From Chitinispirillaceae bacterium (lineage in GTDB: Bacteria; Fibrobacterota; Chitinivibrionia; Chitinivibrionales; Chitinispirillaceae), in contig JAFGIN010000165.1 in the NCBI GenBank assembly GCA_016929595.1, positions 1 to 64,000 on the forward strand: 64,000 nt of DNA, written 5' to 3'. The notes below the pieces were generated by a model. It did not search any database, was not told the DNA's origin, and worked only from the letters and a program-made list of their open reading frames with translations. A program made the position numbers and the translations under genes. Positions 1 through 64,000 of the stretch are shown in pieces. The stretch's first letter is position 1; each line of letters starts with the position of its first letter.

Positions 1-144
1 AAAAGCGTTATGTGCGACAAACCAAATTCAGAAAAAGAACTACCAATAAGAATCCGACCACGCAGTAAACTGTCAAGTGGGCTCACCGGATTGCAACTGG
101 TAAGTACGGAAATAAAAGAGTATCCGGCTTCTTACAAGCTATAG
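1..144 (+). CDS. Possible 3' end of a gene entering from outside the window
   Basis: The frame is open from the first base to a TAG at 142-144, with an internal ATG at 10. The 47 residues are basic and polar, with no recognised motif. It could be the C-terminus of a gene starting before the window, a 44-residue small protein, or chance. No ribosome binding site precedes the ATG. Function unknown. Confidence 0.25.
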   Translation, partial: KSVMCDKPNSEKELPIRIRPRSKLSSGLTGLQLVSTEIKEYPASYKL

Positions 145-443
145 CATTGATTAACCAATGCATTATATCATGCTGAGCAGGTTCATTGCAGAAAACTACT
201 GAATTATAAGGCTTCTATTTAAGGGGAGCTGTTTCGATTCCAATCGGGACTGGGACTGAGAGGTTCACTTTCCTAAAAAGAAAAAAATTGTCTGTACATC
301 CAAGGATCATTTTCAAGTCCCCTCTAACACCGTTTTTCCTTTTCTTCTCCGTCAAACAAAGAAGGGGCTGGGGGATGAGGCGGCAATGTTGCTCGGGGAA
401 AAAAGTTTGATCGATTTACGTGAGACAAATAGTTTTTACCACA
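145..443. other. Gap with no gene seen
   Basis: About 300 bases with stops in all frames. There are short G-rich runs (around 228-260 and 360-400), but no convincing gene, tRNA or repeat was found. Confidence 0.5.
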
Positions 444-483
444 AAAAAACACGCTATCGATTTCCATCAATAGCGTGTTTTTT
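444..483. terminator. Bidirectional intrinsic terminator
   Basis: A 14-base perfect inverted repeat with a core of ACACGCTAT/ATAGCGTGT, a 12-base loop, an A-run on the left and a T-run on the right, so it reads as a terminator on either strand. It lies about 70 bases beyond the stop of the minus-strand DUF362 gene and most likely ends that transcript. Confidence 0.85.
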
Positions 484-550
484 AAGTTTTCTTTAATAAA
501 GTTAAGTTTTCCGATTTGGTGTCCCCTGCGAGGAACCTCAGGGAGGGTGA

Positions 551-2095
551 TTACTTATCAATATCTACCAGTTCATATTCTATTTTGCCTAAACCAATCT
601 CCTGGCCGTACTTCAAACCGTCTAATCCTTTAAATTGTGTGCTTTTGATCCGGTCTTTGAGTGCTTGCCCTCCGCTTGCAGCCAAAACGAGATCGCAGGA
701 AGCCTGGTCTATCGCTATGGGATCCAGTGATCCCAGCATACCGATATCATCCATCAACGGATTTCCCTGCCCTTTCCCCATATTCGCATCGCAGTCACAT
801 TCCAACACCAGATTGTCTACTGTGTTGATGTACACGAGATTTCCCTCAAGTGCATCGTGAACAGCTTTTGAAGCTTCGACCATTCCTTTCTGAAATTTAT
901 CACCTTGGAGAAACGAGAACGTTTTCTTTTGTTCGCCACCGCTGTGAATCCAGCGTTTTCCATTTGGTGATGCAAATCCGAATGATACGTTTTTAATGGC
1001 TCCTCCAAATCCGGCTATTCCGTGTCCCTTGAAATGTGATATAACGAGACTGGACTGATAATTTTTAAAATTGGCACCAACATCGATTGAACCTTTAAGC
1101 TGTGAGCCACCTTTCACAGGGAGAGTAATTTCACCATCGGTGTCAAGAATATCTACACCCTGACCAATGGTATCAAATCCATGATCCTTGGAAACCTGCA
1201 GGTTTCTTGCGGGGGTATCTCTAACAACGGATCCTTCCATGCTGAAACCAAGGCAGGTTTCAACGATTGTTCCATTCACCTGATTCACAAGGCTTGCCAT
1301 TCTGCCTGATGATATAAAATATTTGCCGCCTGGTTCTCCATTATGCACTTTGACCATAATTTCGCCGGGCAGGTCGTAACCGATAGCTTCGTAAATAGCT
1401 AAAAACCCCTCAGGACCAAGTTTTTTTGTCATGTAGACAACAGGCTTTTCACCAGGGGCTCTCAGCACCATTCTGATATTTTCCCTGGAAAGACGGTTTA
1501 GAGGCCATCGCTGGGTAATGTAACCATCTTTCGAAAAAATAAGTGTATCAGCAACCGTTTTTGCAACTCTTTTTTTCATCGTGAACGATCTGGTGCCTTC
1601 GACCTTCTCTGGTGCATCTTTACTTTTAAGCTGTTCATTTCCGGTGCAAATCAGTGAACGGGTAAATGATTTGCCGTTTATGATTCCAGCAAGCAGATAT
1701 GAACCGGAACTCAACCTTGAAGGCAGTGCGAGCGCCCGCTCTCCGACAGGAAGATTGTCCAGAGTGACCGAGGTAATAAGCCTTCCGTTAATCGAATAGA
1801 GCGAAAGTTTTCCTGAAACCTTTTCCGAAACGGAGGAGAAAACAATAGTATTGTTTCTAAAAGTAAGCCCATATGATGTTTTGAGATCATTTGGCAGAAG
1901 TACGTTGGTTACGTTGGAGAGGGTAAACGCACCGTCAGTATTGGTTACTGCTGAGAGATTGTTCAATTTGGCAAGTGTTACCTTTACACCTTCCAGTGAT
2001 TTGCCATCAGTACTTTTCACCGTACCGGAAAGCACAACATCTTCCGCGTGCAGTATACTGCAGAGCGCCACAACAATCATCATAAAACGTATCAT
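551..2095 (-). CDS. Secreted DUF362 protein with N-terminal carboxypeptidase-regulatory and sorting-like modules
   Basis: 514 residues. A signal peptide (about 1-17) is followed by a carboxypeptidase-regulatory-like fold from about 20 (SGTVKSTDGKSLEGVKV). A sorting-tail-like beta module occupies about 85-150 (LYSINGRLI, later GSYLLAGIINGK). A return strand near 183-210 (DTLIFSKDGYITQ) looks like the second half of the regulatory domain. DUF362 spans about 215-505 (LGPEGFLAIYEAIGYDLPG, VKVHNGEPGG). DUF362 is common in anaerobes; its function is not established and it is often linked to iron-sulfur proteins. I see no ferredoxin cysteine cluster here. The ATG has a strong GGGGAG site a few bases upstream. 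It stands alone and is followed by a terminator. Export to the cell surface is inferred. Confidence 0.85.
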   Translation of the reverse strand: MIRFMMIVVALCSILHAEDVVLSGTVKSTDGKSLEGVKVTLAKLNNLSAVTNTDGAFTLSNVTNVLLPNDLKTSYGLTFRNNTIVFSSVSEKVSGKLSLYSINGRLITSVTLDNLPVGERALALPSRLSSGSYLLAGIINGKSFTRSLICTGNEQLKSKDAPEKVEGTRSFTMKKRVAKTVADTLIFSKDGYITQRWPLNRLSRENIRMVLRAPGEKPVVYMTKKLGPEGFLAIYEAIGYDLPGEIMVKVHNGEPGGKYFISSGRMASLVNQVNGTIVETCLGFSMEGSVVRDTPARNLQVSKDHGFDTIGQGVDILDTDGEITLPVKGGSQLKGSIDVGANFKNYQSSLVISHFKGHGIAGFGGAIKNVSFGFASPNGKRWIHSGGEQKKTFSFLQGDKFQKGMVEASKAVHDALEGNLVYINTVDNLVLECDCDANMGKGQGNPLMDDIGMLGSLDPIAIDQASCDLVLAASGGQALKDRIKSTQFKGLDGLKYGQEIGLGKIEYELVDIDK

Positions 2096-2467
2096 GTTTT
2101 TCTCCCCCCACCTGAGATGAACCCATACCGTTGTTTTTTTGATGGGTGTATAAGTTTATACACTACCAATCAGTAGCAGGTTCAATCTCATTATCAATTA
2201 AAAATTATTAGATTGGCAAGTCAGGTTTTAAGTTTACAGCTTAATTATAAGACCTGGTAACTCATACCTGAACCACCATAGTTTCAAAATATGGCAAAAA
2301 AGTAACTTTATCAATAACTTATAACTGTTATTAATAGAAACTACCTGAATAGTAACGAAAAAAAATACAATAGTTCTATGTTATTTCTGCAATAATGAGG
2401 CATATTTTGGGGCCGGATAGTCGATTAGACAGGTATCACTGAAAGGTATATATAAGATTGGTTGTTA

Positions 2468-2600
2468 TTCAGGAGTCAGAATACAGAATGCAGAATGCAG
2501 TAGAAAAACCAAATCAAGCGAGCTTATATTTCTTCAATGTAATGATTTGATACACTTATTCATGTTTTTTTCTATTATTCTGATTACTGACTACCTGCGG
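2468..2600. repeat. Imperfect inverted-repeat element in the 2096-2640 gap
   Basis: The left arm (about 2468-2496, CAGGAGTCAGAATACAG) and right arm (about 2571-2598) are imperfect reverse complements around an AT-rich centre. The internal GAATGCA repeats resemble short palindromic elements of bacterial intergenic DNA. The rest of this 545-base gap, which lies upstream of the DUF362 gene and downstream of the FN3 gene, is AT-rich and shows no gene. Confidence 0.4.
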
Positions 2601-2640
2601 AGTCGTAAGTTTCAGATTTTACATTTGTATCTTACGATGT

Positions 2641-3543
2641 CTACTTTACACATATCTGATGCATACTTGATTGCAATTGATTTGAAACATTTAAGAGATA
2701 AACACCCGATATAATTTTATCCGGTAACAGGCTGACTTTACTATTACCATCAGATATGTCCAATACCTTATTCATTATCATTGCTCCATTGAGCGAGTAT
2801 AATGCAACATGGATCAACCGGTCAGCAGATGCTTTTACTAACAGTGAACTGCTGCCTGCAATTAATGTAATCATTTCCCGCTGCAATCCAGGTTCAATAA
2901 CTGATGTTGGTGTCTGTACTGAAATCGCAAGTTTTAAAGTATCAAAACCGTTTTTACCATCTGATGCAACGATTTGAATTGAACTGTTCTTACTTCCGCT
3001 CACCGGTTTCAATACAAGATTGGGGCTTGTGAAATCGACCCATCCGGGCTTATTCCCACTTAAAGTAAATGTAACCGGATCCTTATCCTTATCATTAGCA
3101 GTTACTTTATATATAAGAGATTTTCCCGTAGTACACACTACAGCACTGGCACTGGTAATTTCTGGTGGATTGTTTACAGAAACACTACCGCTACTGGTTT
3201 TAAACGTAGACCTGGTGTACGGGTATGTTCTTCCCTTCCAAAGGCCGGTAACGTTGTAATAGTAGGTTGTACTCGGATTCAACCCTGTTAATTTAACAGG
3301 ATTACTGCTGTAAACGCTCTTTGAGTTTCCATATGAAGTCGATGTTCCCCATTCAATAGTCATCGTTCCGTTATTTTCTTTATAAGACCATTTCAAATTT
3401 GCATGCGTACTGCAGGCTTCGCCACCGGTTATTCTAAACGATGCAGCCGTAATAGCATCAATGGTGTTACACTGGGCATTTGATCTTGTACTTAAAAACA
3501 GTATAAATATTAAAAGAGAAAAAAGTGCTTTTTTAAATCTCAT
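2641..3543 (-). CDS. Secreted fibronectin type III / Ig-like protein with C-terminal sorting tail
   Basis: 300 residues from the ATG at 3543, chosen over an in-frame ATG 12 codons earlier because CGGAG sits 6 bases upstream and the signal peptide (MRFKKALFSLLIFILF) then starts cleanly. The mature protein opens with a cysteine-containing segment and an FN3-type domain (about 40-110, GLNPSTTYYYNVTGL). A cadherin/putative-Ig-like domain follows (about 120-210, NPPEITSASAV, ANDKDKDPVTFTL). The last 75 residues form a T9SS-type A-like tail (HVALYSLNGAMI, GVYLLNV). No catalytic residues are apparent; adhesion or carbohydrate binding at the cell surface is the likely role. It is monocistronic. Confidence 0.8.
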   Translation of the reverse strand: MRFKKALFSLLIFILFLSTRSNAQCNTIDAITAASFRITGGEACSTHANLKWSYKENNGTMTIEWGTSTSYGNSKSVYSSNPVKLTGLNPSTTYYYNVTGLWKGRTYPYTRSTFKTSSGSVSVNNPPEITSASAVVCTTGKSLIYKVTANDKDKDPVTFTLSGNKPGWVDFTSPNLVLKPVSGSKNSSIQIVASDGKNGFDTLKLAISVQTPTSVIEPGLQREMITLIAGSSSLLVKASADRLIHVALYSLNGAMIMNKVLDISDGNSKVSLLPDKIISGVYLLNVSNQLQSSMHQICVK

Positions 3544-3687
3544 AATCACTCCGTATGATGTTGTTTCATTGCAAAACATTTTGATAATATACAGAAATCC
3601 CGGTTCAGAATCATGATATTGTCCTGTTTCCCGAAAATTCCATTCTCAATTGAGAATGATTATAATATACACATTTTTGATAAAGCG

Positions 3688-3775
3688 ATTGGCGTCTGGC
3701 TGTTAGCTATTTGGGAAAGATGCTGTGTTCTATTCCTTGCCAATAGCCAACAGCTAAAAGCAAATAGCGGTGCAG
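3688..3775. repeat. Imperfect inverted repeat upstream of the DUF3465 gene
   Basis: The left arm (GGCTGTTAGCTATT, about 3699-3712) and right arm (AATAGCCAACAGCTAA, about 3743-3758) are near reverse complements, so transcripts would form a long hairpin. A 70-codon open frame runs through the element but looks like a by-product of it. The rest of the 3544-3969 gap holds nothing recognisable. Confidence 0.45.
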
Positions 3776-3969
3776 ATCAGGTTGAATTCATGTTGAAATC
3801 CAGGATCATGGACCATTACAATTAAGTAGAATCACTGATTCGGGCCTGATGCTGCATAATTTTCAATAGAAACCGGAGTATAACCGGGTATTGAGCTTCT
3901 GTGAAAGAAGCGGGAATCGGTGTAGTCGTCAGTGAAACCATTACAAAAAAATTAAAAAAAGGTACGTTT

Positions 3970-4412
3970 ATGAAACCGTTATTGCAGGGTATTCTGTTTT
4001 TCGCTCTTTTAATACAGTGCGGTATCCCTGGTGTATCCGAACCGGAAACCAAAACAGAAATCAACGATTCTTCATTTACCCCTCTTTCCGTCTTTGCCGA
4101 TGCATTCAGTAAGCACCGGAGTGATTTTCAAGTCAAACAGGAGGAGTGATCACCCGTATACTCCCGGATGATACGGTAGGTGATCGTCATCAGCGGATGA
4201 TTGTGCGTCTGGGTAACAATCAGACACTGCTCATTGCCCATAATATCGACCTGGCTTTCCGCGTTCCGAATCCCGCAACGGGAAAAAAACTGCGGTTCTG
4301 CGGTGAATATGCGTGGAACGATGAGGGGGGCGTTGTTCACTGGACCCATAAAGACCCCGCTGGTGTGCACGATGACGGCTACCTGGAGTATCAGGGGAAA
4401 CGGTATGAGTGA
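3970..4412 (+). pseudogene. DUF3465 family protein, split by a frameshift
   Basis: The first part (3970-4149) encodes a signal or lipoprotein-type leader (MKPLLQGILFFALLIQCG) and a helix (LSVFADAFSKHRSDFQV). It then hits TGA at 4147. The second part (about 4137-4412, one frame over) continues with the DUF3465 signature: TRILPDDTVGDRHQRMIVRL, LLIAHNIDLAFRVP, GEYAWNDEGGVVHWTHKDP. Together they match the usual length of about 145 residues. The break lies in CAGGAGGAGTG, where one inserted or lost base would restore a single frame. This is either an assembly error or a recent mutation, since the sequence after the break is well kept. DUF3465 proteins are small exported proteins with a nucleic-acid-binding-like fold; their role is unknown. 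Confidence 0.85.
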
Positions 4413-4499
4413 TTGCGGGTAATTACTCCGCAGCACCCGCTTCTTTCACCTGCAAGTAGTATATTACGCCTGAGGAATTTAAATTTTAGGGAGATAGTT

Positions 4500-4694
4500 A
4501 TGGATGGAAAATCAAGATCCGATATTCAAGCGGGCAAAAAAGTGTTAATTGTTCTGAAAGAAGACCAGCGAACTGGAAAAACAACCGAAGGAATCGTTAA
4601 GGATATTCTGACAAATTCATCTAGCCATCCCCATGGGATAAAGGTACGCTTAACAAGTGGACTGGTGGGGCGTGTTGCAAAAATACTGCAATAA
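4500..4694 (+). CDS. ywbE: YwbE family protein (DUF2196)
   Basis: 64 residues. The ATG at 4500 follows AGGGAGATAGTT, a good ribosome binding site; an upstream in-frame start would add 29 unrelated residues. The sequence is typical of the family throughout: RSDIQAGKKVLIVLKEDQRTG, then GIVKDILTNSSSHPHGIKVRL and a C-terminal GLVGRVAKIL. YwbE proteins are small basic KOW/SH3-like beta proteins found widely in bacteria, with no proven function. It ends 16 bases before the NYN gene and is probably cotranscribed with it. Confidence 0.93.
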   Translation: MDGKSRSDIQAGKKVLIVLKEDQRTGKTTEGIVKDILTNSSSHPHGIKVRLTSGLVGRVAKILQ

Positions 4695-4710
4695 ATTTAC
4701 AGGTGATTTA

Positions 4711-5202
4711 ATGGATGCTAAAAAAAAAGTCAGTGTGTTTGTCGATGTTCAGAATATCTATTATACCACAAAACAGGCTTATAATGCCCATTTTGATTAT
4801 AACAAGTTCTGGAATATTGTTACAGCAGGCAGAGAGGTGGTCAAAGCTTTTGCGTATGCTGTTGATAGAAATGACCAGAAGCAGAAACAGTTTCAGAACA
4901 TCTTGCGGGGGATTGGTTTTGAGGTCAAATTAAAACCATTTCTGCAACGATCAGATGGATCCGCCAAAGCTGACTGGGATGTTGGAATAACGCTGGATAT
5001 GATGGAATATGCAGGGAAAAGTGACATAGTTGTATTAGCATCGGGGGATGGGGACTTTGATATTCTGCTTACCACTATCAGAACTAAATTTGGTACCGTT
5101 TCAGAGGTTTACGGAGTACCAGAGCTGACATCGATTACTTTGGTTAATGCAGCATCATTTTTTATACCTGTCAGAGATGAATTGCTGCTGAAGAAAATTT
5201 GA
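4711..5202 (+). CDS. NYN domain protein (LabA/DUF88-type putative ribonuclease)
   Basis: 163 residues from the ATG at 4711 (ACAGGTGATTTA upstream). The fold is read from an N-terminal strand with the first acidic residue (VFVDVQNIYY, about 8-17), a central region, and the second acidic motif (VLASGDGDFDILL, about 104-116). These are the conserved aspartates of NYN/PIN-like domains, which bind a metal and are proposed to cleave RNA. The C-terminus (VYGVPELTSITLVNAASFFI) matches LabA-like proteins, where a late asparagine or aspartate completes the site. Cytoplasmic. It probably shares a transcript with ywbE. Substrate unknown. Confidence 0.88.
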   Translation: MDAKKKVSVFVDVQNIYYTTKQAYNAHFDYNKFWNIVTAGREVVKAFAYAVDRNDQKQKQFQNILRGIGFEVKLKPFLQRSDGSAKADWDVGITLDMMEYAGKSDIVVLASGDGDFDILLTTIRTKFGTVSEVYGVPELTSITLVNAASFFIPVRDELLLKKI

Positions 5203-5223
5203 GAGATAGTAGTTATCGTGGGC

Positions 5224-5291
5224 GCTGTCGGCATCGGTATCGATCCTTAATTACTGCATTTTACGATGCCGATACCGATTCCGACCCCGAC
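5224..5291. repeat. Imperfect hairpin element between the NYN and zinc-ribbon genes
   Basis: The arms GTCGGCATCGGTATCG (left) and CGATGCCGATACCGATTCCGAC (right, split here as CGATGCCGATACC then GATTCCGAC) pair over about 17 bases with mismatches. There is no T-run, so this looks like a short palindromic repeat rather than an intrinsic terminator, although it sits where the transcript of the NYN gene should end. Confidence 0.45.
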
Positions 5292-5356
5292 TGCGAAATA
5301 AAACTGATTTTAGAATCTGCAAAAAAATGCTACATTTTATTACACTTCCGGTAATG

Positions 5357-5593
5357 TTATCTCTCAGCCCACGCGGGCATTGCTTTCATATAAAATTCAG
5401 CTCTTTTATCCGCGATCTCCTGCGAAATTCCCGGTTCTACCATCAGGAAAAACTGTGTAATTCCAGCTTTGACATGTTCCCGGGATTGAAGAGACCCGTC
5501 CGGTTTTGTGCAATGTTTGCAATATTTATCAGATGGGCCAGCCATATCGGGGGTAAGAGGGATAACACAGGACTGACAATACTTCATCTCCAT
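5357..5593 (-). CDS. Small putative zinc-ribbon protein
   Basis: 78 residues. The N-terminal half carries two cysteine pairs, YCQSC (5-9) and YCKHC (24-28), with an intervening GPSDKYC segment. This matches the putative zinc-ribbon family PF12674 (YCxSCxxPL... KYCxxC). The second half is a short helical region (GITQFFLMVEPGISQEIADK) as in that family. It binds zinc, presumably, and has no known role. An AAAAGGAG site precedes the ATG. It stands alone on the minus strand, with about 215 featureless bases before the next (decayed) gene. Confidence 0.85.
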   Translation of the reverse strand: MEMKYCQSCVIPLTPDMAGPSDKYCKHCTKPDGSLQSREHVKAGITQFFLMVEPGISQEIADKRAEFYMKAMPAWAER

Positions 5594-5809
5594 TATGGAT
5601 ACTCCTTTTGATTTTGAATAATTGTATGTATCTATTGAAAGAACTTTCCGGAAGGTCTGTCAAATTTCATAACAATAGTAATATACCATGCAGTTGTGAC
5701 AGCAGTATGTCAGTTGGTGTAGAGAGTGGTGGCTTTTTTTCGGGCGGGTACTGATACTGGAAGTTATTTAAACGGTGGATTATCAGTATTCATAACACAA
5801 AACGAGAGG

Positions 5810-6169
5810 TCATTTAAGTATTCTCTTCTCCTTTGATACCAGAGCATTATGAATCGCCATAAGTAGTGCTTTTGATGAGGTTGTCGCTCCTGAAACTGCA
5901 TCAACGGTAGTATTTTGTGCTTCGATAACTCTGCTTACCACACCTTCTGACATTTTAAACCACTTACGACGATATCTTTTTGTAATTTCAATGTGCCTGA
6001 TCTGCTGGTTTTTTACCGTTACAACAGATTCCTGATCTTTTGCATTGTATTGAAATAAGAGGTGTTCGCTGCGGTGCGCATCCCCAGTCCGGAGAATAAA
6101 GCCGGAATTTCCAGACGCCTGCGTATTTTGATAAAAGACCGTTCGTGCTGAATCCTTCAGACGATTCTG
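5810..6169 (-). pseudogene. Decayed FMN-binding domain protein
   Basis: A 120-codon open frame ends at a TGA (5810-5812) and has no credible start; an in-frame stop lies at 6170-6172. The C-terminal half is clearly an FMN_bind domain: VVTVKNQQIRHIEI, VVSRVIEAQNTTVDAVSGAT, then TSSKALLMAIHNAL. In intact members the SGAT threonine region carries flavin, sometimes covalently, and the protein is exported by a signal peptide. Here the leader and first half of the domain are absent, replaced by a segment with no recognisable start. Only a short internal ATG (MSEGVVSR) remains. I read it as an N-terminally truncated remnant. Confidence 0.7.
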
Positions 6170-6203
6170 TTAAAAGATGAGATTCAGATATTTCGGGATA
6201 GTT

Positions 6204-6905
6204 TTACTTGTTAATCCTGACAACAATGTCATCAAATCCATCTGGCTGAAAACAATAATAAAGAATCTGGTGTTTACCGCATAGAAGAAATTCATCAACA
6301 GCGCGGATTACGCCGTAAGGCACTCCTGTCATCCAGTCAAAGTGAGTATAATCATTAAACTGAAGTATTCCGCCGTTTTTTATTTTATTGTAAAGGATTG
6401 CAATGTCTTTCTTTACACTGTCATAATCATGGCCGGCATCCAGATATACATAATCAAAATAATTATCATCAAATGTCTCTAACACTTTCCACGATAAGCC
6501 TTGTTTGATAAAAAAAGATCCTTTGTCTATTTCAGGTAGAAATTTTTGTTCAATGAATTCAAGGTGTTTGAGGTTGCTGTCTGATATGTCGGTTCTTCCA
6601 AACTCAATTCCAGGACCGTTGGGAAAAAGGTCGATAGCGTAAAATTTTTCGGGTTTTACAATATCGATAATTTTTCTGCTGAAATCACCGTATGCTACAC
6701 CAACTTCAGCTGCGATTCCACCTTGAGGTAGTAATGGCAATACATGATCACGATCTGGAAGTAGTTTGCAAACAGACATGATGGGAAGAGGAAGTTTCAG
6801 CCCGGATAAAACTTGCGGGCGCTTCCATTGAGATTGTTTGTGATATCGATAGACATCATATCCCAGTTGCCTCAAAATAGTTCTGATGAATTGTTTGATG
6901 CGCAT
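6204..6905 (-). CDS. Class I SAM-dependent methyltransferase (Methyltransf_24 type)
   Basis: 233 residues. A basic N-terminus (RIKQFIRTILRQLGYDVYRY) typical of methyltransferases in polysaccharide loci is followed by the SAM-binding motif GGIAAEVGVAYGDFSR (about 82-97). Motif II is KFYAIDLFPNG. The late motif DYVYLDAGHDYDSVKKDI (about 152-169) and GGILQFNDYTHFD match class I enzymes of the Methyltransf_24 group. It probably O-methylates a sugar or a sugar-linked intermediate. It is divergently oriented from the polymerase and flippase genes to its right, so the intergenic region likely holds two promoters. CGGAG precedes the ATG by about 9 bases. The exact substrate is unknown. Confidence 0.85.
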   Translation of the reverse strand: MRIKQFIRTILRQLGYDVYRYHKQSQWKRPQVLSGLKLPLPIMSVCKLLPDRDHVLPLLPQGGIAAEVGVAYGDFSRKIIDIVKPEKFYAIDLFPNGPGIEFGRTDISDSNLKHLEFIEQKFLPEIDKGSFFIKQGLSWKVLETFDDNYFDYVYLDAGHDYDSVKKDIAILYNKIKNGGILQFNDYTHFDWMTGVPYGVIRAVDEFLLCGKHQILYYCFQPDGFDDIVVRINK

Positions 6906-7288
6906 GCATGAACTCCGGGAGGTTTAATTTTTACAGAGCATCGGATCTGGAAATATACATGATTACACAAAACAAGGCTGAGGGATTTGAAGTTTCAAAT
7001 GGTACAATTTTTGCCCATTTATCTCATACATACTGTTTTAACAAAAACAGTTATTGTTCATGGTAACAGGTATAGTAATTCAGACTTGGCAACATTAACA
7101 ATTGAAACTACTGCACGCGGACCATGGCGAAATACATCTGTTCTTCGTGTGGAGGGATTTCCAGTATTGTAAATGTGAAATGTCTGTTATGTTATGGTGG
7201 GTGTGAAAAACATTTCTACTACGAAACCTGAATGAATATTATCTCTTCAGTGGTGCATAATTCAGAATAAAGTAGATGGGACAATTGC
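6906..7288. other. Divergent intergenic region
   Basis: 383 AT-rich bases between the methyltransferase (minus) and the polymerase (plus). A small hairpin, ACTGTTTTAACAAAAACAGT, lies at 7030-7049. A 61-codon open frame (6987-7172) has no family resemblance or good start. The region probably contains promoters for both sides; I cannot place them firmly. Confidence 0.4.
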
Positions 7289-8533
7289 ATGATAATCCCT
7301 CTGTTATGGTTCATGAGAGCGTCATCAAAAAGTCTGGCAGTTTGGTTAAATATAGAATTACCGGGTGATGAGAATTTAGAAGGAAGCGCAGTTGATCGTA
7401 CTTTTTATATGGTCCTGATGTCATCAGGTATTCTCATTCTGCTCATTAGGCGAATTGAGTGGTATCGGTTAATCAAAAGTAATTCTGTTATATTTCTATT
7501 TTTCACATACATGGGAATCAGCATTTTCTGGTCGGAATTTCCTGCAATATCATTCCGTCGATGGATGCATACAATCGGTGACTTGATAATGATACTGGTT
7601 ATCATTACAGAATACAATCCGGCCGATTCACTCGCTAAAATGTTAAAGATAAGTTCTTTACTGCTTTTATTTATTTCGATACTACTTATTAAATATGTCA
7701 GGTACCTTGGTGTGCAATGGGATTATTCTGGTCAGGTTGAGATGTGGACAGGAGTAGCAACACATAAAAACACTCTGGGACAGCTGTCTCTGTTTGCAGG
7801 TCTCTATTGTATGTGGGATTTATTAAGAAAAAAAAGCGGCTTGTTTCATAAAGTAATCATTGCATTTATCTTCTCCATGGTTGTATATACATTAAACGGA
7901 TCTAATGATTCTTTGAGTGCTACATCTCTGATTGTATTTATTGTTGGAAGTTTGGTCATTCTTCTTCTCTTTTCATTTCGTTCAAATTCCCGAAAAATGA
8001 TAACTACAATGATGGTTCTGTTTTTTTTGACAGGAGGCTTTTCATTTTACTCTCAGATTTCAGAACAATCGGGAGGGCTTTTCACATTAGTCGCCGGTTC
8101 TGTAGGTAGAGATCCAAACTTAACCGGGCGTACCGATTTGTGGAATGAACTTATCAGGATTGGCTCTGAAAATCAACCTGCAGGAGTTGGATATGGAAGT
8201 TTCTGGATTGGTGATATCAGTAATAATTTATGGAAAAAATTCATATGGCGACCAGAACAAGGGCACAATGGGTATATTGACATATATGTAGAATTAGGCA
8301 TTCTCGGTCTGGCTATTCTTTTTATCCTTGTTTTTAAAGCTGTAAAGGATATCAGGAATATGTTAAAGTACGATTTTTCCTATGGCGTTTTACGATTTAC
8401 GTTTCTTATCGTATGTTTGATGCATAATTTGACCGAGAGCAGTTTTGGGAGACCATCACACTTAATGTGGTTGCTGTTTTTACTTTCAGTGTTTAACATT
8501 TCTGACTATATGGGGAAAAAAGTTGCGGATTAA
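7289..8533 (+). CDS. O-antigen ligase / Wzy-type polysaccharide polymerase
   Basis: 414 residues with about 10 hydrophobic segments spread over the length, so an integral inner-membrane protein. The large periplasmic loop after about residue 255 contains GRTDLWNELIRIG, GVGYGSFW and the family signature GHNGYIDIYVELGILG (about 328-343), which places it in the Wzy_C/O-antigen ligase superfamily. Members either polymerise repeat units or transfer a polysaccharide to a lipid acceptor; the sequence alone does not say which. It ends 5 bases before the flippase gene, so the two are translated from one message. Together they form the export core of a capsule or exopolysaccharide locus. Confidence 0.88.
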   Translation: MIIPLLWFMRASSKSLAVWLNIELPGDENLEGSAVDRTFYMVLMSSGILILLIRRIEWYRLIKSNSVIFLFFTYMGISIFWSEFPAISFRRWMHTIGDLIMILVIITEYNPADSLAKMLKISSLLLLFISILLIKYVRYLGVQWDYSGQVEMWTGVATHKNTLGQLSLFAGLYCMWDLLRKKSGLFHKVIIAFIFSMVVYTLNGSNDSLSATSLIVFIVGSLVILLLFSFRSNSRKMITTMMVLFFLTGGFSFYSQISEQSGGLFTLVAGSVGRDPNLTGRTDLWNELIRIGSENQPAGVGYGSFWIGDISNNLWKKFIWRPEQGHNGYIDIYVELGILGLAILFILVFKAVKDIRNMLKYDFSYGVLRFTFLIVCLMHNLTESSFGRPSHLMWLLFLLSVFNISDYMGKKVAD

Positions 8534-8538
8534 AAATT

Positions 8539-9831
8539 ATGCCAAGTGTTAAAAATATTTTTTCCAGGCTCCATGGGGTGCTGCAAAAAAAGTCAGTCCA
8601 CCATGTTTTCTGGTCAATTTTTACTCAGGGTATGTTGAGTGTTGTCAGTTTTTTGATAAGTATCATTCTGGCTGTCAAAACAACAAAAAAAGAATATGGT
8701 TTGTATATTCTTTTGTTTTCAATAATAAGTATTTTCGGAAATTATCATAATGCTGTCATCAACACACCACTTACAATACTTTTACGAACCCAGAAATGCA
8801 GAAATGCCTTCATCAGCAGCTTTGCTTTTGGACAATGGATATTGATTGCCCCCCTTATCTTCGTTCTAATAACGGTAGCTTTTTCCTGGTCGTTTTTCCA
8901 CCACGAATTTACACAATTGAAAATTGCTGCGGTATTGGCAACCGGAATAGCCGGGTATACCTGGAGAGAGTTCGTTCGCAATGTCAGCTATAGTTTATTA
9001 AAGGTCGGTTTAGTGATGAAAATGGATTTTATTTTCATTACAGTGGTTCTGTTATCATTCGGAATATTGATTTATACAAAAATAATTTCGTCGTACATAG
9101 CTTTGCTTGTTCTTGCAGCTGGATATTTTGTTTCAGCCTTTTTTGGACATTATAACATCGGGGAACATTTCACAATCGATTGGCAGGTAATCAAATCAAC
9201 TGCAATTCATTCCTGGAAGCTTAGCAGATGGGCACTTGTTGGTGTGACAAGCAGTATACTTCAACACAGCGGTTACCTTTACGTACTTTCACTGTCGCTG
9301 GGGCTGGAGACAGTGGGTGATACATCTGCAGCAAAATTATTAATGATGCCTGTTGGCTTCCTGGTTCAAAGCAGTGGAAGGATCTCTTTGGCTAAATCAG
9401 CAGAAATACTTGCAAAAAGTGGATTAAAAAAATTAAAAAACTTTAGTATCGCATTAGCTGGTGTTTTTGTAACATGTTGTCTTGCCTACGTTGTAATTTT
9501 GTCTGTCTTCTATGAGATGATTGCAGGCATTCTGGGTGAAAAATATCAATCAATAAAAGGGTATGCGTTTCTTTGGGCACTGTATTTTGCAGCCAACTGT
9601 GTCCGATTGCCCTTAAGTAATTCACTTTTAGCGTGTTCCCAGTTTAAATCAGTCGCAATTTTTGATGTTGTAAGTGGACTTGCAACAATTATTGCATGTA
9701 TTTTTCTGACAGGTTTTTTTTCCGGTTATGGAGCGCTGTTAGCAGTAGCTTCTGGTGAAGTGCTCCTTTGTTTTTTGACAATAAGAATGTTAATCTTATA
9801 CAGAGACGACCCATCTCATGTGCAAATGTAG
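8539..9831 (+). CDS. Polysaccharide flippase (Wzx/MATE-like, MVF superfamily)
   Basis: 430 residues with about 12 predicted membrane helices and an amphipathic N-terminus (SVHHVFWSIFTQGMLSVVSF) typical of Wzx-like translocases of lipid-linked repeat units. There are no catalytic motifs, as expected for a transporter. It begins 5 bases after the polymerase stop and should be cotranslated with it. The likely role is to flip undecaprenyl-linked oligosaccharide across the inner membrane for the neighbouring polymerase. No glycosyltransferase genes accompany this pair in the window, which is unusual for a complete locus. Confidence 0.85.
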   Translation: MPSVKNIFSRLHGVLQKKSVHHVFWSIFTQGMLSVVSFLISIILAVKTTKKEYGLYILLFSIISIFGNYHNAVINTPLTILLRTQKCRNAFISSFAFGQWILIAPLIFVLITVAFSWSFFHHEFTQLKIAAVLATGIAGYTWREFVRNVSYSLLKVGLVMKMDFIFITVVLLSFGILIYTKIISSYIALLVLAAGYFVSAFFGHYNIGEHFTIDWQVIKSTAIHSWKLSRWALVGVTSSILQHSGYLYVLSLSLGLETVGDTSAAKLLMMPVGFLVQSSGRISLAKSAEILAKSGLKKLKNFSIALAGVFVTCCLAYVVILSVFYEMIAGILGEKYQSIKGYAFLWALYFAANCVRLPLSNSLLACSQFKSVAIFDVVSGLATIIACIFLTGFFSGYGALLAVASGEVLLCFLTIRMLILYRDDPSHVQM

Positions 9832-9991
9832 TAATTTTATCCGGAGGATTTTTATTCTTTACTTATATAGATAGACTCATAATCCACAGATAACGGTAAC
9901 ATGCACCCGGTAAATCCACACACGACAACAGTGATTGTGTTGTGATAAAAAGCCGCACAGACATCTGTTCAGGTTGAATGAAGGCATAACA

Positions 9992-10136
9992 TATACATAG
10001 CGACATAGTATATCGCGAATAGATCTGATTTTCCCCCATCCGCCTTCGGCACCTTCCCCCGTTAACGGGGGGAAGGATGGGATAGGGGTTGTAAAAATGT
10101 AAGGGTATAAATAATCGCAACTATTGATGTCGTCAT
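9992..10136 (-). repeat. Dispersed repeat, copy A (full length, minus orientation)
   Basis: About 145 bases, nearly identical as reverse complement to copy C at 55251-55394. The core palindrome CCCCCGTTAACGGGGG is followed on the repeat's own strand by AAGGTGCCGAAGGCGGATGG. One extra base in the C-run is the main length difference. Shorter or diverged relatives are at 37000-37131 and 22152-22204. Open frames through it are artefacts. The rest of the 9832-10295 gap shows no gene. Confidence 0.85.
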
Positions 10137-10295
10137 GCATAACAATGTTACCAGCTGAAGCTGTGCAGATGGATTGTTGAAAAATGATCCGGTTCAAAAA
10201 GAGTATTCAATCACTCGATAATGTAATGCAAGAATAATTGAGACTATTACAAATGAACGATCTATAATTAAAAGTAAGGAAGAGGGGTAATAATC

Positions 10296-11225
10296 ATGAA
10301 AATCATTTTTCCCTATTTTCATATCGTGTCTGATGAGGATGTACTTCATGTTAAGCATCTGTATGCTTATAAAAATATAAAACAATTTAAAAAGGACATT
10401 CAGACATTATGTCGGCATTACAGACCCGTAAGTCTGAATGATGTGATAGAGAAACGGAAAAATGAACGGGAATTTGTTAAAAATTCCTTTATGCTGACCT
10501 TTGATGATGGTTTTAGAGAAATTCATGATATCATAGCACCTATACTTATCGAAGAAGGGGTTCCGGCAACGTTCTTTCTTGTACAAAGTTTTTTGGACAA
10601 TAAAGAAATGTTCTATGGTAATAAAACAAGCCTGTTGATCGAACTATGTAAAAATAATGATAAGCTGAAAGAAAAAACAGAATCTTTTTTGAAAAGCTCG
10701 GAATATTTCATGACAACTGTATTCGACACTTTGAAATCAATTGACTATCACAATAGGAAAATTCTTGATACGGTGGCTCAACAGATAGGATATGATTTTG
10801 CAGAGTATGCCCTGTGTAAAAAGCCATACTTAACAACAGACCAGGTATCGAATCTTTTGAAAATGGGATTTACCGTTGGAGGTCATAGTATTGATCATCC
10901 ATATTATTCAAACCTCTCTCTTTCAGAACAACTACATCAAACTATTTCAAGTGTTCAATATCTTCGTGATCGTCATTCACTGAATTACGGAGTTTTCGCA
11001 TTTCCCCATTCTGATGCAGGAGTAACCAAAGAATTATTCAACCAAATTTTTTCCAGTGGAATAGTAGATATCACTTTTGGTACTGCTGGAATGACCCATA
11101 GTTGTATACCGCAACATCTCCAGCGATTTAGCGCAGAAAAGCCAATCTGGCCAATTTATATGATTATTCAAAAACAGAAATTCAGAAAAATTATACGAAA
11201 TCTACATGCGAGAAAATCAACTTGA
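10296..11225 (+). CDS. Polysaccharide deacetylase (NodB homology, carbohydrate esterase 4-type)
   Basis: 309 residues, no signal peptide. The NodB motif 1 is FMLTFDDGFREIHD (about 67-80), with the paired aspartates of the metal and catalytic site. PILIEEGVPATFF follows, as in the family. Motif 2 is GGHSIDHPYYSNLS (about 207-220), giving the two histidines for zinc. The later AFPHSDAG corresponds to motif 3 with an unusual FPHS in place of RxPY/FPYG. An insertion of about 80 residues separates motifs 1 and 2, as in many exopolysaccharide-locus members. It likely removes acetyl groups from a sugar precursor or polymer. Start chosen from GAAGAGGGG upstream of the ATG. Confidence 0.85.
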   Translation: MKIIFPYFHIVSDEDVLHVKHLYAYKNIKQFKKDIQTLCRHYRPVSLNDVIEKRKNEREFVKNSFMLTFDDGFREIHDIIAPILIEEGVPATFFLVQSFLDNKEMFYGNKTSLLIELCKNNDKLKEKTESFLKSSEYFMTTVFDTLKSIDYHNRKILDTVAQQIGYDFAEYALCKKPYLTTDQVSNLLKMGFTVGGHSIDHPYYSNLSLSEQLHQTISSVQYLRDRHSLNYGVFAFPHSDAGVTKELFNQIFSSGIVDITFGTAGMTHSCIPQHLQRFSAEKPIWPIYMIIQKQKFRKIIRNLHARKST

Positions 11226-11472
11226 GTTAGTAAAGGTGATGTATTCCATATTTAAGGCTTCATTTGAGCGACCTTAGAATTATTTAGATTCCCATATGGC
11301 ACTTTTTTAATTCCCATAGATTTTTTTGAAAATTCCCATTTGGTATTGAATTGTTTGTTCCGAAATGTTATGTTTTGATCAAGCAGCTGCATAATTATCT
11401 TGCCGAATGAAAATTCTGCATAAAAAACAACTTTGAACTACTTTTCTTCATTTTGAAAGGCAAAATAAACCT

Positions 11473-13428
11473 ATGCGCTTGAATGTTGTTCATTCCCGTA
11501 TGTTAACTCTATTAACTCTGCTATTCTGGTGTATTCCTTCAGCTTTCGGGGAAATCATCCCTCCGGAAAGGCGGATCAACTGGTCTCCGGGAATTCCCGG
11601 AGGAATACCGGATTATAAGGTCAGCGTTAATGTTAAAGACTTTGGAGCCAGGGGAAATGGCAGTACTGATGACTCAAAGGCTTTTAAAGATGCAATTTCA
11701 GCGGCTCCAAATCATACTGCCATTTTTGTACCTGCCGGAACATACAGATTGAATTCTGAAGTAAGAATTACAAAGCCGGTTGTTCTTCGCGGTGAGGGAG
11801 CCAATAAAACAACGTTAGTTGGTTATATGACTTCCGGCAATGCAGATATCATTGAATTATCTGCAAGTAGCGAAGGAAATAACATTAACATTACAAGTGG
11901 GTATACAAAAGGATCTACCAGTATAATGCTTGCGAGCACTTCCGGGCTCAAATCAGGGGATTATATTGTTGTGTTTCAGGATAACAATTCACTGGTTGAC
12001 AATCGTGGACGCAGTTGGCTGGGAGTTGACGGAGACGAAAATCATTGCATGTCTCAAATCGTTAAAATAACTGCCATAAAAGGTAATCTGGTAACAATTA
12101 GTCGTCCTTTATATTATACATTCGAATCCGGAAACGATCCTGAGGCTAAAAAGCTGGACATGCTTGAAGGTGCCGGAATTGAGAATCTGTGCGTCTCGAT
12201 GAATGGAACTGGTAGCAAGCGGTATAACATTTTTATGACCCAATGTGCAAACTGCTGGGTGAAAAATGTAGAAAGTAAATACGCTGATTGCGGACATGTC
12301 AAACTTGATGAGAGTTATGCATGTGAAGTTCGAGGTGGTTACTTTCACCACGGGCATTCATACGGCAGTGATAGAGCTTATGGCATATTTCTCTTTGGCC
12401 CCAACTCTGATCATTTGGTCGAAGACAATATTATGCGCGTATGCCGGCATTCAATGATATTTGAAGGTGGTGGAAGCGGCTGTGTTTTTGGATATAATTA
12501 TTCCGATGCCTCTCAGGGAAATGTGGGTGATCGTTTCTTGTTTTCAGATATTGCGACACATGGTGCACATCCATACATGAATCTATTCGAAGGAAATTTC
12601 GCCTGTCATGTTGACTTTGATTATACTCATGGAAGTGATTCGTATAATTCTTTATTCCGAAATCATATCAGCGGAATATCAACACCTCCGAATGACAATA
12701 TTATCTATGGCATGCGTTGTATTGAAATGTGTAAAAGAAACTGGTATGCTAATATTGTAGGCAATGTGATAGGAGTAAATGGACAGAAATATAATGCTTA
12801 TGAAGATAATGGCTCAAGATCAACCAATTCAAAATATATTTATAACTTTGGTTATTCCGGTGATGGGGACCAGAGCTCGGATGATGTCAGGTCTAAATCA
12901 ACAGCATTAAGACATGGAAATTATGATTTCTTTGGTAACGATGTAAAATGGGATCCCGGAATAAAGGATTGTACTATTCCAAACTCCTTGTATTTGACAT
13001 CAAAACCCTCATTTTTCGGAGATCTGCAATGGCCTGCGACAGGTCCTGACTTAAACCCGTTAATCGGCACTATACCAGCTAAAAAACGATATGATAACGG
13101 CACTTTTATCGGTCCGGATAAGCCTGATGACTCCGGCAAAACTTCCTCACTGATTAATGCTCGGGAAGGACGTGCTGGACGTAATAGCAGCTTGTTGGAG
13201 ATTTCGCAGAGAGACATTAAATACGTTTTGTTAAACGCTTCAACTGTTCACATCAGCATTCATGATGTTTCTGGTAAATGTATCCAGGAGCTGGTAAATA
13301 AAAAACAAGCAGCAGGCACATACCAGACCAGGTGGGAATTGGATAACAACTTAGGTAACGGTTTTTATCTATGCCGTATGCAGACGGTGGATGGTCTTTT
13401 GGTGAAGAAAATATTCTTGATACGCTAA
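11473..13428 (+). CDS. Secreted right-handed beta-helix protein (Pectate_lyase_3 / GH28-like) with sorting tail
   Basis: 651 residues. A signal peptide (about 1-26) precedes a conserved opening motif, VNVKDFGARGNGSTDDSKAF (about 51-70), and FVPAGTYRL, which define the Pectate_lyase_3 (PF12708) superfamily. The long middle is a parallel beta-helix rich in asparagine, glycine and aromatic residues. The last 65 residues form a FlgD-like/T9SS-type tail (HISIHDVSGKCIQELV, GNGFYLCRM). It may cleave or modify an acidic polysaccharide outside the cell; I cannot name catalytic residues. It follows the deacetylase in the same direction, but a 247-base gap suggests its own promoter. A strong terminator lies downstream. 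Confidence 0.85.
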   Translation: MRLNVVHSRMLTLLTLLFWCIPSAFGEIIPPERRINWSPGIPGGIPDYKVSVNVKDFGARGNGSTDDSKAFKDAISAAPNHTAIFVPAGTYRLNSEVRITKPVVLRGEGANKTTLVGYMTSGNADIIELSASSEGNNINITSGYTKGSTSIMLASTSGLKSGDYIVVFQDNNSLVDNRGRSWLGVDGDENHCMSQIVKITAIKGNLVTISRPLYYTFESGNDPEAKKLDMLEGAGIENLCVSMNGTGSKRYNIFMTQCANCWVKNVESKYADCGHVKLDESYACEVRGGYFHHGHSYGSDRAYGIFLFGPNSDHLVEDNIMRVCRHSMIFEGGGSGCVFGYNYSDASQGNVGDRFLFSDIATHGAHPYMNLFEGNFACHVDFDYTHGSDSYNSLFRNHISGISTPPNDNIIYGMRCIEMCKRNWYANIVGNVIGVNGQKYNAYEDNGSRSTNSKYIYNFGYSGDGDQSSDDVRSKSTALRHGNYDFFGNDVKWDPGIKDCTIPNSLYLTSKPSFFGDLQWPATGPDLNPLIGTIPAKKRYDNGTFIGPDKPDDSGKTSSLINAREGRAGRNSSLLEISQRDIKYVLLNASTVHISIHDVSGKCIQELVNKKQAAGTYQTRWELDNNLGNGFYLCRMQTVDGLLVKKIFLIR

Positions 13429-13473
13429 CAAATCCGGCACCAGATGCCTGATTAAGTAATTCAGAATAATTTA

Positions 13474-13516
13474 CAGTCCCATCGAAAAGTGCTTCACGCA
13501 ACGATGGGACTTTTTG
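13474..13516 (+). terminator. Intrinsic terminator after the beta-helix gene
   Basis: Stem AGTCCCATCG/CGATGGGACT (10 pairs) with a 17-base loop, followed by TTTTT. It lies about 45 bases after the stop codon of the beta-helix gene. Confidence 0.9.
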
Positions 13517-13565
13517 TTTCATCGAAATTAGTACTTCAACACTCGCGTGTGATGGGCTGCTCATC

Positions 13566-13733
13566 TTAGGGACTGGGCAGAAATAACTTGAACATCTTCG
13601 CTGGTCTTTTCGTAAAATTCCTGCGTTGCGATCCTCGGAATCCCGACTATCGGGACCCACTGCGGTCGCGCCTTGGACTTTTACGAAAATCCTGCGCGCC
13701 GACTTGTTCAACTTATTTCTGCACAGTCCCTTA
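13566..13733. repeat. Long palindromic MITE-like element
   Basis: Terminal inverted repeats of about 28 bases (left GGGACTGGGCAGAAATAA; right, as reverse complement, GGGACTGTGCAGAAATAA) bound a 168-base element. The inner halves also pair, for instance TCTTTTCGTAAAATTCCTGCG with its imperfect complement, so the element folds almost end to end. It contains no gene of its own. A 152-codon minus-strand open frame through it is an artefact. The remainder of the 13429-13964 gap is AT-rich without features. Confidence 0.75.
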
Positions 13734-13964
13734 ATTTCAAAAATTTCCTAACAACCATTACAGAATGCAGGTTCGAATTTTGCATTTTTTTAGACCTCTG
13801 ATAAAGTTTGTAAAAAACTTCGAAATCGATAAAAAATATTTGCGTTTTCAGGATTGCAGCATTAAATTATTTGCATAACGGTAACATACCATAATGTCCC
13901 AGCATATTAGTCTCAGATAAATTGACAACTTCGGGAATAGACCTTTGTTTTTTTGAAATACAAT

Positions 13965-14630
13965 ATGAAAAAGCTACTGATTCTCATTATTGCAATTACC
14001 TGTATCCGTTCGGACACCCTAACATTGAAAAATGGTGAAATATTAAGTTGCACAAAATTCGAGTTAAAATTAACTCCGGAAAAACGTTTCTACTTATGTG
14101 ATGGTGTTACTATTTATCCGGAAAAAATTAAGTCAATTCAGAATTCAGATGGATACTTTATCTATTTTGATTATTCATTTCTGAAGAGGGAATGTGTTGG
14201 CAAGCTTTCGTTATATTCCGGTGAAAAAAAATCTTTGGATTATGAAACAATAGATAATGGAATGCGAGAATATCCGGCATTTGATTATGTTGAAAATACA
14301 ACCAGAGTTAATTATTATACATTTGATGATTCTTTGTTTTTTAGATATTATAATTTGGGACCTAACGAAGAGCTTACGGGAAGTTTGAAATCGAACCCGG
14401 CTTCATTCCGGTATTATAAAGCTGCTGTCACGGTAAAGTGGTTAAGCGGAATTTCACAGTTAGGCTTTGTTCTTCCTGTAATTTTAGGTTTTGATAAACT
14501 CGTGGACAAGAAAAAGTCAATCCCCCTTCTTGTAATAGGGTGTTCAGGGCTTGTAACCAGTTCTGTTATTTCTTCTAAAATACCAAACAATTTATTCAGT
14601 AAAGCTGTAGCAACGTACAATTTGAAATAA
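13965..14630 (+). CDS. Hypothetical exported protein with C-terminal membrane segments
   Basis: 221 residues from the ATG at 13965 (a TTG four codons earlier is possible). The N-terminus is a signal peptide (MKKLLILIIAITCIRS). A beta-rich opening (SDTLTLKNGEILSCTKFEL) resembles the small SH3-like/Sm-like modules common in secreted proteins that read 'TLKNGxxL'. The C-terminal third holds two hydrophobic stretches (ISQLGFVLPVILGF and IPLLVIGCSGLVTSSVI). No family recognised beyond this. No clear ribosome binding site. It is an isolated gene between the terminator region and the decayed regulator. Confidence 0.6.
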   Translation: MKKLLILIIAITCIRSDTLTLKNGEILSCTKFELKLTPEKRFYLCDGVTIYPEKIKSIQNSDGYFIYFDYSFLKRECVGKLSLYSGEKKSLDYETIDNGMREYPAFDYVENTTRVNYYTFDDSLFFRYYNLGPNEELTGSLKSNPASFRYYKAAVTVKWLSGISQLGFVLPVILGFDKLVDKKKSIPLLVIGCSGLVTSSVISSKIPNNLFSKAVATYNLK

Positions 14631-15173
14631 TTAAAAGAATGCCTGGGTAGAGTGCAACTATAAGCCGCTGGGCTTGGGTTTGTTTTAAACTCCGTACCAC
14701 ATTTTTTTCTTCCAACATCACAACGCAATCTTATCCTTTTTAGATTACTGATGGTCTGCAGAAGATGACATTTGACGGTACAACATTTCCTGCATCCAAC
14801 ATTACTATTTACGAATTGACAACATCTCCGACCGCAAATGCTTAATAAGGTAACTGCCTCGCCAAAGCCATCACGCAATAGTTAAATTGAATGCCGCCGA
14901 ATTTGCTGTTCTGTTTCCCGTACGATACTGCGCTCGTCCGACATATTATCTTGCATTCTAACTTTGTTCCATTCGGGACGACATGCATACTGCATACACC
15001 GAATGCGTCGAATCATTGCAGATGAAGGTATTATTCCTCCATATTCAGTTCCCGAGAAAAAATGCAAAAATTTTTACCTTCGACTGCAATTCCTTAGCTA
15101 ATCTATCAAAATCGGTAACTGTTGGCCAGAATAAAAATAACTTGCACTTGATGTAAGTTTTATGTATCTTCTA
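14631..15173. other. Gap with possible gene debris
   Basis: About 540 bases. A stretch at about 14746-14844 reads as 33 plausible codons ending in TAA, including KMTFDGTTFPASNITIYELT, but has no start and no family that I recognise. A minus-strand frame (14882-15067) is cysteine- and arginine-rich and unconvincing. I see no intact gene. Confidence 0.35.
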
Positions 15174-15193
15174 TAATTAGAATTATCTAATTA
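15174..15193. promoter_or_regulatory. Perfect palindromic operator, probably DtxR-family
   Basis: TAATTAGAATTATCTAATTA: two 8-base arms (TAATTAGA/TCTAATTA) around a 4-base centre. It lies 20 bases before the ATG of a decayed DtxR-family gene and about 340 bases before the TonB-receptor operon. DtxR-family repressors (IdeR, MntR, TroR) bind palindromes of this size and AT-rich character, often with TTAG/CTAA half-sites. Iron or manganese control of this region is therefore likely, but inferred. Confidence 0.6.
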
Positions 15194-15213
15194 GTAATTT
15201 TGAAAGAACCATT

Positions 15214-15414
15214 ATGCCAACCGAAGTACTTACATTAACATTCGAAGGCTACCTTGAGATAGTTTTTAATATCATTGCCACGAGTAAGGTTGTCCGTTCG
15301 ATGGAATTGCTGATAAGCTCAATGTTTAAAAGAGAACTGGAAGTGGTTAGTGTTTTCCGGTCTGTTACCGGCTTCGGCTTGCTTTTACATCAGCAATTGT
15401 TGTTTTCCAGATAG
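15214..15414 (+). pseudogene. Decayed DtxR/MntR-family metal-dependent regulator
   Basis: The first 32 codons read EVLTLTFEGYLEIVFNI then ATSKVVRSMEL, matching the start of DtxR-family proteins (LTxSLEDYLEAIYxL...VVRVKDIA). The reading then breaks: the next frame over continues with GIADKLNV, the expected recognition-helix lead-in, and later the first frame again gives SVFRSVTGFGLL, resembling the SVxxALKSLxxKGL segment. At least two shifts are needed, and the metal-binding and dimerisation domains are missing. The gene cannot make a working repressor, though its operator at 15174-15193 is still perfect. Similarity is judged by eye from the family pattern. Confidence 0.65.
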
Positions 15415-15530
15415 GGAAGCTGTTCGGTATGCAATAAAAAAAGATGTCCGCTTATGGTCCGGACATTAAATCTATGCCAATGTTAGAAAGATCTAATTAT
15501 ATTAATTGAAGCTACTTAAGGAGAGAGCGT

Positions 15531-17720
15531 ATGACAATGAACAGATGGGTTTTTGGGAATGTACTCATTTCCCTTTTAACACTTGCAGCCACTGGTATTT
15601 CAAGGGGAAATGATTCCGATACTTTAAAATCACTTGAAAATGTTGTAGTTACCGGTACCAAGACAGAAAAGAATATATCTTTTTCAGCGATAAAGACCGA
15701 TCTGGTCAGCCGGGAGGATATTGAACGTTTTGCATCATGTAATCTCTATCAGATCCTTAATGGCACACCGGGTATTCGTGTGGAACAGCAATGCAACAAC
15801 TGCAATTTTTCATTATTGCGTATGAGTGGTCTGGAAGGTGGTTACGCTAAAATTCTTATTGACGGTATGCCGGTATATTCCGGACTTGCCGGGGTTTACG
15901 GTATGCAGCAGATACAGGCTAGCCTTATTGAACGTATCGAAATTGTCAGAGGTGCAGGATCAGCGCTTTATGGCAGTGATGCTATTGCCGGAGTGATCAA
16001 TGTCATTACACGTAAACCTTCACCACAGCCATCGATGGATATCGGGGTTTCTGTCGGAGGTAATCCGATCGATGAAAAAAACCGTAAAGGTGGAATACCT
16101 AAAATGTCAAACGTCAGCTTTTCCGCAAGTCAGCGAAAGGGTGATTTTGCAGCAGTTATTGCTGGTCAAAGCAACACTGCCGATGAAATTGACAATAATG
16201 GAGATTACGCCACAGATAACGTGCAGAGTAAAAATCTTGGAGGTACCGCGAAGCTGTTCTGGTATAATCTGCTGGGTGATAAAAGTACTATCGGTCTTAT
16301 GGGGCGGGCAATGTATGAGCAGCGAAAAGGCGGCGGACTTCAAAAAGATGAAAAAGGAAATTACTTCATTGATGATCCTCTCAGTCCTGAGGGGCCTGGA
16401 TCGGAGCATATCATAACCGAGCGGTTCGAAGCGGGGTTGAATATTGAGAAGGAGTTTACGACATCAACTATTCTCAATGTCTTTTTAAACGTTGTATCGC
16501 ACGAGAGAAGTGCGACAAATGCTGCAGCCTGGGAGAAGATGCTCGAAGAAGCTGTCAATATGCCATCAATAACCGAAGATGATATCAAAATACTATCCAA
16601 AATGTCCCCAAAACCTTTTCTGACCAGCGAACGTACGGTTGTTGGAGAGATAAACGCCGCACAACAGTTATTCAGTAACAATACGCTTCTGGCAGGTGTA
16701 CAGGTAAAGCGAACCAATGTCAATGAGAATATCAATGGGGATGGCTGGTTTGAACGCTACTTTCAGGACATTGGTATTTTTATTCAGGATGAGTGGGATA
16801 TTATCGACAAATTTGGTGTTGTAGCCGGGTTACGCTATGATATGCATAAGTCTGAAGATGAATTCACCAGCAACGTTTATGATGAAAATGCGGTCAATCC
16901 AAGAATTTCCCTCAGGGTTACACCCATCAAAGAGGTTGTAACCCGTCTTTCATGGGGAACCGGTTTCCGTGTACCTGGTGACTTTTCTGAAGATGCTCAT
17001 CTGTGTGCTTCAGCACCACGTATTATGAAAAGTCAATCACTTGAACCCGAACGTTCGATGGGGTTGAACGCTTCGGTTGATTATACCAAAAACGGTGTCC
17101 GTGCCGGCCTAAACCTATTTAGAACAGATATTGAGAATAAGGTTGTGCTTGGTGAATATTCGGGTGATGGCGGTGCTTACGATCTGGAGTGGGAAAATGC
17201 CGATGGAAAAGCGTTTACTCAGGGTTTTGAACTAAGTGGCGGATATGAAAAATCTTTTTACAAGTTTGAGGCCGGCTATAACTTTAATGATGCAAGATAT
17301 GAGGACAAACAGATTCCCGGTAATGACAGAAGTAAATATATTCCCCGTTCTCCCCGTCACAACGCTCATTTGGACATCGGGTTATTTTCTGACCGTACCG
17401 GCAGGGGTTTTACCGATGGGTGGAGTTTCGATCTGGGTATGAGATTTATCGGTTTCATGTATATTGAGCGGGATGCAGGTGTTGTTGAGGAATATGCTGA
17501 TCAGAACCTCGAGGCGATAGTCGAAACCGATCCCTATGTCCTTGCAGATGCCCGTATCAACAAGCGGATCAACTCCGCAGATCTGGACATTTACATCGCC
17601 GCTGAAAATCTCACCAACACAGTACAGAAACGTAAAAAATGGGATATCGACGACGCTGCAATGGTATATGCGCCGTTATATGGGACAACTATTTCCGTAG
17701 GCATAAAGAAACAGTTCTAA
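15531..17720 (+). CDS. TonB-dependent outer-membrane receptor
   Basis: 729 residues. A signal peptide (about 1-25) is followed by a TonB-box-like NVVVTGTKTEKN (about 37-48). The plug domain (about 50-160) includes LYQILNGTPGIRVEQQCNNCNF, ILIDGMPVYSGLAGVYGM and IERIEIVRGAGSALYGSDAI, a classic receptor signature. The rest is a 22-strand barrel ending in the aromatic SVGIKKQF. The CNNC pair in the plug is shared by a Bacteroidota receptor group thought to import metal or metal complexes. It heads the operon running to 23390; GGAGAGAGC precedes the ATG. With the ExbB/ExbD/TonB genes downstream and a DtxR-type site upstream, iron or heme uptake is the best guess. Confidence 0.93.
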   Translation: MTMNRWVFGNVLISLLTLAATGISRGNDSDTLKSLENVVVTGTKTEKNISFSAIKTDLVSREDIERFASCNLYQILNGTPGIRVEQQCNNCNFSLLRMSGLEGGYAKILIDGMPVYSGLAGVYGMQQIQASLIERIEIVRGAGSALYGSDAIAGVINVITRKPSPQPSMDIGVSVGGNPIDEKNRKGGIPKMSNVSFSASQRKGDFAAVIAGQSNTADEIDNNGDYATDNVQSKNLGGTAKLFWYNLLGDKSTIGLMGRAMYEQRKGGGLQKDEKGNYFIDDPLSPEGPGSEHIITERFEAGLNIEKEFTTSTILNVFLNVVSHERSATNAAAWEKMLEEAVNMPSITEDDIKILSKMSPKPFLTSERTVVGEINAAQQLFSNNTLLAGVQVKRTNVNENINGDGWFERYFQDIGIFIQDEWDIIDKFGVVAGLRYDMHKSEDEFTSNVYDENAVNPRISLRVTPIKEVVTRLSWGTGFRVPGDFSEDAHLCASAPRIMKSQSLEPERSMGLNASVDYTKNGVRAGLNLFRTDIENKVVLGEYSGDGGAYDLEWENADGKAFTQGFELSGGYEKSFYKFEAGYNFNDARYEDKQIPGNDRSKYIPRSPRHNAHLDIGLFSDRTGRGFTDGWSFDLGMRFIGFMYIERDAGVVEEYADQNLEAIVETDPYVLADARINKRINSADLDIYIAAENLTNTVQKRKKWDIDDAAMVYAPLYGTTISVGIKKQF

Positions 17721-17740
17721 TTTTCCGAAAGGTAATTGCA

Positions 17741-18136
17741 ATGAAAGTTTTTCTTCATCATATTTACGAATACAAAAAGAGACTGCGCAGGATGGTATTG
17801 CATACTGCCCCGTCCGTATACAAAGAAAGAATTGCACAGAAACTCCGTACTCTTGACATCGGTTATCTAATAACTAAAGTTAATGAAAAAAAGATCAACG
17901 TCTTTTTCGGGGATACCGATTGCATACAGGTTATCCGCTCCTTTGGAGAACCGGACTTGTCAAAACTGACCGATGAGCAGGATTTCATTCTCGGAACACT
18001 TCTTGGATATGATATATCAGGACAATGTAAAAGATACATAAAAAGAAGGAATTCTTCGGATTCTGCAACTCCCGACAATGTTATTGAATTTCCTCTAAGT
18101 CAATCTTTGCCGGAGAATCTTAATGCATGTATTTAA
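17741..18136 (+). CDS. DUF2023 family protein
   Basis: 131 residues from the ATG at 17741 (GAAAGGTAATTGCA upstream), 20 bases after the receptor. The whole domain is present: MKVFLHHIYEYKKRLRRMVL, then KERIAQKLRTLDIGYLITKV, INVFFGDTDCIQVIRSFG and EEDFI-like DEQDFILGTLLGYDISGQC. DUF2023 (PF09633) is a compact alpha/beta domain of anaerobes, often near flavodoxin or iron-uptake genes, with no proven activity. The C-terminal 25 residues are a low-complexity tail that overlaps the next gene by 14 bases. Its place between a TonB receptor and a TtpC-type energiser supports a cytoplasmic role in metal acquisition. Confidence 0.9.
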   Translation: MKVFLHHIYEYKKRLRRMVLHTAPSVYKERIAQKLRTLDIGYLITKVNEKKINVFFGDTDCIQVIRSFGEPDLSKLTDEQDFILGTLLGYDISGQCKRYIKRRNSSDSATPDNVIEFPLSQSLPENLNACI

Positions 18137-18950
18137 AAAAGCTGTTATGTCGATACTGTTTTTTTTCATGATCGCAGGAACACCACTGGCTCATGACAAG
18201 ACTGAAGAAGTTAAAACGTTGAAAAGTGAAATTGCGGTCTATCAATCGAAAATTGATGAAACACGCAAGAATACTGATCTTATGAGGAGCAAAGCAACTG
18301 CGGACAGCCTGTCCTATGTGCGATATCTTCAGGAATCGCAGGAGCGCTCACGCAAGTTAGCTGCGGAACGGGACTCGCTTACTGTCCTTGCGGGATTTCT
18401 TCAGAACAAGCGTGACTCTCTGATCGCAGTAGCTGAAGCGTCTGCTCTTCTCATTGATTCGTACAAACGTCAGACTGGTACTGCGCTCGGAGAGCTCCGT
18501 GCTTCATGTCGCAACCTTACAGCACTTCTGGAACCATTTGCAGTGTTCAATATCAGTAAGCAGATCAGCGCGCTTCGGTTTCTTGATGGGGAGCTGTCAG
18601 CAGGAACGATTGAAGCAACTGAAGGGCTTGAGCGATACTGGCAGATTGTTTCACAGATAGAAAAATCTTCACAGAAGATTGAAATGTGGACCGCACCTTC
18701 CCCGGTCCGGTCAATCAAAGGTGAAGCCAGATTTCTCCGTCTTGGATTTGTCTGGCTTGCCTGCATTGATAACAGCAGTACACACGCACTGTTGTGGAAT
18801 CCAGCCTGCGGCGTCTGGGACTCTGTCAACCATGAAGAACAGGTTAACGCTATCAATAAAGCTGTTCAACTCTGCACCGGTATGGCAGCACCGCAGCTGG
18901 TTGCATTACCCGTATCTCTGAAAATTTTACCGAATAAAAAAGGCAATTAA
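18123..18950 (+). CDS. DUF3450 family periplasmic coiled-coil protein of the TonB system
   Basis: 275 residues. A signal peptide (about 1-24, ending near AHD) leads into a long coiled coil (about 25-115, heptads rich in K/E/S). The compact C-terminal domain contains YWQIVSQIEKSSQKIE and FLRLGFVWLACIDN, typical of DUF3450. In Vibrio-type TonB2 loci, a DUF3450 gene directly precedes ttpC-exbB-exbD-tonB, exactly the order here. It probably sits in the periplasm and bridges or regulates the energy-transducing complex. The ATG at 18123 overlaps the DUF2023 stop and has GGAG about 8 bases upstream. The next gene begins 2 bases after its stop. Confidence 0.9.
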   Translation: MHVFKKAVMSILFFFMIAGTPLAHDKTEEVKTLKSEIAVYQSKIDETRKNTDLMRSKATADSLSYVRYLQESQERSRKLAAERDSLTVLAGFLQNKRDSLIAVAEASALLIDSYKRQTGTALGELRASCRNLTALLEPFAVFNISKQISALRFLDGELSAGTIEATEGLERYWQIVSQIEKSSQKIEMWTAPSPVRSIKGEARFLRLGFVWLACIDNSSTHALLWNPACGVWDSVNHEEQVNAINKAVQLCTGMAAPQLVALPVSLKILPNKKGN

Positions 18951-18952
18951 CA

Positions 18953-20416
18953 ATGAAACTCTTGGTTTTAACGTTTTTGATTTTGCCGGTTACCCTTTTA
19001 GCGGCGAAATCTCAACAAAATCCTGAGCAACAGGCACTAATTAATGAACTTCAGCAGATTAAGACAAAATATGAATCTGGTCAGGCAAATTTGAGGAGGA
19101 TTACCGATAACAGGTGGACACAACGTCAGGAGCAGATCGATCGTAAGCAGCAAATCCAGCAATCCATTGAAAACACCCAGGCAGCGATTGAGAGGATATA
19201 TACCGAAGTTGCCCGTATCAGGGAGGAGATCCTTTTTCGTGATAACAATGTGACAACGATCAAATCCGAATCGGATAATGAAAAGGAAAGGTATCAGAAT
19301 ATCACAACGACCATTGAAGGGTTACTTCAGAAGGAGGAAGATGTTGCCCGTTCCGGATTTCCTGTAGGTCAGCAGGAACGCGCTCTGGAGATTCAGAATG
19401 CGCGCAGGGATATAAAAAATGCACGTGGATCAGCTGTCAGCAAGATCCGGATTTTACAGAAGTATATTACAGATATTATTACAGGGTTTACCACAACCAC
19501 GGTGAGCCGTGAAACCGTTGTGCTTCCGGACCATTCTCTTAATGAAATTCCGGTGGTTCGTCTGGGTTCTGTTCTGGCAATCGGGGCCAGCGACACCGGG
19601 GATGTTTTTTATCTGTGTAATACAGGCAATGTATTGTCTCCGTTTGAATGGGTAAAGATTACTGAACATAATGCAGCCGCAAATATTCAGGCTTCGCTTC
19701 CCCGGTGGCTCGCAGACAGTACACTAAGTGGAAGTCTGTTTGTTGATGTTCTTCAGAACTCTTTTTCCAGTGATCTGATCGGGATCGGGAAGAAGACATG
19801 GCAGGAAAAAGTAGTATCATTTGTCCGTTCCGGGGGCGTTGTAATGTACCCGCTGGGATTGATTTGTCTATGGGCGCTGGTTCTTCTGTTAAACCGTCTT
19901 TTTGTCTATTCGGCATCTCACTCGCGTGGTAACCGTTTTATCGATCAGGCTATCGAATTTCTGAATCAGAAAAAATTCATTGATGCGGAGAGATTTGCAG
20001 GGCGTTCAAGGGGGGTACTCGCACGGATTCTGATCACCTGTCTGGATCATTCAAGATGGAAACGTCCGGCAGCTGAAAAAGCGGTAAAAGAGCTGCTGCT
20101 TGCCGAAGTTCCGGCTCTTGACAAACATCTCGATACGCTTGCAGTACTTGCAGGCGCGGCACCTCTCCTGGGGCTTCTTGGTACCGTTACCGGAATGATC
20201 GGTATGTTTGAGTCAATCACCCGGTTCGGAACAGGTGATCCAAAACTTATGGCCGGTGGAATATCTGAGGCTCTCGTTACCACTGAAGTTGGCCTTGCAA
20301 TAGCTATTCCACTCCTTCTGATTCACAACTTTCTGCGTAATCGAAGAAACCATATTCAGGCTGATATGGAGATGTACGCGATGAGGATTTTTAACCGGCT
20401 CTGGCCTGAGGAGTGA
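18953..20416 (+). CDS. TtpC-like MotA/TolQ/ExbB proton channel with long periplasmic coiled coil
   Basis: 487 residues. The signal peptide (about 1-18) is followed by a coiled coil (about 20-165, Q/K/E rich) matching TtpC of Vibrio TonB2 systems. A domain follows with RLGSVLAIGASDTGDVFYL. The first membrane helix (VVMYPLGLICLWALVLLL, about 293-310) precedes the MotA/TolQ/ExbB domain at about 330-480. Two further helices are LAVLAGAAPLLGLLGTVTGMI and EALVTTEVGLAIAIPLLL, with the GLLGTVTGM motif that lines the proton path. It should form part of the inner-membrane motor for TonB. It overlaps the following ExbB gene region closely. Confidence 0.93.
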   Translation: MKLLVLTFLILPVTLLAAKSQQNPEQQALINELQQIKTKYESGQANLRRITDNRWTQRQEQIDRKQQIQQSIENTQAAIERIYTEVARIREEILFRDNNVTTIKSESDNEKERYQNITTTIEGLLQKEEDVARSGFPVGQQERALEIQNARRDIKNARGSAVSKIRILQKYITDIITGFTTTTVSRETVVLPDHSLNEIPVVRLGSVLAIGASDTGDVFYLCNTGNVLSPFEWVKITEHNAAANIQASLPRWLADSTLSGSLFVDVLQNSFSSDLIGIGKKTWQEKVVSFVRSGGVVMYPLGLICLWALVLLLNRLFVYSASHSRGNRFIDQAIEFLNQKKFIDAERFAGRSRGVLARILITCLDHSRWKRPAAEKAVKELLLAEVPALDKHLDTLAVLAGAAPLLGLLGTVTGMIGMFESITRFGTGDPKLMAGGISEALVTTEVGLAIAIPLLLIHNFLRNRRNHIQADMEMYAMRIFNRLWPEE

Positions 20417-20421
20417 GGCAT

Positions 20422-21003
20422 ATGTACAAAATCTATGATTATTATGCTTCAAACGGAGGATTTATCAATGGTGCCATTTTCATTGTGGCAGTTTCCGTAT
20501 TGTATATCGGACTTGGAAAGCTTATTCAGTTCAGAAGTATTGCGAAAAAAACATCATTCTGCGAAGTTGACGGTACGGTGCCCCGTTGCTATTGCATTCT
20601 CCATGAACTATTCTTCTGCAAAGAACAGCACTCTCCCTCATTTTATAAAAATGCGTTTCGGGAAAAACTTCTTCAGGTAGTTCCACGACTCGAATCCGGA
20701 CTTGATACTATGGCGACTCTCATCCAGACAGCTCCCTACCTTGGTCTCTTTGGAACCGTAGCCGGTATGATAGAGACATTTTCTCTTATCACTACTTATG
20801 GAACAGCAAATCCAGTCATTCTGACCGAAGGAATTACCGTTTCTCTTTTAACGACACAGGCAGGATTACTGGTCGCATTTCCCTGCATGCTTTTTCATAA
20901 CTTTCTTGCGAATAAAAAGGATGCATTGCTCTATGATATTCTGGCGCAGGGTGAAGCGATGATTTCACGGGCAGGAAAAGAGAATGGAGATTATGATGTT
21001 TGA
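20422..21003 (+). CDS. exbB: ExbB-like MotA/TolQ/ExbB proton channel
   Basis: 193 residues from the ATG at 20422, which has GAGGAG about 8 bases before it; a GTG at 20413 overlapping the previous stop is the alternative. The first helix is GAIFIVAVSVLYIGLGKLI (about 16-34). The signature segment TMATLIQTAPYLGLFGTVAGMI (about 95-116) and TEGITVSLLTTQAGLLVAFP (about 133-152) give the other two helices and the conserved polar residues. It is shorter than TtpC and lacks the coiled coil, so it is the classical ExbB partner. Expected to form a pentamer with the ExbD product. It overlaps exbD by 8 bases. Confidence 0.92.
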   Translation: MYKIYDYYASNGGFINGAIFIVAVSVLYIGLGKLIQFRSIAKKTSFCEVDGTVPRCYCILHELFFCKEQHSPSFYKNAFREKLLQVVPRLESGLDTMATLIQTAPYLGLFGTVAGMIETFSLITTYGTANPVILTEGITVSLLTTQAGLLVAFPCMLFHNFLANKKDALLYDILAQGEAMISRAGKENGDYDV

Positions 21004-21406
21004 TGATTACGGTCTGATCGGCAGAAAGAGCGCTTCAGCAGAAGTCAATATGGGTCCGTTACTGGACATGGTATTCATTCTCCTTATCTTTTTTGTCATT
21101 ACGACAAATTTCAACCGGGAAACAGGTGTTGATGTCACCAAACCAACATCACAGAGCGCTGTTTCTCTCGGACAGAAGACTATTCTGATAGGCATCTCCC
21201 GTGAAGGAACACTTCATATACATGGCCGGCAGGTTACACCGGAAGGGTTGACCGGAGTTCTGACACGTGAGATTCAGCAGCGTCCAGATGCACAGGTAGT
21301 TATAGTCGGTGACGAAGGCTCCACACTTGGGCGGTCGGTTGAAGTAATGGACATATGCACCCGTGCCGGTGTATCAAAGGTTTCAGTTTCAGCGGAGCAG
21401 AAATAA
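20996..21406 (+). CDS. exbD: ExbD-type biopolymer transport protein
   Basis: 136 residues from the ATG at 20996, selected because GGAG at 20986-20989 then has 6-base spacing; ATGs at 20984 and 20993 are also in frame. A short cytoplasmic tail precedes the single helix LDMVFILLIFFVITTNF, whose first aspartate (about residue 22) is the conserved proton-carrying residue of ExbD/TolR/MotB. The periplasmic domain has the family pattern GTLHIHGRQVTPEGL and QVVIVGDEGSTLGRSVEVMD. It works with ExbB/TtpC to turn proton flow into TonB motion. Confidence 0.93.
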   Translation: MFDDYGLIGRKSASAEVNMGPLLDMVFILLIFFVITTNFNRETGVDVTKPTSQSAVSLGQKTILIGISREGTLHIHGRQVTPEGLTGVLTREIQQRPDAQVVIVGDEGSTLGRSVEVMDICTRAGVSKVSVSAEQK

Positions 21407-21411
21407 TATAT

Positions 21412-22071
21412 ATGATGTTCGATTCCGAGAAAATTAACGAAACTTTGTTCAGACAGGGGATGCGGATTGTACGGCTGCTGCTTTCTTTTGGGGCAGCTGC
21501 GGTGCTTTTTGCGATTCTTCCGTTTACCCGCACTATTATTACTATGGCCAAAGGTGAACAGACTCCAAAACATGGACCTGTTCTGGTGATGCAGCAGATG
21601 CCAAAAAAGAAAGAGCCTTCCCTGAAAAATCAGCATCCGATCCGTTCCATGGCATCCAGGACTTCTGCTGACAGGAGCAGTCGCAGCATGGGCTTGTCGA
21701 CAAGATTTGCACCGGATCTGAGCGTAGGTTCCTCAGGAGACGGTGTCGGACTGACAGGAGGATCCGGCGGAGGTGATGCTGTCTTCGATGAAAACAGCGT
21801 TGACGAACCACCCAAACCGGTTTCACGTGAACCGGTTGAATATCCGCGTAGAGCAAGAGACGCGGGCATTGAGGGTACCGTTTCACTGATTCTTGTGATC
21901 GACAGAAATGGAAAAGTTCTCACTATCACCATAGAATCATCGCCAAGCCCCCTTTTCAACAGAGCAGTCGAACAGACGGTGAGCAGGTGGAAGTTCACTC
22001 CCGCAAAAAACCAGGGAGTTCCCGTACAGGTGCGAATGCGCCAGAATATAACATTCAAACTGGATTCCTGA
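21412..22071 (+). CDS. tonB: TonB family energy transducer
   Basis: 219 residues from ATG-ATG at 21412. One N-terminal membrane helix (IVRLLLSFGAAAVLFAIL, about 16-33) anchors it in the inner membrane. The periplasmic linker is not proline-rich as in E. coli TonB but serine/glycine-rich (SSGDGVGLTGGSGGGD). The C-terminal domain carries the family hallmarks EYPRRARDAGIEGTVSLILV and NRAVEQTVSRWKFTPA, ending in VRMRQNITFKL. It should contact the TonB box of the receptor encoded at the head of the operon. It begins 5 bases after exbD and ends 1 base before the TPR gene. Confidence 0.93.
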   Translation: MMFDSEKINETLFRQGMRIVRLLLSFGAAAVLFAILPFTRTIITMAKGEQTPKHGPVLVMQQMPKKKEPSLKNQHPIRSMASRTSADRSSRSMGLSTRFAPDLSVGSSGDGVGLTGGSGGGDAVFDENSVDEPPKPVSREPVEYPRRARDAGIEGTVSLILVIDRNGKVLTITIESSPSPLFNRAVEQTVSRWKFTPAKNQGVPVQVRMRQNITFKLDS

Positions 22072-22072
22072 T

Positions 22073-23242
22073 ATGAAAGCAAGAATTTTACTACAGTCTG
22101 CTGAAACAAAAATACTGGTGGCATTCCAAAAAGGTCACAAATTTTGCGATCTCCATCCCATCCATCCTTCGTTAACGTGGGAAGGTGCCGAAAGGGGAGG
22201 GGAAAACGCTTGTAAGGCGATAAATACAATATCTGTAACATGTTCAGTATTGCCACTGGGACAGTTTTTATCCCATATAATTACCTTGTTTATACTAATC
22301 GTTTTCAATACGAATGGAACATCATACCTTGAGGAAGGAAACCAGTTATACCGTGACGGTAACTATGAAAAAGCAGTTACTTCATTTCACAAGGCAATCA
22401 GCAACAATGAAAATGCTGCTTTATCTTGGTTCAATCTCGGTAACGCACTCTACCAGACGGGAAAAATACAAAAATCGATATCGTGCTATGAATCAGCAGT
22501 CGAATACGCTCCTGATTTCATGAAAGGCTGGCAGAACCTTGGAATCCTCTACTATGAGCTTCAGGATTATGGAGCGTGCATTTCCGCGCTTGAACATATT
22601 CTTGCACATGATAGCGCAAACAGCATGGTGTATTCACTGCTTGCCGCATCACACAAAGCGCTGGAGCACTACAGCAGTGCAACACTTTACCTTGAAAAGG
22701 TACTTGAAAAAGATAGCACATTCGTTGATGCAATACTTATGCTCTATGATATTTCCCGTTCGACAGGTGATATCACTGAAGCGCTTTCCTGGCTGTCGCG
22801 GTATCCACCGGATGGATCACGCTACAATGATATCCTTCTTATTACCGGTGAATTAAAACTTGAACAGGGAGACACAACAGGTGCGCTGGCTTTATTCCGA
22901 CAGTTTACACGCCAGTCACCCGGAACAATGCGCGGATGGATCGAACTGGTGAATATACTGCACGGAATGAACGCGCATTATGCGGCTGTCAGTGAAGCTC
23001 TGGAGGCAGTTGAGCATCATCAGTCATTTACCGAACTGGCACAACTTGGCGGACGCATTGCTTTTGAGGCTGGTTATTATGACAAAGCAGAATATTTCTT
23101 TTCTGTACTCTATAAAAACAGACATCCCGATGGCGTGGTCGGACTTGGGAATCTTTACAATATTTACACTCGTCAGGGCGAACCGAACAGTATTTCAAGA
23201 ACAACAGCATTATTAAATGGAGGTAGTAATGGAAAAAAGTAA
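22073..23242 (+). CDS. TPR-repeat periplasmic protein of the TonB operon, with a repeat element near its start
   Basis: 389 residues from the ATG at 22073. From about residue 80 it is a hydrophobic signal-like segment (HIITLFILIVFNTNG) followed by tandem tetratricopeptide repeats, e.g. YLEEGNQLYRDGNYEKAVTS, AALSWFNLGNALYQTGKI and GWQNLGILYYELQDYGACI. A TPR protein commonly closes DUF3450-ttpC-exbB-exbD-tonB loci. Residues about 27-45 are encoded by copy D of the dispersed palindromic repeat (22152-22204), so the leader seems to have been interrupted. If translation starts at the first ATG, the signal segment sits about 65 residues in, which is abnormal. A TTG near 22252 would give a normal leader. 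Confidence 0.85.
   Translation: MKARILLQSAETKILVAFQKGHKFCDLHPIHPSLTWEGAERGGENACKAINTISVTCSVLPLGQFLSHIITLFILIVFNTNGTSYLEEGNQLYRDGNYEKAVTSFHKAISNNENAALSWFNLGNALYQTGKIQKSISCYESAVEYAPDFMKGWQNLGILYYELQDYGACISALEHILAHDSANSMVYSLLAASHKALEHYSSATLYLEKVLEKDSTFVDAILMLYDISRSTGDITEALSWLSRYPPDGSRYNDILLITGELKLEQGDTTGALALFRQFTRQSPGTMRGWIELVNILHGMNAHYAAVSEALEAVEHHQSFTELAQLGGRIAFEAGYYDKAEYFFSVLYKNRHPDGVVGLGNLYNIYTRQGEPNSISRTTALLNGGSNGKK
22152..22204 (+). repeat. Dispersed repeat, copy D (short), inside the TPR gene
   Basis: CATCCTTCGTTAACGTGGGAAG then GTGCCGAAAGGGGAGGGG (written here in two parts of under 23 and 18 bases) matches the core of copies A-C with several changes and a shortened C/G palindrome. It lies in the 5' part of the TPR reading frame and keeps that frame open. 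Confidence 0.65.
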
Positions 23243-23390
23243 TGACACAATTCAATTAACACAGGTAGATTCAAGAACACAAAAGGAAATAATCGATTCA
23301 ATTAAAAGTGTTTCCTACGGTGAAGTTGTAATAACGGTTCATGATAAACGTGTCGTGCAGATTGAGAAGAAAGAGAAGAAACGATTGTAA
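23229..23390 (+). CDS. YezD family small protein (DUF2292)
   Basis: 53 residues. The ATG at 23229 overlaps the end of the TPR gene by 14 bases and has TGGAGG directly upstream. The body matches YezD/DUF2292: EIIDSIKSVSYGEVVITVHD then KRVVQIEKKEKKRL, i.e. one helix followed by a beta hairpin and a basic tail. The family is small, cytoplasmic and of unknown function; it is often found near sulfur or metal uptake genes. Position at the end of this TonB operon suggests it is cotranscribed with the metal-uptake genes. Confidence 0.85.
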   Translation: MEKSNDTIQLTQVDSRTQKEIIDSIKSVSYGEVVITVHDKRVVQIEKKEKKRL

Positions 23391-23531
23391 TTACAGGAAT
23401 TGAAAAATTATTTTCTCGTTTCAGGAATTTCAATTACACTCAATGTAACACTCTGTTCCATGAGTTTTTCGGGCTATTCCGGCAATACTAAGGTTTTGTT
23501 ATTAAAATAGCACAAAAGGAAGGTTGTAAAA

Positions 23532-24137
23532 TTGAATAAATGTAATTACGGGCACCTGAAGGAAACATGTGATGTTCACCAAAAAGGTTCAAGCAGTTAT
23601 TTTATGCATGACAATAATAGACTATTTCAGTCAATTGGGCTGAAAGAAGGCTTTTCAATCCTTGACCTTGGATGTGGACCGGGTGATTATTCGATTGAAG
23701 CAGCAGCGAGAATCGGGCCATCCGGAACAGTATATGCAATGGACAAGGAACAGGAGCTTCTTGACCATGTAAAAGAACGATCAAAAAACGAAAACCTCCA
23801 TAACATTAAAACCATCACAGGAAGTATCGCTGAGCATTTGCCGCTTGAGAATGAGAGTATCGATGTGTGCCTGGCAGTGACAGTATTACATATTCCCGGT
23901 GTTTCAGAAAAAAAAGTGCACATTTTTTCTGAGGTAATGAGAGTTCTTAAAAGTGGCGGTAAACTATTCACAATTGATGTGAAAAAGGAGGACTCATCAT
24001 TCGGTCCACCAATGTATATGAGATTATCTCCTGATGATATTGAATCGGCAGCAAGAAATGCCGGTTTACATAATACAGTTATCGATGATCTGGGATATTG
24101 TTTTTTAATGTGTTTTCAAAAGGGGGTACATCCTTAA
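23532..24137 (+). CDS. Class I SAM-dependent methyltransferase
   Basis: 201 residues starting at TTG 23532, which has AAGGAAGG at good spacing; no upstream ATG fits. Motif I is FSILDLGCGPGDYSIEAAAR (about 38-57), motif post-I is GTVYAMDKEQELLD, and a later motif is GSIAEHLPLENESIDVCLAV. It is a Methyltransf_11/25-like soluble enzyme. An N-terminal cysteine/histidine set (CNYGHLKETCDVHQKG) is unusual and may bind metal. It follows the TonB operon after 141 bases in the same direction and could be under separate control. Arsenite- or small-molecule-methylating enzymes look similar; the substrate is unknown. Confidence 0.85.
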   Translation: MNKCNYGHLKETCDVHQKGSSSYFMHDNNRLFQSIGLKEGFSILDLGCGPGDYSIEAAARIGPSGTVYAMDKEQELLDHVKERSKNENLHNIKTITGSIAEHLPLENESIDVCLAVTVLHIPGVSEKKVHIFSEVMRVLKSGGKLFTIDVKKEDSSFGPPMYMRLSPDDIESAARNAGLHNTVIDDLGYCFLMCFQKGVHP

Positions 24138-24363
24138 ATGGTCCAATAGAAATAAATATGCATTCTCAAAAACTTGACCGAAACCAACTCGATTCGCTGA
24201 AGTACATCTAATGGTTAAAAACTCGTTTGTTACGTGACAAACTGTTGAGGTGAACCGGTGTTTGTGTAAATCCCTATATAATCGAAAATTTAAAGGCACT
24301 GTAACTGACCGGTATTCCGGAAGTCAGTCCTGAAGTCAATTTATACCATAATCATTACAACAG

Positions 24364-24411
24364 AAAAGCCGACTGGATCACCAGAGGAACTGGAAATCCG
24401 GTCGGCTTTTT
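24364..24411 (+). terminator. Conserved hairpin with U-tract, copy 1 (terminator or attenuator)
   Basis: Stem GCCGACTGGA/TCCGGTCGGC (10 pairs, one wobble), then TTTTT. The loop contains CACCAGAGGAA, shared exactly with a second copy at 30940-30985. It lies about 36 bases before the small gene at 24448, further than needed for the gene upstream (24137), so it may act as a 5'-leader element. The rest of the 24138-24447 gap shows nothing. Confidence 0.75.
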
Positions 24412-24447
24412 CATTTTTATGTTTACAAATAGAAGGAGTGGAACCAA

Positions 24448-24579
24448 ATGAACGTACGAAACATCGTATGCTGTACCGGTATTGTTTTAATGGCACTGCC
24501 GGGTGCTGCAGATGTGCAGCGGGATTCAACAAAAGCGGAAAAAAAGTGGGTTGAGATCGTGAAACCGGAGCTGGTATAA
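24448..24579 (+). CDS. 43-residue putative secreted peptide
   Basis: ATG at 24448 with AGAAGGAGTGGAACCAA upstream, a strong ribosome binding site. The product is MNVRNIVCCTGIVLMALPG followed by AADVQRDSTKAEKKWVEIV: a signal peptide (cleavage after a GAA-like site) or membrane anchor and a 20-residue charged tail. Its stop overlaps the next start as TAATG, so the two genes are translationally coupled. No family recognised. The strong start and coupling argue that it is real. Confidence 0.6.
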   Translation: MNVRNIVCCTGIVLMALPGAADVQRDSTKAEKKWVEIVKPELV

Positions 24580-25013
24580 TGTGCGGAGAGATCCCGTCAA
24601 ATCTGAACCGGATTCTTTACAAGAACAGTGATACTGCATATGTCGCTTTGCAGGGGAAAGACCTCATTCTCCTGCAATTTGGTAAAATAGGCCTGACCCT
24701 TTCAGCTGAAGAGATACGTCTGTTTGCCACAATGATGAAAAAAACGGAAAGCGCACTTCATGATAGCTCCAGAGTCGATCCGGTCATTGCATTTGTTGGA
24801 ATCGGGGAAGTCCAGGAGTTCAGCGAAGAGTTTTTTCTTGTGCGTTTTTTCAATGTCCCCTTTTCAATTTGTAAGAAAATGCTGCTGGTGCTTATAGAAT
24901 TGTGTATTGCTGCAGGAGACTATCTTGAGAGATCAGATTCGAAAAAGAGGACTTCCCCTGTTGATCCTGATAGTATAGATTTTCTTGAGACTATCAGGGC
25001 AATTAATAACTGA
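24579..25013 (+). CDS. Hypothetical cytoplasmic protein coupled to the small peptide gene
   Basis: 144 residues. The ATG at 24579 overlaps the preceding TAA. It looks like a mixed alpha/beta soluble protein: DTAYVALQGKDLILLQFGKI and LTLSAEEIRLFATMMKKTES, then VDPVIAFVGIGEVQEFSEEF and a helical end (CKKMLLVLIELCIAAGDYLE). There is no signal peptide and no recognised family. The sequence GKDLILLQFGKIGLTLSAEE resembles the layout of small regulatory or chaperone-like domains, but I do not assign one. It has no neighbour of known function within 150 bases. Confidence 0.6.
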   Translation: MCGEIPSNLNRILYKNSDTAYVALQGKDLILLQFGKIGLTLSAEEIRLFATMMKKTESALHDSSRVDPVIAFVGIGEVQEFSEEFFLVRFFNVPFSICKKMLLVLIELCIAAGDYLERSDSKKRTSPVDPDSIDFLETIRAINN

Positions 25014-25180
25014 CTGGAATTTTCTGAATGACCATGATCTTTATTTATCACTGTAAAACTATTATATTAAGTTTATATTAGCTGATAATTTATGGGATTA
25101 AACAATTGTCAGCAGAAGTTGTTTTTATCTAATGAGTTTTTGGTTATAGAACAGTCTTTTTTTGCAATTTAAGAGGAACT

Positions 25181-26515
25181 ATGTATTCTGAGAAGTTTAA
25201 CATCGAAAATTATTTCTTTATTTGCAGCATCAGCATTTTTTTCCTGGGCACTCTTTCGAAACTATTTGCGGACACATCCATTCCGCTTACCCTACTGTTG
25301 CCTGAAAATGGTTCTGTAACGTCTGATACACGTCCTGCAAAAGATCCTTTTGTTAAGCATTCATCAGACTCAAGTTTGCCCGCTCCAACCCGATTTTTGT
25401 GGAACACGATTAATGCAACAGGCCCACATACCTATAACTTTTTACTAGCAGAAGATACTGCTTTCACCAATAATAGAATATCCTGCACTGGAATTACCGA
25501 TACACAATGTGCAGTCTGGAATCTCAAGATCAATACAAATTATTTTTGGATGGTTTCTGCCACAGATAGCAGTGGCACTGTTGTAAACTCGGCAATCTAC
25601 GTATTTAAAACCCCTGATCTGTGGCCGCGAATGATCTTTATTGAAGGCACTACTAATGTACGCGATATTGGGGGAAGAGTCACCATGGATGGGAAAGTAG
25701 TGGCTCAGGGGTTATTTTACAGAAGTGCCGAATTTAATCAGACATATACAGTAACCACCAGAGGACTTGATCAGTTGCGACAGCTTGGAATTGTCAGTGA
25801 AATTGACCTTAGAAATAGTAGTGAAAACCCTCAAATTGTAATGCCATGGTTACGTAATTTCATTCGGCCTGTCACCGACAATGGGGGTGGTATGGATTCA
25901 TACAGTTCAGGGTTGCTCTATACATCAGGTACAATTTGCACAGTTTTTAAAGCACTGGCAGATAAACGGAATTACCCCTTGATTCTTCACTGCAGAATCG
26001 GTGCTGACCGTACAGGTACAATTGCTGCACTATTGGAAGCGCTCCTGGGGATGTCTGAATTGCAAATGGGCCAGGATTATATCTGGACATCATTATCGGT
26101 GAATGGAATCAGAGACACTGCAAGTGTTGAATGGAAAGATCTGATGACAAACCTCCGATCTTTTGATAAGGAACATGGTACTATTCACCAGGGATGCTGG
26201 AACTATCTGCAGACAATTGGTGTTTCTGTAAAAGAATTAATCGCAATCAGAAAAATCTTTATCAATGATGATCATCAGCCATTTCCTGAACTTTCTGTGA
26301 GAGATCGTCATAACCGGAAATCAATATCACCTTGCAAATCAAAATATTGTCTGACACTCTCTGAATTAGCGTTAACGAACCGTAAACAATTGAATGTTTC
26401 AGATATTTTTGATCTAACCGGTAAAAAAGTTTTCTTTGCAGGAAAAACAGATCCTGAAGACAACAGCATTTTAAAATCAGCTCAAAGAATACATGTTGTC
26501 AAGTATAAAGAATAG
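25181..26515 (+). CDS. Secreted tyrosine phosphatase-like protein with N-terminal FN3-like domain
   Basis: 444 residues. A signal-anchor segment lies at about 11-31. An FN3-like domain follows (about 38-145, PLTLLLPENGSVTSDTRP, NTNYFWMVSATDSSG). The phosphatase domain (about 150-340) starts with GTTNVRDIGGRVTMDG and carries the P-loop HCRIGADRTGT (about 273-283), matching the Y_phosphatase3 (PF13350) CX5R signature. The C-terminus (ELALTNRKQLNVSDIFDLTG) resembles a shortened sorting tail, ending irregularly. An extracytoplasmic phosphatase of this type could act on phosphotyrosine or phosphoinositide; the substrate is unknown. AAGAGGAAC precedes the ATG. Confidence 0.85.
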   Translation: MYSEKFNIENYFFICSISIFFLGTLSKLFADTSIPLTLLLPENGSVTSDTRPAKDPFVKHSSDSSLPAPTRFLWNTINATGPHTYNFLLAEDTAFTNNRISCTGITDTQCAVWNLKINTNYFWMVSATDSSGTVVNSAIYVFKTPDLWPRMIFIEGTTNVRDIGGRVTMDGKVVAQGLFYRSAEFNQTYTVTTRGLDQLRQLGIVSEIDLRNSSENPQIVMPWLRNFIRPVTDNGGGMDSYSSGLLYTSGTICTVFKALADKRNYPLILHCRIGADRTGTIAALLEALLGMSELQMGQDYIWTSLSVNGIRDTASVEWKDLMTNLRSFDKEHGTIHQGCWNYLQTIGVSVKELIAIRKIFINDDHQPFPELSVRDRHNRKSISPCKSKYCLTLSELALTNRKQLNVSDIFDLTGKKVFFAGKTDPEDNSILKSAQRIHVVKYKE

Positions 26516-26603
26516 AATGTAATTATCCTTCAGCGCATTCCACCTTTTTCTGTAACAAGGAGGCAAAGTTTAATTATGTAAAGAATTTGCCAAATTGTTG
26601 CTG

Positions 26604-28022
26604 CTACCGCATCGCCTGCAGGATGTGCTCTCCGCTGATTATCTGTACACCATTGACCTCCTGCATTCCTTCGGGTATCGGTGATGGCACAAACAACACA
26701 TGATGCACCAAAGAGTATGAATGCCGCCCGCAAGGGACACCTTTTGCAATTAACTGATGCGTCCATTGCTCAAGATTAGACTTCTTGATTGCTGCGCGAC
26801 TCCATTTTACTTCCCCTAAAAGCAACGCAGAACCATCAAGTGACTCTGCAACGATATCCCACTCAGGGCTGTTGGGGCTCCAATAGCGTGATGCAACGCT
26901 CCATTGAGTAGCAAAAAGGCTATCGGTGTGATGGGGAGAGAAGAATGGAACGGAATCCCGGCACAAAGATTCCCACGAATGCGCAAGTACCCGATCTTTT
27001 TGTTCGCACCACAGGGCGATACGGGCATCTGAAGGTGCTTTTGTCAAAAACGACTTCCGTGGTCCTACAACTTGAAACCACAGGTGAAAAAATGGATCAG
27101 TAATTTGGTAAAGACTCTTTTTAGATGATTTTTCTGATTCACCGAAAGGTATTTGACGCTCAATCAGGCCGAGTTCCACTAGCATGTGAAGCACTTTGGA
27201 GAGCGTTGTTGCCGGCTTTCCAACCCGCGCGGCGATTTCCGATATCCGATGGGCACCAAAGCCAATTGCGTCAAGTACCTGTCGCACCATGATATGGCTG
27301 GGTGCATTCTCCATAATAAGTTTTTCAGGTTCGTTGTGTAACGGTCCAAGGGGGTTGAGAATCAGATAATCGACGAGTTGGTCAATCGGCGCATTATGTT
27401 GCTGAGCAAGCTCCCAGTAGTAGGGAGTGCCACCCAGGCATAAATACCGTTCCAGGTTTTCAAGCACCGAAGCACCATTAAAAGCCTTCTGGATAAAATG
27501 GGGCTTCAATTGCTCTATTCGCATTAATTCACGCGCTCGGCCATAAAGTGGTGCTCCAGCATCGAGCACGATACCTTGCATCATGCGCTGGTTCGAACCC
27601 GCAATGGCAACTATCAGCCCACTCTGAGTAACTTCGTGATCAATCCAGCGCTGCATAATACTTGGCAGCTCAGGTGTTTGCTCTACCAAGTAGGGAAATT
27701 CATCAAAAATGCATGGCCCACGCCATCCTCTGCGATGCGATTCAGCACTGATAAATTCAAGAAGCGACTGCCAATCGGGGAATTCAACCTTTGCAAATTC
27801 GGGAAATGCATCCTGCAAAGCGATCGCCATCACTTTACGCTGAATTTTCGCTGACGATTGATCAGCTACCGTATAAACGCCATTATGTCGCCGACACCAC
27901 TCCAGCAATACCCGCGTTTTGCCCTGACGCCGTCGCCCCCAGAGAGCCGCCATAGAACCCGAAGTACCCGAAAAAAGCGACTCAAGCCGCGACATTTCTT
28001 CATTACGATTAAGGAATTCCAT
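26604..28022 (-). CDS. AAA+ ATPase of the ATPase_2/DUF234 family
   Basis: 472 residues. The N-terminal ATPase domain has the Walker A motif GRRRQGKTR (about 29-37) and Walker B CIFDEFPYL (about 104-112). A middle winged-helix region (IGFGAHRISEIAARVGKPATTL) precedes the C-terminal DUF234-type nuclease-like domain, with EWDIVAESLDGSALLLGEVKWS (about 376-397, the D...EVK pattern of PD-(D/E)XK enzymes). This architecture is common in bacteria and archaea, with no settled role. Three 15-base direct repeats lie just before the start (28027-28079), and AAAGGG is the ribosome binding site. It stands alone. Confidence 0.88.
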   Translation of the reverse strand: MEFLNRNEEMSRLESLFSGTSGSMAALWGRRRQGKTRVLLEWCRRHNGVYTVADQSSAKIQRKVMAIALQDAFPEFAKVEFPDWQSLLEFISAESHRRGWRGPCIFDEFPYLVEQTPELPSIMQRWIDHEVTQSGLIVAIAGSNQRMMQGIVLDAGAPLYGRARELMRIEQLKPHFIQKAFNGASVLENLERYLCLGGTPYYWELAQQHNAPIDQLVDYLILNPLGPLHNEPEKLIMENAPSHIMVRQVLDAIGFGAHRISEIAARVGKPATTLSKVLHMLVELGLIERQIPFGESEKSSKKSLYQITDPFFHLWFQVVGPRKSFLTKAPSDARIALWCEQKDRVLAHSWESLCRDSVPFFSPHHTDSLFATQWSVASRYWSPNSPEWDIVAESLDGSALLLGEVKWSRAAIKKSNLEQWTHQLIAKGVPCGRHSYSLVHHVLFVPSPIPEGMQEVNGVQIISGEHILQAMR

Positions 28023-28026
28023 AAAA

Positions 28027-28079
28027 ATTATCCCTTTAAAGATTATCTTAAAAAGAATTATCTTTTTTTAGATAATTAT
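28027..28079 (-). promoter_or_regulatory. Three 15-base direct repeats before the ATPase gene
   Basis: ATTATC recurs at 28027, 28042 and 28057, exactly 15 bases apart, each followed by an AT-rich filler; an inverted copy (GATAAT) is at 28071-28076. On the gene's strand this reads as repeats of GATAAT ending about 5 bases before the ATG. It could be an operator, perhaps for self-control, or a binding site for the ATPase itself. It also overlaps the ribosome binding site. Confidence 0.6.
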
Positions 28080-28940
28080 ACATTCTATACCGGTGTCCGG
28101 TCAATCCAGAAGTCATAATGCATAAATATAGTCAGAGAGGGTGCTCACAAAAGAAAACGAATCGCTCAGCAAATCGCCGAAAAACCCTGTCGTAGGTCAG
28201 TGGCGAGCATTTTCTTTGCAAGGTGCTTTAATTCTAAAACGTTAGAGTTATCTCATTTATTCTTCTGAAGGATAATAATATGCGGAACTACTTTGTTCTC
28301 CAGTAGCTGCAGTTGCCCGGCACTTACAGAACGCCCATCAAGAGTTTGATTTAACCGGTAAAAAAGAGTTTCTTCGGCATACAAAGCAGATCATAAAAAT
28401 AATATGTTGCTGCAATCGGCTTTGGTCACCCCTGAAGAGCGCCGCACAAGACAGAAGTGAATAAAGACAGAAAGAAATTAAGATGGCGGTGGCGAAGACA
28501 GTAGACAAAGAAATGAAGACGGCAGCCCAAGAAATGAATGGCTGAATGACCGGAGCTTTGTTTTTTTTTCTTTAGTGCATTTCGTGTTTTTCGTGGTTTA
28601 TATCTTCATTTTTCTGATTCGCAGCCCATCCTGCATGCAACTGCCGGACCTCTTTTTGACATTCAGAGCTCCTTTTATCACTATATATTCCTCTGCGAAC
28701 CACAGCGTCTTTTCTTTACGCTCTTTGCGTTTAATCCAAACCGCACTATTCATAAATTCTTTCTGGGATTTTCACAGTACCCCCCTTGTGAGGTTCGGTG
28801 ATCAAAATGAAATGGTTCAGGGGGGACTGCCGGTAGATCTTCAGTAAATTAATCTGTTATAGCAGGCAGGTATTCTTGTATTTTGACTACTGAGTAGTAA
28901 TAACATTTTTTACCTTTATTTTAAAACAGATACTATTTAG
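28080..28940. other. Long gap with short gene debris
   Basis: About 860 bases. At 28350-28405 a stretch encodes FDLTGKKEFLRHTKQ, resembling the C-terminal tail of the phosphatase at 26415-26450 (FDLTGKKVFFAGKT), so it may be a duplicated tail fragment. At 28780-28835 the sequences CCCCCCTT and AGGGGGGACT can pair. No intact gene was found. Confidence 0.4.
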
Positions 28941-29858
28941 TCACCCAAGTATCATCAACAGTCCGACAAGGATTATTATTAAAGCAGCCAGATACCTGAT
29001 CAGTGTACCGATACGATGCCAGATATGGTGATCTCCACCTTTGCCTGTAACGGCTTTGCCAAGGCTGCTTCCAGCCATACCTGCAAAACTCACCGTAATT
29101 GCCATACCAATTGACACTGCAGCAACCGCCGCAATACCAACCGGGAGTAGATGGATGATACTCGAGAACGTCAGGATTAGAAAGGCACCGGGACAGGGGG
29201 CCAATCCTGCGACAATTGCAACCGGGATAATCCCTGATGACCGATGAAGGATGGTTCCAGCTGTATTTTGAGCTTTCTTTTCGAGTATCGATGAGATGAA
29301 TATCATACTACCGGCCACGATAATTAAAATGCCACTCATCGTTATCATATCCTGCGAGAATGCATCACTGTGGCTCTGCCCCAACCCCAGCAGCTTTCTG
29401 AAAACGATAAACAGCACAATCGCAGACCCTGCATGTGTCAAAGAAAAAAGAGCCCCTGCAAGCCACATTGTACGAAATGGGGAAGCCCGTGAAAGGCCAT
29501 GGGAAATAAAAAGCATTTTGGCATGTCCTGGCCCGAGACTGTGAAGTATTCCGTAAAGAAACGCGAAGAAAAGCAGTGTTGCAACGGTTACCGGACCGGG
29601 TTTTGCCTTTATTGCACGAAGCGTTGAGGAAAGTTTACCGGAAAGGGTACGCTGGGCGGAAAGAAGTTCCCGGCTGAAAGGAATTAAACCCCAGAGCCTG
29701 GTATTGCTGCCGGTTTTTTTTGCCGAAGTTTCAGTCTTATTTCTCCCCCGTGAATAAGTAGAATCATTTGAAGCGGCAGCAGAATTGCGAAATGCAAGTT
29801 GTGAATTACCCGTTTCAAAACACAGCAGAAGAAGTCCGAAAAAAAAGTATAATTTCAT
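28941..29858 (-). CDS. NicO/RcnA-type nickel-cobalt transporter-like membrane protein
   Basis: 305 residues. A signal-like leader (about 1-19) and a charged linker precede six membrane helices. The first helix region contains GILHSLGPGHAKMLFISHGL (about 103-122), where the histidines match the metal motif of the NicO family. The second repeat has AGLAPCPGAFLILTF (about 216-230), also diagnostic. It likely exports or imports Ni/Co ions through the inner membrane. Its start overlaps the stop of the DUF1007 gene by 4 bases, a pairing typical of this family. The direction of transport is not determined by sequence. Confidence 0.85.
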   Translation of the reverse strand: MKLYFFFGLLLLCFETGNSQLAFRNSAAASNDSTYSRGRNKTETSAKKTGSNTRLWGLIPFSRELLSAQRTLSGKLSSTLRAIKAKPGPVTVATLLFFAFLYGILHSLGPGHAKMLFISHGLSRASPFRTMWLAGALFSLTHAGSAIVLFIVFRKLLGLGQSHSDAFSQDMITMSGILIIVAGSMIFISSILEKKAQNTAGTILHRSSGIIPVAIVAGLAPCPGAFLILTFSSIIHLLPVGIAAVAAVSIGMAITVSFAGMAGSSLGKAVTGKGGDHHIWHRIGTLIRYLAALIIILVGLLMILG

Positions 29859-30430
29859 TGCTGTTTCTTCTCCACTTTAAGCACAATCAGATAATAATAT
29901 TCCTCTTTCTCGAAGGAAATAACACCCTTCCATTCACTATTCATCCCTGCACTTATCATCTCTTTCTTAAGTTCAAATGCAGCAAACATGGAGGGATCTT
30001 CAAAGAGCACTCTAAGCTTTTTGTTAATAAGATCCGTGATTTTGATGTTAAAGGGGATAAAAAAGGCGTAGCGGACTTTGAGATCCGGAAGGATCGAAGC
30101 AACAAAACGCTCAGATTTAGTGAGTTTTACCATACTGTTACCACAGGTAACTTCCATATAATAATTGGTCTTTGCAACCCAGGAAAAAACATCCCGATAA
30201 AGACTGTCATACTCATTTTTTTCGAAACTGCCATTATGGTTGAAATCAAAATCCTCGATTAGCGAAGCTCCGGACATTTCATCAATGTCCCAGAAAACAT
30301 TCACACCAGTGAGTGTAGAATCAGAAAACATGAATTTTGCCATAACATCAATAAAGAGGTGCGGATGCGCACCTGTGGTCATTATCATTCCACCCACCAG
30401 AAGAGACATCATCATCGATTTATACTTCAA
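29855..30430 (-). CDS. DUF1007 family periplasmic protein
   Basis: 191 residues from a TTG at 30430 (GAGGGA upstream); ATGs at the fourth to eighth codons are alternatives. A signal peptide ends near THG-like TTGAHPHLFIDV. The conserved HPH just after cleavage (about 22-24) is the metal-ligand motif of DUF1007. An EF-hand-like stretch, DFDFNHNGSFEKNEYD (about 61-76), is also typical of the family. In many bacteria a DUF1007 protein is encoded directly before a NicO transporter, as here. It probably binds the metal in the periplasm for the transporter. Confidence 0.88.
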   Translation of the reverse strand: MKYKSMMMSLLVGGMIMTTGAHPHLFIDVMAKFMFSDSTLTGVNVFWDIDEMSGASLIEDFDFNHNGSFEKNEYDSLYRDVFSWVAKTNYYMEVTCGNSMVKLTKSERFVASILPDLKVRYAFFIPFNIKITDLINKKLRVLFEDPSMFAAFELKKEMISAGMNSEWKGVISFEKEEYYYLIVLKVEKKQQ

Positions 30431-30483
30431 TTTTTTTCCCTCAAGTTACAAAAATAGCCTGGTAAAATGCACTATGTAATTCG

Positions 30484-30699
30484 ATGGATAGGGTAATACT
30501 TAATCGAAATGCTGATTATAAAATTTTTACTCCGCATTTTTCTGCAGCTTCAATGATCTGTATCAATATAGATTCTTTATTAAAAAATGGCAACCTCGTG
30601 ATTTGTGCAGGACCAGGAAAAAAAGTATTAAAGTGTGATTACTTTCATATTGACAGAATGTGGAGATTGAAGTTAAGGAAGAAGATAGGTTCAAAGTAG
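30484..30699 (+). CDS. Doubtful small hypothetical protein
   Basis: 71 codons from ATG 30484, with no good ribosome binding site. The product has isoleucine- and lysine-rich sequence without a recognised motif. It sits in the 630-base gap between DUF1007 and the isoprenylcysteine-methyltransferase-like gene, which otherwise holds only the hairpin at 30940. It may be chance. Confidence 0.2.
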   Translation: MDRVILNRNADYKIFTPHFSAASMICINIDSLLKNGNLVICAGPGKKVLKCDYFHIDRMWRLKLRKKIGSK

Positions 30700-30939
30700 T
30701 CATTCTTCTCAGTAATCAATAATTAGATATCAAAAAACCTCTCTACTTCGCTATTTGCACTTTTCTTTATTACACATCACAATAATACTTATTATGCTTC
30801 CTTGTGTCACTGATTAAACAAAAAAATGTTTCTTGCAGTTAGAATCTTCTAATACTATTTTGTAGATGTTATTCAATGCAGGCTTCTGTATCAACAGCGT
30901 CTGTGCTCAGGCAATAAGAATTTCGATATCAATATACTA

Positions 30940-30985
30940 AGCCGACTGGACCACCAGAGGAAATTTGAGTCCGGCAGGCTTTTTT
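30940..30985 (+). terminator. Conserved hairpin with U-tract, copy 2 (terminator or attenuator)
   Basis: GCCGACTGGA is followed by the loop motif CACCAGAGGAA, then TCCGGCAGGC and TTTTTT. The stem has two mismatches in the middle compared with copy 1, but the loop is kept exactly. No plus-strand gene ends just upstream, so it looks like a leader element of the gene at 31061, 75 bases downstream. Confidence 0.7.
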
Positions 30986-31060
30986 ATCTGGTATAAAAAG
31001 GTATTGGCTCCTAATGATTAATCAGAGGAGTAACAAACCATTTCGGAAAGGAGCATCACA

Positions 31061-31639
31061 ATGCAGTACGATCAAATTATAATCATTGGTATGTTCTCCG
31101 TCACGTTCGTTCAAATGGTTGGGTTCGGTCTGTTCCTGCGAATCAACAAGCTGTCCATGGGCGGTACGCCTCCGATCAATCCACTGGTATTTAAAAATGC
31201 AAAAGCGGCTATGATGTTTACCTGGATTGCACTTATTGTACAGGCGGTTGGAGTATTTGATTTCCGGATGTATAGCCGATCAAATGTCGTTACCGTCCTT
31301 GCGGTTGTATCCTTTTTCATCGGAGCTCTGTTGCAGTTTGTTTCATACATCTATCTGGGAAAAAATTTAAAATTTGGTATTCCAGATCAGAATGAAGCAC
31401 GGTTGTCATCATTACGTACAAATGGCTTGTATAAATTCAGCAGAAATCCCATGTATGTCGGATTCTTTCTGATGATTGCAGGCTCATCACTTTACACATT
31501 GAATCCGTTAATCTGGGTGCTATCACTTTTTGCTATTGTCGTTCATCATTTAATTGTCCTTAGAGAAGAGCAATTTCTGCTGGAAAGGTTCGGAAACGAA
31601 TGGAAACACTATGCCTCACATGTCAGGAGGTATATCTGA
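31061..31639 (+). CDS. Isoprenylcysteine carboxyl methyltransferase-like membrane protein
   Basis: 192 residues, five membrane helices. The C-terminal half carries the family hallmarks: RTNGLYKFSRNPMYVGFFLM (about 119-138) and REEQFLLERFGNEWKHYASH (about 169-188), which form the SAM site in ICMT/PEMT proteins. Bacterial members methylate unknown small molecules or lipids; bacteria lack prenylated proteins, so the name only marks homology. GGAAAGGAGC is the ribosome binding site. A hairpin leader at 30940-30985 may attenuate it. It is monocistronic. Confidence 0.87.
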   Translation: MQYDQIIIIGMFSVTFVQMVGFGLFLRINKLSMGGTPPINPLVFKNAKAAMMFTWIALIVQAVGVFDFRMYSRSNVVTVLAVVSFFIGALLQFVSYIYLGKNLKFGIPDQNEARLSSLRTNGLYKFSRNPMYVGFFLMIAGSSLYTLNPLIWVLSLFAIVVHHLIVLREEQFLLERFGNEWKHYASHVRRYI

Positions 31640-31874
31640 GCGTGAAAACGGCATCTCTTAACATACAAAAGGTCTGTTAGATGTTACAACGCTTTGGTAT
31701 TGATGATCTCTGAAAGAATATTTCTCTGAAAGAATATTTACTATCTGGCTGTATCTTGAACGGATCAGCTTACATTATGATGTGCAATCAAACGTATTGG
31801 CCCTGCCGCTCTGGCTTGAAAAAATAAGGTATGTTTTTCGTTATTAACAATACATTTATGCAAAGGATTTTACT

Positions 31875-32588
31875 GTGAGAAAAAACACTTCCTTATGCAC
31901 CATAAAAAAGGTACTCTTCGTCTGCATACTATCGATCTTTCATTTCAAAACCTCCATACGTTCTGAAGAACCAGCTGCTGTGGAATATGACTGGTTATCA
32001 CAAATATCGATTTCAATGGAAACCAAAGCCGGCTACGATTTCACAAACAAGTTCCCATACGGAGAAAATGAATTGATTGTGGAAAAACGGTTCTCAACAG
32101 TCGACGCATTATCTGCTGTTGTGGAAAACCTTTTAAGCTATGATGATGGTACTTTTACTGATGAAATCACTGTTGGTGCTATTGGGGTACCTTTGAGATT
32201 TCTTTCAGTCTGTGCGGCATGCAAGTTTTTTATAATAAAAGATGACATTGGTTTTGGCATAGATGGGAAAATTGTGATCGGCCATGATTTTCAAACTGTC
32301 GGATTCAATTTTGAAGATGAAAACGAATTTCTTTATGATATTACTGGAAAGCGATTTGAGTATGTTAACACATTTTACGCTGAAAAGTCATTTAATGTGA
32401 CCGCAAATACGTCCGTCGGGATTCTACTTGAGCATGAGGTAACCATATCTGAATGTGATTTTGAAAGTCTATTGCTCATGGGGCCAATGTATTCTATTAA
32501 ATGTTTCAGTCTTTACGTAAATTATGCAGTAGGTATCAAACCTTGTATTACGCATGGAACAGAGCTTGGATGTGTTTTCGGGTTCTGA
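31875..32588 (+). CDS. Hypothetical exported protein, probable outer-membrane barrel
   Basis: 237 residues from GTG 31875 (AAAGGA upstream). A signal peptide covers about 1-30. The mature part alternates hydrophobic and polar residues in strands (DWLSQISISMETKAGYDFTN, FYAEKSFNVTANTSVGILLE) and ends on an aromatic residue (ELGCVFGF), like small outer-membrane barrels. No family recognised. It lies between the methyltransferase-like gene and the convergent GH31 gene, with no visible terminator. Confidence 0.6.
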   Translation: MRKNTSLCTIKKVLFVCILSIFHFKTSIRSEEPAAVEYDWLSQISISMETKAGYDFTNKFPYGENELIVEKRFSTVDALSAVVENLLSYDDGTFTDEITVGAIGVPLRFLSVCAACKFFIIKDDIGFGIDGKIVIGHDFQTVGFNFEDENEFLYDITGKRFEYVNTFYAEKSFNVTANTSVGILLEHEVTISECDFESLLLMGPMYSIKCFSLYVNYAVGIKPCITHGTELGCVFGF

Positions 32589-32779
32589 GCTACGCTTTCC
32601 TGAAAATTTGCGTGAACAAGCATTCGGCTTCACTAGATGTATCCAGCCCCCGGGAGAATCCTTACACTGCATTTCTCGAAAAGAACTTTCAGGTAACTGC
32701 GAAAAATATAAAATAATGTCGGACTATTATTGCCGACACCTTCTGCCACCCGAGTGCAGGCCATTCATATTTTAAGTCG

Positions 32780-35545
32780 TTATTGAACAAGAACTTTTCT
32801 GGAAATATGCTTCCCGTCAATTTTAACATTAACGATATAAAGACCCGGTGAAGATACAGAATACTGATACGTACAGGTAAATCCGTTTCCGGAGTGGACA
32901 GGTTTTATCATAACTTCTTTCTGCTGCGCACAACCGTTTAATCTGAAAATGGTCACTGAAACAGGACTCATCACTGATGATGACGTAATAACAAGTTTGC
33001 GTGCTCCGAAGGATAGTGCATCGGGAGTGAGAGGACTGTTTTTCAACATGTTAAACCCTGTGATTGATGGATCGGATGAGACAATGAAAGCCTGTTTGAC
33101 ATCCTGCATCGGCAGGACAACTGTAGCAAGTTTTTTGTCACTGTTCCAGACCAGTCCGGTTTCATTACCGGAAATTTCAGAAAGCGATGAATAGGACTTG
33201 ATCGCTTTGCCACAGAAATACAGCGTAGGTGCATCTGACAATCCGTGATAAATAATGTTGTATGCCCGGGTTGCTGGAGTACCGTCGTAAGAGCCGCTTA
33301 CCCCGGAAACGGTCACGCTCTTATCAGCATCTTTGTAACTCAGATTCGTCGTGCAGAATTTCTCTTCAGTACGGTACTTTTCAGAAACACCATCATCTTC
33401 GTAGAGGCTTAATTTACCGTCTGCACCGGTATAGACATGGATATTCAACGAGTCCTTCGGAATCCAGAATGTTGACAGCGCGTACGGTGCTTTAGGAATA
33501 ATTGCTCCGGCCTTTACAAAAACAGGCGTGACACCGGTTGCTGCATAATAGTTGATTGTTTTATTCCCTTCCATTTTGTCATCATTCCAGTAGTCATACC
33601 AGTTGCCTTTTGGGAGCCATACGGAGACATTGTTGTTACCATTGGAACAGTTCGGTGCAACCAGCATTTCCCTTCCCCAGTAGTACTGCATATCCTTTTG
33701 CCATGCAGTTTCATTTTCCGGATCTTCAAAAAACATTGAACGCACCATGGGTACACCTGTGCGGGCTGCAAGATGAGCATAGGAGTAGATATACGGCATC
33801 ATCTCATAACGGGTTCTGCAGTATTTCATAGCATCATCTTTGCTTGCCTGGTTGTTCTGCTGCAACGGCCAGCGTCGGTGAGACGGTCCATGCGGCTTCC
33901 AGATCGGAGTGAAACTTCCGAAACCAAAATCCCATTGTCGCATCAGTTTGTCGATGTCTTCAGAAGCACCACAGGTATTTTCACCGTAACCGCCGTAGTG
34001 GCCGCCGGCATCATGATTGAAATAGGGAAAACCGGAGAGACCGGCAGCCTGCATCGCACGAACCTGATATACCATATCACTCCAGGTGTGACACAGGTCG
34101 CCAGTCCAGTACGTGCCGTATCGCTGCGCGCCGGCAGTTATCCCGCGGACCCAGTAGTAAGGCCGTTTCGCATCACCGAATCTCTTATCCCAACCGTCCT
34201 CAACACAAACTTTCATAAGGTTGAAATGGTAATTGATCGACTCTTCCGCCCACTTTTTTCCGTTGTGCAGTGTTGTCGAATGTGAATGATCGGGATAGTC
34301 AAATTCGTCAAGCCATATCGCATCACCGGGAGTACCGAGTGCCGGACTGTATGCCACATCATTAAAAAGATCGGTGAGCCATTTTACTGTAGCCGGATTG
34401 GTGAAGTCAGGACAATTTTCGGTACCGGGAATGCCATACTCACTTTTCCAGCTTGGGATCATATCTATTCCTGGTCTGTTAAGATCAAGCGTCATGGTCA
34501 TCCCGTTCTCATCAAGCCACTCACTGTATGCTTTAGGATCGGGGTAGCGGTCTTTTGTACGCCATGCGAACCATGAATTGCTCTGCGCGGAGTATTGTGC
34601 ATTTGATTGCCGCCAGGCGTTATCATTGACCTGATGGTCGAGTGGATATTGAGCCTTGCGGTGATCGGTAATCATTTTTTTCCACCACTGTTCACCGTTA
34701 TTTTCCGGATCACCTTTATCGGACAGGTGGAGCCCGAAAATCGACTTCGTTGGCATCCGGGGACGCCCGGTAAGTTGGGTGTATCTGTCAATTATTGTCG
34801 GAAGCTCAGGACCAGCGATAAAAAAGAAATCCATTCTACCCCCGTAACCTTCGCCGTCGATCGTCATGGAGTACACGTTATCTTTACATAGAGTAAAAGT
34901 GTGTTTGAATGTGGTATTCAAAAAAACGCCGTATCCTTTTGAAGATAGAAAAAACGGTACCACACACGCACCTTCGCTACCGCTCTTTACCGTAAAAGCC
35001 GTCCCCTTCCGGTCCAGTTTATCGAGACGACCGTACTTTGGATGTCCGAGACCGGCAAAATGCTCATTGGAATTCGCGGCAAAAGATTGGGTAACGGTGT
35101 TGCCATTCCATACGGTTCCGTCTTTTTCTTCAAGCACCGGCACAGTTCTCACTTTAAGTAAAAAGGAGAGACGGAGCGGTTTTTTCGTTACTGCGACAAC
35201 GAAACCATCACTGGCGGCGGTAGACATGGTTAATGATGAAGCGCTTGTCTCAACATTGAGTGTGCCGTCCCAATCGTGTCGTTCAACAAGATCATACCGG
35301 TCGTCAGGATAAAATTCCTCCGTACTCCGTATTGTCTGAATACGCACGATATAATCACCATAAGGGGTTATTCGCATCTTGCCGCCTGAATCATCAGTAA
35401 TGATAACACTCCTTCCCGAAGTCTCATGAGAAGAGTAATCACCCATCTCTCCAGAGGATTGTGCAACCAGGAATGATACCAGCAAGAGTGCTGAAACCAC
35501 TGTTTTTATTAAATTAATTTTGTAGTGAAAAATAGTTGGAATCAC
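32780..35545 (-). CDS. Secreted glycoside hydrolase family 31 with C-terminal sorting tail
   Basis: About 921 residues. The GTG at 35545 is preferred to an ATG 6 codons upstream, since CAGGAG lies 6 bases before the GTG; residue numbers below are from the ATG. After a signal peptide come an N-terminal beta domain (about 50-250) and a catalytic (beta/alpha)8 barrel. The likely nucleophile is Asp419 in IWLDEFDYPD, and the acid/base Asp489 in YWTGDLCHTW. A DUF5110-like domain follows (LYEDDGVSEKYRTEE), then a tail (SPGLYIVNVKIDGK). GH31 includes alpha-glucosidases and alpha-xylosidases; which it is cannot be told. First gene of the minus-strand degradation block as counted from the left. Confidence 0.9.
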   Translation of the reverse strand: MIPTIFHYKINLIKTVVSALLLVSFLVAQSSGEMGDYSSHETSGRSVIITDDSGGKMRITPYGDYIVRIQTIRSTEEFYPDDRYDLVERHDWDGTLNVETSASSLTMSTAASDGFVVAVTKKPLRLSFLLKVRTVPVLEEKDGTVWNGNTVTQSFAANSNEHFAGLGHPKYGRLDKLDRKGTAFTVKSGSEGACVVPFFLSSKGYGVFLNTTFKHTFTLCKDNVYSMTIDGEGYGGRMDFFFIAGPELPTIIDRYTQLTGRPRMPTKSIFGLHLSDKGDPENNGEQWWKKMITDHRKAQYPLDHQVNDNAWRQSNAQYSAQSNSWFAWRTKDRYPDPKAYSEWLDENGMTMTLDLNRPGIDMIPSWKSEYGIPGTENCPDFTNPATVKWLTDLFNDVAYSPALGTPGDAIWLDEFDYPDHSHSTTLHNGKKWAEESINYHFNLMKVCVEDGWDKRFGDAKRPYYWVRGITAGAQRYGTYWTGDLCHTWSDMVYQVRAMQAAGLSGFPYFNHDAGGHYGGYGENTCGASEDIDKLMRQWDFGFGSFTPIWKPHGPSHRRWPLQQNNQASKDDAMKYCRTRYEMMPYIYSYAHLAARTGVPMVRSMFFEDPENETAWQKDMQYYWGREMLVAPNCSNGNNNVSVWLPKGNWYDYWNDDKMEGNKTINYYAATGVTPVFVKAGAIIPKAPYALSTFWIPKDSLNIHVYTGADGKLSLYEDDGVSEKYRTEEKFCTTNLSYKDADKSVTVSGVSGSYDGTPATRAYNIIYHGLSDAPTLYFCGKAIKSYSSLSEISGNETGLVWNSDKKLATVVLPMQDVKQAFIVSSDPSITGFNMLKNSPLTPDALSFGARKLVITSSSVMSPVSVTIFRLNGCAQQKEVMIKPVHSGNGFTCTYQYSVSSPGLYIVNVKIDGKHISRKVLVQ

Positions 35546-35625
35546 ATTTTGCTCCTGCTTCATGTAGTATTTGTAGTACTGATAATATACATACTTTAGG
35601 CACTATAATAAATATCTAATATATT

Positions 35626-36897
35626 TTACTTTGTTATGGTTATACACGGTCTGAATCTGTTCAAATCACTCGTGATTATTATTTTCGGTATTTGCCTCTG
35701 GAAGATTTTTGGTTCATTGTTAATCGAAATACACCGTCCATTAAGGTCAAAATAATGGGTTTTGGTTATCGGACTGCGCTTGGCGGTTAGGACATGATCT
35801 GGACAATTTTTAATGACTCCAGTCGTCAGTGTATCTGAAAAGTATTGGTAAACGGCTGCGGAAGCCCATAGAAAGGCGGCGGTGCCATGGGAGTCGCCAG
35901 GACTTCCCTTACTTGCATTAAGGTAATCGGATGCTGTTCCGGTACTCGGCCAGAATCCTGCAGCGACATCAGCCAATTTTGCTCCCTGCAGGTGACCGAT
36001 AAGTGCAGACCACCCTTTTTCAGCTGGTTCGAGATACGTTTTTTTGTCAAGCCAACCGTTTTTCAGGCCGGTAAAAATAGCAAAGAGAAACATTGCTGTG
36101 CCTGATGTTTCTTCCCAGTTTCTGGGGTCATTGGAACCAAGCAGCTGCATCCAGATACCATTATTTTTTTGTACCTCAAGCAAACCGGCCATATGATTCT
36201 GGTACCCTTTGAGTACATCAGCATATTTTGCGTGTGTATGAGGTAATTCCATCAGTAATTCCGTTGCACCTGCAGCTCCCCATCCATTACCCCGCCCCCA
36301 GTAGTTTCTGGAATCAAGCTTATGCCAGTAAAGCCCGTCGGACTGTTGGAGTTTGTCCATGTAGGTGAGGAGATACTCTGCAAAGAAATCAAGATATTTC
36401 ATCCCCTGGGTCGCACGGTATGCCTGAACCATTAAAGAGCCAGTCATATACACATCATCAATGGCTGTTCGGGGATACCCTTTATGCTGGAGTGAATTGT
36501 CAGCTGCAGCCTTTCCGAGTTTAAGTAACGATGAGTCTTTTGTGGATATGAAGAGGTAGAGTGGAAGCAGTCCACTTGAATTTTTATCGACATCACCCGT
36601 TGGAATAGATGATGGTTTGTTACTCTTGTATTTATCGTAAATCGTTTCGAATAATACCTTATCGTTAATGGCCTCACTGAGAAGGCAGATACCGTAGTAT
36701 GAGCAGGCGTCGAAATAATTGAAACTCGATGAATTGGGTAATCTGTTACGGGATATGTAATCATTGGCAACCATCCTACCTTTTTCCATGGCAACATCAG
36801 AGATATCTGCATTGAGGGCAAATACAGCCAATGTTGTACAGAAAAAGATTTTGGTATATCGGGGAACAGTGTTCTTTCCTGGTTTAAATAAATTCAT
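35626..36897 (-). CDS. Glycoside hydrolase family 88/105 (unsaturated uronyl hydrolase)
   Basis: 423 residues from the ATG at 36897; an in-frame ATG at 36975 has no ribosome binding site. A signal peptide lies near KIFFCTTLAVFALNA. The (alpha/alpha)6 barrel shows RTAIDDVYMTGSLMVQAY, DSRNYWGRGNGWGAAGATEL and a late GDSHGTAAFLWAS, typical of GH105/GH88 enzymes that remove delta-4,5-unsaturated uronic acids left by polysaccharide lyases. The tail (YFDLNGRCI) resembles an incomplete sorting domain. It would act on products of a lyase such as the BNR_4 protein encoded next door. Confidence 0.88.
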   Translation of the reverse strand: MNLFKPGKNTVPRYTKIFFCTTLAVFALNADISDVAMEKGRMVANDYISRNRLPNSSSFNYFDACSYYGICLLSEAINDKVLFETIYDKYKSNKPSSIPTGDVDKNSSGLLPLYLFISTKDSSLLKLGKAAADNSLQHKGYPRTAIDDVYMTGSLMVQAYRATQGMKYLDFFAEYLLTYMDKLQQSDGLYWHKLDSRNYWGRGNGWGAAGATELLMELPHTHAKYADVLKGYQNHMAGLLEVQKNNGIWMQLLGSNDPRNWEETSGTAMFLFAIFTGLKNGWLDKKTYLEPAEKGWSALIGHLQGAKLADVAAGFWPSTGTASDYLNASKGSPGDSHGTAAFLWASAAVYQYFSDTLTTGVIKNCPDHVLTAKRSPITKTHYFDLNGRCISINNEPKIFQRQIPKIIITSDLNRFRPCITITK

Positions 36898-36999
36898 ATT
36901 CTTTATAACTTTCCTTCCAGATAAGCGTTGATAGAAGTTACCAGTAAAAGTAGTACAGTATCGTAAAATTCCCATTGAAATTACGTAGCGTTTTTATAT

Positions 37000-37131
37000 A
37001 CACCGACATAAATAGTACCCTATCCCATCCTTCCCCCGTTAACGGGAGAAGGTGCCGAAGGCGGATGGGGGGACCACGCATAACAAGTCAGAAAAAAATA
37101 TCTGTTCGCAATTTATTATGTCGCTGTGTTC
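37000..37131 (+). repeat. Dispersed repeat, copy B (diverged)
   Basis: The core (about 37017-37072) matches copies A and C closely: CATCCTTCCCCCGTTAACGG and AAGGTGCCGAAGGCGGATGG. The outer parts are degraded, though CTGTTCGCAATTTATTATG and GTCGCTGTGT still echo the right end of copy C. It lies upstream of the GH88/105 gene. Confidence 0.75.
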
Positions 37132-37142
37132 AGGTCCACTTT

Positions 37143-37195
37143 GTTAAAATACTGAAATTACATCGCTCCGCCCGACGACCGGTAAGTAATTTTAA
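37143..37195 (+). repeat. Internally deleted relative of the 43.6-kb palindromic element
   Basis: The left part (GTTAAAATACTGAAATTACATC) in two pieces of 10-12 bases matches 43654-43675, and the right part (CGACGACCGG, then TTTTAACATAGTAGAA) matches 43781-43804. The middle of that element is missing. It directly abuts copy B. Confidence 0.5.
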
Positions 37196-37209
37196 CATAG
37201 TAGAATTAC

Positions 37210-38853
37210 TTAATGTTGCACAATTAACTGTTTAACAAAATACTGACCGTTAATGGACATGCTGGCTATATAGATTCCCGTCGGAACGACAGCTGTATTC
37301 CAGTCAGCGGTGTGTCGTCCTTTTGGTAACCTGTTATTGACCAATGTCGTCATTTTTCTGCCGGAAGCAGAAAACACTTCAATGGATACTTGTGCTGGTG
37401 CCCTTACAGTGTATTGCAGGCTAATTGTGTTTGAATATGTCAACCTGTTGAGCGCTTCAAAGCTCAATGTTGATTCTGTAGCGGGCTTGGGATTTATAGT
37501 GTGCACCGGAAGGTCATAATCATAAAAGGTTCCTACCACTTCGGACTTTATGATCTGTGCTGATGTGTAAACCCCACGAAACCATAAAACAGCTTCTTTT
37601 CCCGTTTTCCACTTCGGAACAACAGGACGAAAGTTGTCAACCGACGAGTTGGCGGTAACCGGTTCCCATTTCCATGTCATTCCCTTGTCTTTTGTAGTCC
37701 CCCGCCAGATCTCCCTTTTTGATGAAGGTGCTTCATTATCATTACCGGGATTAAATGCAGTACACATATAGATGCGATCAGGATCATCCGGGTTCACTGA
37801 ACCAAGACCTACGTAATCATGCTCATTTCCATAAATGTGTTTACCTGCTTTCCCAAGGTAAGTGATGCTCCATTTCGTACCGTCATAACGTGCATAAAAG
37901 TTTCGATGATCATCAATAGCGTCATTGGCCCGTGCCTTGAATAGAATGACAATCGTTCCATCGTCATATCGGGCGATGTCGTGTTGCCAGCAGCGACCCA
38001 TGGTCACGCCATTGACTTTAGTACCGTGTACAAATACTTTTGTAAATTTATCGAATGTGGGAATTTTACTGAGGTCGTAAATATTGTCATCGGCCAGTTT
38101 ACCTTCGGTATTGTATGTTTTTCCATCAGTGATATAACCATGATAGATACTCGTTGTAAAATCACGCGGATGCTGTTCGGTAAAAACCATGTCGATCCGA
38201 TCCACTCCGTTACCCCAGTATTTATAATACCCCTTGTTGTAACTGCTGCTGCTGTTGGTGGTAAGTTGCCCTCCGAATTCCCACGTTTCACCATTGTCAT
38301 CAGAGAAAAGAAAATTGGGTGCCCTGTCGTTGGCACGAGCAAAGTTCAGCATTCGTTTTTCATTGGCCAGGTAATAAACATTAGAGTAGGCAATCGTATA
38401 ATCGGTTCCCCCCGGAATCTTCGTCCAGTCATACTTTTTTTCAGCGGACCATCCGCTTCCGTTATAAATACTATAGCGACTATTATATTTATCATAATGG
38501 TGAGCCCAGATCGCTACATAATTCCCGTTGGGAGCGATGCAAATTCCGGGAGCATTATGATCATCGGAGTATTCCAGTTTACCGAAACGTTTGCTACTCT
38601 CCACCTTTTTAGTTTGAAGGTTGAAAATGGTTACATCACAACTGCTTTGCATATTCGTGGAACCTATAACCAGTTTGTTTTTAACTGTATCAATTACCGC
38701 GCGCTCATCCTGAAACCAGCACCAGCACCCGTCACTGACATATTTATAGACTGTTTGATCAACGTAATCTTTTGTTGATTGAGAAAACGACTGTAAATGC
38801 AAGGCAATCAAACACAATGTGATGCTTGCAAAACCAGAAATTAACTTATTCAT
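37210..38853 (-). CDS. Secreted BNR_4 protein (candidate rhamnose-glucuronate lyase) with sorting tail
   Basis: 547 residues. After a signal peptide (about 1-25) the BNR_4 (PF15892) signature begins with SDGCWCWFQDERAVIDTVKN (about 39-58) and continues with NAPGICIAPNGNYVAIWAHH. A seven-bladed beta-propeller is expected. Some BNR_4-containing proteins are polysaccharide lyases of families PL24, PL25 and PL42 (ulvan or rhamnosyl-glucuronate lyases). Whether this one is catalytic is not shown by the sequence. The final 70 residues form a FlgD-like tail (QVSIEVFSASGRKMTTLV, GIYIASMSI). Its neighbour GH88/105 would process unsaturated uronates from such a lyase. Confidence 0.85.
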   Translation of the reverse strand: MNKLISGFASITLCLIALHLQSFSQSTKDYVDQTVYKYVSDGCWCWFQDERAVIDTVKNKLVIGSTNMQSSCDVTIFNLQTKKVESSKRFGKLEYSDDHNAPGICIAPNGNYVAIWAHHYDKYNSRYSIYNGSGWSAEKKYDWTKIPGGTDYTIAYSNVYYLANEKRMLNFARANDRAPNFLFSDDNGETWEFGGQLTTNSSSSYNKGYYKYWGNGVDRIDMVFTEQHPRDFTTSIYHGYITDGKTYNTEGKLADDNIYDLSKIPTFDKFTKVFVHGTKVNGVTMGRCWQHDIARYDDGTIVILFKARANDAIDDHRNFYARYDGTKWSITYLGKAGKHIYGNEHDYVGLGSVNPDDPDRIYMCTAFNPGNDNEAPSSKREIWRGTTKDKGMTWKWEPVTANSSVDNFRPVVPKWKTGKEAVLWFRGVYTSAQIIKSEVVGTFYDYDLPVHTINPKPATESTLSFEALNRLTYSNTISLQYTVRAPAQVSIEVFSASGRKMTTLVNNRLPKGRHTADWNTAVVPTGIYIASMSINGQYFVKQLIVQH

Positions 38854-38900
38854 ACTATCCCCTTTACATAATTACTGCACACTCATCCAATACTGCCTCA

Positions 38901-40712
38901 TTATTCATCCCACAGAATGGTATTAGTCTTTAATGGTTCACCTTCCAGTTCAGGCACCTCACCATCCTGCCATTTCGATTTGTCAAATGTGAAAGACTCG
39001 CTGAACATACCACTTGTTGGAACATCTTTATTGAGCAGAAAACGATCAACGAATGCATTCAAAATTTTCATCTGTCCGGCATTACCACTCTGCGCACAGT
39101 GACCATGGTTTCCGTGTCCCCATCCGAAGTTGTCGGGTACTCCAAGAGCTTCAAAAACAAAAGAGGCATATTTTGCTGCGTGGTAACAACAGGTCGGGCA
39201 ATTCCAGCTGTCATTGGTACCTTCCAGAAGAACAATGGGTCGAGGTGCGCGCATGGCAATAACCTCATGCTGGTCAATTGGCAGTTTATTGACGTTACTG
39301 CCTCCGAACTTTTGAAATACCGCACCCATCCAGGTGCATTCACCATAAATCTGGCTCGCCTTCTGCACGTTACCCTGTGTCTCAGCGACTCGCCAGGTAC
39401 TGGAAAAGCCCGATCCCGGTGAAAGGACAATGGGAAGCACGATGCGATCATCAAATACTGCCATGCCGGCTCCTTTACCCCAGCGTGAACATCCCATTGT
39501 TCCGAGCCGTTTCGGATCAATTTTAGTCGCCTGTTGAATTTCCGGTAATTCAAGCGCATCAACAATCCTGCTCAAACCCCACGCCCAACCAATAAGTGCC
39601 CCCTGATTATTTTTAAGGTTCGGATATAAATCATTGAAAACTCCCTTCGCCGGTCGGGGATTCCTTTCACTGGCAACATTGTCCTGAGGATACTCTATTT
39701 TCGCGACACCGCTTGGGATACTCGGTCCCATGCTCATACCACCGGCACCAAAATTAATGATAGCGGGATGAGGACCTTCACCCGATGGTACTCCGGAAAT
39801 TGTAACTGAAAAACTTTTGCTGTTTGAACCGACTGTACTGGTGATGGTTAATTTTCCGTTGCTGAAGCTGGCTGCGACTTTATCAGGTTTTGGCGGTTTG
39901 GTTCCATAAATAGTCGCCTCCGCAAGTGCCCTGATCTCATTGCGCCGGCAGAGCCATTCCTCTTTTTTACTCAGGCGTGTCCCATTGATAAAACGAAATG
40001 GATCCGGCATTTTTGCATTTGATACATTGAAACTTGAAGGCACTTCGTAATCAGCACATTCAATGTTGGTTTTATTCTCTTTTTTCAGGATAACAGTAAT
40101 ATCCTTCTTTTCATATGAGTCAATAGCCATATTAGTTGTTACATAACCGCTTTTTGAAGTCTTCAGGGTATCAACAGCATTTGCACTTGCCGCGAAAGTT
40201 ATCTTTTTATGTAAAGATCCATGCCGGGTTCCCTTCAAATAATATCTCTGACCGTCGGCAATCATGTCATACGTGGTTTTGACACCGTCCAACTCAAGCT
40301 GCACCATATAGTACCCTGGCGAAAGTTCAGGTAAGATTTGCTGCAATACCCCTGCCCGCTGTTGTCCCATGTTAAGAGCGGTTACCTGTCTGCCATTGCC
40401 TGAATACAGGGTAACGGAAGCATTCTTACAATCTACACTATTTGTAAATAGTAGTGTCTTTCCATGAAGGCTGATGCGCAGGTCATTACCTGTCAAATCA
40501 GGTGTATGCTTCAATATGTCGCTACCCGAAACGGTAATGGTGAACATACCTGCATCATCAGTCGTGTCCTTAAGCTCTGCCAGATTAGCAAGACCTACTA
40601 TTGCAGCAGGCACAGCCGCTCCGTTTTCATCTTTTACTGTACCGCTTAAGGTTGCAGCATAAGAAAATGAACACCACACTGCTATAAATGCAGCTATCAT
40701 TTGTTTTATCAT
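38901..40712 (-). CDS. Glucuronoyl esterase (CE15) with N-terminal regulatory/sorting-like modules
   Basis: 603 residues. A signal peptide (about 1-19) is followed by a carboxypeptidase-regulatory-like fold (SGTVKDENGAAVPAAIVGL), interrupted by a sorting-like module (VTLYSGNGRQVTALNM, about 100-114). The fold then returns (DTLKTSKSGYVTTNM, about 181-195). The esterase domain (about 225-590) has the CE15 nucleophile motif GCSRWGKGA with Ser409, and a late histidine region GWGHGNHGHCA. CE15 enzymes cut ester bonds between glucuronic acid and lignin or alcohols in xylan. It belongs to the minus-strand degradation block and probably shares a transcript with the BNR_4 gene 47 bases on. Confidence 0.92.
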   Translation of the reverse strand: MIKQMIAAFIAVWCSFSYAATLSGTVKDENGAAVPAAIVGLANLAELKDTTDDAGMFTITVSGSDILKHTPDLTGNDLRISLHGKTLLFTNSVDCKNASVTLYSGNGRQVTALNMGQQRAGVLQQILPELSPGYYMVQLELDGVKTTYDMIADGQRYYLKGTRHGSLHKKITFAASANAVDTLKTSKSGYVTTNMAIDSYEKKDITVILKKENKTNIECADYEVPSSFNVSNAKMPDPFRFINGTRLSKKEEWLCRRNEIRALAEATIYGTKPPKPDKVAASFSNGKLTITSTVGSNSKSFSVTISGVPSGEGPHPAIINFGAGGMSMGPSIPSGVAKIEYPQDNVASERNPRPAKGVFNDLYPNLKNNQGALIGWAWGLSRIVDALELPEIQQATKIDPKRLGTMGCSRWGKGAGMAVFDDRIVLPIVLSPGSGFSSTWRVAETQGNVQKASQIYGECTWMGAVFQKFGGSNVNKLPIDQHEVIAMRAPRPIVLLEGTNDSWNCPTCCYHAAKYASFVFEALGVPDNFGWGHGNHGHCAQSGNAGQMKILNAFVDRFLLNKDVPTSGMFSESFTFDKSKWQDGEVPELEGEPLKTNTILWDE

Positions 40713-40848
40713 AAATCCTCCAATTAAAAAATGAACTGTTCACATTGAGTTTAAATGCCCGTTTTTCTGTAAGAAAATGTATATTCATTAAAGACAAAAG
40801 AACTCCACCTGGCCATTTTTGAATGGCAACAGTGGTCTCTTTTAGTAT

Positions 40849-40893
40849 GCTGTCCGTGTCTCCTTGCAGGGATCGCCACGGACAGCCTTTTTT
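40849..40893 (+). terminator. Intrinsic terminator between CE15 and LamG genes
   Basis: Stem GCTGTCCGTG/CACGGACAGC (10 pairs) with an 18-base loop, then CTTTTTT on the plus strand. On the minus strand there is no T-run, so orientation does not match the flanking genes; the hairpin alone may still end the LamG transcript. Confidence 0.65.
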
Positions 40894-40972
40894 GTCTTTC
40901 AATTTTTTTAAATCGGAATAACGTATCGTCGTTTCACTATCACGGTACTACAGTTATCCAGCTTAAGTAGTT

Positions 40973-42583
40973 CTATTCAAATACGACCAGTTTATCATCC
41001 TTCCTCTGATTCATATAAGAGAGTTTTATCCAGTCGGGACCAGGGGCGATACTCATTATGCACACCTCATCAAGCATTCCATTCCAGTATCCGTAATCAC
41101 TTTCGGTTCGTTTACCTATCATTACATCGAAAGTGTCATTCCTGACTACTCCTTTCTTGATCACAATAGTACTGTCCATGCAGATGCCGTCTACATAAAG
41201 ACGCATTTTTTCGCCGTTGCGTACACCGGTCAGGAGTTTCCACTCCTTTAGCGACGGCTGAGTATATATTGACTGAAGGCCTGATCCGTCAACAATGTCA
41301 TAAATCTCCCACAGATCAAATCCGCTGAGGTCCAGATTGTAACTTCTGTCCCCTTTGGAGATTATATAATGCCCTGAGGAATCAATTACTTCCGTATAAA
41401 CCCATGCGGAAAGCGCATATGTCCCTTTTTGTGGAAAGTTCAGTCTCCCGTCTGCCGTACCGGATAGAGCAAAATAGCTGGAGTCACCATCAAAGCGCTG
41501 TGCACGACCAATCATCCCATCTACTGATGAAGCCTCATTCATATGAATGGGAGTACCATCAAAACCATTGGCTGTGGCATCAAAAGCGGTCGTATTACCA
41601 TCCTGTCCCATATGCCACACCCCCTGGAAACCTGCAGCAGTATCGAATACCATGCTGCTGCTTGACATGTCTGATGCGTAGGGGTTTCCCCAGTACATGA
41701 TAACATTCTGTAAATTATTACCACCAAAAACCGTATCGACTTTCACCCATATTTCTGCATGTCCGTTTTCAGGAACCCACCGCTCAATTTCATAAGAAAG
41801 CGATCTCCCCCCGGAGGTGACAAAGCGGATATCCTCACCATGTTTTTTTGCGTGTAAAAAATTGAAATTCTGAGTATTGAGTCGAATTAGCACCGGAAAA
41901 TTGTAGACGTTTCCCGGTACATTGGCACCAGTCGTACTTGTATTGAGAGTAAGTTTTCGGTTGTATTTCCAGAGTGGAAATTCGACTGTAGCTGTATCAC
42001 CGGCAGGCACAGTGATTTGGTTGCTGAGTATGTTATGAGTGGCAGTGTCATCTTTGACAAGTACAATTTCACTAAGAGTACCGGGCGGTATATCGGCTAA
42101 AAATAGTGATCCGTTATTTCCGACTGACGAAGAAATATCTGTACCGGGAATATACATGTACTCTCCTTGTATTACGTCAACCGAAGATGCATTCATTACT
42201 ATAGAACCGGAACGGTTCAGAGTTGCTGCAGGAGCGGTTGTTATTGAATCATTACTGACGATAATGTCTCTGCTGAGAGCGCTTGACATTGTTTCCGGGC
42301 TGCGGGATAAAATGGTGTAGTTTCCTGAATCGATGGAGCTGAAAAAGTATTTCCCTTCCGCATCAGAGGTATCGATAAAATTGAGAGGCAATGGATTATC
42401 GCTTACGGGGTCGTAATCATCAGGAAAAAGCTTCACAATCGTATTTGCTGCCGGAGAGTCATCAGTATTACGAACTACACCGACAATTCCGTTGGTCGTT
42501 TCTCCGCCTGCCCCTCCAACTATCTGTTCAGTGCAGGAGGTGAAGAAGATGAGGATTATAGCTGTAACAAGACCACGCACCAT
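40973..42583 (-). CDS. DUF2341/LamG-domain lipoprotein
   Basis: 536 residues from the ATG at 42583, which overlaps the TIGR02147 stop as TAATG and has GAAGGAG upstream. The leader ends in a lipobox-like FFTSC (Cys at about 17). A carboxypeptidase-regulatory-like domain (GIVGVVRNTDDSPAANTIV) is followed by a second, poorly defined beta region. DUF2341 follows (RLNTQNFNFLHAKKHGEDIR, MYWGNPYA), and a LamG/concanavalin-like domain (GVWHMGQDGNTTAFDATANG) ends the protein. LamG domains bind glycans or proteins. Coupling to a TIGR02147 gene is a recurrent arrangement in Fibrobacterota; surface display is inferred. Confidence 0.87.
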   Translation of the reverse strand: MVRGLVTAIILIFFTSCTEQIVGGAGGETTNGIVGVVRNTDDSPAANTIVKLFPDDYDPVSDNPLPLNFIDTSDAEGKYFFSSIDSGNYTILSRSPETMSSALSRDIIVSNDSITTAPAATLNRSGSIVMNASSVDVIQGEYMYIPGTDISSSVGNNGSLFLADIPPGTLSEIVLVKDDTATHNILSNQITVPAGDTATVEFPLWKYNRKLTLNTSTTGANVPGNVYNFPVLIRLNTQNFNFLHAKKHGEDIRFVTSGGRSLSYEIERWVPENGHAEIWVKVDTVFGGNNLQNVIMYWGNPYASDMSSSSMVFDTAAGFQGVWHMGQDGNTTAFDATANGFDGTPIHMNEASSVDGMIGRAQRFDGDSSYFALSGTADGRLNFPQKGTYALSAWVYTEVIDSSGHYIISKGDRSYNLDLSGFDLWEIYDIVDGSGLQSIYTQPSLKEWKLLTGVRNGEKMRLYVDGICMDSTIVIKKGVVRNDTFDVMIGKRTESDYGYWNGMLDEVCIMSIAPGPDWIKLSYMNQRKDDKLVVFE

Positions 42584-43431
42584 TACTTCTCCTTCTTCCA
42601 TGTACAGGAAGCCACAGGAAACAGTTGTATATTTAACTGTACAACTGCATCATCATTCTCTTCGTTTTGAGAAATGAGGAGCAGTTCCTGTCTGAATTGT
42701 TGAATTTTTTTTCGCAGAACATCGATATTTTCCATTCGCATGGTCATTGTAACAGAGGAGATATCGCGAAGTTCCTTATTGTACATATCGATGGCAGAAA
42801 GAGAAAGTTCTACATTCTTTTTCTGATAATTTCGTATCACCGCCGCTGCCCATTTTTCACCAGTTGATATAAACTGTTCGGTCACACGGTAGAGGCCGTC
42901 TTCATTTTTTTTGATCATATTGAGTTGTTCAAGCAGCTCGATGGATTCCCGTGCCTCTTGTGCGGTAATTTTTGGTGAGAGCATTGAAGCCAGTTTTCGA
43001 TAATCTTTTCCGTCGAATGGATAAATGCTGATAAGTGAACGGATTGCCATGTGGTACCATTGTGTGAAAAATTCTGATTTATTGTCGGCAACAGTCCGGA
43101 ATGTAACACCTTTTATTGATTGTAATCGCTCAAAACGTTGTTCAATTTCATCTTCATTTTTTGCTCGTCCGAAATGAAGTAACTCGCCAAAGTATTCTCG
43201 TTCCTTTTCTGATAGCATCATCAAATCCGCAAACGAACCGATATTCTTTATTCCAAGGTGTACCTTGCCCTGAAAAACTTTTACAATATATCCCGGATTA
43301 AGTTTCACTTTGGATGATATATATCTGTAGGAAAACCAGGGCTTGTTCTTCCTTTCATTGTCATAGAAGTCTTTGAGGTATTGCCGGTAATCGAGATATT
43401 CATAAATATTGAGCATAGAGTAAAATTCCAT
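42583..43431 (-). CDS. TIGR02147 family protein
   Basis: 282 residues; an ATG at codon 6 (MLNIYEYLDYR) is the alternative start and fits the family better. The N-terminal half reads NIYEYLDYRQYLKDFYDNER, then FSYRYISSKVKLNPGYIVKV with GKVHLGIKN, a helix-turn-helix-like unit as in the family. The C-terminal half is helical (ESIELLEQLNMIKKNEDGLY). TIGR02147 is a paralogous family known mainly from Fibrobacter and relatives and is considered a probable transcriptional regulator. It is cotranslated with the LamG lipoprotein, suggesting that it controls or works with it. This is the best taxonomic marker in the window. Confidence 0.93.
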   Translation of the reverse strand: MEFYSMLNIYEYLDYRQYLKDFYDNERKNKPWFSYRYISSKVKLNPGYIVKVFQGKVHLGIKNIGSFADLMMLSEKEREYFGELLHFGRAKNEDEIEQRFERLQSIKGVTFRTVADNKSEFFTQWYHMAIRSLISIYPFDGKDYRKLASMLSPKITAQEARESIELLEQLNMIKKNEDGLYRVTEQFISTGEKWAAAVIRNYQKKNVELSLSAIDMYNKELRDISSVTMTMRMENIDVLRKKIQQFRQELLLISQNEENDDAVVQLNIQLFPVASCTWKKEK

Positions 43432-43640
43432 TTCTATGAGACAATATAATCAAAATATTGAACAATATCTTACGGCTGATGAAAAAAGTGTTGCATTGTT
43501 ATGCAACACTTTTTTGAATTAAATATACTTATCCCTTTGATATATAAGGATAAGAGTTATTATGCCTGACTTTAGTATCATTGAAATTAAGGACAATTTG
43601 TGCAACACCGGTCAGGAAAGTTAAGTTACTTATTTATATA

Positions 43641-43808
43641 CTATTTCTACAACGTTAAAATACCTGAATCGCATCAAAAAGGTCATTGAGTGCAAGCGGT
43701 GCATTGAGCGAAGTCGATATGTCGAAATGACAAGCGTGATTTGCTTAAAACGCGTCGTCTCGACTCCGCACGACGACCGGAACAGTAATGTTAACGTTGT
43801 AGAACTAT
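43641..43808. repeat. MITE-like element with perfect 14-base terminal inverted repeats
   Basis: TTCTACAACGTTAA at 43645-43658 is the exact reverse complement of TTAACGTTGTAGAA at 43791-43804. The interior contains GTGCATTGAGCGAAGTCG and ATGTCGAAATGACAAGC. No gene inside. A shortened relative is at 37143-37195. The remainder of the 43432-43998 gap is AT-rich; TGTTGCATTG/CAATGCAACA-like sequence at about 43488-43508 forms a small hairpin (GTTGCATTGTTATGCAAC). Confidence 0.75.
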
Positions 43809-43998
43809 AACCATAGATAGGGAATTTTTATTTCCTCATAATTTGAAGTTGTATAAAAAGATCGCTCATGCTGATCCTGAGCCCGGGATGTGTTTATAGT
43901 CGGCAGGATGTACGACTTGCAGGAGTGTTTCTATTTCATGTCAGCTATTTCATTAAAAGATCTCCTGCGTTACTCATCAGGTCAGCAATATTTAATGA

Positions 43999-45582
43999 TT
44001 ATCTTTTGTTAAATTCAAGACATAGTACTGCGTTGAAACCACCAAAACTCTTTTTAGTGTTAACCTGACCGTTTGAACTTTTACCTGCGAATTTTTTTTT
44101 CAACTCAATAGGAACAAACTGCCGGAGTTTTAAAAATGCTGTACAATGCGTAGTAGTATGTGTATATACCAGTTCGGGATAGAGGGTGATATAATTTTTT
44201 TTAACGCTATGTATTGTAAGGTTCTGGTATAACGGCAGCAGACCCATATAGCGCACAAGTTCCTGCGAAGTGTAGTGACCATCAATTATTGCGTACGATA
44301 GTGAACCCTGCATCAAGAGTGCATGTTTTGGTGTAAATGTTTTGTTATAATGAACAGTTACTCCGGTATTGTGTAACGACATGGCGAGATCCGATATTTT
44401 GTACCTGTCGGGGATATCCAGGATGATACCCCAAGATGTAAATGGGTATACTTCAAAAAATCCGTCATCGCCAGTGCAGTTAATCCTTTCGAAAAAGAGG
44501 GATAGTCCGGTTTTCCGGGAGAGTGTGAGAGATGTCATTGCGTTTATTGTTGTCGATGCAATATCATTCACCTGCGAAAAACGTTCTCCTGTACTTTCCA
44601 TGGCCCGGAATAGAAGCTCTTTCCTGTTGATTCCCAATTGTAGTGATGGTGTATACTGAAGTCTCCTGATACGCACGCCGGTGATACATCCGTAACTGGT
44701 ACCATCTATTGATAAAAGAAGTCTGGAGCCATACTGCATATCGCATGTCTGGAATACCTCTGCAATGAGATTGCACTCGAGTGCCATAGGCCCAAAATCG
44801 TATACTCCTTTGAAACAAAGGCTATCCTTGTTTATGTCGATATCGGTAAAACGGTAATTGTTATTTGACCTGTTTTTTATTTGTATAGTTCCGGCAATGA
44901 CCGATCTGTTGGTGAGGGTCGTCTGGAGATAGAGCGGTTTGACAGCTGCGGAACAGAAAAGAGTATAGTCAATAGCTGGAGTTAACCGAAGGTGTTTCAG
45001 TAAAGAAAACCCTTTCAGTCCCGGGACCTGATCTGTCTGTCTGAGGTCTGTTGCAAGTAGAGCACCAAGTTTGTAATAACTGGCATTGTAAATATATCCG
45101 AAATAAAGATCGGTTGAGGACAGATCTGCATCAACCGATGCGTGGTACTTTGAATGAGAATACTTGTATTCGTATAGGTTTACTTTTCCACCTGCAACTA
45201 TCGCAAATCCTGGATTTTGTGCGATGATCAACTCTAAAGACTGACTTTTGTTGTCTCCGCCATTGGAAACTGCATTATTCCATTCCCTGTAAAGACAATT
45301 GTATTCTGTTATTGTGCGAATGGAAAGGAGAGAACAGGGGTTCGAGCAGGGATCAAATGAAGAGGGGAATCTCTCAGGTGCTGCAGTGTGCAAAAAAGAT
45401 TGTGTACCGTTTCCGACGGGAAATACTATCACTGAAGGAGTGGCGGGTGGTATAGGGTGTGATTCACTGCAAATGGCACTGCTGCAAAATAGAAAACAAT
45501 ATGCCATTGTGAGGCACAACAGAAGATTAAAAAGGCCGGCAAGATCGATCACCGGCCCGAATTTGAATTTTTCAGGTTTCAT
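43999..45582 (-). CDS. Large exported protein of unknown function, probable outer-membrane barrel
   Basis: 527 residues from the ATG at 45582 (an in-frame start 11 codons earlier would overlap the gene before it by more). A signal-type segment (FNLLLCLTMAYCFLFCSS) is followed by a proline-rich stretch, a helical patch (TITEYNCLYREWNNAV), then many amphipathic strands, e.g. KYHASVDADLSSTDLYFGYI and FMALECNLIAEVFQ-like sequence. The end (GGFNAVLCLEFNKR) alternates like a barrel strand. No family recognised. It starts inside or next to the stop of the 768-residue gene and is cotranslated with it, so the two products likely work together in the envelope. Confidence 0.65.
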   Translation of the reverse strand: MKPEKFKFGPVIDLAGLFNLLLCLTMAYCFLFCSSAICSESHPIPPATPSVIVFPVGNGTQSFLHTAAPERFPSSFDPCSNPCSLLSIRTITEYNCLYREWNNAVSNGGDNKSQSLELIIAQNPGFAIVAGGKVNLYEYKYSHSKYHASVDADLSSTDLYFGYIYNASYYKLGALLATDLRQTDQVPGLKGFSLLKHLRLTPAIDYTLFCSAAVKPLYLQTTLTNRSVIAGTIQIKNRSNNNYRFTDIDINKDSLCFKGVYDFGPMALECNLIAEVFQTCDMQYGSRLLLSIDGTSYGCITGVRIRRLQYTPSLQLGINRKELLFRAMESTGERFSQVNDIASTTINAMTSLTLSRKTGLSLFFERINCTGDDGFFEVYPFTSWGIILDIPDRYKISDLAMSLHNTGVTVHYNKTFTPKHALLMQGSLSYAIIDGHYTSQELVRYMGLLPLYQNLTIHSVKKNYITLYPELVYTHTTTHCTAFLKLRQFVPIELKKKFAGKSSNGQVNTKKSFGGFNAVLCLEFNKR

Positions 45583-45593
45583 CAGCCTGATCA

Positions 45594-47900
45594 CTAATAT
45601 ATAAGGTCGAGCCATTTCTGACGTGTCATGTCTGGAAACAGTCCGTTAACTGTGTAATCGTTAAAATAAGGAAAGAATGTATTGCTGTCAATGAGATCTT
45701 CAATTTCATCAAAAGAAATCGGTTTCCCACTGTCATCGACAAGTCTGACCGGTTCAATGCTGTATGTGGAATCGATAGTGACAGTGTATTTGACTGGATG
45801 TGAAATGGTGTATTGTGTGTACCATTCGTAATATGCTGTGGAGTCTATCATGGATGGGTCTATTACCAGCGAGTCATCTTCATATAGATTGATACATGTC
45901 AGAGTATCATATTTCTGAGTTGAAGTATTCCAGCGAATTTTATAATTGGAGTATTGATACGAGTCCTGCCAGACATCGGTTGTCATCCATTTTGCCTCGT
46001 CAACCCAGGTGTATTTTGGAAGCAATGAGCGAAGGTCGGTCACCGGATTTGTAAAGAAAGAAGAAAGGTTGATTGTAAGAGACCTGTTTTTCCCGTCGAT
46101 AGTTTCGTTAAATGCATAAGGACCCTCTAACAGTTTTGTTACAAAATCAGCCAGTCTCTCTACGGAAGAAAAATTCTGAGCGAATGATTGGGATGCGCCG
46201 TCATCGATCAATTCCTGTGAAATGTCAAGTAAATCCTCGTCGCAGCTGAGAACGTCAGAGATCCTGACAAGGTCATCTTCCTGGTCATCAGTCTCGTTGC
46301 GAATCGAGCTCATACCTGTTTTAACTTTCTGAGGAACAATACGCAGATCTGCAAGCATACCCTCATGATTCTGTTTCCTGATTGACATGAACTGTGGCCG
46401 TTGTTCAAGATTGTATTTGAATGTTTTTAAAAGTGTCGTCAGTATTTTTGAATCATCATAACGGTAGATATGTAAAAGAGTGTCACCTTTTATTGTAAAT
46501 ATATTCTTACTGGTCTCATATTCTTTTACATTAACTATCATTGAATCGATCCATGTGTAGCCTAAGTCTGATGCAGATGTAGACAGATTGAGATCGTAAG
46601 CGCAGTACATGCGTACACATGCTCTGAGCAGGTGCATGGAAGCATCGAAGAGGTAGATTTCACCTTTGTCTAATTCATAAGTATCTCCATCTACATCGAC
46701 TTTCATGGCGTCTGTCTGCAACCCTTCTATTCTTGCTGCCGTGGCAATTACTTTGTCAATTATCGGGATCATTTCTGATTCCATGATACCTTGAATGTAA
46801 CTCAATGTAATGAACTTCGGGAAGCTCGGTTTACGTACCATGCCGGTTAAAATTACCGGGGTCTGAGAAAGCATCGTTTTTCCCAAAGTTAAAACGCCAC
46901 CTTTTTTCATCGCTTTTTTAAAAAGTCCATTCCGTGGTGCAGGTTCAGGATCATTTTCGAGATAAGTATCGACACCTTCTACCCAGGATTCAATGGAATC
47001 AATCATTTTCCAGATTTTCTGGTTACTATTAAGTGACATTATTGAAGACAAAATAAGTCCAACATTTGATTTAAAGCGGCTGCTGTCGATTCCAAGCAGC
47101 TCCTCAAAACTACTTCTGATAGAGATGTAGTCGATGGCTTTGAGCTCATCAGCATCCTCAATGAATTCGACTTCTTCAACCCGTTCAATCAGCAGTCTAA
47201 TGAGAGAATCTTCAACACTGCTTATCACTTGAGCAGTGTTCAGGTCAAAGGATTTAGTCGCTTCAACATTGCCGACAGCAGTTTCATAGCTTGTTAAATC
47301 TATCGTAATCGGGGTCATGCCAAGTTTCGTAATAATTAAACGATCGATGACTCCGGTCTGAGCTGTTTTCATAATTGGAGAGAATGATCCAATGTTTTTA
47401 ATTGCAATCGGTACTGGTCGTGATGAAGTTTTAGTGAGCGATGTCGCAAATTGCTGTTTTCCTAGCAATCCCTTAACAATAAATGTTCCGCTTCCAAGAT
47501 TACCGGTAAGAAGCGATTGAAGATTCACGCTGTAAGAGCCCCGACCAACCTCACCAGCATCAATCGTTTTGCAGAGGCGTCCCTGCAGGGAGTACACTTT
47601 AAAGGACAGTTTTGAGAGCACATCTGATGAGAAGAAGAGAGTGTTACTTTTTATCAATGGAACACTGACACCACCCTGTTTTGTGTTTCGGGGCTGGATC
47701 GGAGATGTATTATCAATATTAAAATTTCCCTGTTGATCTGTAATGGAAATGTAACCGAGAGATTCAAGCCGGGCAACAGCATTTGCTACAGGCTGACCGT
47801 TTTTATCCTTAACAGTTCCACTGATCGAGACTTTCGACTGTGAATAAACGGTGCTGGCAACAACAGTTGCCATGAGAAGTGTGGGAATAAACCTTCGCAT
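45594..47900 (-). CDS. Large secreted protein with regulatory/sorting-like N-terminus, function unknown
   Basis: 768 residues; GGAGGATCCTGT precedes the ATG. A signal peptide (about 1-20) leads to SISGTVKDKNGQPVANAVAR (carboxypeptidase-regulatory-like). A sorting-like module follows (FKVYSLQGRLCKTID, about 100-114; GSGTFIVKGLLGK), then a return strand (DRLIITKLGMTPITIDL). The remaining 540 residues are unlike any family I know. They are largely helical and acidic, e.g. EDSLIRLLIERVEEVEFIED and MIDSIESWVEGVDTYLEN, with an aspartate-rich C-terminal region ending MTRQKWLDLIY. It is the first gene of a pair with the putative barrel protein. Confidence 0.7.
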   Translation of the reverse strand: MRRFIPTLLMATVVASTVYSQSKVSISGTVKDKNGQPVANAVARLESLGYISITDQQGNFNIDNTSPIQPRNTKQGGVSVPLIKSNTLFFSSDVLSKLSFKVYSLQGRLCKTIDAGEVGRGSYSVNLQSLLTGNLGSGTFIVKGLLGKQQFATSLTKTSSRPVPIAIKNIGSFSPIMKTAQTGVIDRLIITKLGMTPITIDLTSYETAVGNVEATKSFDLNTAQVISSVEDSLIRLLIERVEEVEFIEDADELKAIDYISIRSSFEELLGIDSSRFKSNVGLILSSIMSLNSNQKIWKMIDSIESWVEGVDTYLENDPEPAPRNGLFKKAMKKGGVLTLGKTMLSQTPVILTGMVRKPSFPKFITLSYIQGIMESEMIPIIDKVIATAARIEGLQTDAMKVDVDGDTYELDKGEIYLFDASMHLLRACVRMYCAYDLNLSTSASDLGYTWIDSMIVNVKEYETSKNIFTIKGDTLLHIYRYDDSKILTTLLKTFKYNLEQRPQFMSIRKQNHEGMLADLRIVPQKVKTGMSSIRNETDDQEDDLVRISDVLSCDEDLLDISQELIDDGASQSFAQNFSSVERLADFVTKLLEGPYAFNETIDGKNRSLTINLSSFFTNPVTDLRSLLPKYTWVDEAKWMTTDVWQDSYQYSNYKIRWNTSTQKYDTLTCINLYEDDSLVIDPSMIDSTAYYEWYTQYTISHPVKYTVTIDSTYSIEPVRLVDDSGKPISFDEIEDLIDSNTFFPYFNDYTVNGLFPDMTRQKWLDLIY

Positions 47901-48491
47901 ACAGGATCCTCCATAAAAAAGGGTTTTTGCACGATAATTAAGTATATAAAGCCAAGCTAATAAATATCAATAATAAAACTTTAACTAAATGGCGCTGAGT
48001 ATAAGGTCTCTGAAAAACTGCCTTTTCAAAAACTATACAGGATAAAACAGTTTTGAGCCAACCTTGCGGTTAGTACAAAGCTTATCAAGCTCATAAAATA
48101 TAATTCTCTTCATGATTAAACATTGTGAAAATGAATAAATATTGGAACTATTTTAAAAATGTTGTCATAAATAATGAACTGATTGAATCATAGAATGTAC
48201 ATTTTCAAAATACATGGTCAAAGAAGGATCTCTTTGTTCAGGTCTTTTACCCGAAGTGCGAAGATGGTGAGTATGATCAGAGTAAAGATTTTGAGGACTC
48301 GACCAGCATATTGTCTCCCGGGTGTGTCACATTTATGTAAAAGACTCATAAGTGTTGTTTTTGGAATTGATAAACCATGGTGATTAGTTTTCAGGCCGGT
48401 ACAATATTTTATCTTAGAATAATTACGTAAAACTGCTGGAATTCTACTTCCGGTAATTTCAAGTTGAATCTATCGGCAAAGGTGGTGTATA
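47901..48491. other. Divergent gap, no gene seen
   Basis: About 590 AT-rich bases between two divergently transcribed genes, so it should contain their promoters. A 66-codon frame (48183-48383) is arginine-rich without a ribosome binding site. No repeat related to those elsewhere was found. Confidence 0.4.
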
Positions 48492-49640
48492 TTGAATTGT
48501 CTGGTAAAGTTGTTTGATAAAAAGATATCATTCATCGGGATGATGCTTTACTATATCGTTGCTGTTGTGACCGCTGAAGTTGACCCCGATTTTCATCTAT
48601 ATCTTTTGTTTGGTCAATCAAACATGGCGGGGGCATGTAATGGATGGACTGCGACCACCACGGATTATAAGGCTCAGGATTGTGATACCTCTTCCCGAAT
48701 TAAAGTGATGGCTTTCACAAATTGCTCTGGTAATAAATCAAATCCCTGCGGTTCCTTTACGGTGAACCGCAGGCATAATCAGTGGTATACAGCTGTGCCT
48801 CCTCTGCATAACTGCAATGAGGGAATCGGTCCGGCGGATTACTTCGGAAAAACACTTCTGGATTCGATTCGTGAGGATATACGTATCGGCTTTATTCCCT
48901 GTGCACTTTCGGGACAATCGATTACCATGTTCAAGAAAGGTCAGATGTCTCAGGTACCGGATTGGTGCAACCAGTATCTTTCTCAGCAGGGATCGGTATC
49001 TGTTTACAACTGGATGAAAGAACGTTGCCAGATCGCACAGCAATCAGGAGTGATCAAAGGTATACTTTTTCATCAGGGTGAGTCAGATGCTGGCAATCCA
49101 AATAACTGGGTCAGAGATGTGAAATCTGTTTTTGACAATCTCAAAAAAGACCTCAATCTCAGTGATACCCTGCCGGTCATTGTTGGAGAGTTGCTGTATT
49201 CTGAAGCTGGCGGCACCTGTGCATCAATGAATCCCAGAGTTAAGCAACTTGCATCCGAGTATCCAAAATGTAAAGTTGCATCTGCAGAAGGTTTGACTAT
49301 GCTTGAAGGTGACAGTTATAAGGTGCATTTCGGTTGCAAGGCACTGCGGGAATTCGGCTATCGTTACGCAAAAGCATTTTTATCACTTACGGATGATTCC
49401 TGGGTACCAAGGAAGGGTAATGTCAATACGAGTTTTAAACGTATATTAAAATATACAGCTGCTCCGGAGAAGGCACAAACAGAGGTAACCGTTTTTTCAC
49501 TGAATGGCCAGATGATATTTAAAGCTCTCCCAGGTGATGTTACTCATGTCTTCAATGCCAGGCTCTTAAAGGGTGTTTATATAGTAAAAAAAGAATTTTC
49601 AGACGGGGCGACAGAGATGTCATCTTTTATGAAAGAGTAA
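48492..49640 (+). CDS. Secreted sialate O-acetylesterase-like esterase (SASA/CE6) with sorting tail
   Basis: 382 residues from a TTG at 48492 with AAAGGTGG upstream; an ATG pair at codon 17 is possible. After a signal segment the catalytic domain begins at FHLYLLFGQSNMAGACNG (about 36-53), with the nucleophile serine in GQSNM. A later block is GILFHQGESDAGNPNNW (about 194-210), the second conserved block with glutamine/glycine/glutamate/serine. These mark the SASA/DUF303 group including CE6 acetyl xylan esterases. The C-terminus (TEVTVFSLNGQMIFKAL, GVYIVKKEF) is a sorting tail. It probably deacetylates plant polysaccharides alongside the CE15/GH genes. Confidence 0.88.
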   Translation: MNCLVKLFDKKISFIGMMLYYIVAVVTAEVDPDFHLYLLFGQSNMAGACNGWTATTTDYKAQDCDTSSRIKVMAFTNCSGNKSNPCGSFTVNRRHNQWYTAVPPLHNCNEGIGPADYFGKTLLDSIREDIRIGFIPCALSGQSITMFKKGQMSQVPDWCNQYLSQQGSVSVYNWMKERCQIAQQSGVIKGILFHQGESDAGNPNNWVRDVKSVFDNLKKDLNLSDTLPVIVGELLYSEAGGTCASMNPRVKQLASEYPKCKVASAEGLTMLEGDSYKVHFGCKALREFGYRYAKAFLSLTDDSWVPRKGNVNTSFKRILKYTAAPEKAQTEVTVFSLNGQMIFKALPGDVTHVFNARLLKGVYIVKKEFSDGATEMSSFMKE

Positions 49641-49662
49641 TGGATTTTTTCAGGCTACTCTT

Positions 49663-50496
49663 TTAGAGCTCACCTTTATCGAATTTGCTGATCATCTCTC
49701 CTGAAATGCCCAGGCCAGGTGGATAGTTCGGCAGATTACCTCGTGTAAACCAGGCTGCTTCGGTGAGTTCCTTTGTTTCAAGAATGATCGGTTGTGTGTC
49801 ATCAGCTTCGGCAATAAATCCAACCATCAGAGAACCAGTAAGGGGCCAAGGTTGACTTTTGTAATACCGGATATTCCTGACATCCAAACCAACTTCTTCT
49901 TTAGTTTCCCGTCGCACCGTTTCCTCAAGAGGTTCTCCAATGTCCACGTACCCTGCAATCAGTGAATACCATCGGGCGGGAAAATTGGAATTGCAGGCAA
50001 GCAGTATCTTATCGTTGCAGATTATAGCCACTATAATAGCAGGGGAAATTTTTGGATAAAAGATGGTGTCACATGATGAACAGTTAACCGCCCGTTCATC
50101 TGTTTTGTGTATTGTAGCACTACCGCATTTACCGCAGAATCTGTTTTGTGCGTACCAGTTCGCAAGGTGGTAACCTGCAATAACTGCCCATGCTATTTCC
50201 TGTTGATTGAGATTACGAAAGATTTTGATTTCTTTATAAATAAGATCGGATTTTTCCGTGTTTACTTCGCCGTTAATCAGAAAACATGGAGTGTTGTCGA
50301 GTGTAAATAAAAAAGTAACGTTGGTATCATCCGGTATTCCGGAGAGATCTTTTTTTTGTGGAAAAGTAAGCCCATCTCCGTTGGCCTTGAACAAAAGAGT
50401 ATTTTGATTGTAATGAAAAATAAAATCGTCTTCTCCAATTTTCTGATTAGCAACATAACTATTATTGAAACTGTGTGGAAAAATTTCATGTATCAT
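49663..50496 (-). CDS. nudC: NADH pyrophosphatase (NudC)
   Basis: 277 residues. An N-terminal NUDIX-like domain is followed by a zinc ribbon, FCGKCGS...NCSSCDTIFYPK (about 118-146, four cysteines). The Nudix box GYVDIGEPLEETVRRETKEE (about 190-209) with VGL follows and fits GX5EX7REUXEEXGU. The family-specific SQPWPLTGSLM appears about 15 residues later and marks NAD(P)H specificity (SQPWPFPxS in relatives). NudC hydrolyses NADH to NMNH and AMP and can remove NAD caps from RNA. Cytoplasmic, monocistronic, convergent with the esterase gene. Confidence 0.95.
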   Translation of the reverse strand: MIHEIFPHSFNNSYVANQKIGEDDFIFHYNQNTLLFKANGDGLTFPQKKDLSGIPDDTNVTFLFTLDNTPCFLINGEVNTEKSDLIYKEIKIFRNLNQQEIAWAVIAGYHLANWYAQNRFCGKCGSATIHKTDERAVNCSSCDTIFYPKISPAIIVAIICNDKILLACNSNFPARWYSLIAGYVDIGEPLEETVRRETKEEVGLDVRNIRYYKSQPWPLTGSLMVGFIAEADDTQPIILETKELTEAAWFTRGNLPNYPPGLGISGEMISKFDKGEL

Positions 50497-50777
50497 AATT
50501 AACCTTAAAGGTATTGATCGATAAGAAAAACATTAAACAACTACTGACTAGTTACGCCCTGAATCAGTATGCCGTGCTATTCATAAATATAATTCCTGAA
50601 ATTCACTAAGATTTAATTGCCTTAATAATAATGCTGAGTACTTCTTACATTTTAGTGATTTCCGCTTTTACAGCATCAAAATGTGTTTTTTAGAAACATT
50701 TTGAACTATATTATTTCATAGATTGACTATACCATAGAAATTCCCCAATTTTTCATTAAAGAAGTACTGGTTTTAGA

Positions 50778-52628
50778 GTGAAGAGGCGATCGATTTTCAT
50801 TGGGATGATTGAATTTTTATCTGCCAGAGGTTTTTTTGTACTAGTTACGTTATTAATTTCCGGTGTAGTAATTACAGATTTATCAGCGGGCACAGCCGAT
50901 AAAAATCGATTGGATCTGTTGAATGATTGTAAACTTTTCATTGATAGCGGCAATACACTGTCTCCTGAGTCGGTTTTTATTACATTTTTCAGTGATAAAA
51001 GCTCATTTGTCTCACTGCCGGCAAATTTTGGATACAGATCTTTTACGGCATGGGTTCTGATTCCATCAGGAAAATTCCATGAGGATGTAATTTTAAGACT
51101 TAAACATTCCTTACTGGATAGTGTAGATGTCTATATGGCAGATTCTGCAAATTGTTCGCATTATACGTCTTGTGGTTTTCTCCAGCCCAGAAGCTATCCT
51201 GCGATTTCTGATGTATTTCCCTGTTTTGAAATTCCAGTAAGATATACATGCAAATATATATTGCTGAAGATCAGAACCACTGATGTATGTGCTGTTGATA
51301 TTGAAACATTTGTTCCATCATCATTTATTTCGGAGGTACGATCTGCATTTACATTTTTTGGATTATATTTCGGGGCTGTTTTAATTCTCGCCGCAATCAA
51401 TTTTTTTCTCTTTGTTTCTGCAAAATTTATTTCATCATTGTGGTATTCCCTTTACATACTATTTTATGCAAGTTTTCAGCTGTTTGCTCTTGGATTTATT
51501 GAATTGTCGATGGTTTTGAATAACCCTTTCATTTTAAAAGTAGGGACACCTTTTTTTGCGAATTTGTGTATCGTTTGCAGCTCTTTATTTGCGATAGAAT
51601 TTCTGTCTCTTAAAAATGTCAATCAAACACTAAAAATATTGTCGCATGTATTTGGAGGATTTGCTCTCGCGGGTGCATTCCTTTCTTTAGTTGCAATAAC
51701 AGGAAATGTAACATTTTCTTCAATGGCTGCAAGTATACTTGCACCAGGATATCTTGCACTGTCCTTGAGTGTGGGTATCTTTCGGATTAAATCGATTGGA
51801 CGTCCAGCATTTTTTTATACTTCAGCGATTTTGGTGATTCTTTCGGGAATAGTGGTTAATTGTCTGAGAAACTTCGGTGTTGTTTCAAATTCATTTTTTG
51901 CTTCGCATGCAAATATTATCAGCTCAGTACTTGAGTTTATTATTATTGCCATTGCTCTGGTTGATCATATCTCTTCAATTGAAAAAAGAAAAAATGATGC
52001 TTATCGGGAAGTGCAGCATAGCAAGCAGATTGTTATTGAAAACCGTTTAAAAGCGCTTCAGGCTCAGATAAATCCACACTTTTTATTTAATGCTTTAAAT
52101 ACAATTGCAGAACTTATAAGAATATTTCCAGCAAAAGCTGAACAGCTAACGTTATCACTGTCTCATTTTTTCAGATATACCCTTGAAGCATCAGATAAAA
52201 AGATATGCAGACTGGAGACAGAGCTTAAGATTGTTAACAATTTCCTGTCGATTCAGAAATTTCGTTATGGAGAACGTTTACATTACGAAGTCAAGACAGA
52301 GGGTGAAGTTGACAATGTCTACGTTCCATCATTACTGCTGCAACCAATTATTGAAAATAGTATAAAATATGGCATTGCAACATTACCCGAAGGTGGGAAA
52401 ATTTCACTTAGAACGACTATTAGTGAAGATAGTATTAATTTTATGATACACGATAGTGGGCCTGGATTCGATTTTGAAAAAAAATCGGACAGTACTGCAC
52501 ATGGTCTTTACAATATAACTGAACGCCTGAAAATGATTTATGGTGATAGTGCAAAATTCAATTGTGCGAATAAAAATGGAGCGCAGGTTGAGATAACGAT
52601 TCCTAATCGGAGGTTTGAAGATGTATAG
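50778..52628 (+). CDS. LytS/YehU-type sensor histidine kinase with 7TM-DISM sensor
   Basis: 616 residues from GTG 50778 (start uncertain; ATG at 50805 is in frame). After a signal segment comes a periplasmic 7TMR-DISMED2-like sensing domain (about 45-190). Seven membrane helices follow (about 195-395; e.g. FFGLYFGAVLILAAINFFLF). The kinase part has LQAQINPHFLFNALNTIAEL (His_kinase family, phospho-acceptor His in NPHFLFN, about 438-457). The ATP-binding boxes are LLQPIIENSIKYGI and HDSGPGFDF with HGLYNITERL. Its stop overlaps the regulator start by 8 bases. It should phosphorylate the LytTR partner next door. Confidence 0.92.
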   Translation: MKRRSIFIGMIEFLSARGFFVLVTLLISGVVITDLSAGTADKNRLDLLNDCKLFIDSGNTLSPESVFITFFSDKSSFVSLPANFGYRSFTAWVLIPSGKFHEDVILRLKHSLLDSVDVYMADSANCSHYTSCGFLQPRSYPAISDVFPCFEIPVRYTCKYILLKIRTTDVCAVDIETFVPSSFISEVRSAFTFFGLYFGAVLILAAINFFLFVSAKFISSLWYSLYILFYASFQLFALGFIELSMVLNNPFILKVGTPFFANLCIVCSSLFAIEFLSLKNVNQTLKILSHVFGGFALAGAFLSLVAITGNVTFSSMAASILAPGYLALSLSVGIFRIKSIGRPAFFYTSAILVILSGIVVNCLRNFGVVSNSFFASHANIISSVLEFIIIAIALVDHISSIEKRKNDAYREVQHSKQIVIENRLKALQAQINPHFLFNALNTIAELIRIFPAKAEQLTLSLSHFFRYTLEASDKKICRLETELKIVNNFLSIQKFRYGERLHYEVKTEGEVDNVYVPSLLLQPIIENSIKYGIATLPEGGKISLRTTISEDSINFMIHDSGPGFDFEKKSDSTAHGLYNITERLKMIYGDSAKFNCANKNGAQVEITIPNRRFEDV

Positions 52629-53365
52629 TGTCATTGTCGTTGATGATGAGGAAATAGCCCGTCTTCGGCTTCGCAGATTGCTGCTTGAAAATTTTGGTGA
52701 TTTCAAAATAGTAGCAGAGGTGGCAAATGGTAATGCTGCAGCAGAGATAATACGCACTACAAAACCCGATCTTGTATTTCTTGATATTGAGATGCCTGGG
52801 ATCTCAGGCGTTGAAATAGCGCGAACTTACTGCGAAGATATTTTTGTTGTTTTTATAACAGCACACAATCAGTATGTTTTTGATGCATTTAAGACACTTG
52901 CAGTTGCGTATATACTCAAACCACTTGAACTTGAAGAGCTGCGTGAAGCGATTGGAAAATTTAAAAAAATTGTTACGCCTGCCATTTCAAAAACGGTTGC
53001 TGGACCTGCGGTAAAACAGGATTTCCCTTCTGTGAGAAGTGAACATATCAAGGTTTCGATCGGGAACACTACAAAATTCATCTTATTTAACGATATCATT
53101 TACTTTGAGGCTAGTCAGAAATACACTATCACCTTTACAAGTGATTTAAAAAACTACATTGTTGATCGGACACTGCTGGAGCTTGAAGATGCTTCGTGGG
53201 GCAGAATTTATCCGTATTCACCGAAAGTACATTGTAAATAGAACCTACATCAGCGAGATCAGGAGAATCGGAGACAGAAAATTCAAAGTTCTGCTGAAAA
53301 TGAGTGTTGAAAAAGAACTTTTGGCTGGACGGCATTATCTGGGGAACCTTAAGTATTTGCAGTGA
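52621..53365 (+). pseudogene. LytTR-type response regulator, frameshifted in the DNA-binding domain
   Basis: The receiver domain is intact (IVVDDEEIARLRLRRLL, phospho-Asp in LVFLDIEMPG, then FITAHNQYVFDAF and AYILKPLELEEL). The LytTR domain begins properly (KFILFNDIIYFEASQKYTIT). After LELEDASW the frame slips at the GGGG run near 53198 and ends 15 codons later at 53241. The adjacent frame supplies the missing half: AEFIRIHRKYIVNRTYISEI, then KFKVLLK and AGRHYLGNLKYL, to 53365. Removing one G would restore a normal 247-residue regulator. GGAGG precedes the ATG at 52621. It may be an assembly error, a real loss of DNA binding, or slippage-regulated. Cognate kinase is directly upstream. Confidence 0.88.
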
Positions 53366-53462
53366 ACTGTAGTTCATACTATATTACCAATCATTAGCCG
53401 CTTTTACAATGCATATTATGATAAGTATTACTACTTACCGCTTTATCTTTATTGCCGTATAC

Positions 53463-53497
53463 AAAAAAAGATCCCAACTTGAATGTCAGGACCTTTA
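53463..53497 (-). terminator. Intrinsic terminator after the propeller lipoprotein gene
   Basis: On the minus strand: AAGGTCC / GGGATCTT stem (7 pairs, one wobble), a 13-base loop, then TTTTTT. It lies about 80 bases beyond the stop codon of the lipoprotein gene. Confidence 0.65.
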
Positions 53498-53574
53498 AAA
53501 AGTACTCATTTAATTGTTTTGATAACACTTTTACAGAATACAGATTGATTGATGTATGTATTTAGTCAATATTA

Positions 53575-54468
53575 TTAATATGTAATTCTCTTTGCTCTTT
53601 CATCTGGACCGATGTAATAAATGTAGGAACCATCCATTCCCATTGACCATTCTGTACCATCTGTTGCAACAGGACCACTATAAGATCCATTGACGATACC
53701 AGTATAAATACGATACCTTGGTAGATCTTCTTTATAAGCATGATAAGCTATTTTTGTCCCACGGATAGCCACTTCTACAACTCGACTTGGAGTACTCTGT
53801 GATACCCAGCTTCCATTTAAGCTGGTCAACACATACACCCTTCCATCATTCTTTTTCACTGCAACAGTATTACCGTTGTATGGATCAACACTCAGACGAT
53901 GAAGGTAGCTGCCTGAATTATTAAGGTCTTTTGTCATGTTTGTCCATTGCGGAGTACCATTTACATATTGGTATACGTATATGTAATATGTACTTGAACC
54001 ATTTCCAAAGATAGCCCATATATGATCTTTCATACCAACGCGTCCCGCTCCAATATCCATTATCGTAGTCATGCCGGCAGGCGTTGGAATCTGACCATTA
54101 CTATTCATAGTTCCCCACCAGATCTGATGGATTCCGCTACCAAGGCCGTTATTGGTATGATATACTCTTCCTGATGGTGTGGTGGCGATTTCCATGCCAA
54201 AATGGGTTGACTTAGTCCATTTTTGCGTATTTGTATTATATTGATATATACACCAGTTAGCCTGGCTGCCAGATGGTCTTTCCTGACTCAACCCCCAAAC
54301 AGAGCTTCCACAAGCTTTAACTTCCCATAGTTTGATATCGCTGAGAGCGGCCACTGTTTCTGCTGTATTTTCTGTTATTGAAACAGGTGAACTATCATTA
54401 GAACAACCAACAAACCATACAAACGAGCTTAATACAATAGTCATAAAAACAATTTTTTTATTAATCAT
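53575..54468 (-). CDS. Tectonin-like beta-propeller lipoprotein
   Basis: 297 residues; AAAAGGAAGTGTT upstream of the ATG. A lipobox-type leader ends FVWFVGCSN (Cys at about 22). The mature part has at least five repeats of a TECPR/tectonin pattern, e.g. LWEVKACGSSVWGLSQE, TTIMDIGAGRVGMKDHIWAI and LHRLSVDPYNGNTVAVKKND, each a blade of about 45 residues. Tectonin propellers bind glycans or lipopolysaccharide in other organisms. It is probably attached to the outer membrane. Monocistronic with its own terminator. Confidence 0.75.
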   Translation of the reverse strand: MINKKIVFMTIVLSSFVWFVGCSNDSSPVSITENTAETVAALSDIKLWEVKACGSSVWGLSQERPSGSQANWCIYQYNTNTQKWTKSTHFGMEIATTPSGRVYHTNNGLGSGIHQIWWGTMNSNGQIPTPAGMTTIMDIGAGRVGMKDHIWAIFGNGSSTYYIYVYQYVNGTPQWTNMTKDLNNSGSYLHRLSVDPYNGNTVAVKKNDGRVYVLTSLNGSWVSQSTPSRVVEVAIRGTKIAYHAYKEDLPRYRIYTGIVNGSYSGPVATDGTEWSMGMDGSYIYYIGPDERAKRITY

Positions 54469-54960
54469 AACACTTCCTTTTAGTTAAATTTAAATGTGAT
54501 GTATACTTGTCACTGACTTATAATTATTTCTGACAGCAACAAACGGCATTTCTTAATTAAAGAAACTGAAATTGAATTCTTATTATGCAAACTTTATTTT
54601 AATTTTTATGACAAAGGCTTCTTCTTACAATCGAGGTACGGATAAATTAAAAGAAATTTGCAAAATAGTTAAGAGAGGATTTAATTTTATATATTCTACC
54701 TCCATGTTAAAAGTTCTTTAATCGATACAATTCAAAAATACATGCAATAAGTTACAATGCAAAAACACACAGAATGAAATCCCGCTTTTTCACGACAGAC
54801 AGCCGAATCAACACAAATACTACTTTTCAGTAGGTATATTTACAACTTTACGTGAACAATTTAGTATCCTCAAACGCAACTCTTTTTTTAAACTCTACAG
54901 CACCACCGCAGAGCATGCAATCCAGAACCTATCGGTTTTGACTGATACTGGTCGGATAAA

Positions 54961-55128
54961 ATCAACTGTCTGCAAGCTCAAAATTTCTTTCGGCTCTCAT
55001 TTATTGAACTGCAGGCGAATGTAATTTTCCTGGGAAACGTTGGAATAGGTAAACCACATCTGAGCTGTGCATTAGCATATCAGGCCTGCCTCAATGGCTA
55101 TATAATTAAAGATAATGACATTACATAA
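54961..55128 (+). mobile_element. Fragment of an IstB-like ATPase (IS21-family helper)
   Basis: Reading from 54961, QAQNFFRLSFIELQANVIFL is followed by the P-loop GNVGIGKPH and LSCALAYQACLNGY. This matches the centre of IstB (NVIxLGxxGxGKTHLAxALGYxAC). The P-loop threonine is replaced by proline, the N-terminus is missing, and the frame ends at TAA 55126. It is an inactive remnant; no istA or end repeats were seen. The rest of the 54469-55683 gap holds repeat copy C and nothing else clear. Confidence 0.75.
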
Positions 55129-55250
55129 AGTTAAGAGATAACATGATGCGGGAACCGATTTAATGCTACTCTGGTTTGTTCAACTGCGGAAGCTGCAAGA
55201 GTATCCTTGCACATTATTCATAGTTCAATGAATTTGTGGTTGTCCTATAC

Positions 55251-55394
55251 ATGACGACATCAATAGTTGCGATTATTTATACCCTTACATTTTTACAACC
55301 CCTACTCCATCCTTCCCCCGTTAATGGGGGAAGGTGCCGAAGGCGGATGGGGGAAAATCAGATCTATTCGCGATATACTATGTCGCTATGTATA
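55251..55394 (+). repeat. Dispersed repeat, copy C (full length)
   Basis: 144 bases nearly identical, in opposite orientation, to copy A at 9992-10136. It includes GACATCAATAGTTGCGATTA, the palindrome CCCCCGTTAATGGGGG and AGATCTATTCGCGATATAC. A 127-codon open frame (55236-55619) that runs through it is an artefact. Confidence 0.85.
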
Positions 55395-55640
55395 ACGCAC
55401 TTTTTTAATACAGGAAGGAGCTGCGGTGATTTGAGTGTAAATGTTTTGATTGTTGACGTATTATCTATTAAAAACCAAGAGGACCGTTATAGCAGGAATA
55501 ATTTCCGCTTTTGTTGCCTTCTTCATATTGTAATTCAAACAGTGTGCAAAACGGAAGGAAAGCTCAATGATCAAAATTTTATGGATAAAAAGCGAACCAG
55601 AAAAATCAGTGAAGTGTAAGGTGAAGCATACTTACAGAAG

Positions 55641-55668
55641 TTAACCCCCTGGGTTGGGGGCTAACGGT
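55641..55668 (-). terminator. Possible GC-rich hairpin terminator
   Basis: GTTA-A-CCCCC and GGGGG-C-TAAC pair around a 6-base loop, with one mismatch. There is no U-run, so it is a weak candidate for ending the transcript of the minus-strand gene 55684-56121. Confidence 0.3.
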
Positions 55669-55683
55669 TATTACATCAACAAA

Positions 55684-56121
55684 TTATTCTCCCGGAGGCG
55701 GTATCTCATCTGGAGTTGATGGCGGTGCTGTTGCGGTATCTTTTGATGTTGTATCAGTTCCGGAACCGTCTCCATCTGTGGCTGCCGGTTCAATGCGGGT
55801 GGCAACTTTCTTTTCCCCTTCTGTTATGTAATCTATCTGGATTCGGGTATCCGGTCGAAGCACTTTTGACGGGTCACCTAAGGCGAATTTAGTCTTTGAG
55901 TTAAAGTACACAGTGTCTTTTCCTTCATCAGTGTTCACGACAAACATGCTGTCCCTTATGCGTACTGATTCTATGATACCTGTAGATTGCATAGTATCAG
56001 ACCCGCCGCTGGTACCATTACCATCTCCGCCGCATGCTGAATCATTCTTCGCAAAGCCGGTTTCTGTTATTGTTAAAAGCAGCAGGGCTGATATGGTGAA
56101 AAAGATATTTCGAAAAATCAT
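55684..56121 (-). CDS. Small exported protein with OB/DUF5666-like beta domain
   Basis: 145 residues. The signal peptide (about 1-24) is followed by a low-complexity glycine/serine stretch (CGGDGNGTSGGSDTMQ). A compact beta domain follows (STGIIESVRIRDSMFVVNTD, VYFNSKTKFALG, TRIQIDYITEGEKKVATRIE), reminiscent of the DUF5666 type. The tail is rich in Thr, Asp and Pro (TDTTSKDTATAPPSTPDEIP). Function unknown, exported. GGAGTT precedes the ATG. Confidence 0.7.
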   Translation of the reverse strand: MIFRNIFFTISALLLLTITETGFAKNDSACGGDGNGTSGGSDTMQSTGIIESVRIRDSMFVVNTDEGKDTVYFNSKTKFALGDPSKVLRPDTRIQIDYITEGEKKVATRIEPAATDGDGSGTDTTSKDTATAPPSTPDEIPPPGE

Positions 56122-56191
56122 TGTGGAACTCCTTTTTTGGTCATCTTAAGAGCTAACCAGGTCAAATAAGAGCCGGAATTTAAATTCCATT

Positions 56192-56389
56192 CTATCGAAG
56201 GTAACAAAAGGACGTTCCGATAAATTTTGGTTGATTCACTGTCATGGGTCCACCTTCGTTGAAACTATGGAGAACAGGTGACAGTGCCACACGAACTGTA
56301 ATAATTTCGGAATCTGATTTTGTTACACCCTGTATATAGAAATTCGGGCTGCCTGAAAAAAAGTTTCTGGTAAAATCGATGAAAATTTT
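56192..56389 (-). pseudogene. C-terminal fragment of an unidentified gene
   Basis: A 65-codon open frame with no usable start, bounded by stops at 56192-56194 and 56390-56392. It reads like true protein (DFTRNFFSGSPNFYIQGVTK, SEIITVRVALSPVLHSFNEG, GPMTVNQPKFIG) but I cannot place the family. It lies in the 390-base gap before the second TonB receptor and probably remains from a deleted gene. Confidence 0.35.
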
Positions 56390-56515
56390 TTATATACAGT
56401 ACAGACAATAAATGAAAATTCCCCAACGAAGTAACAAATCATAGGGTAGTAACGTTCATTGGTTCCACTCTCATATAGTTTATATTACCATCATTATACC
56501 CATCAGGAGAGAAAA

Positions 56516-59002
56516 ATGATCCGATCTGTCGTTGCAATCGCTGTGCTGTTTTTTATCAGAAATCTAATCGCTTCAACTAATTGTTCGCTGCCATTTACTA
56601 TAAACGACGCTCGAAACAGACAACCGGTAGCAGATGCATCAGTGTGTATCGAGCCATCCGGAAAGTGTGCACTATCAGATGCGCAGGGGAGAGGTGTTAT
56701 TGATTCAATAGAACCAGGTCTTTACAGCGTAATAGTAGCAGCAGCCGGTTACGACACGGTTGTTGAACCGAATCTGTTGATTAAATCAGGAATAAATACT
56801 TCTGTGAACCTGATTTTGAACCAGTCTATAAAGAATCTGAAAAAAATAACGGTAACAGCGCACAAATCAGTTTCAAAATCGCCTTCGCAGAGTACATCGG
56901 TTACACGCATTACCTCATATGAATTATCTAATACGCCTGGAACTGCCAATGATTTAAACAGAGTACTTGGAACACATCCATCGGTTGTAAGCGGAGGGGC
57001 GGATTTTGATAACACATTATATGTCCGGGGAGGGCAATCATGTGAAAATGTGTTTATTGTCGATGGTATTGAGTTTGAGAATACCAGCCATTTTGGCGGT
57101 ATATGGCAATCTGGTGGCTCGATCGGTTTTATCAATAGTGCGCTTGTCCGTGATCTGGAGTTCTACACGGGGGGCTTTCCTGCAAGCATGCCACCTCGGC
57201 TTTCCTCCGTAATAGCAGTAAACTTGCGAAATGGATCGATGAGCACATTCAAAACGCAGATCGATCTGAACATGTCTGGTCTTGGGTTGACATTAGAAAG
57301 CCCTTTGCCTAACCTGAATGGATCATGGATTGCCAATGCACGTTTTCTCGACTTGCGGCTGTTAAAGTCGTTTGTTACGCTTGAAGGTGTTCCCAGATTC
57401 GGGGATGGATTCCTTAAATTGACATTTCTTCCTTCTGAGAATTCCACGGTATCTGCTACAGCTGTAACCTCCATGGATACGTATGTTGAAGAGGAAGACT
57501 TGACAGATTATCCAATTCCTACAACATATAGAGAGACTATCCGGCAGTATGGCGGGATACTGTCATGGAATTACGCAAAAAATAGATTTCAGAATACTAT
57601 GAGTATATCAGGTACACGTACGGATCGAAAATTTTATGATGATGCTATTCATTTCAATGGACCGATGCTCGTTGATTCAGGAGTTATAAACCTGACAGAA
57701 TATTCCCGGACCAATACGATTGTGGATACGCTTGTATACCCATCAGATACAATGCAACATAATAGAACAACCTATGTAAAGAAAAGATTGAACGGCGGTA
57801 CAGACAAACGATGGCAGGCGTCATTGAAAGATGATGCAACATTGTCAGTTGGTGATATTCACCGGATTGGGTTCGGTTTTAATGCAAATTACCGGCGGTA
57901 TAACATTTCAAATGAAAGATCTCTTGATTATCAGCAGTATACTATGACTTATAATAATGGTGTGGATATACTTTCTTCATATCACTACAAAGCCTGGTAT
58001 TCAGATTCGATTATTGATATCGCAAGTGCAGGGGGGTATGCTGAATATGTACTGGAATCCGGACCTGTCAAGGCTATTGCAGGTGTCCGAGGTGATTATT
58101 ACGATGTTATTACCGATTACGGTATTTCACCTCGACTGGGTTTTCGTTTTGATGCTGGCTCTCTGGGGGTTCTGTCGTTGAGTGCAGGATTATACTACCA
58201 GTTTCCAGCAGATTTCAGCGGATTGATAAATGAAATAATAGCGGATGATTTGAACGATCGGATAATTGGTGGAGTACCACTTGGGAAAGCACGACTTCAA
58301 CGCAACTGGCAGGCTGTTGCCGGCTACGAGCGAATGATCGGAAAAGAGCATCTTCTGTCATGTGAAACCTATTTAAAATGGTATGACCGTGAATATCCAT
58401 TTATCTCTCCGGAAAAACGCCAATATGCTACTTACAGCTACAATACGGCTATAGACGATTATGAATATACCTGGAAACTTTCAAATCCTGCTGGTAAAAA
58501 ACGCAGCTATGGTATGGAGTTACTGTTCCAGAAAAAACAGTATGATAATTTTTACTATTCTGCATCTTATGCCCTTTTTAATGTCGAAAACAGGTATTTA
58601 AATGGTAAGTGGTATCATGATCAGATGGATATTGGACAGGTGCTTAACGTTTCTGTCGGTACCAATGTCCTGAAACATCATGGATTTGCCTTGCGTACGC
58701 TGATTGCAGGCGGGCGTCGCTATACACCTGTTACCTATCATCCGCTTGAGAACTGGTATGTCTTTGATAGTACAGAAGAGTATTATAGTAAGCATCTACC
58801 GATGAATGCATCACTCAATTTTCGTTATACGTTCAAATCATTTCTTGCCTGGGGAAATATCACCGGATATGTAGAAGTGATGAATCTGCTTAACTATACA
58901 CCTCTTGTTGAACGTTACTTTGATCCCTACCATAAGGATGGATACAGGGATTTCAGGTGCAATGGGATAGTACCGGTTGTCGGGATAATGGTTGATTTCT
59001 AA
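56516..59002 (+). CDS. TonB-dependent receptor with N-terminal carboxypeptidase-regulatory domain
   Basis: 828 residues from ATG 56516 (AGGAGAG upstream); an ATG 19 codons earlier lacks a site. A signal peptide (about 1-20) precedes the regulatory-like domain (NDARNRQPVADASVCI, DSIEPGLYSVIVAAAGYDTV). The plug contains LKKITVTAHKSVSKSPSQ, GGADFDNTLYVRGGQSCENV and VIDGIEFEN-like VDGIEFENTSHFGG. The barrel runs to the C-terminus ending GIMVDF. SusC-like receptors share this layout, but no SusD is next to it. It has no energiser genes of its own and could use the TonB system at 20-22 kb. Ligand unknown. Confidence 0.9.
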   Translation: MIRSVVAIAVLFFIRNLIASTNCSLPFTINDARNRQPVADASVCIEPSGKCALSDAQGRGVIDSIEPGLYSVIVAAAGYDTVVEPNLLIKSGINTSVNLILNQSIKNLKKITVTAHKSVSKSPSQSTSVTRITSYELSNTPGTANDLNRVLGTHPSVVSGGADFDNTLYVRGGQSCENVFIVDGIEFENTSHFGGIWQSGGSIGFINSALVRDLEFYTGGFPASMPPRLSSVIAVNLRNGSMSTFKTQIDLNMSGLGLTLESPLPNLNGSWIANARFLDLRLLKSFVTLEGVPRFGDGFLKLTFLPSENSTVSATAVTSMDTYVEEEDLTDYPIPTTYRETIRQYGGILSWNYAKNRFQNTMSISGTRTDRKFYDDAIHFNGPMLVDSGVINLTEYSRTNTIVDTLVYPSDTMQHNRTTYVKKRLNGGTDKRWQASLKDDATLSVGDIHRIGFGFNANYRRYNISNERSLDYQQYTMTYNNGVDILSSYHYKAWYSDSIIDIASAGGYAEYVLESGPVKAIAGVRGDYYDVITDYGISPRLGFRFDAGSLGVLSLSAGLYYQFPADFSGLINEIIADDLNDRIIGGVPLGKARLQRNWQAVAGYERMIGKEHLLSCETYLKWYDREYPFISPEKRQYATYSYNTAIDDYEYTWKLSNPAGKKRSYGMELLFQKKQYDNFYYSASYALFNVENRYLNGKWYHDQMDIGQVLNVSVGTNVLKHHGFALRTLIAGGRRYTPVTYHPLENWYVFDSTEEYYSKHLPMNASLNFRYTFKSFLAWGNITGYVEVMNLLNYTPLVERYFDPYHKDGYRDFRCNGIVPVVGIMVDF

Positions 59003-59159
59003 AAAACAGATACCAGCTGCAATGTATTCAGATCACTTCCATATACAGACTCCGGGGGCCTACTCCCTGATATAATCAGGCATAATAGTATATTATGTGC
59101 ACAGATTGGTAAAACAATCACATAATATGTTAGATGGATGGTAAGGTATGAAAACCTGA

Positions 59160-59340
59160 ATGTATAACGAGTTCAAACAGTGTGGTGTCGATTACCTTGA
59201 GGAGCACTGTGCTGCTACGTTTAATGAAAAAGCATCAGAAATTTCGCAACTATGAAAAGGAATTTATTGATGTACTGAACTTCATCAGTCTTAAAAATTC
59301 TCAGAATCTTGATTATGTTACCGAATATCTGAAAAAATAA
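59160..59340 (+). pseudogene. N-terminal remnant of a SAM-dependent methyltransferase
   Basis: The frame from ATG 59160 gives YNEFKQCGVDYLEEHCAATF, and the next frame from about 59224 continues KKHQKFRNYEKEFIDVLNFI to a TAA at 59338. Joined, they match the opening of a class I methyltransferase group (NEFxxVGVDYxDExxVxxYDxRHxKFRDYExE...). The SAM-binding part is missing, so this is a truncated, frameshifted remnant. Recognition is by eye from the family pattern. Confidence 0.55.
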
Positions 59341-59350
59341 GGAACGTTTA

Positions 59351-61027
59351 GTGTTAGAACCAGGTTTATTACGGTACAGGTCTTTTCGGTTGTCCTGTAA
59401 ATCTGTGGCAGTTCTTATAATCTTTCTGTCATTTTTTACCGATGCAGCTTCCAGAACAATTCGTGTGGGGGTATACAATAATCCCCCCAAAGTCATGATT
59501 GATTCTACAGGCAAAGCGGGCGGAATTTTTATTGAATTACTTGAAGCGATTGCAAAAGAGGAACAGTGGAGTCTCAAATATGTCTATGGCAGCTGGGAGC
59601 GGTCTCTGAACCGACTCGAGAACGATAGTATCGATCTCATGCCGGATGTGGCATTTTCACCAGATCGAGGTGAGAGATTTCAGTTTAATCAAATAACTGT
59701 GCTTTCTTCATGGCTGCAGTTGTTCTGCAGAAAGGATGTGAACATAGAGTCGATGTCGGATCTTAACGGAAAAACGATTGCCGTTCTGGAGGGGTCTGTC
59801 CAACAGGAGGTGTTGCGCCGCGCCCGTGATCAGTTGTCACTAAGTTTTGATGTAGTTACTTTATCGGAAATTGAAGAGATCATCGATTTTATAAGAAACA
59901 GAAACGCGGATGCAATGATAAACAGCCGATTTTTCGGTTACAATAAAGGAAATAATGGGGTGTTGATTGCATCACCACTGGTGCTTTACCCTACAACTCT
60001 TCACTTCACTACCGCAAAAGGCCGGAATCTTGATTTGTTGAAATCAATTGACAAGCATCTTGCAGGTATGCTCAACAATCCAGGCTCGGCATATTACAAC
60101 ATTTTATTAAACTGGCTTCACGAAAAGCCAAGGACATTCATACCACGAATTGTTTTTTACATCATAATTTCCATATTTGTGGCTCTGCTCTTTTTTACCA
60201 TAGTCAGTATTGTTTTAAAATGGAAAGTGAAACAACGTACAAGTGAATTGGCAAAGAAAAACAGTGAACTTTCCAGTGCACTCAATGAATTGAAAAATGC
60301 TCAGGAGGAAGCGATAAAACGCGAAAAACTTCACGCATTCGGACAGTTATCATGTGGTATTGCACACGATTTCAATAATCTGCTTACTCCAATCCTGACG
60401 TATTCTGATATATTGATCAATGATTTGCAAATGTTAAAAAATACAGAATTGTTAAAACAATATCTTACACAGATCAATAATGCTGCTGTTCATGGAAGGG
60501 ATATTGTACATAGATTACAGGATTTTTACCGATCCGCCCGATATACAGAGAATCCGGAGGTTATCGATATTAACCAGATTATCAGAGATGTTGTTAATCT
60601 TACCAGAATACGCTGGACTCATCATACGACAGACAATGAAGTATCCAGGATTCACGTAGTGTTCAATCTTACCGATGGCGCTTTAATAACAGGGAAAAAG
60701 AGCGAAATCCATGAGATTCTTCTCAACCTCGTGCTTAACGCAGCTGATGCCATGCCCGAAGGGGGAACGCTGACTATCACTACAGAAGTAAATAATGGTC
60801 TGGAGATTATCGTTAAAGATACCGGCATTGGAATGCCTGAGGAGGTAGTTACAAAATGCATGCAGCCATTCTTTACTACCAAGGGAGAGATGGGTACCGG
60901 CATGGGATTGACAATGACCCAAAGTGTTGTGAAAGAACATAATGGTACTGTTCAAATAAAAAGCCAACCTGGTGAGGGAACCGAAATAAGGCTTCAGTTC
61001 CCCGAGTTATCGGAAGATATCCTGTAG
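59351..61027 (+). CDS. Histidine kinase with periplasmic solute-binding-type sensor
   Basis: 558 residues from GTG 59351 (AAGGAAC upstream). A signal-like segment (about 16-35) precedes an SBP_bac_3 domain (about 36-260), with TIRVGVYNNPPKVMIDSTGK and SIDLMPDVAFSPDRGERFQF. One membrane helix (IVFYIIISIFVALLFFTIVS, about 265-284) and a coiled coil lead to HisKA with the phospho-His in LSCGIAHDFNNLLTPIL. HATPase boxes are LLNLVLNAADAMPEGG, VKDTGIGMPEE and GTGMGLTMTQSVV. It senses a small periplasmic ligand such as an amino acid. No response regulator lies next to it, so its partner is elsewhere. Confidence 0.92.
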   Translation: MLEPGLLRYRSFRLSCKSVAVLIIFLSFFTDAASRTIRVGVYNNPPKVMIDSTGKAGGIFIELLEAIAKEEQWSLKYVYGSWERSLNRLENDSIDLMPDVAFSPDRGERFQFNQITVLSSWLQLFCRKDVNIESMSDLNGKTIAVLEGSVQQEVLRRARDQLSLSFDVVTLSEIEEIIDFIRNRNADAMINSRFFGYNKGNNGVLIASPLVLYPTTLHFTTAKGRNLDLLKSIDKHLAGMLNNPGSAYYNILLNWLHEKPRTFIPRIVFYIIISIFVALLFFTIVSIVLKWKVKQRTSELAKKNSELSSALNELKNAQEEAIKREKLHAFGQLSCGIAHDFNNLLTPILTYSDILINDLQMLKNTELLKQYLTQINNAAVHGRDIVHRLQDFYRSARYTENPEVIDINQIIRDVVNLTRIRWTHHTTDNEVSRIHVVFNLTDGALITGKKSEIHEILLNLVLNAADAMPEGGTLTITTEVNNGLEIIVKDTGIGMPEEVVTKCMQPFFTTKGEMGTGMGLTMTQSVVKEHNGTVQIKSQPGEGTEIRLQFPELSEDIL

Positions 61028-61080
61028 TATCTGAGATATTCATCTACGTCGGATTGATCTCAAACGTTTGTAAACGTTAC

Positions 61081-62370
61081 CTATCTCGTAAATAAAACAA
61101 CGTCTGCCGGATCAAGTTCAAACGCGTGAGGCATCTCCTGGGCTTCGATCGTATCACCAAGTAAAGAATATACTGATTTGCTGGTTTTAACTTCAGGCGG
61201 TATCATCCATTCTTCAACCATGGTGGTTTTATCAGTGCGTTTATTAATACAGACAAATATCGGTGGTTTTCCTGTAGTTGACGATTTTTTCAAAAACAGA
61301 TACGGCAGATTATAATCGCAGAGCGGATGCCAGCTGCCTTCCTCTCCGGAAACCGGTATTGTACACTTGAGCTCATTTATTTGAGTAATCCAATTCGAAA
61401 GATCCCACAAACCTTTTGTTGCATGCCCGGGATTGCCACCGACAACATCCATTTTAACCGTATTGCCATATTCATATCCCATTGTCATCATGAGGCCTTT
61501 GGAGAACAGTGATGAAAATGCATAACGGCACTTCTGAATTTCGACAGTACCAGGTTTTTCTGATGCAAGCCGTTCGGTATCATGTGATTCCGCGAAACTG
61601 ATCGAAGGAGCGATTACTCTGTTTTGTTCATGCTGCTCCAGGGCCCATGGTTGATCAAAATTCCACCACTTTGATGAATTGAAAAGATAATCGAAACCAA
61701 CATCTGCAAGAGCTTCAATCTGGGCAAGAGTGCATCCCAGTGTTTCAGCATAAAACACCGTTGCTCCATCCCGTTTTTTAGCGGCAGGGATTAGATATTT
61801 CCATAGTGGCGCCGGTACCTGATACGCAGCATCACAGCGAAACCCATGGATACCAAGTTTCTGATAATGGGCGATCAGACTATCCCAGTACTTCCATAAT
61901 TCATCTCTTCCTGCACTGTTTTCATTGTCGATAACAGCCAGATCTCCCCATACGGTAACATTTGAGGGGTTTGCAGGATCAACTGCAAAGGGATTCATGA
62001 TGTTACCGTTTGTGTCATATTTATACCACTGAGGATACTGGCTTATCAGATCTGAATCAATTGCGGTGTGATTAATGACAAGATCCATGATCAGACCAAG
62101 TTTCTCTTTTTGACAAGCCTTGATGAAATCAACAAGTGGTTCGTCATCGGAGGGGTCTTCATCTGGTTTTAAAAAAAGTGGATTAAGACGATAGTAATTT
62201 TTTACCGAATAGAGACTTCCTGAGAATCCTGTTTCATGAAAAGGATTTACGAATATATGGTTGAAATTCATTTTCGATACATGAGGCAGTATCGATTTCC
62301 ATTCGTGTATTGTAGGGAAATGGCGGGGGAAAAGGTTGTAGATTACGGGAATATCACATTTTTTTTTCAT
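61081..62370 (-). CDS. GH13 alpha-amylase-type glycoside hydrolase
   Basis: 429 residues, no signal peptide, hence cytoplasmic. The (beta/alpha)8 barrel shows the four GH13 regions: GLIMDLVINHTA, IHGFRCDAAYQVP (nucleophile Asp), TVFYAETLGC (acid/base Glu) and ISFAESHDTERL (transition-state Asp). The C-terminal beta domain is short. Its specificity within GH13 (amylase, glucanotransferase, maltogenic) is unclear. Its start overlaps the panC stop by 4 bases (ATGA), an uncommon partnership that suggests a convenience operon rather than shared pathway. Confidence 0.9.
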   Translation of the reverse strand: MKKKCDIPVIYNLFPRHFPTIHEWKSILPHVSKMNFNHIFVNPFHETGFSGSLYSVKNYYRLNPLFLKPDEDPSDDEPLVDFIKACQKEKLGLIMDLVINHTAIDSDLISQYPQWYKYDTNGNIMNPFAVDPANPSNVTVWGDLAVIDNENSAGRDELWKYWDSLIAHYQKLGIHGFRCDAAYQVPAPLWKYLIPAAKKRDGATVFYAETLGCTLAQIEALADVGFDYLFNSSKWWNFDQPWALEQHEQNRVIAPSISFAESHDTERLASEKPGTVEIQKCRYAFSSLFSKGLMMTMGYEYGNTVKMDVVGGNPGHATKGLWDLSNWITQINELKCTIPVSGEEGSWHPLCDYNLPYLFLKKSSTTGKPPIFVCINKRTDKTTMVEEWMIPPEVKTSKSVYSLLGDTIEAQEMPHAFELDPADVVLFTR

Positions 62371-63224
62371 ATCGAGCCTCCGGCAATGACATTATCGATC
62401 AGTCTTGTTTTACTTTGAGTTGTTCGGCATGCAACCGCAATCAGGGCTGGTGATGGGACCGTGTCTACGGGGCGCACCGTTCTGGTATCAACAATCTCAA
62501 TATATTCCATTGATAAAAAATCCGTTCTGCTCAGTATCGAGGTGATCTCATTTTTGATCACTGCAGCATTCCGCTCACCTTTTTCATAACATTTCAAACC
62601 CTGGTCCAGGGAACGTTTGATGGTCCCGGCTTCCGCACGCTCCTCTTTTGTAAGATAGGCGTTTCGTGAACTCATCGCAAGCCCATCATTTTCACGAATA
62701 ATTGGAGCCACAGCAATTTTTACCGGGTGGTTCAAATCCTCAACCATTCGTTTAATCACCAGAACCTGCTGTGCATCCTTCTGCCCGAACAGTGCTACAT
62801 GTGGGTTGACAATGTTGAAGAATTTCAGTACAACAGTTGCAACACCACGAAAATGTCCCGGACGACTTGCGCCACACAGTCGTTCCGTGATATTCTCTAC
62901 TGATACAAATGTGTTGTAATTATCAGGGTACATCATTTCCCGGGTTGGAGCGAAAACCACATCGCACAGAGCCATTTCGGCCTTTCTGCAATCTTCTTCA
63001 AATGGGCGGGGATATTCATTAAAATCCTCTCTCGGCCCGAATTGTGTCGGATTTACAAAAATGCTCATCACGGTGACATCGGCTTGACGTCGAGCAATAT
63101 CAAGAAGAGAAATATGACCCCGGTGAAGAGCTCCCATTGTCGGAACAAGAGCGACCCGCTGCCCTCTGCTCCGGCACTGTTCTGAAAATTCATACATTCT
63201 TTCAGGAGAAATAATTATTTCCAC
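62367..63224 (-). CDS. panC: Pantothenate synthetase
   Basis: 285 residues. It shows the nucleotidyltransferase HxGH-type motif in VPTMGALHRGHISLLDIARR (about 27-46). Next come IFVNPTQFGPREDFNEYPRP (about 55-74), LFGQKDAQQVLVIKRMV (about 146-162) and MSSRNAYLTKEER (about 185-197), covering the ATP and pantoate sites. Length is normal for PanC. It joins pantoate and beta-alanine to make pantothenate for coenzyme A. It ends over the start of the GH13 gene; no panB or panD is visible in the window. Confidence 0.96.
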   Translation of the reverse strand: MEIIISPERMYEFSEQCRSRGQRVALVPTMGALHRGHISLLDIARRQADVTVMSIFVNPTQFGPREDFNEYPRPFEEDCRKAEMALCDVVFAPTREMMYPDNYNTFVSVENITERLCGASRPGHFRGVATVVLKFFNIVNPHVALFGQKDAQQVLVIKRMVEDLNHPVKIAVAPIIRENDGLAMSSRNAYLTKEERAEAGTIKRSLDQGLKCYEKGERNAAVIKNEITSILSRTDFLSMEYIEIVDTRTVRPVDTVPSPALIAVACRTTQSKTRLIDNVIAGGSI

Positions 63225-63395
63225 TTCAGACTCCAGTTTATAATATCACAACCCAATGACTGATACTGTTTTTTACACAGCAAGTCAGGATACTTGATTA
63301 AGCATCTTGGAATATTGACGGGAATAAAATTGTAGAAAAAAATCAGTCCACATCAAAATACATTCGGGCACAAGGTAACAGATACTAAATTACGT

Positions 63396-64000
63396 TCACT
63401 CTTCTGCATCGTTTTTCTTCGATAATAGTTTACCGCCAAGAAGCTGCCTGTCCCGTGATCCCATTGGCTGATAATAGTTGGTTCCAGTTCCGGCATGCTG
63501 TATCTGTTCAATAATTTCCTCAAAATCGGAACTGTTTTTAACAAAATCTATGTTGTTTGTATTGATTATCAGAAGTGGGGCACTGGAATAATGAAAGAAA
63601 AAGTGATTGTAAGCCTGATTGAGCAATTCAAGATAATCAACATCCATATTGAACTCATATGGCCGTGCTCTCTGCTCGATACGTTTCAGCAGTACATCGG
63701 TTGATGCCTGAAGATAGACGACAAGATCGGGAGGTGTAATAGACGACTCCATAACCTGTGCAATATGATTGTATAGCCCCAGTTCATCATCATCCAGATT
63801 AATGTTGGCAAAAATCCGATCCTTGGCGAAAATATAATCACAAACGGTTAATTGATGAAACAGGTCCTGCTGAGCGACCATCATTGATAACTGCCTGAAC
63901 CGCGAAACAAGAAACCACAACTGAGTCTGAAACGCAAACATCCGCCGCTCAGTGTAAAATCTTGGAAGGAATGGGTTGTCTTCAGCTTCTTCTAGAATTA
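63396..64000 (-). CDS. Deoxynucleoside kinase (partial, 5' end beyond the window)
   Basis: At least 201 residues; the frame stays open to base 64000 (ILEEAEDNPFLPRFYTERRM is encoded by 63940-64000), so the start and the P-loop lie outside. Visible motifs are FAFQTQLWFLVSRFRQL (about 20-36 of the visible part), DYIFAKDRIFANINL (the DRS/DRI-like region) and YLQASTDVLLKRIEQRARPY (LID region with RxxR). These are typical of dNK/dGK-dAK family salvage kinases that phosphorylate deoxynucleosides. It is upstream of panC on the same strand with a 171-base gap. Confidence 0.92.
   Translation of the reverse strand, partial: ILEEAEDNPFLPRFYTERRMFAFQTQLWFLVSRFRQLSMMVAQQDLFHQLTVCDYIFAKDRIFANINLDDDELGLYNHIAQVMESSITPPDLVVYLQASTDVLLKRIEQRARPYEFNMDVDYLELLNQAYNHFFFHYSSAPLLIINTNNIDFVKNSSDFEEIIEQIQHAGTGTNYYQPMGSRDRQLLGGKLLSKKNDAEE

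Follow-up and report, generated by a model that had tools for sequence, protein, structure and literature searches.

A window of 64,000 nucleotides (the whole stretch of DNA analysed) from a Chitinispirillaceae bacterium of the Fibrobacterota encodes three unrelated proteins that begin alike, each carrying behind its signal peptide a stretch that resembles the C-terminal sorting tail of T9SS cargo. The question raised by this locus is what such a domain is, and what it may do at the opposite end of a protein. The three proteins, each with the module described below in its N-terminus, are:

551-2095, (-): P0001, a DUF362 protein
38901-40712, (-): P0002, a CE15 esterase
45594-47900, (-): P0003, a 768-residue protein of unknown function

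The stretch 38901-47900 covers P0002 and P0003 only; P0001 lies outside it, at 551-2095.

Anatomy of the N-terminal module

The common start proposed for these proteins in the initial annotation was borne out by a 190-position profile and by single-sequence tblastn, in which the N-terminus of P0002 alone matched P0001 at 2e-12 and P0003 at 1e-4. One type of module, about 190 residues long, is shared by all three and begins within a few residues of the predicted signal-peptide cleavage site. The order claimed for its parts (signal peptide, SGTVKxxxGxxVxxA, sorting-tail-like stretch, DTLxxSKxGY) also stood, with more diverged motifs in P0003 (VYSLQGR, GTFIVKG, DRLIITKLGM). The modules and their parts are as follows; the profile scores in bits are inflated, as the three proteins are themselves in the alignment.

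1463..2032, (-): nested module of P0001 (residues 22-211; profile match 2-189/190, 181 bits; tblastn)
40083..40652, (-): nested module of P0002 (residues 21-210; profile match 1-190/190, 187 bits; AlphaFold model)
47265..47828, (-): nested module of P0003 (residues 25 to about 207-212; profile match 1-182/190, 146 bits; AlphaFold model)
40533..40652, (-): outer domain part 1, strands A-D (P0002 21-60; Pfam CarboxypepD_reg match, model strands)
40083..40178, (-): outer domain part 2, strands E-G, DTLKTSKSGY...ITVILKK (P0002 179-210; model strands, splice test, 9hfj alignment)
1649..1852, (-): inner T9SS-tail-like domain of P0001 (TIGR04183, residues 82-149; whole-genome match C18:1649-1852)
40236..40487, (-): inner Ig-like domain of P0002 (76-159; TIGR04183 88-147; RemA CTD fold match)
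47424..47666, (-): inner Ig-like domain of P0003 (model strands 63-138; VIA-align matches confined to residues 54-140)

In the AlphaFold models of P0002 and P0003, the outer domain is a seven-strand transthyretin-like fold. On intact P0002, the Pfam CarboxypepD_reg profile matched residues 21-60 only (1-43 of 82 profile positions, 22.1 bits); with the insert spliced out it scored 32.5 bits over 1-69 (cut-off 32.3), and 27.6 bits with the second half shuffled. CarbopepD_reg_2 was matched in the splice test by 26/26 versus 24/26, and the gain over shuffled controls with Pfam was only modest. When the profile of the spliced outer domain was searched against the PDB, RagA and SusC NTE were on top, matched up to position 63-64. 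In structure comparison, carboxypeptidase TTR domains aligned with the outer domain at Z of about 10-11, and the contiguous 80-residue SusC NTE domain 9hfj aligned with both ends of the models of P0002 (range 1..192, 73 residues, Z 11.8, rmsd 1.8) and P0003 (range 3..196, 73 residues, Z 11.0, rmsd 2.1). Two ordinary tandem domains were rejected, because this match takes both model ends and skips the middle. Residues 57-138 of the P0002 model, taken alone, separately matched the T9SS signal of RemA (8gl6_D; 75 of 76 residues, Z 8.3, rmsd 2.3), and the suspicion that one beta domain is nested in another is upheld. Thus, since the two AlphaFold models, the profile-profile comparison and sequence searches of the PDB all agree, it is near certain, as far as sequences and predicted structures can establish it, that a seven-strand carboxypeptidase-regulatory domain is split 4+3 around a complete Ig domain like the type A T9SS CTD.

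The outer domain shares its seven strands and the motifs GxVxDxxGxxlxgAxVxL, TDxxGxF and GY with the CarboxypepD_reg and CarboxypepD_reg-like families (PF13620 and PF13715, including SusC/RagA NTE), but is interrupted after strand D, in all members, by about 115 residues; moreover, the module fronts soluble enzymes, not TonB-dependent transporters as SusC/RagA NTE do. A literature and database search found no published description of a family with this nested layout, in agreement with the initial annotation, and the accessible portions of the Fibrobacter proteomics papers PMC6851124 and PMC8092306 do not mention the module.

Relationship of the inner domain to T9SS sorting domains

On whole proteins, TIGR04183 matched P0001 (82-149) and P0002 (88-147) under the curated cut-off; the isolated P0002 insert scored 23.9 bits (cut-off 23), and 23 of 26 inserts were matched at E<=0.1 (best 2e-9), several of them above the curated cut-off. 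Comparison of the inserts with the tails of the same genome (hhalign) gave 99% probability (E 2e-18), and the best matches of a PDB sequence search with the insert were 8glk and 8gl6, both RemA. The predicted fold is an Ig-like 3+4 beta-sandwich, as in the type A CTD. A viral structure search was uninformative, returning only phage and virus proteins, some annotated as sorting-domain proteins.

The glycine of loop L-beta3-beta4, which was shown to be indispensable in CTDs of P. gingivalis (PMC11285876), does not vary in either inserts (26/26) or tails (23/23). Basic residues after this glycine and in beta7 are about as frequent in inserts as in tails (Fisher p about 0.75 each), and the last-strand basic position, a near-invariant lysine in type A CTDs, is K or R in 15/26 inserts versus 15/23 of this genome's tails. 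The G-x-Y turn has G in 23/23 and Y in 22/23 tails, but G in 17/26 and Y in 14/26 inserts (p 0.002 and 0.001), indicating that the insert is constrained differently from the tails. Conservation across the whole module is mainly structural (Gly and Asp invariant, one Leu nearly so), and no exposed conserved aromatic patch was evident in the module alignment.

By sequence and by modelled fold, the inner domain is a homologue of the type A T9SS C-terminal sorting domain (TIGR04183; PF18962, Por_Secre_tail), like it in profile, Ig sandwich, invariant glycine, frequency of basic residues, secreted hydrolase cargo and presence of a T9SS in the genome. It differs in being N-terminal, embedded in another domain, without a free C-terminus and relaxed in G-x-Y; all 67 modules surveyed are N-terminal with another domain behind, and the terminal position of a type A CTD is not met. 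According to PMC6851124, the sorting signals proposed so far in Fibrobacter are C-terminal tails only (BTD/FPm-1), and these have been proposed to be the CTD. The same paper reports that peptides of BTD/FPm-1 are missing, in contrast to what would hold for an uncleaved module.

Distribution and exchange with sorting tails and lipid anchors

The module is much more widespread than the three proteins initially noted. This genome holds 26 copies by tblastn with the P0002 N-terminus and about 35 by profile, which rules out chance resemblance, and the module recurs in 121 Fibrobacterota genomes, whereas 224 genomes sampled from other phyla all lacked it; a genome scan with P0002 as query gave no matches. 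The module is retained across the phylum in many paralogues. It is absent from same-family genera that retain SprA; thus, the T9SS has no need of it. The passenger domains include CE15, GH3, GH10, GH30, GH45, GH62, expansin-like, CE1-like, CotH and others, as well as DUF362, histidine phosphatase, PBP, FGE-sulfatase and DUF3237, the majority being active on plant cell walls.

For contrast, ordinary C-terminal T9SS tails are found in the window on the following proteins:

32783..33022, (-): neighbouring GH31 protein
37216..37431, (-): BNR-repeat protein (TIGR04183 above cut-off)
49461..49604, (+): SASA esterase (TIGR04183 above cut-off)

No C-terminal T9SS tail was found on 67 module proteins, as had been suspected, and no module on 47 tail proteins; these loci were mostly retrieved via one or other domain and do not represent all proteins of the genome, only the CE15 and CE1 sets having been drawn by catalytic domain. 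In the CE15 esterase tree, module and C-terminal tail have been exchanged at least twice while the catalytic domain was kept. A scan with a Fibrobacter CE1 alignment gave 65 named loci. The CE1 esterases comprise 83 with the module and 6-7 lipoproteins, and in Fibrobacter module and lipoprotein signal plus linker have been exchanged repeatedly, the starred branches requiring the lipoprotein label to have changed at least 4 times. The CE1 lipoprotein anchor with its Ser-rich linker (L197, L198, L201, L209, L212) occupies the same place before closely related catalytic domains, but has a predicted lipid-modified Cys and no folded module. The possibility that module proteins are themselves lipoproteins was rejected, as no lipobox was found ahead of the module except two doubtful pattern matches (L179 and L051).

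Possible role in localisation

Because related enzymes carry a tail or lipid anchor in its place, the module is probably an unrecognised means of cell-surface placement. These replacements support the earlier suggestion of an N-terminal display or anchoring device, although localisation itself is inferred, and they are also compatible with changed placement, not only with a swap of equivalent devices. The preferred reading, with a probability of roughly 0.55, is that the module serves at the N-terminus to localise and anchor enzymes secreted by Fibrobacterota, most of them active on lignocellulose, its mechanism being inferred without localisation data. Against it, type A CTDs function in the C-terminal position, whereas the chain continues past the insert, and the G-x-Y turn is relaxed in the inserts. 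Once the protein has been exported by Sec and cleaved by SPI, the module would fold at the new N-terminus and stay on, probably uncleaved; the CTD-like face of the inner domain may then dock on a partner in the outer membrane, for which T9SS CTDs suggest, by analogy, a barrel of the PorV family as first candidate, and the enzyme would be held at the cell surface via its N-terminus, with the outer domain clamping both ends of the inner domain and linking it to the enzyme. A possible working analogy is the type B T9SS CTD, which remains uncut on PorP/SprF barrels (PMC9143113, PMC12618676) and anchors its cargo via the outer-membrane barrel (PMC9143113), but which is C-terminal and of another sequence family and predicted fold.

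SprA, the PorV family and PorU are all encoded in the genome, whose type A T9SS is complete, and use of this system by module proteins is plausible, although a normal tail ends in a free C-terminus, which the insert lacks. That the insert is a functioning export signal relocated to the N-terminal end, which SprA-PorV would read as they do a C-terminal CTD to carry the enzyme across the outer membrane, would accord with its homology in sequence and fold, the complete T9SS, the CE15 switches and the acceptance of diverse CTDs by the translocon, conserved CTD residues mostly specifying the fold (PMC10994853). This is nevertheless unlikely, since type A CTDs require their C-terminal end, removal of the last residues blocking secretion (PMC11285876), whereas the insert is flanked by chain on both sides; the relaxed G-x-Y turn and the same-family genera with SprA and no module also argue against it.

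Substrate or complex binding, by an ancillary, CBM-like or docking module whose CTD fold is incidental and whose job is not localisation, is suggested by the plant cell wall being the target of most passengers and by the similarity of CTD-like Ig folds to many adhesive domains in the structure search. It is rather improbable given the lack of an evident aromatic patch among the conserved residues, the passengers of other kinds (DUF362 to DUF3237) and the strict exclusion of tails and lipid anchors, unexpected for a CBM. The relaxed turn and chiefly structural conservation would also suit an N-terminal cap or spacer with a stabilising function in periplasmic enzymes or others that are exported, in which case the insert would be the fossil of a sorting tail trapped within the regulatory domain; in addition, the structure most similar to the outer domain, SusC NTE 9hfj, belongs to an N-terminal class located in the periplasm. 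Retention across the phylum in many paralogues and repeated swaps with localisation devices leave this reading with little to recommend it.

How enzymes stay at the cell surface of Fibrobacter, one of the main rumen cellulose degraders, is unsettled. If the module is an anchor, fibre-degrading enzymes that seem simply secreted would bear an unrecognised address label that a single profile suffices to find, and a fold known from C-terminal sorting signals would be working within another domain at the opposite end of the protein, with direct bearing on recognition by the T9SS or its outer-membrane partners. It may be proposed, tentatively, that a second, N-terminal and non-cleaved T9SS-related sorting or anchoring signal, a type A CTD nested in a carboxypeptidase-regulatory domain, is recognised by an outer-membrane partner of the PorV type or another kind and positions a large part of the fibre-degrading enzyme set of the Fibrobacterota at the cell surface.

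Fold and sequence affinities of the nested module

The window's genes for the DUF362 protein, the CE15 esterase and the 768-residue protein of unknown function lie on the minus strand (translated). Used alone as a tblastn query, the first 192 residues of the CE15 esterase identified 26 copies of the module in the same genome, the DUF362 and 768-residue proteins among them, and all 26 are N-terminal, located immediately after the signal peptide and ahead of unrelated enzymes. A profile of their alignment (A1) detected about 35 full-length copies. Partial matches of this profile fell into two distinct segments: plain regulatory domains cover positions 1-43 of the model, and C-terminal tails cover 50-135; thus, the two ingredients of the module are already visible.

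The first AlphaFold model, built from A1 (pLDDT 85.9), has outer strands at 2-9, 19-22, 29-31 and 37-41, eight middle strands between 60 and 144, and outer strands again at 162-167, 174-178 and 186-191; the pTM of 0.53 leaves the mutual orientation of outer and inner parts uncertain. In VIA-align comparisons, the contiguous SusC NTE domain (9hfj, residues 32-104) stretched over model range 1-192 although no more than 73 residues aligned (Z 11.8, rmsd 1.8), and carboxypeptidase transthyretin-like domains gave the same split alignment (Z about 11). The outer domain was split again in a second model, of the 768-residue protein, the most diverged of the three (9hfj on range 3-196, Z 11.0). In the first model, residues 57-138 matched the translocon-bound T9SS signal of RemA (8gl6_D) over 75 of 76 residues at Z 8.3 and rmsd 2.3, but fibronectin domains reach the same Z, which is common among Ig folds, and the homology of the insert therefore rests on sequence. 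Its profile matched the C-terminal tails encoded in this genome with 99% probability (E 2e-18, profile-profile comparison), its best matches among PDB sequences were T9SS C-terminal domains (CTDs) of Endonuclease I (8glk), RemA (8gl6) and mirolase, and 23 of the 26 inserts matched TIGR04183, some exceeding the curated cut-off. A profile of the two joined outer pieces matched the RagA and SusC NTE domains first. The Pfam score of the CE15 esterase's outer domain was 22.1 bits before the pieces were joined and 32.5 bits afterwards, compared with 27.6 bits when the second piece was shuffled, a modest gain.

Two adjoining GH30-like proteins (L026 and L023; G000:C109:6046 and 8435) have modules 73% identical, a recent duplication. 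In about half of 40 module-bearing ORFs of this genome (a few counted twice), a glutamine follows the signal peptide at or close to position +1, resembling the Q-rule of Bacteroidetes, which is not valid for the entire FCB group (PMC5837995).

Distribution among genomes

At E<=1e-14, the level at which nested copies alone are expected to score, the module was found in 121 of 392 genomes surveyed, all within the Fibrobacterota, and in none of the 224 genomes from G168 onward; 14 of these 224, spread across that range, were checked and all lie outside the phylum. Ordinary tails are plentiful in at least two module-free genomes (G360 and G168). At the same threshold the module is absent from two genera of the window's own family, mostly represented by small genomes.

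Exclusion and exchange with tails and lipid anchors

No C-terminal tail was found in 67 module proteins with a complete C-terminus, and no module in 47 tail ORFs. Because most of these proteins were retrieved via the module or tail itself, the CE15 and CE1 families were sampled by catalytic domain. In the CE15 set, 20 proteins have a module and no tail, and five have a clear tail but lack the module; in addition, the tail of L085 is weak, L086 and L108 are probably a single gene divided between two contigs, and L087 has a lipoprotein-like start. Module and tail were exchanged two times on the CE15 tree. Among Fibrobacter CE1 esterases, 83 have the module and six a lipobox with a Ser-rich linker (L206 is probably a seventh); identity between catalytic domains reaches about 75%. 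Starred branches of the CE1 tree force at least four changes of lipoprotein label, an approximate number, as this is a quick tree with some long branches. One CotH protein of the window's genome has a module and another a tail. Among related enzymes, C-terminal T9SS tail, lipid anchor and module are three devices in a single role, each protein having one of them.

Five other proteins of the window have ordinary C-terminal T9SS tails, so module and tail coexist within a single genome stretch:
32780-35563, 37210-38853, 48492-49640, 11473-13428 and 2641-3579

Tandem arrays of two or three module-bearing CE1 esterase genes are frequent in Fibrobacter (L150, L152, L153, L184, L196 and others). The CE1 lipoproteins L197, L198, L201, L209 and L212 have acidic residues shortly after the predicted lipid-bearing cysteine (CGDD, CSDE, CTDS), and their Ser-rich linkers are long; both features recall the export signals of Bacteroidota lipoproteins.

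Every single ingredient of the module is already known; no description of their nesting, of the module's N-terminal position and phylum-wide spread, or of its replacement by tails and lipid anchors and vice versa was found in the open-access literature searched, subscription literature being mostly outside the scope.

Proposed role at the cell surface

The window's genome encodes SprA and, all above cut-off:
PorV-family proteins: G000:C120:72495, C170:60701, C137:22825, C57:32498
PorU-type sortases: G000:C134:48521, C120:4946
The four shuttles and two sortases could mean separate substrate classes.

T9SS tails and lipid anchors are established as placing proteins at the outer membrane, at the cell surface or outside (PMC10994853, PMC6851124). 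Since these are what replace the module, the simplest inference is that it likewise places enzymes there, a localisation inferred and not shown. The invariant glycine of a CTD loop found essential in P. gingivalis (PMC11285876) is retained in every insert, and basic residues occur as often in inserts as in tails, whereas the G-x-Y turn of the insert is significantly relaxed and the free C-terminus of the tail is missing. Together these features fit a docking or anchoring domain that stays uncleaved better than they fit a standard export signal, with partner and route inferred, not shown. The module would remain uncut and dock or anchor the enzyme, with type B CTDs, retained uncut by PorP-like barrels (PMC9143113), as the working precedent.
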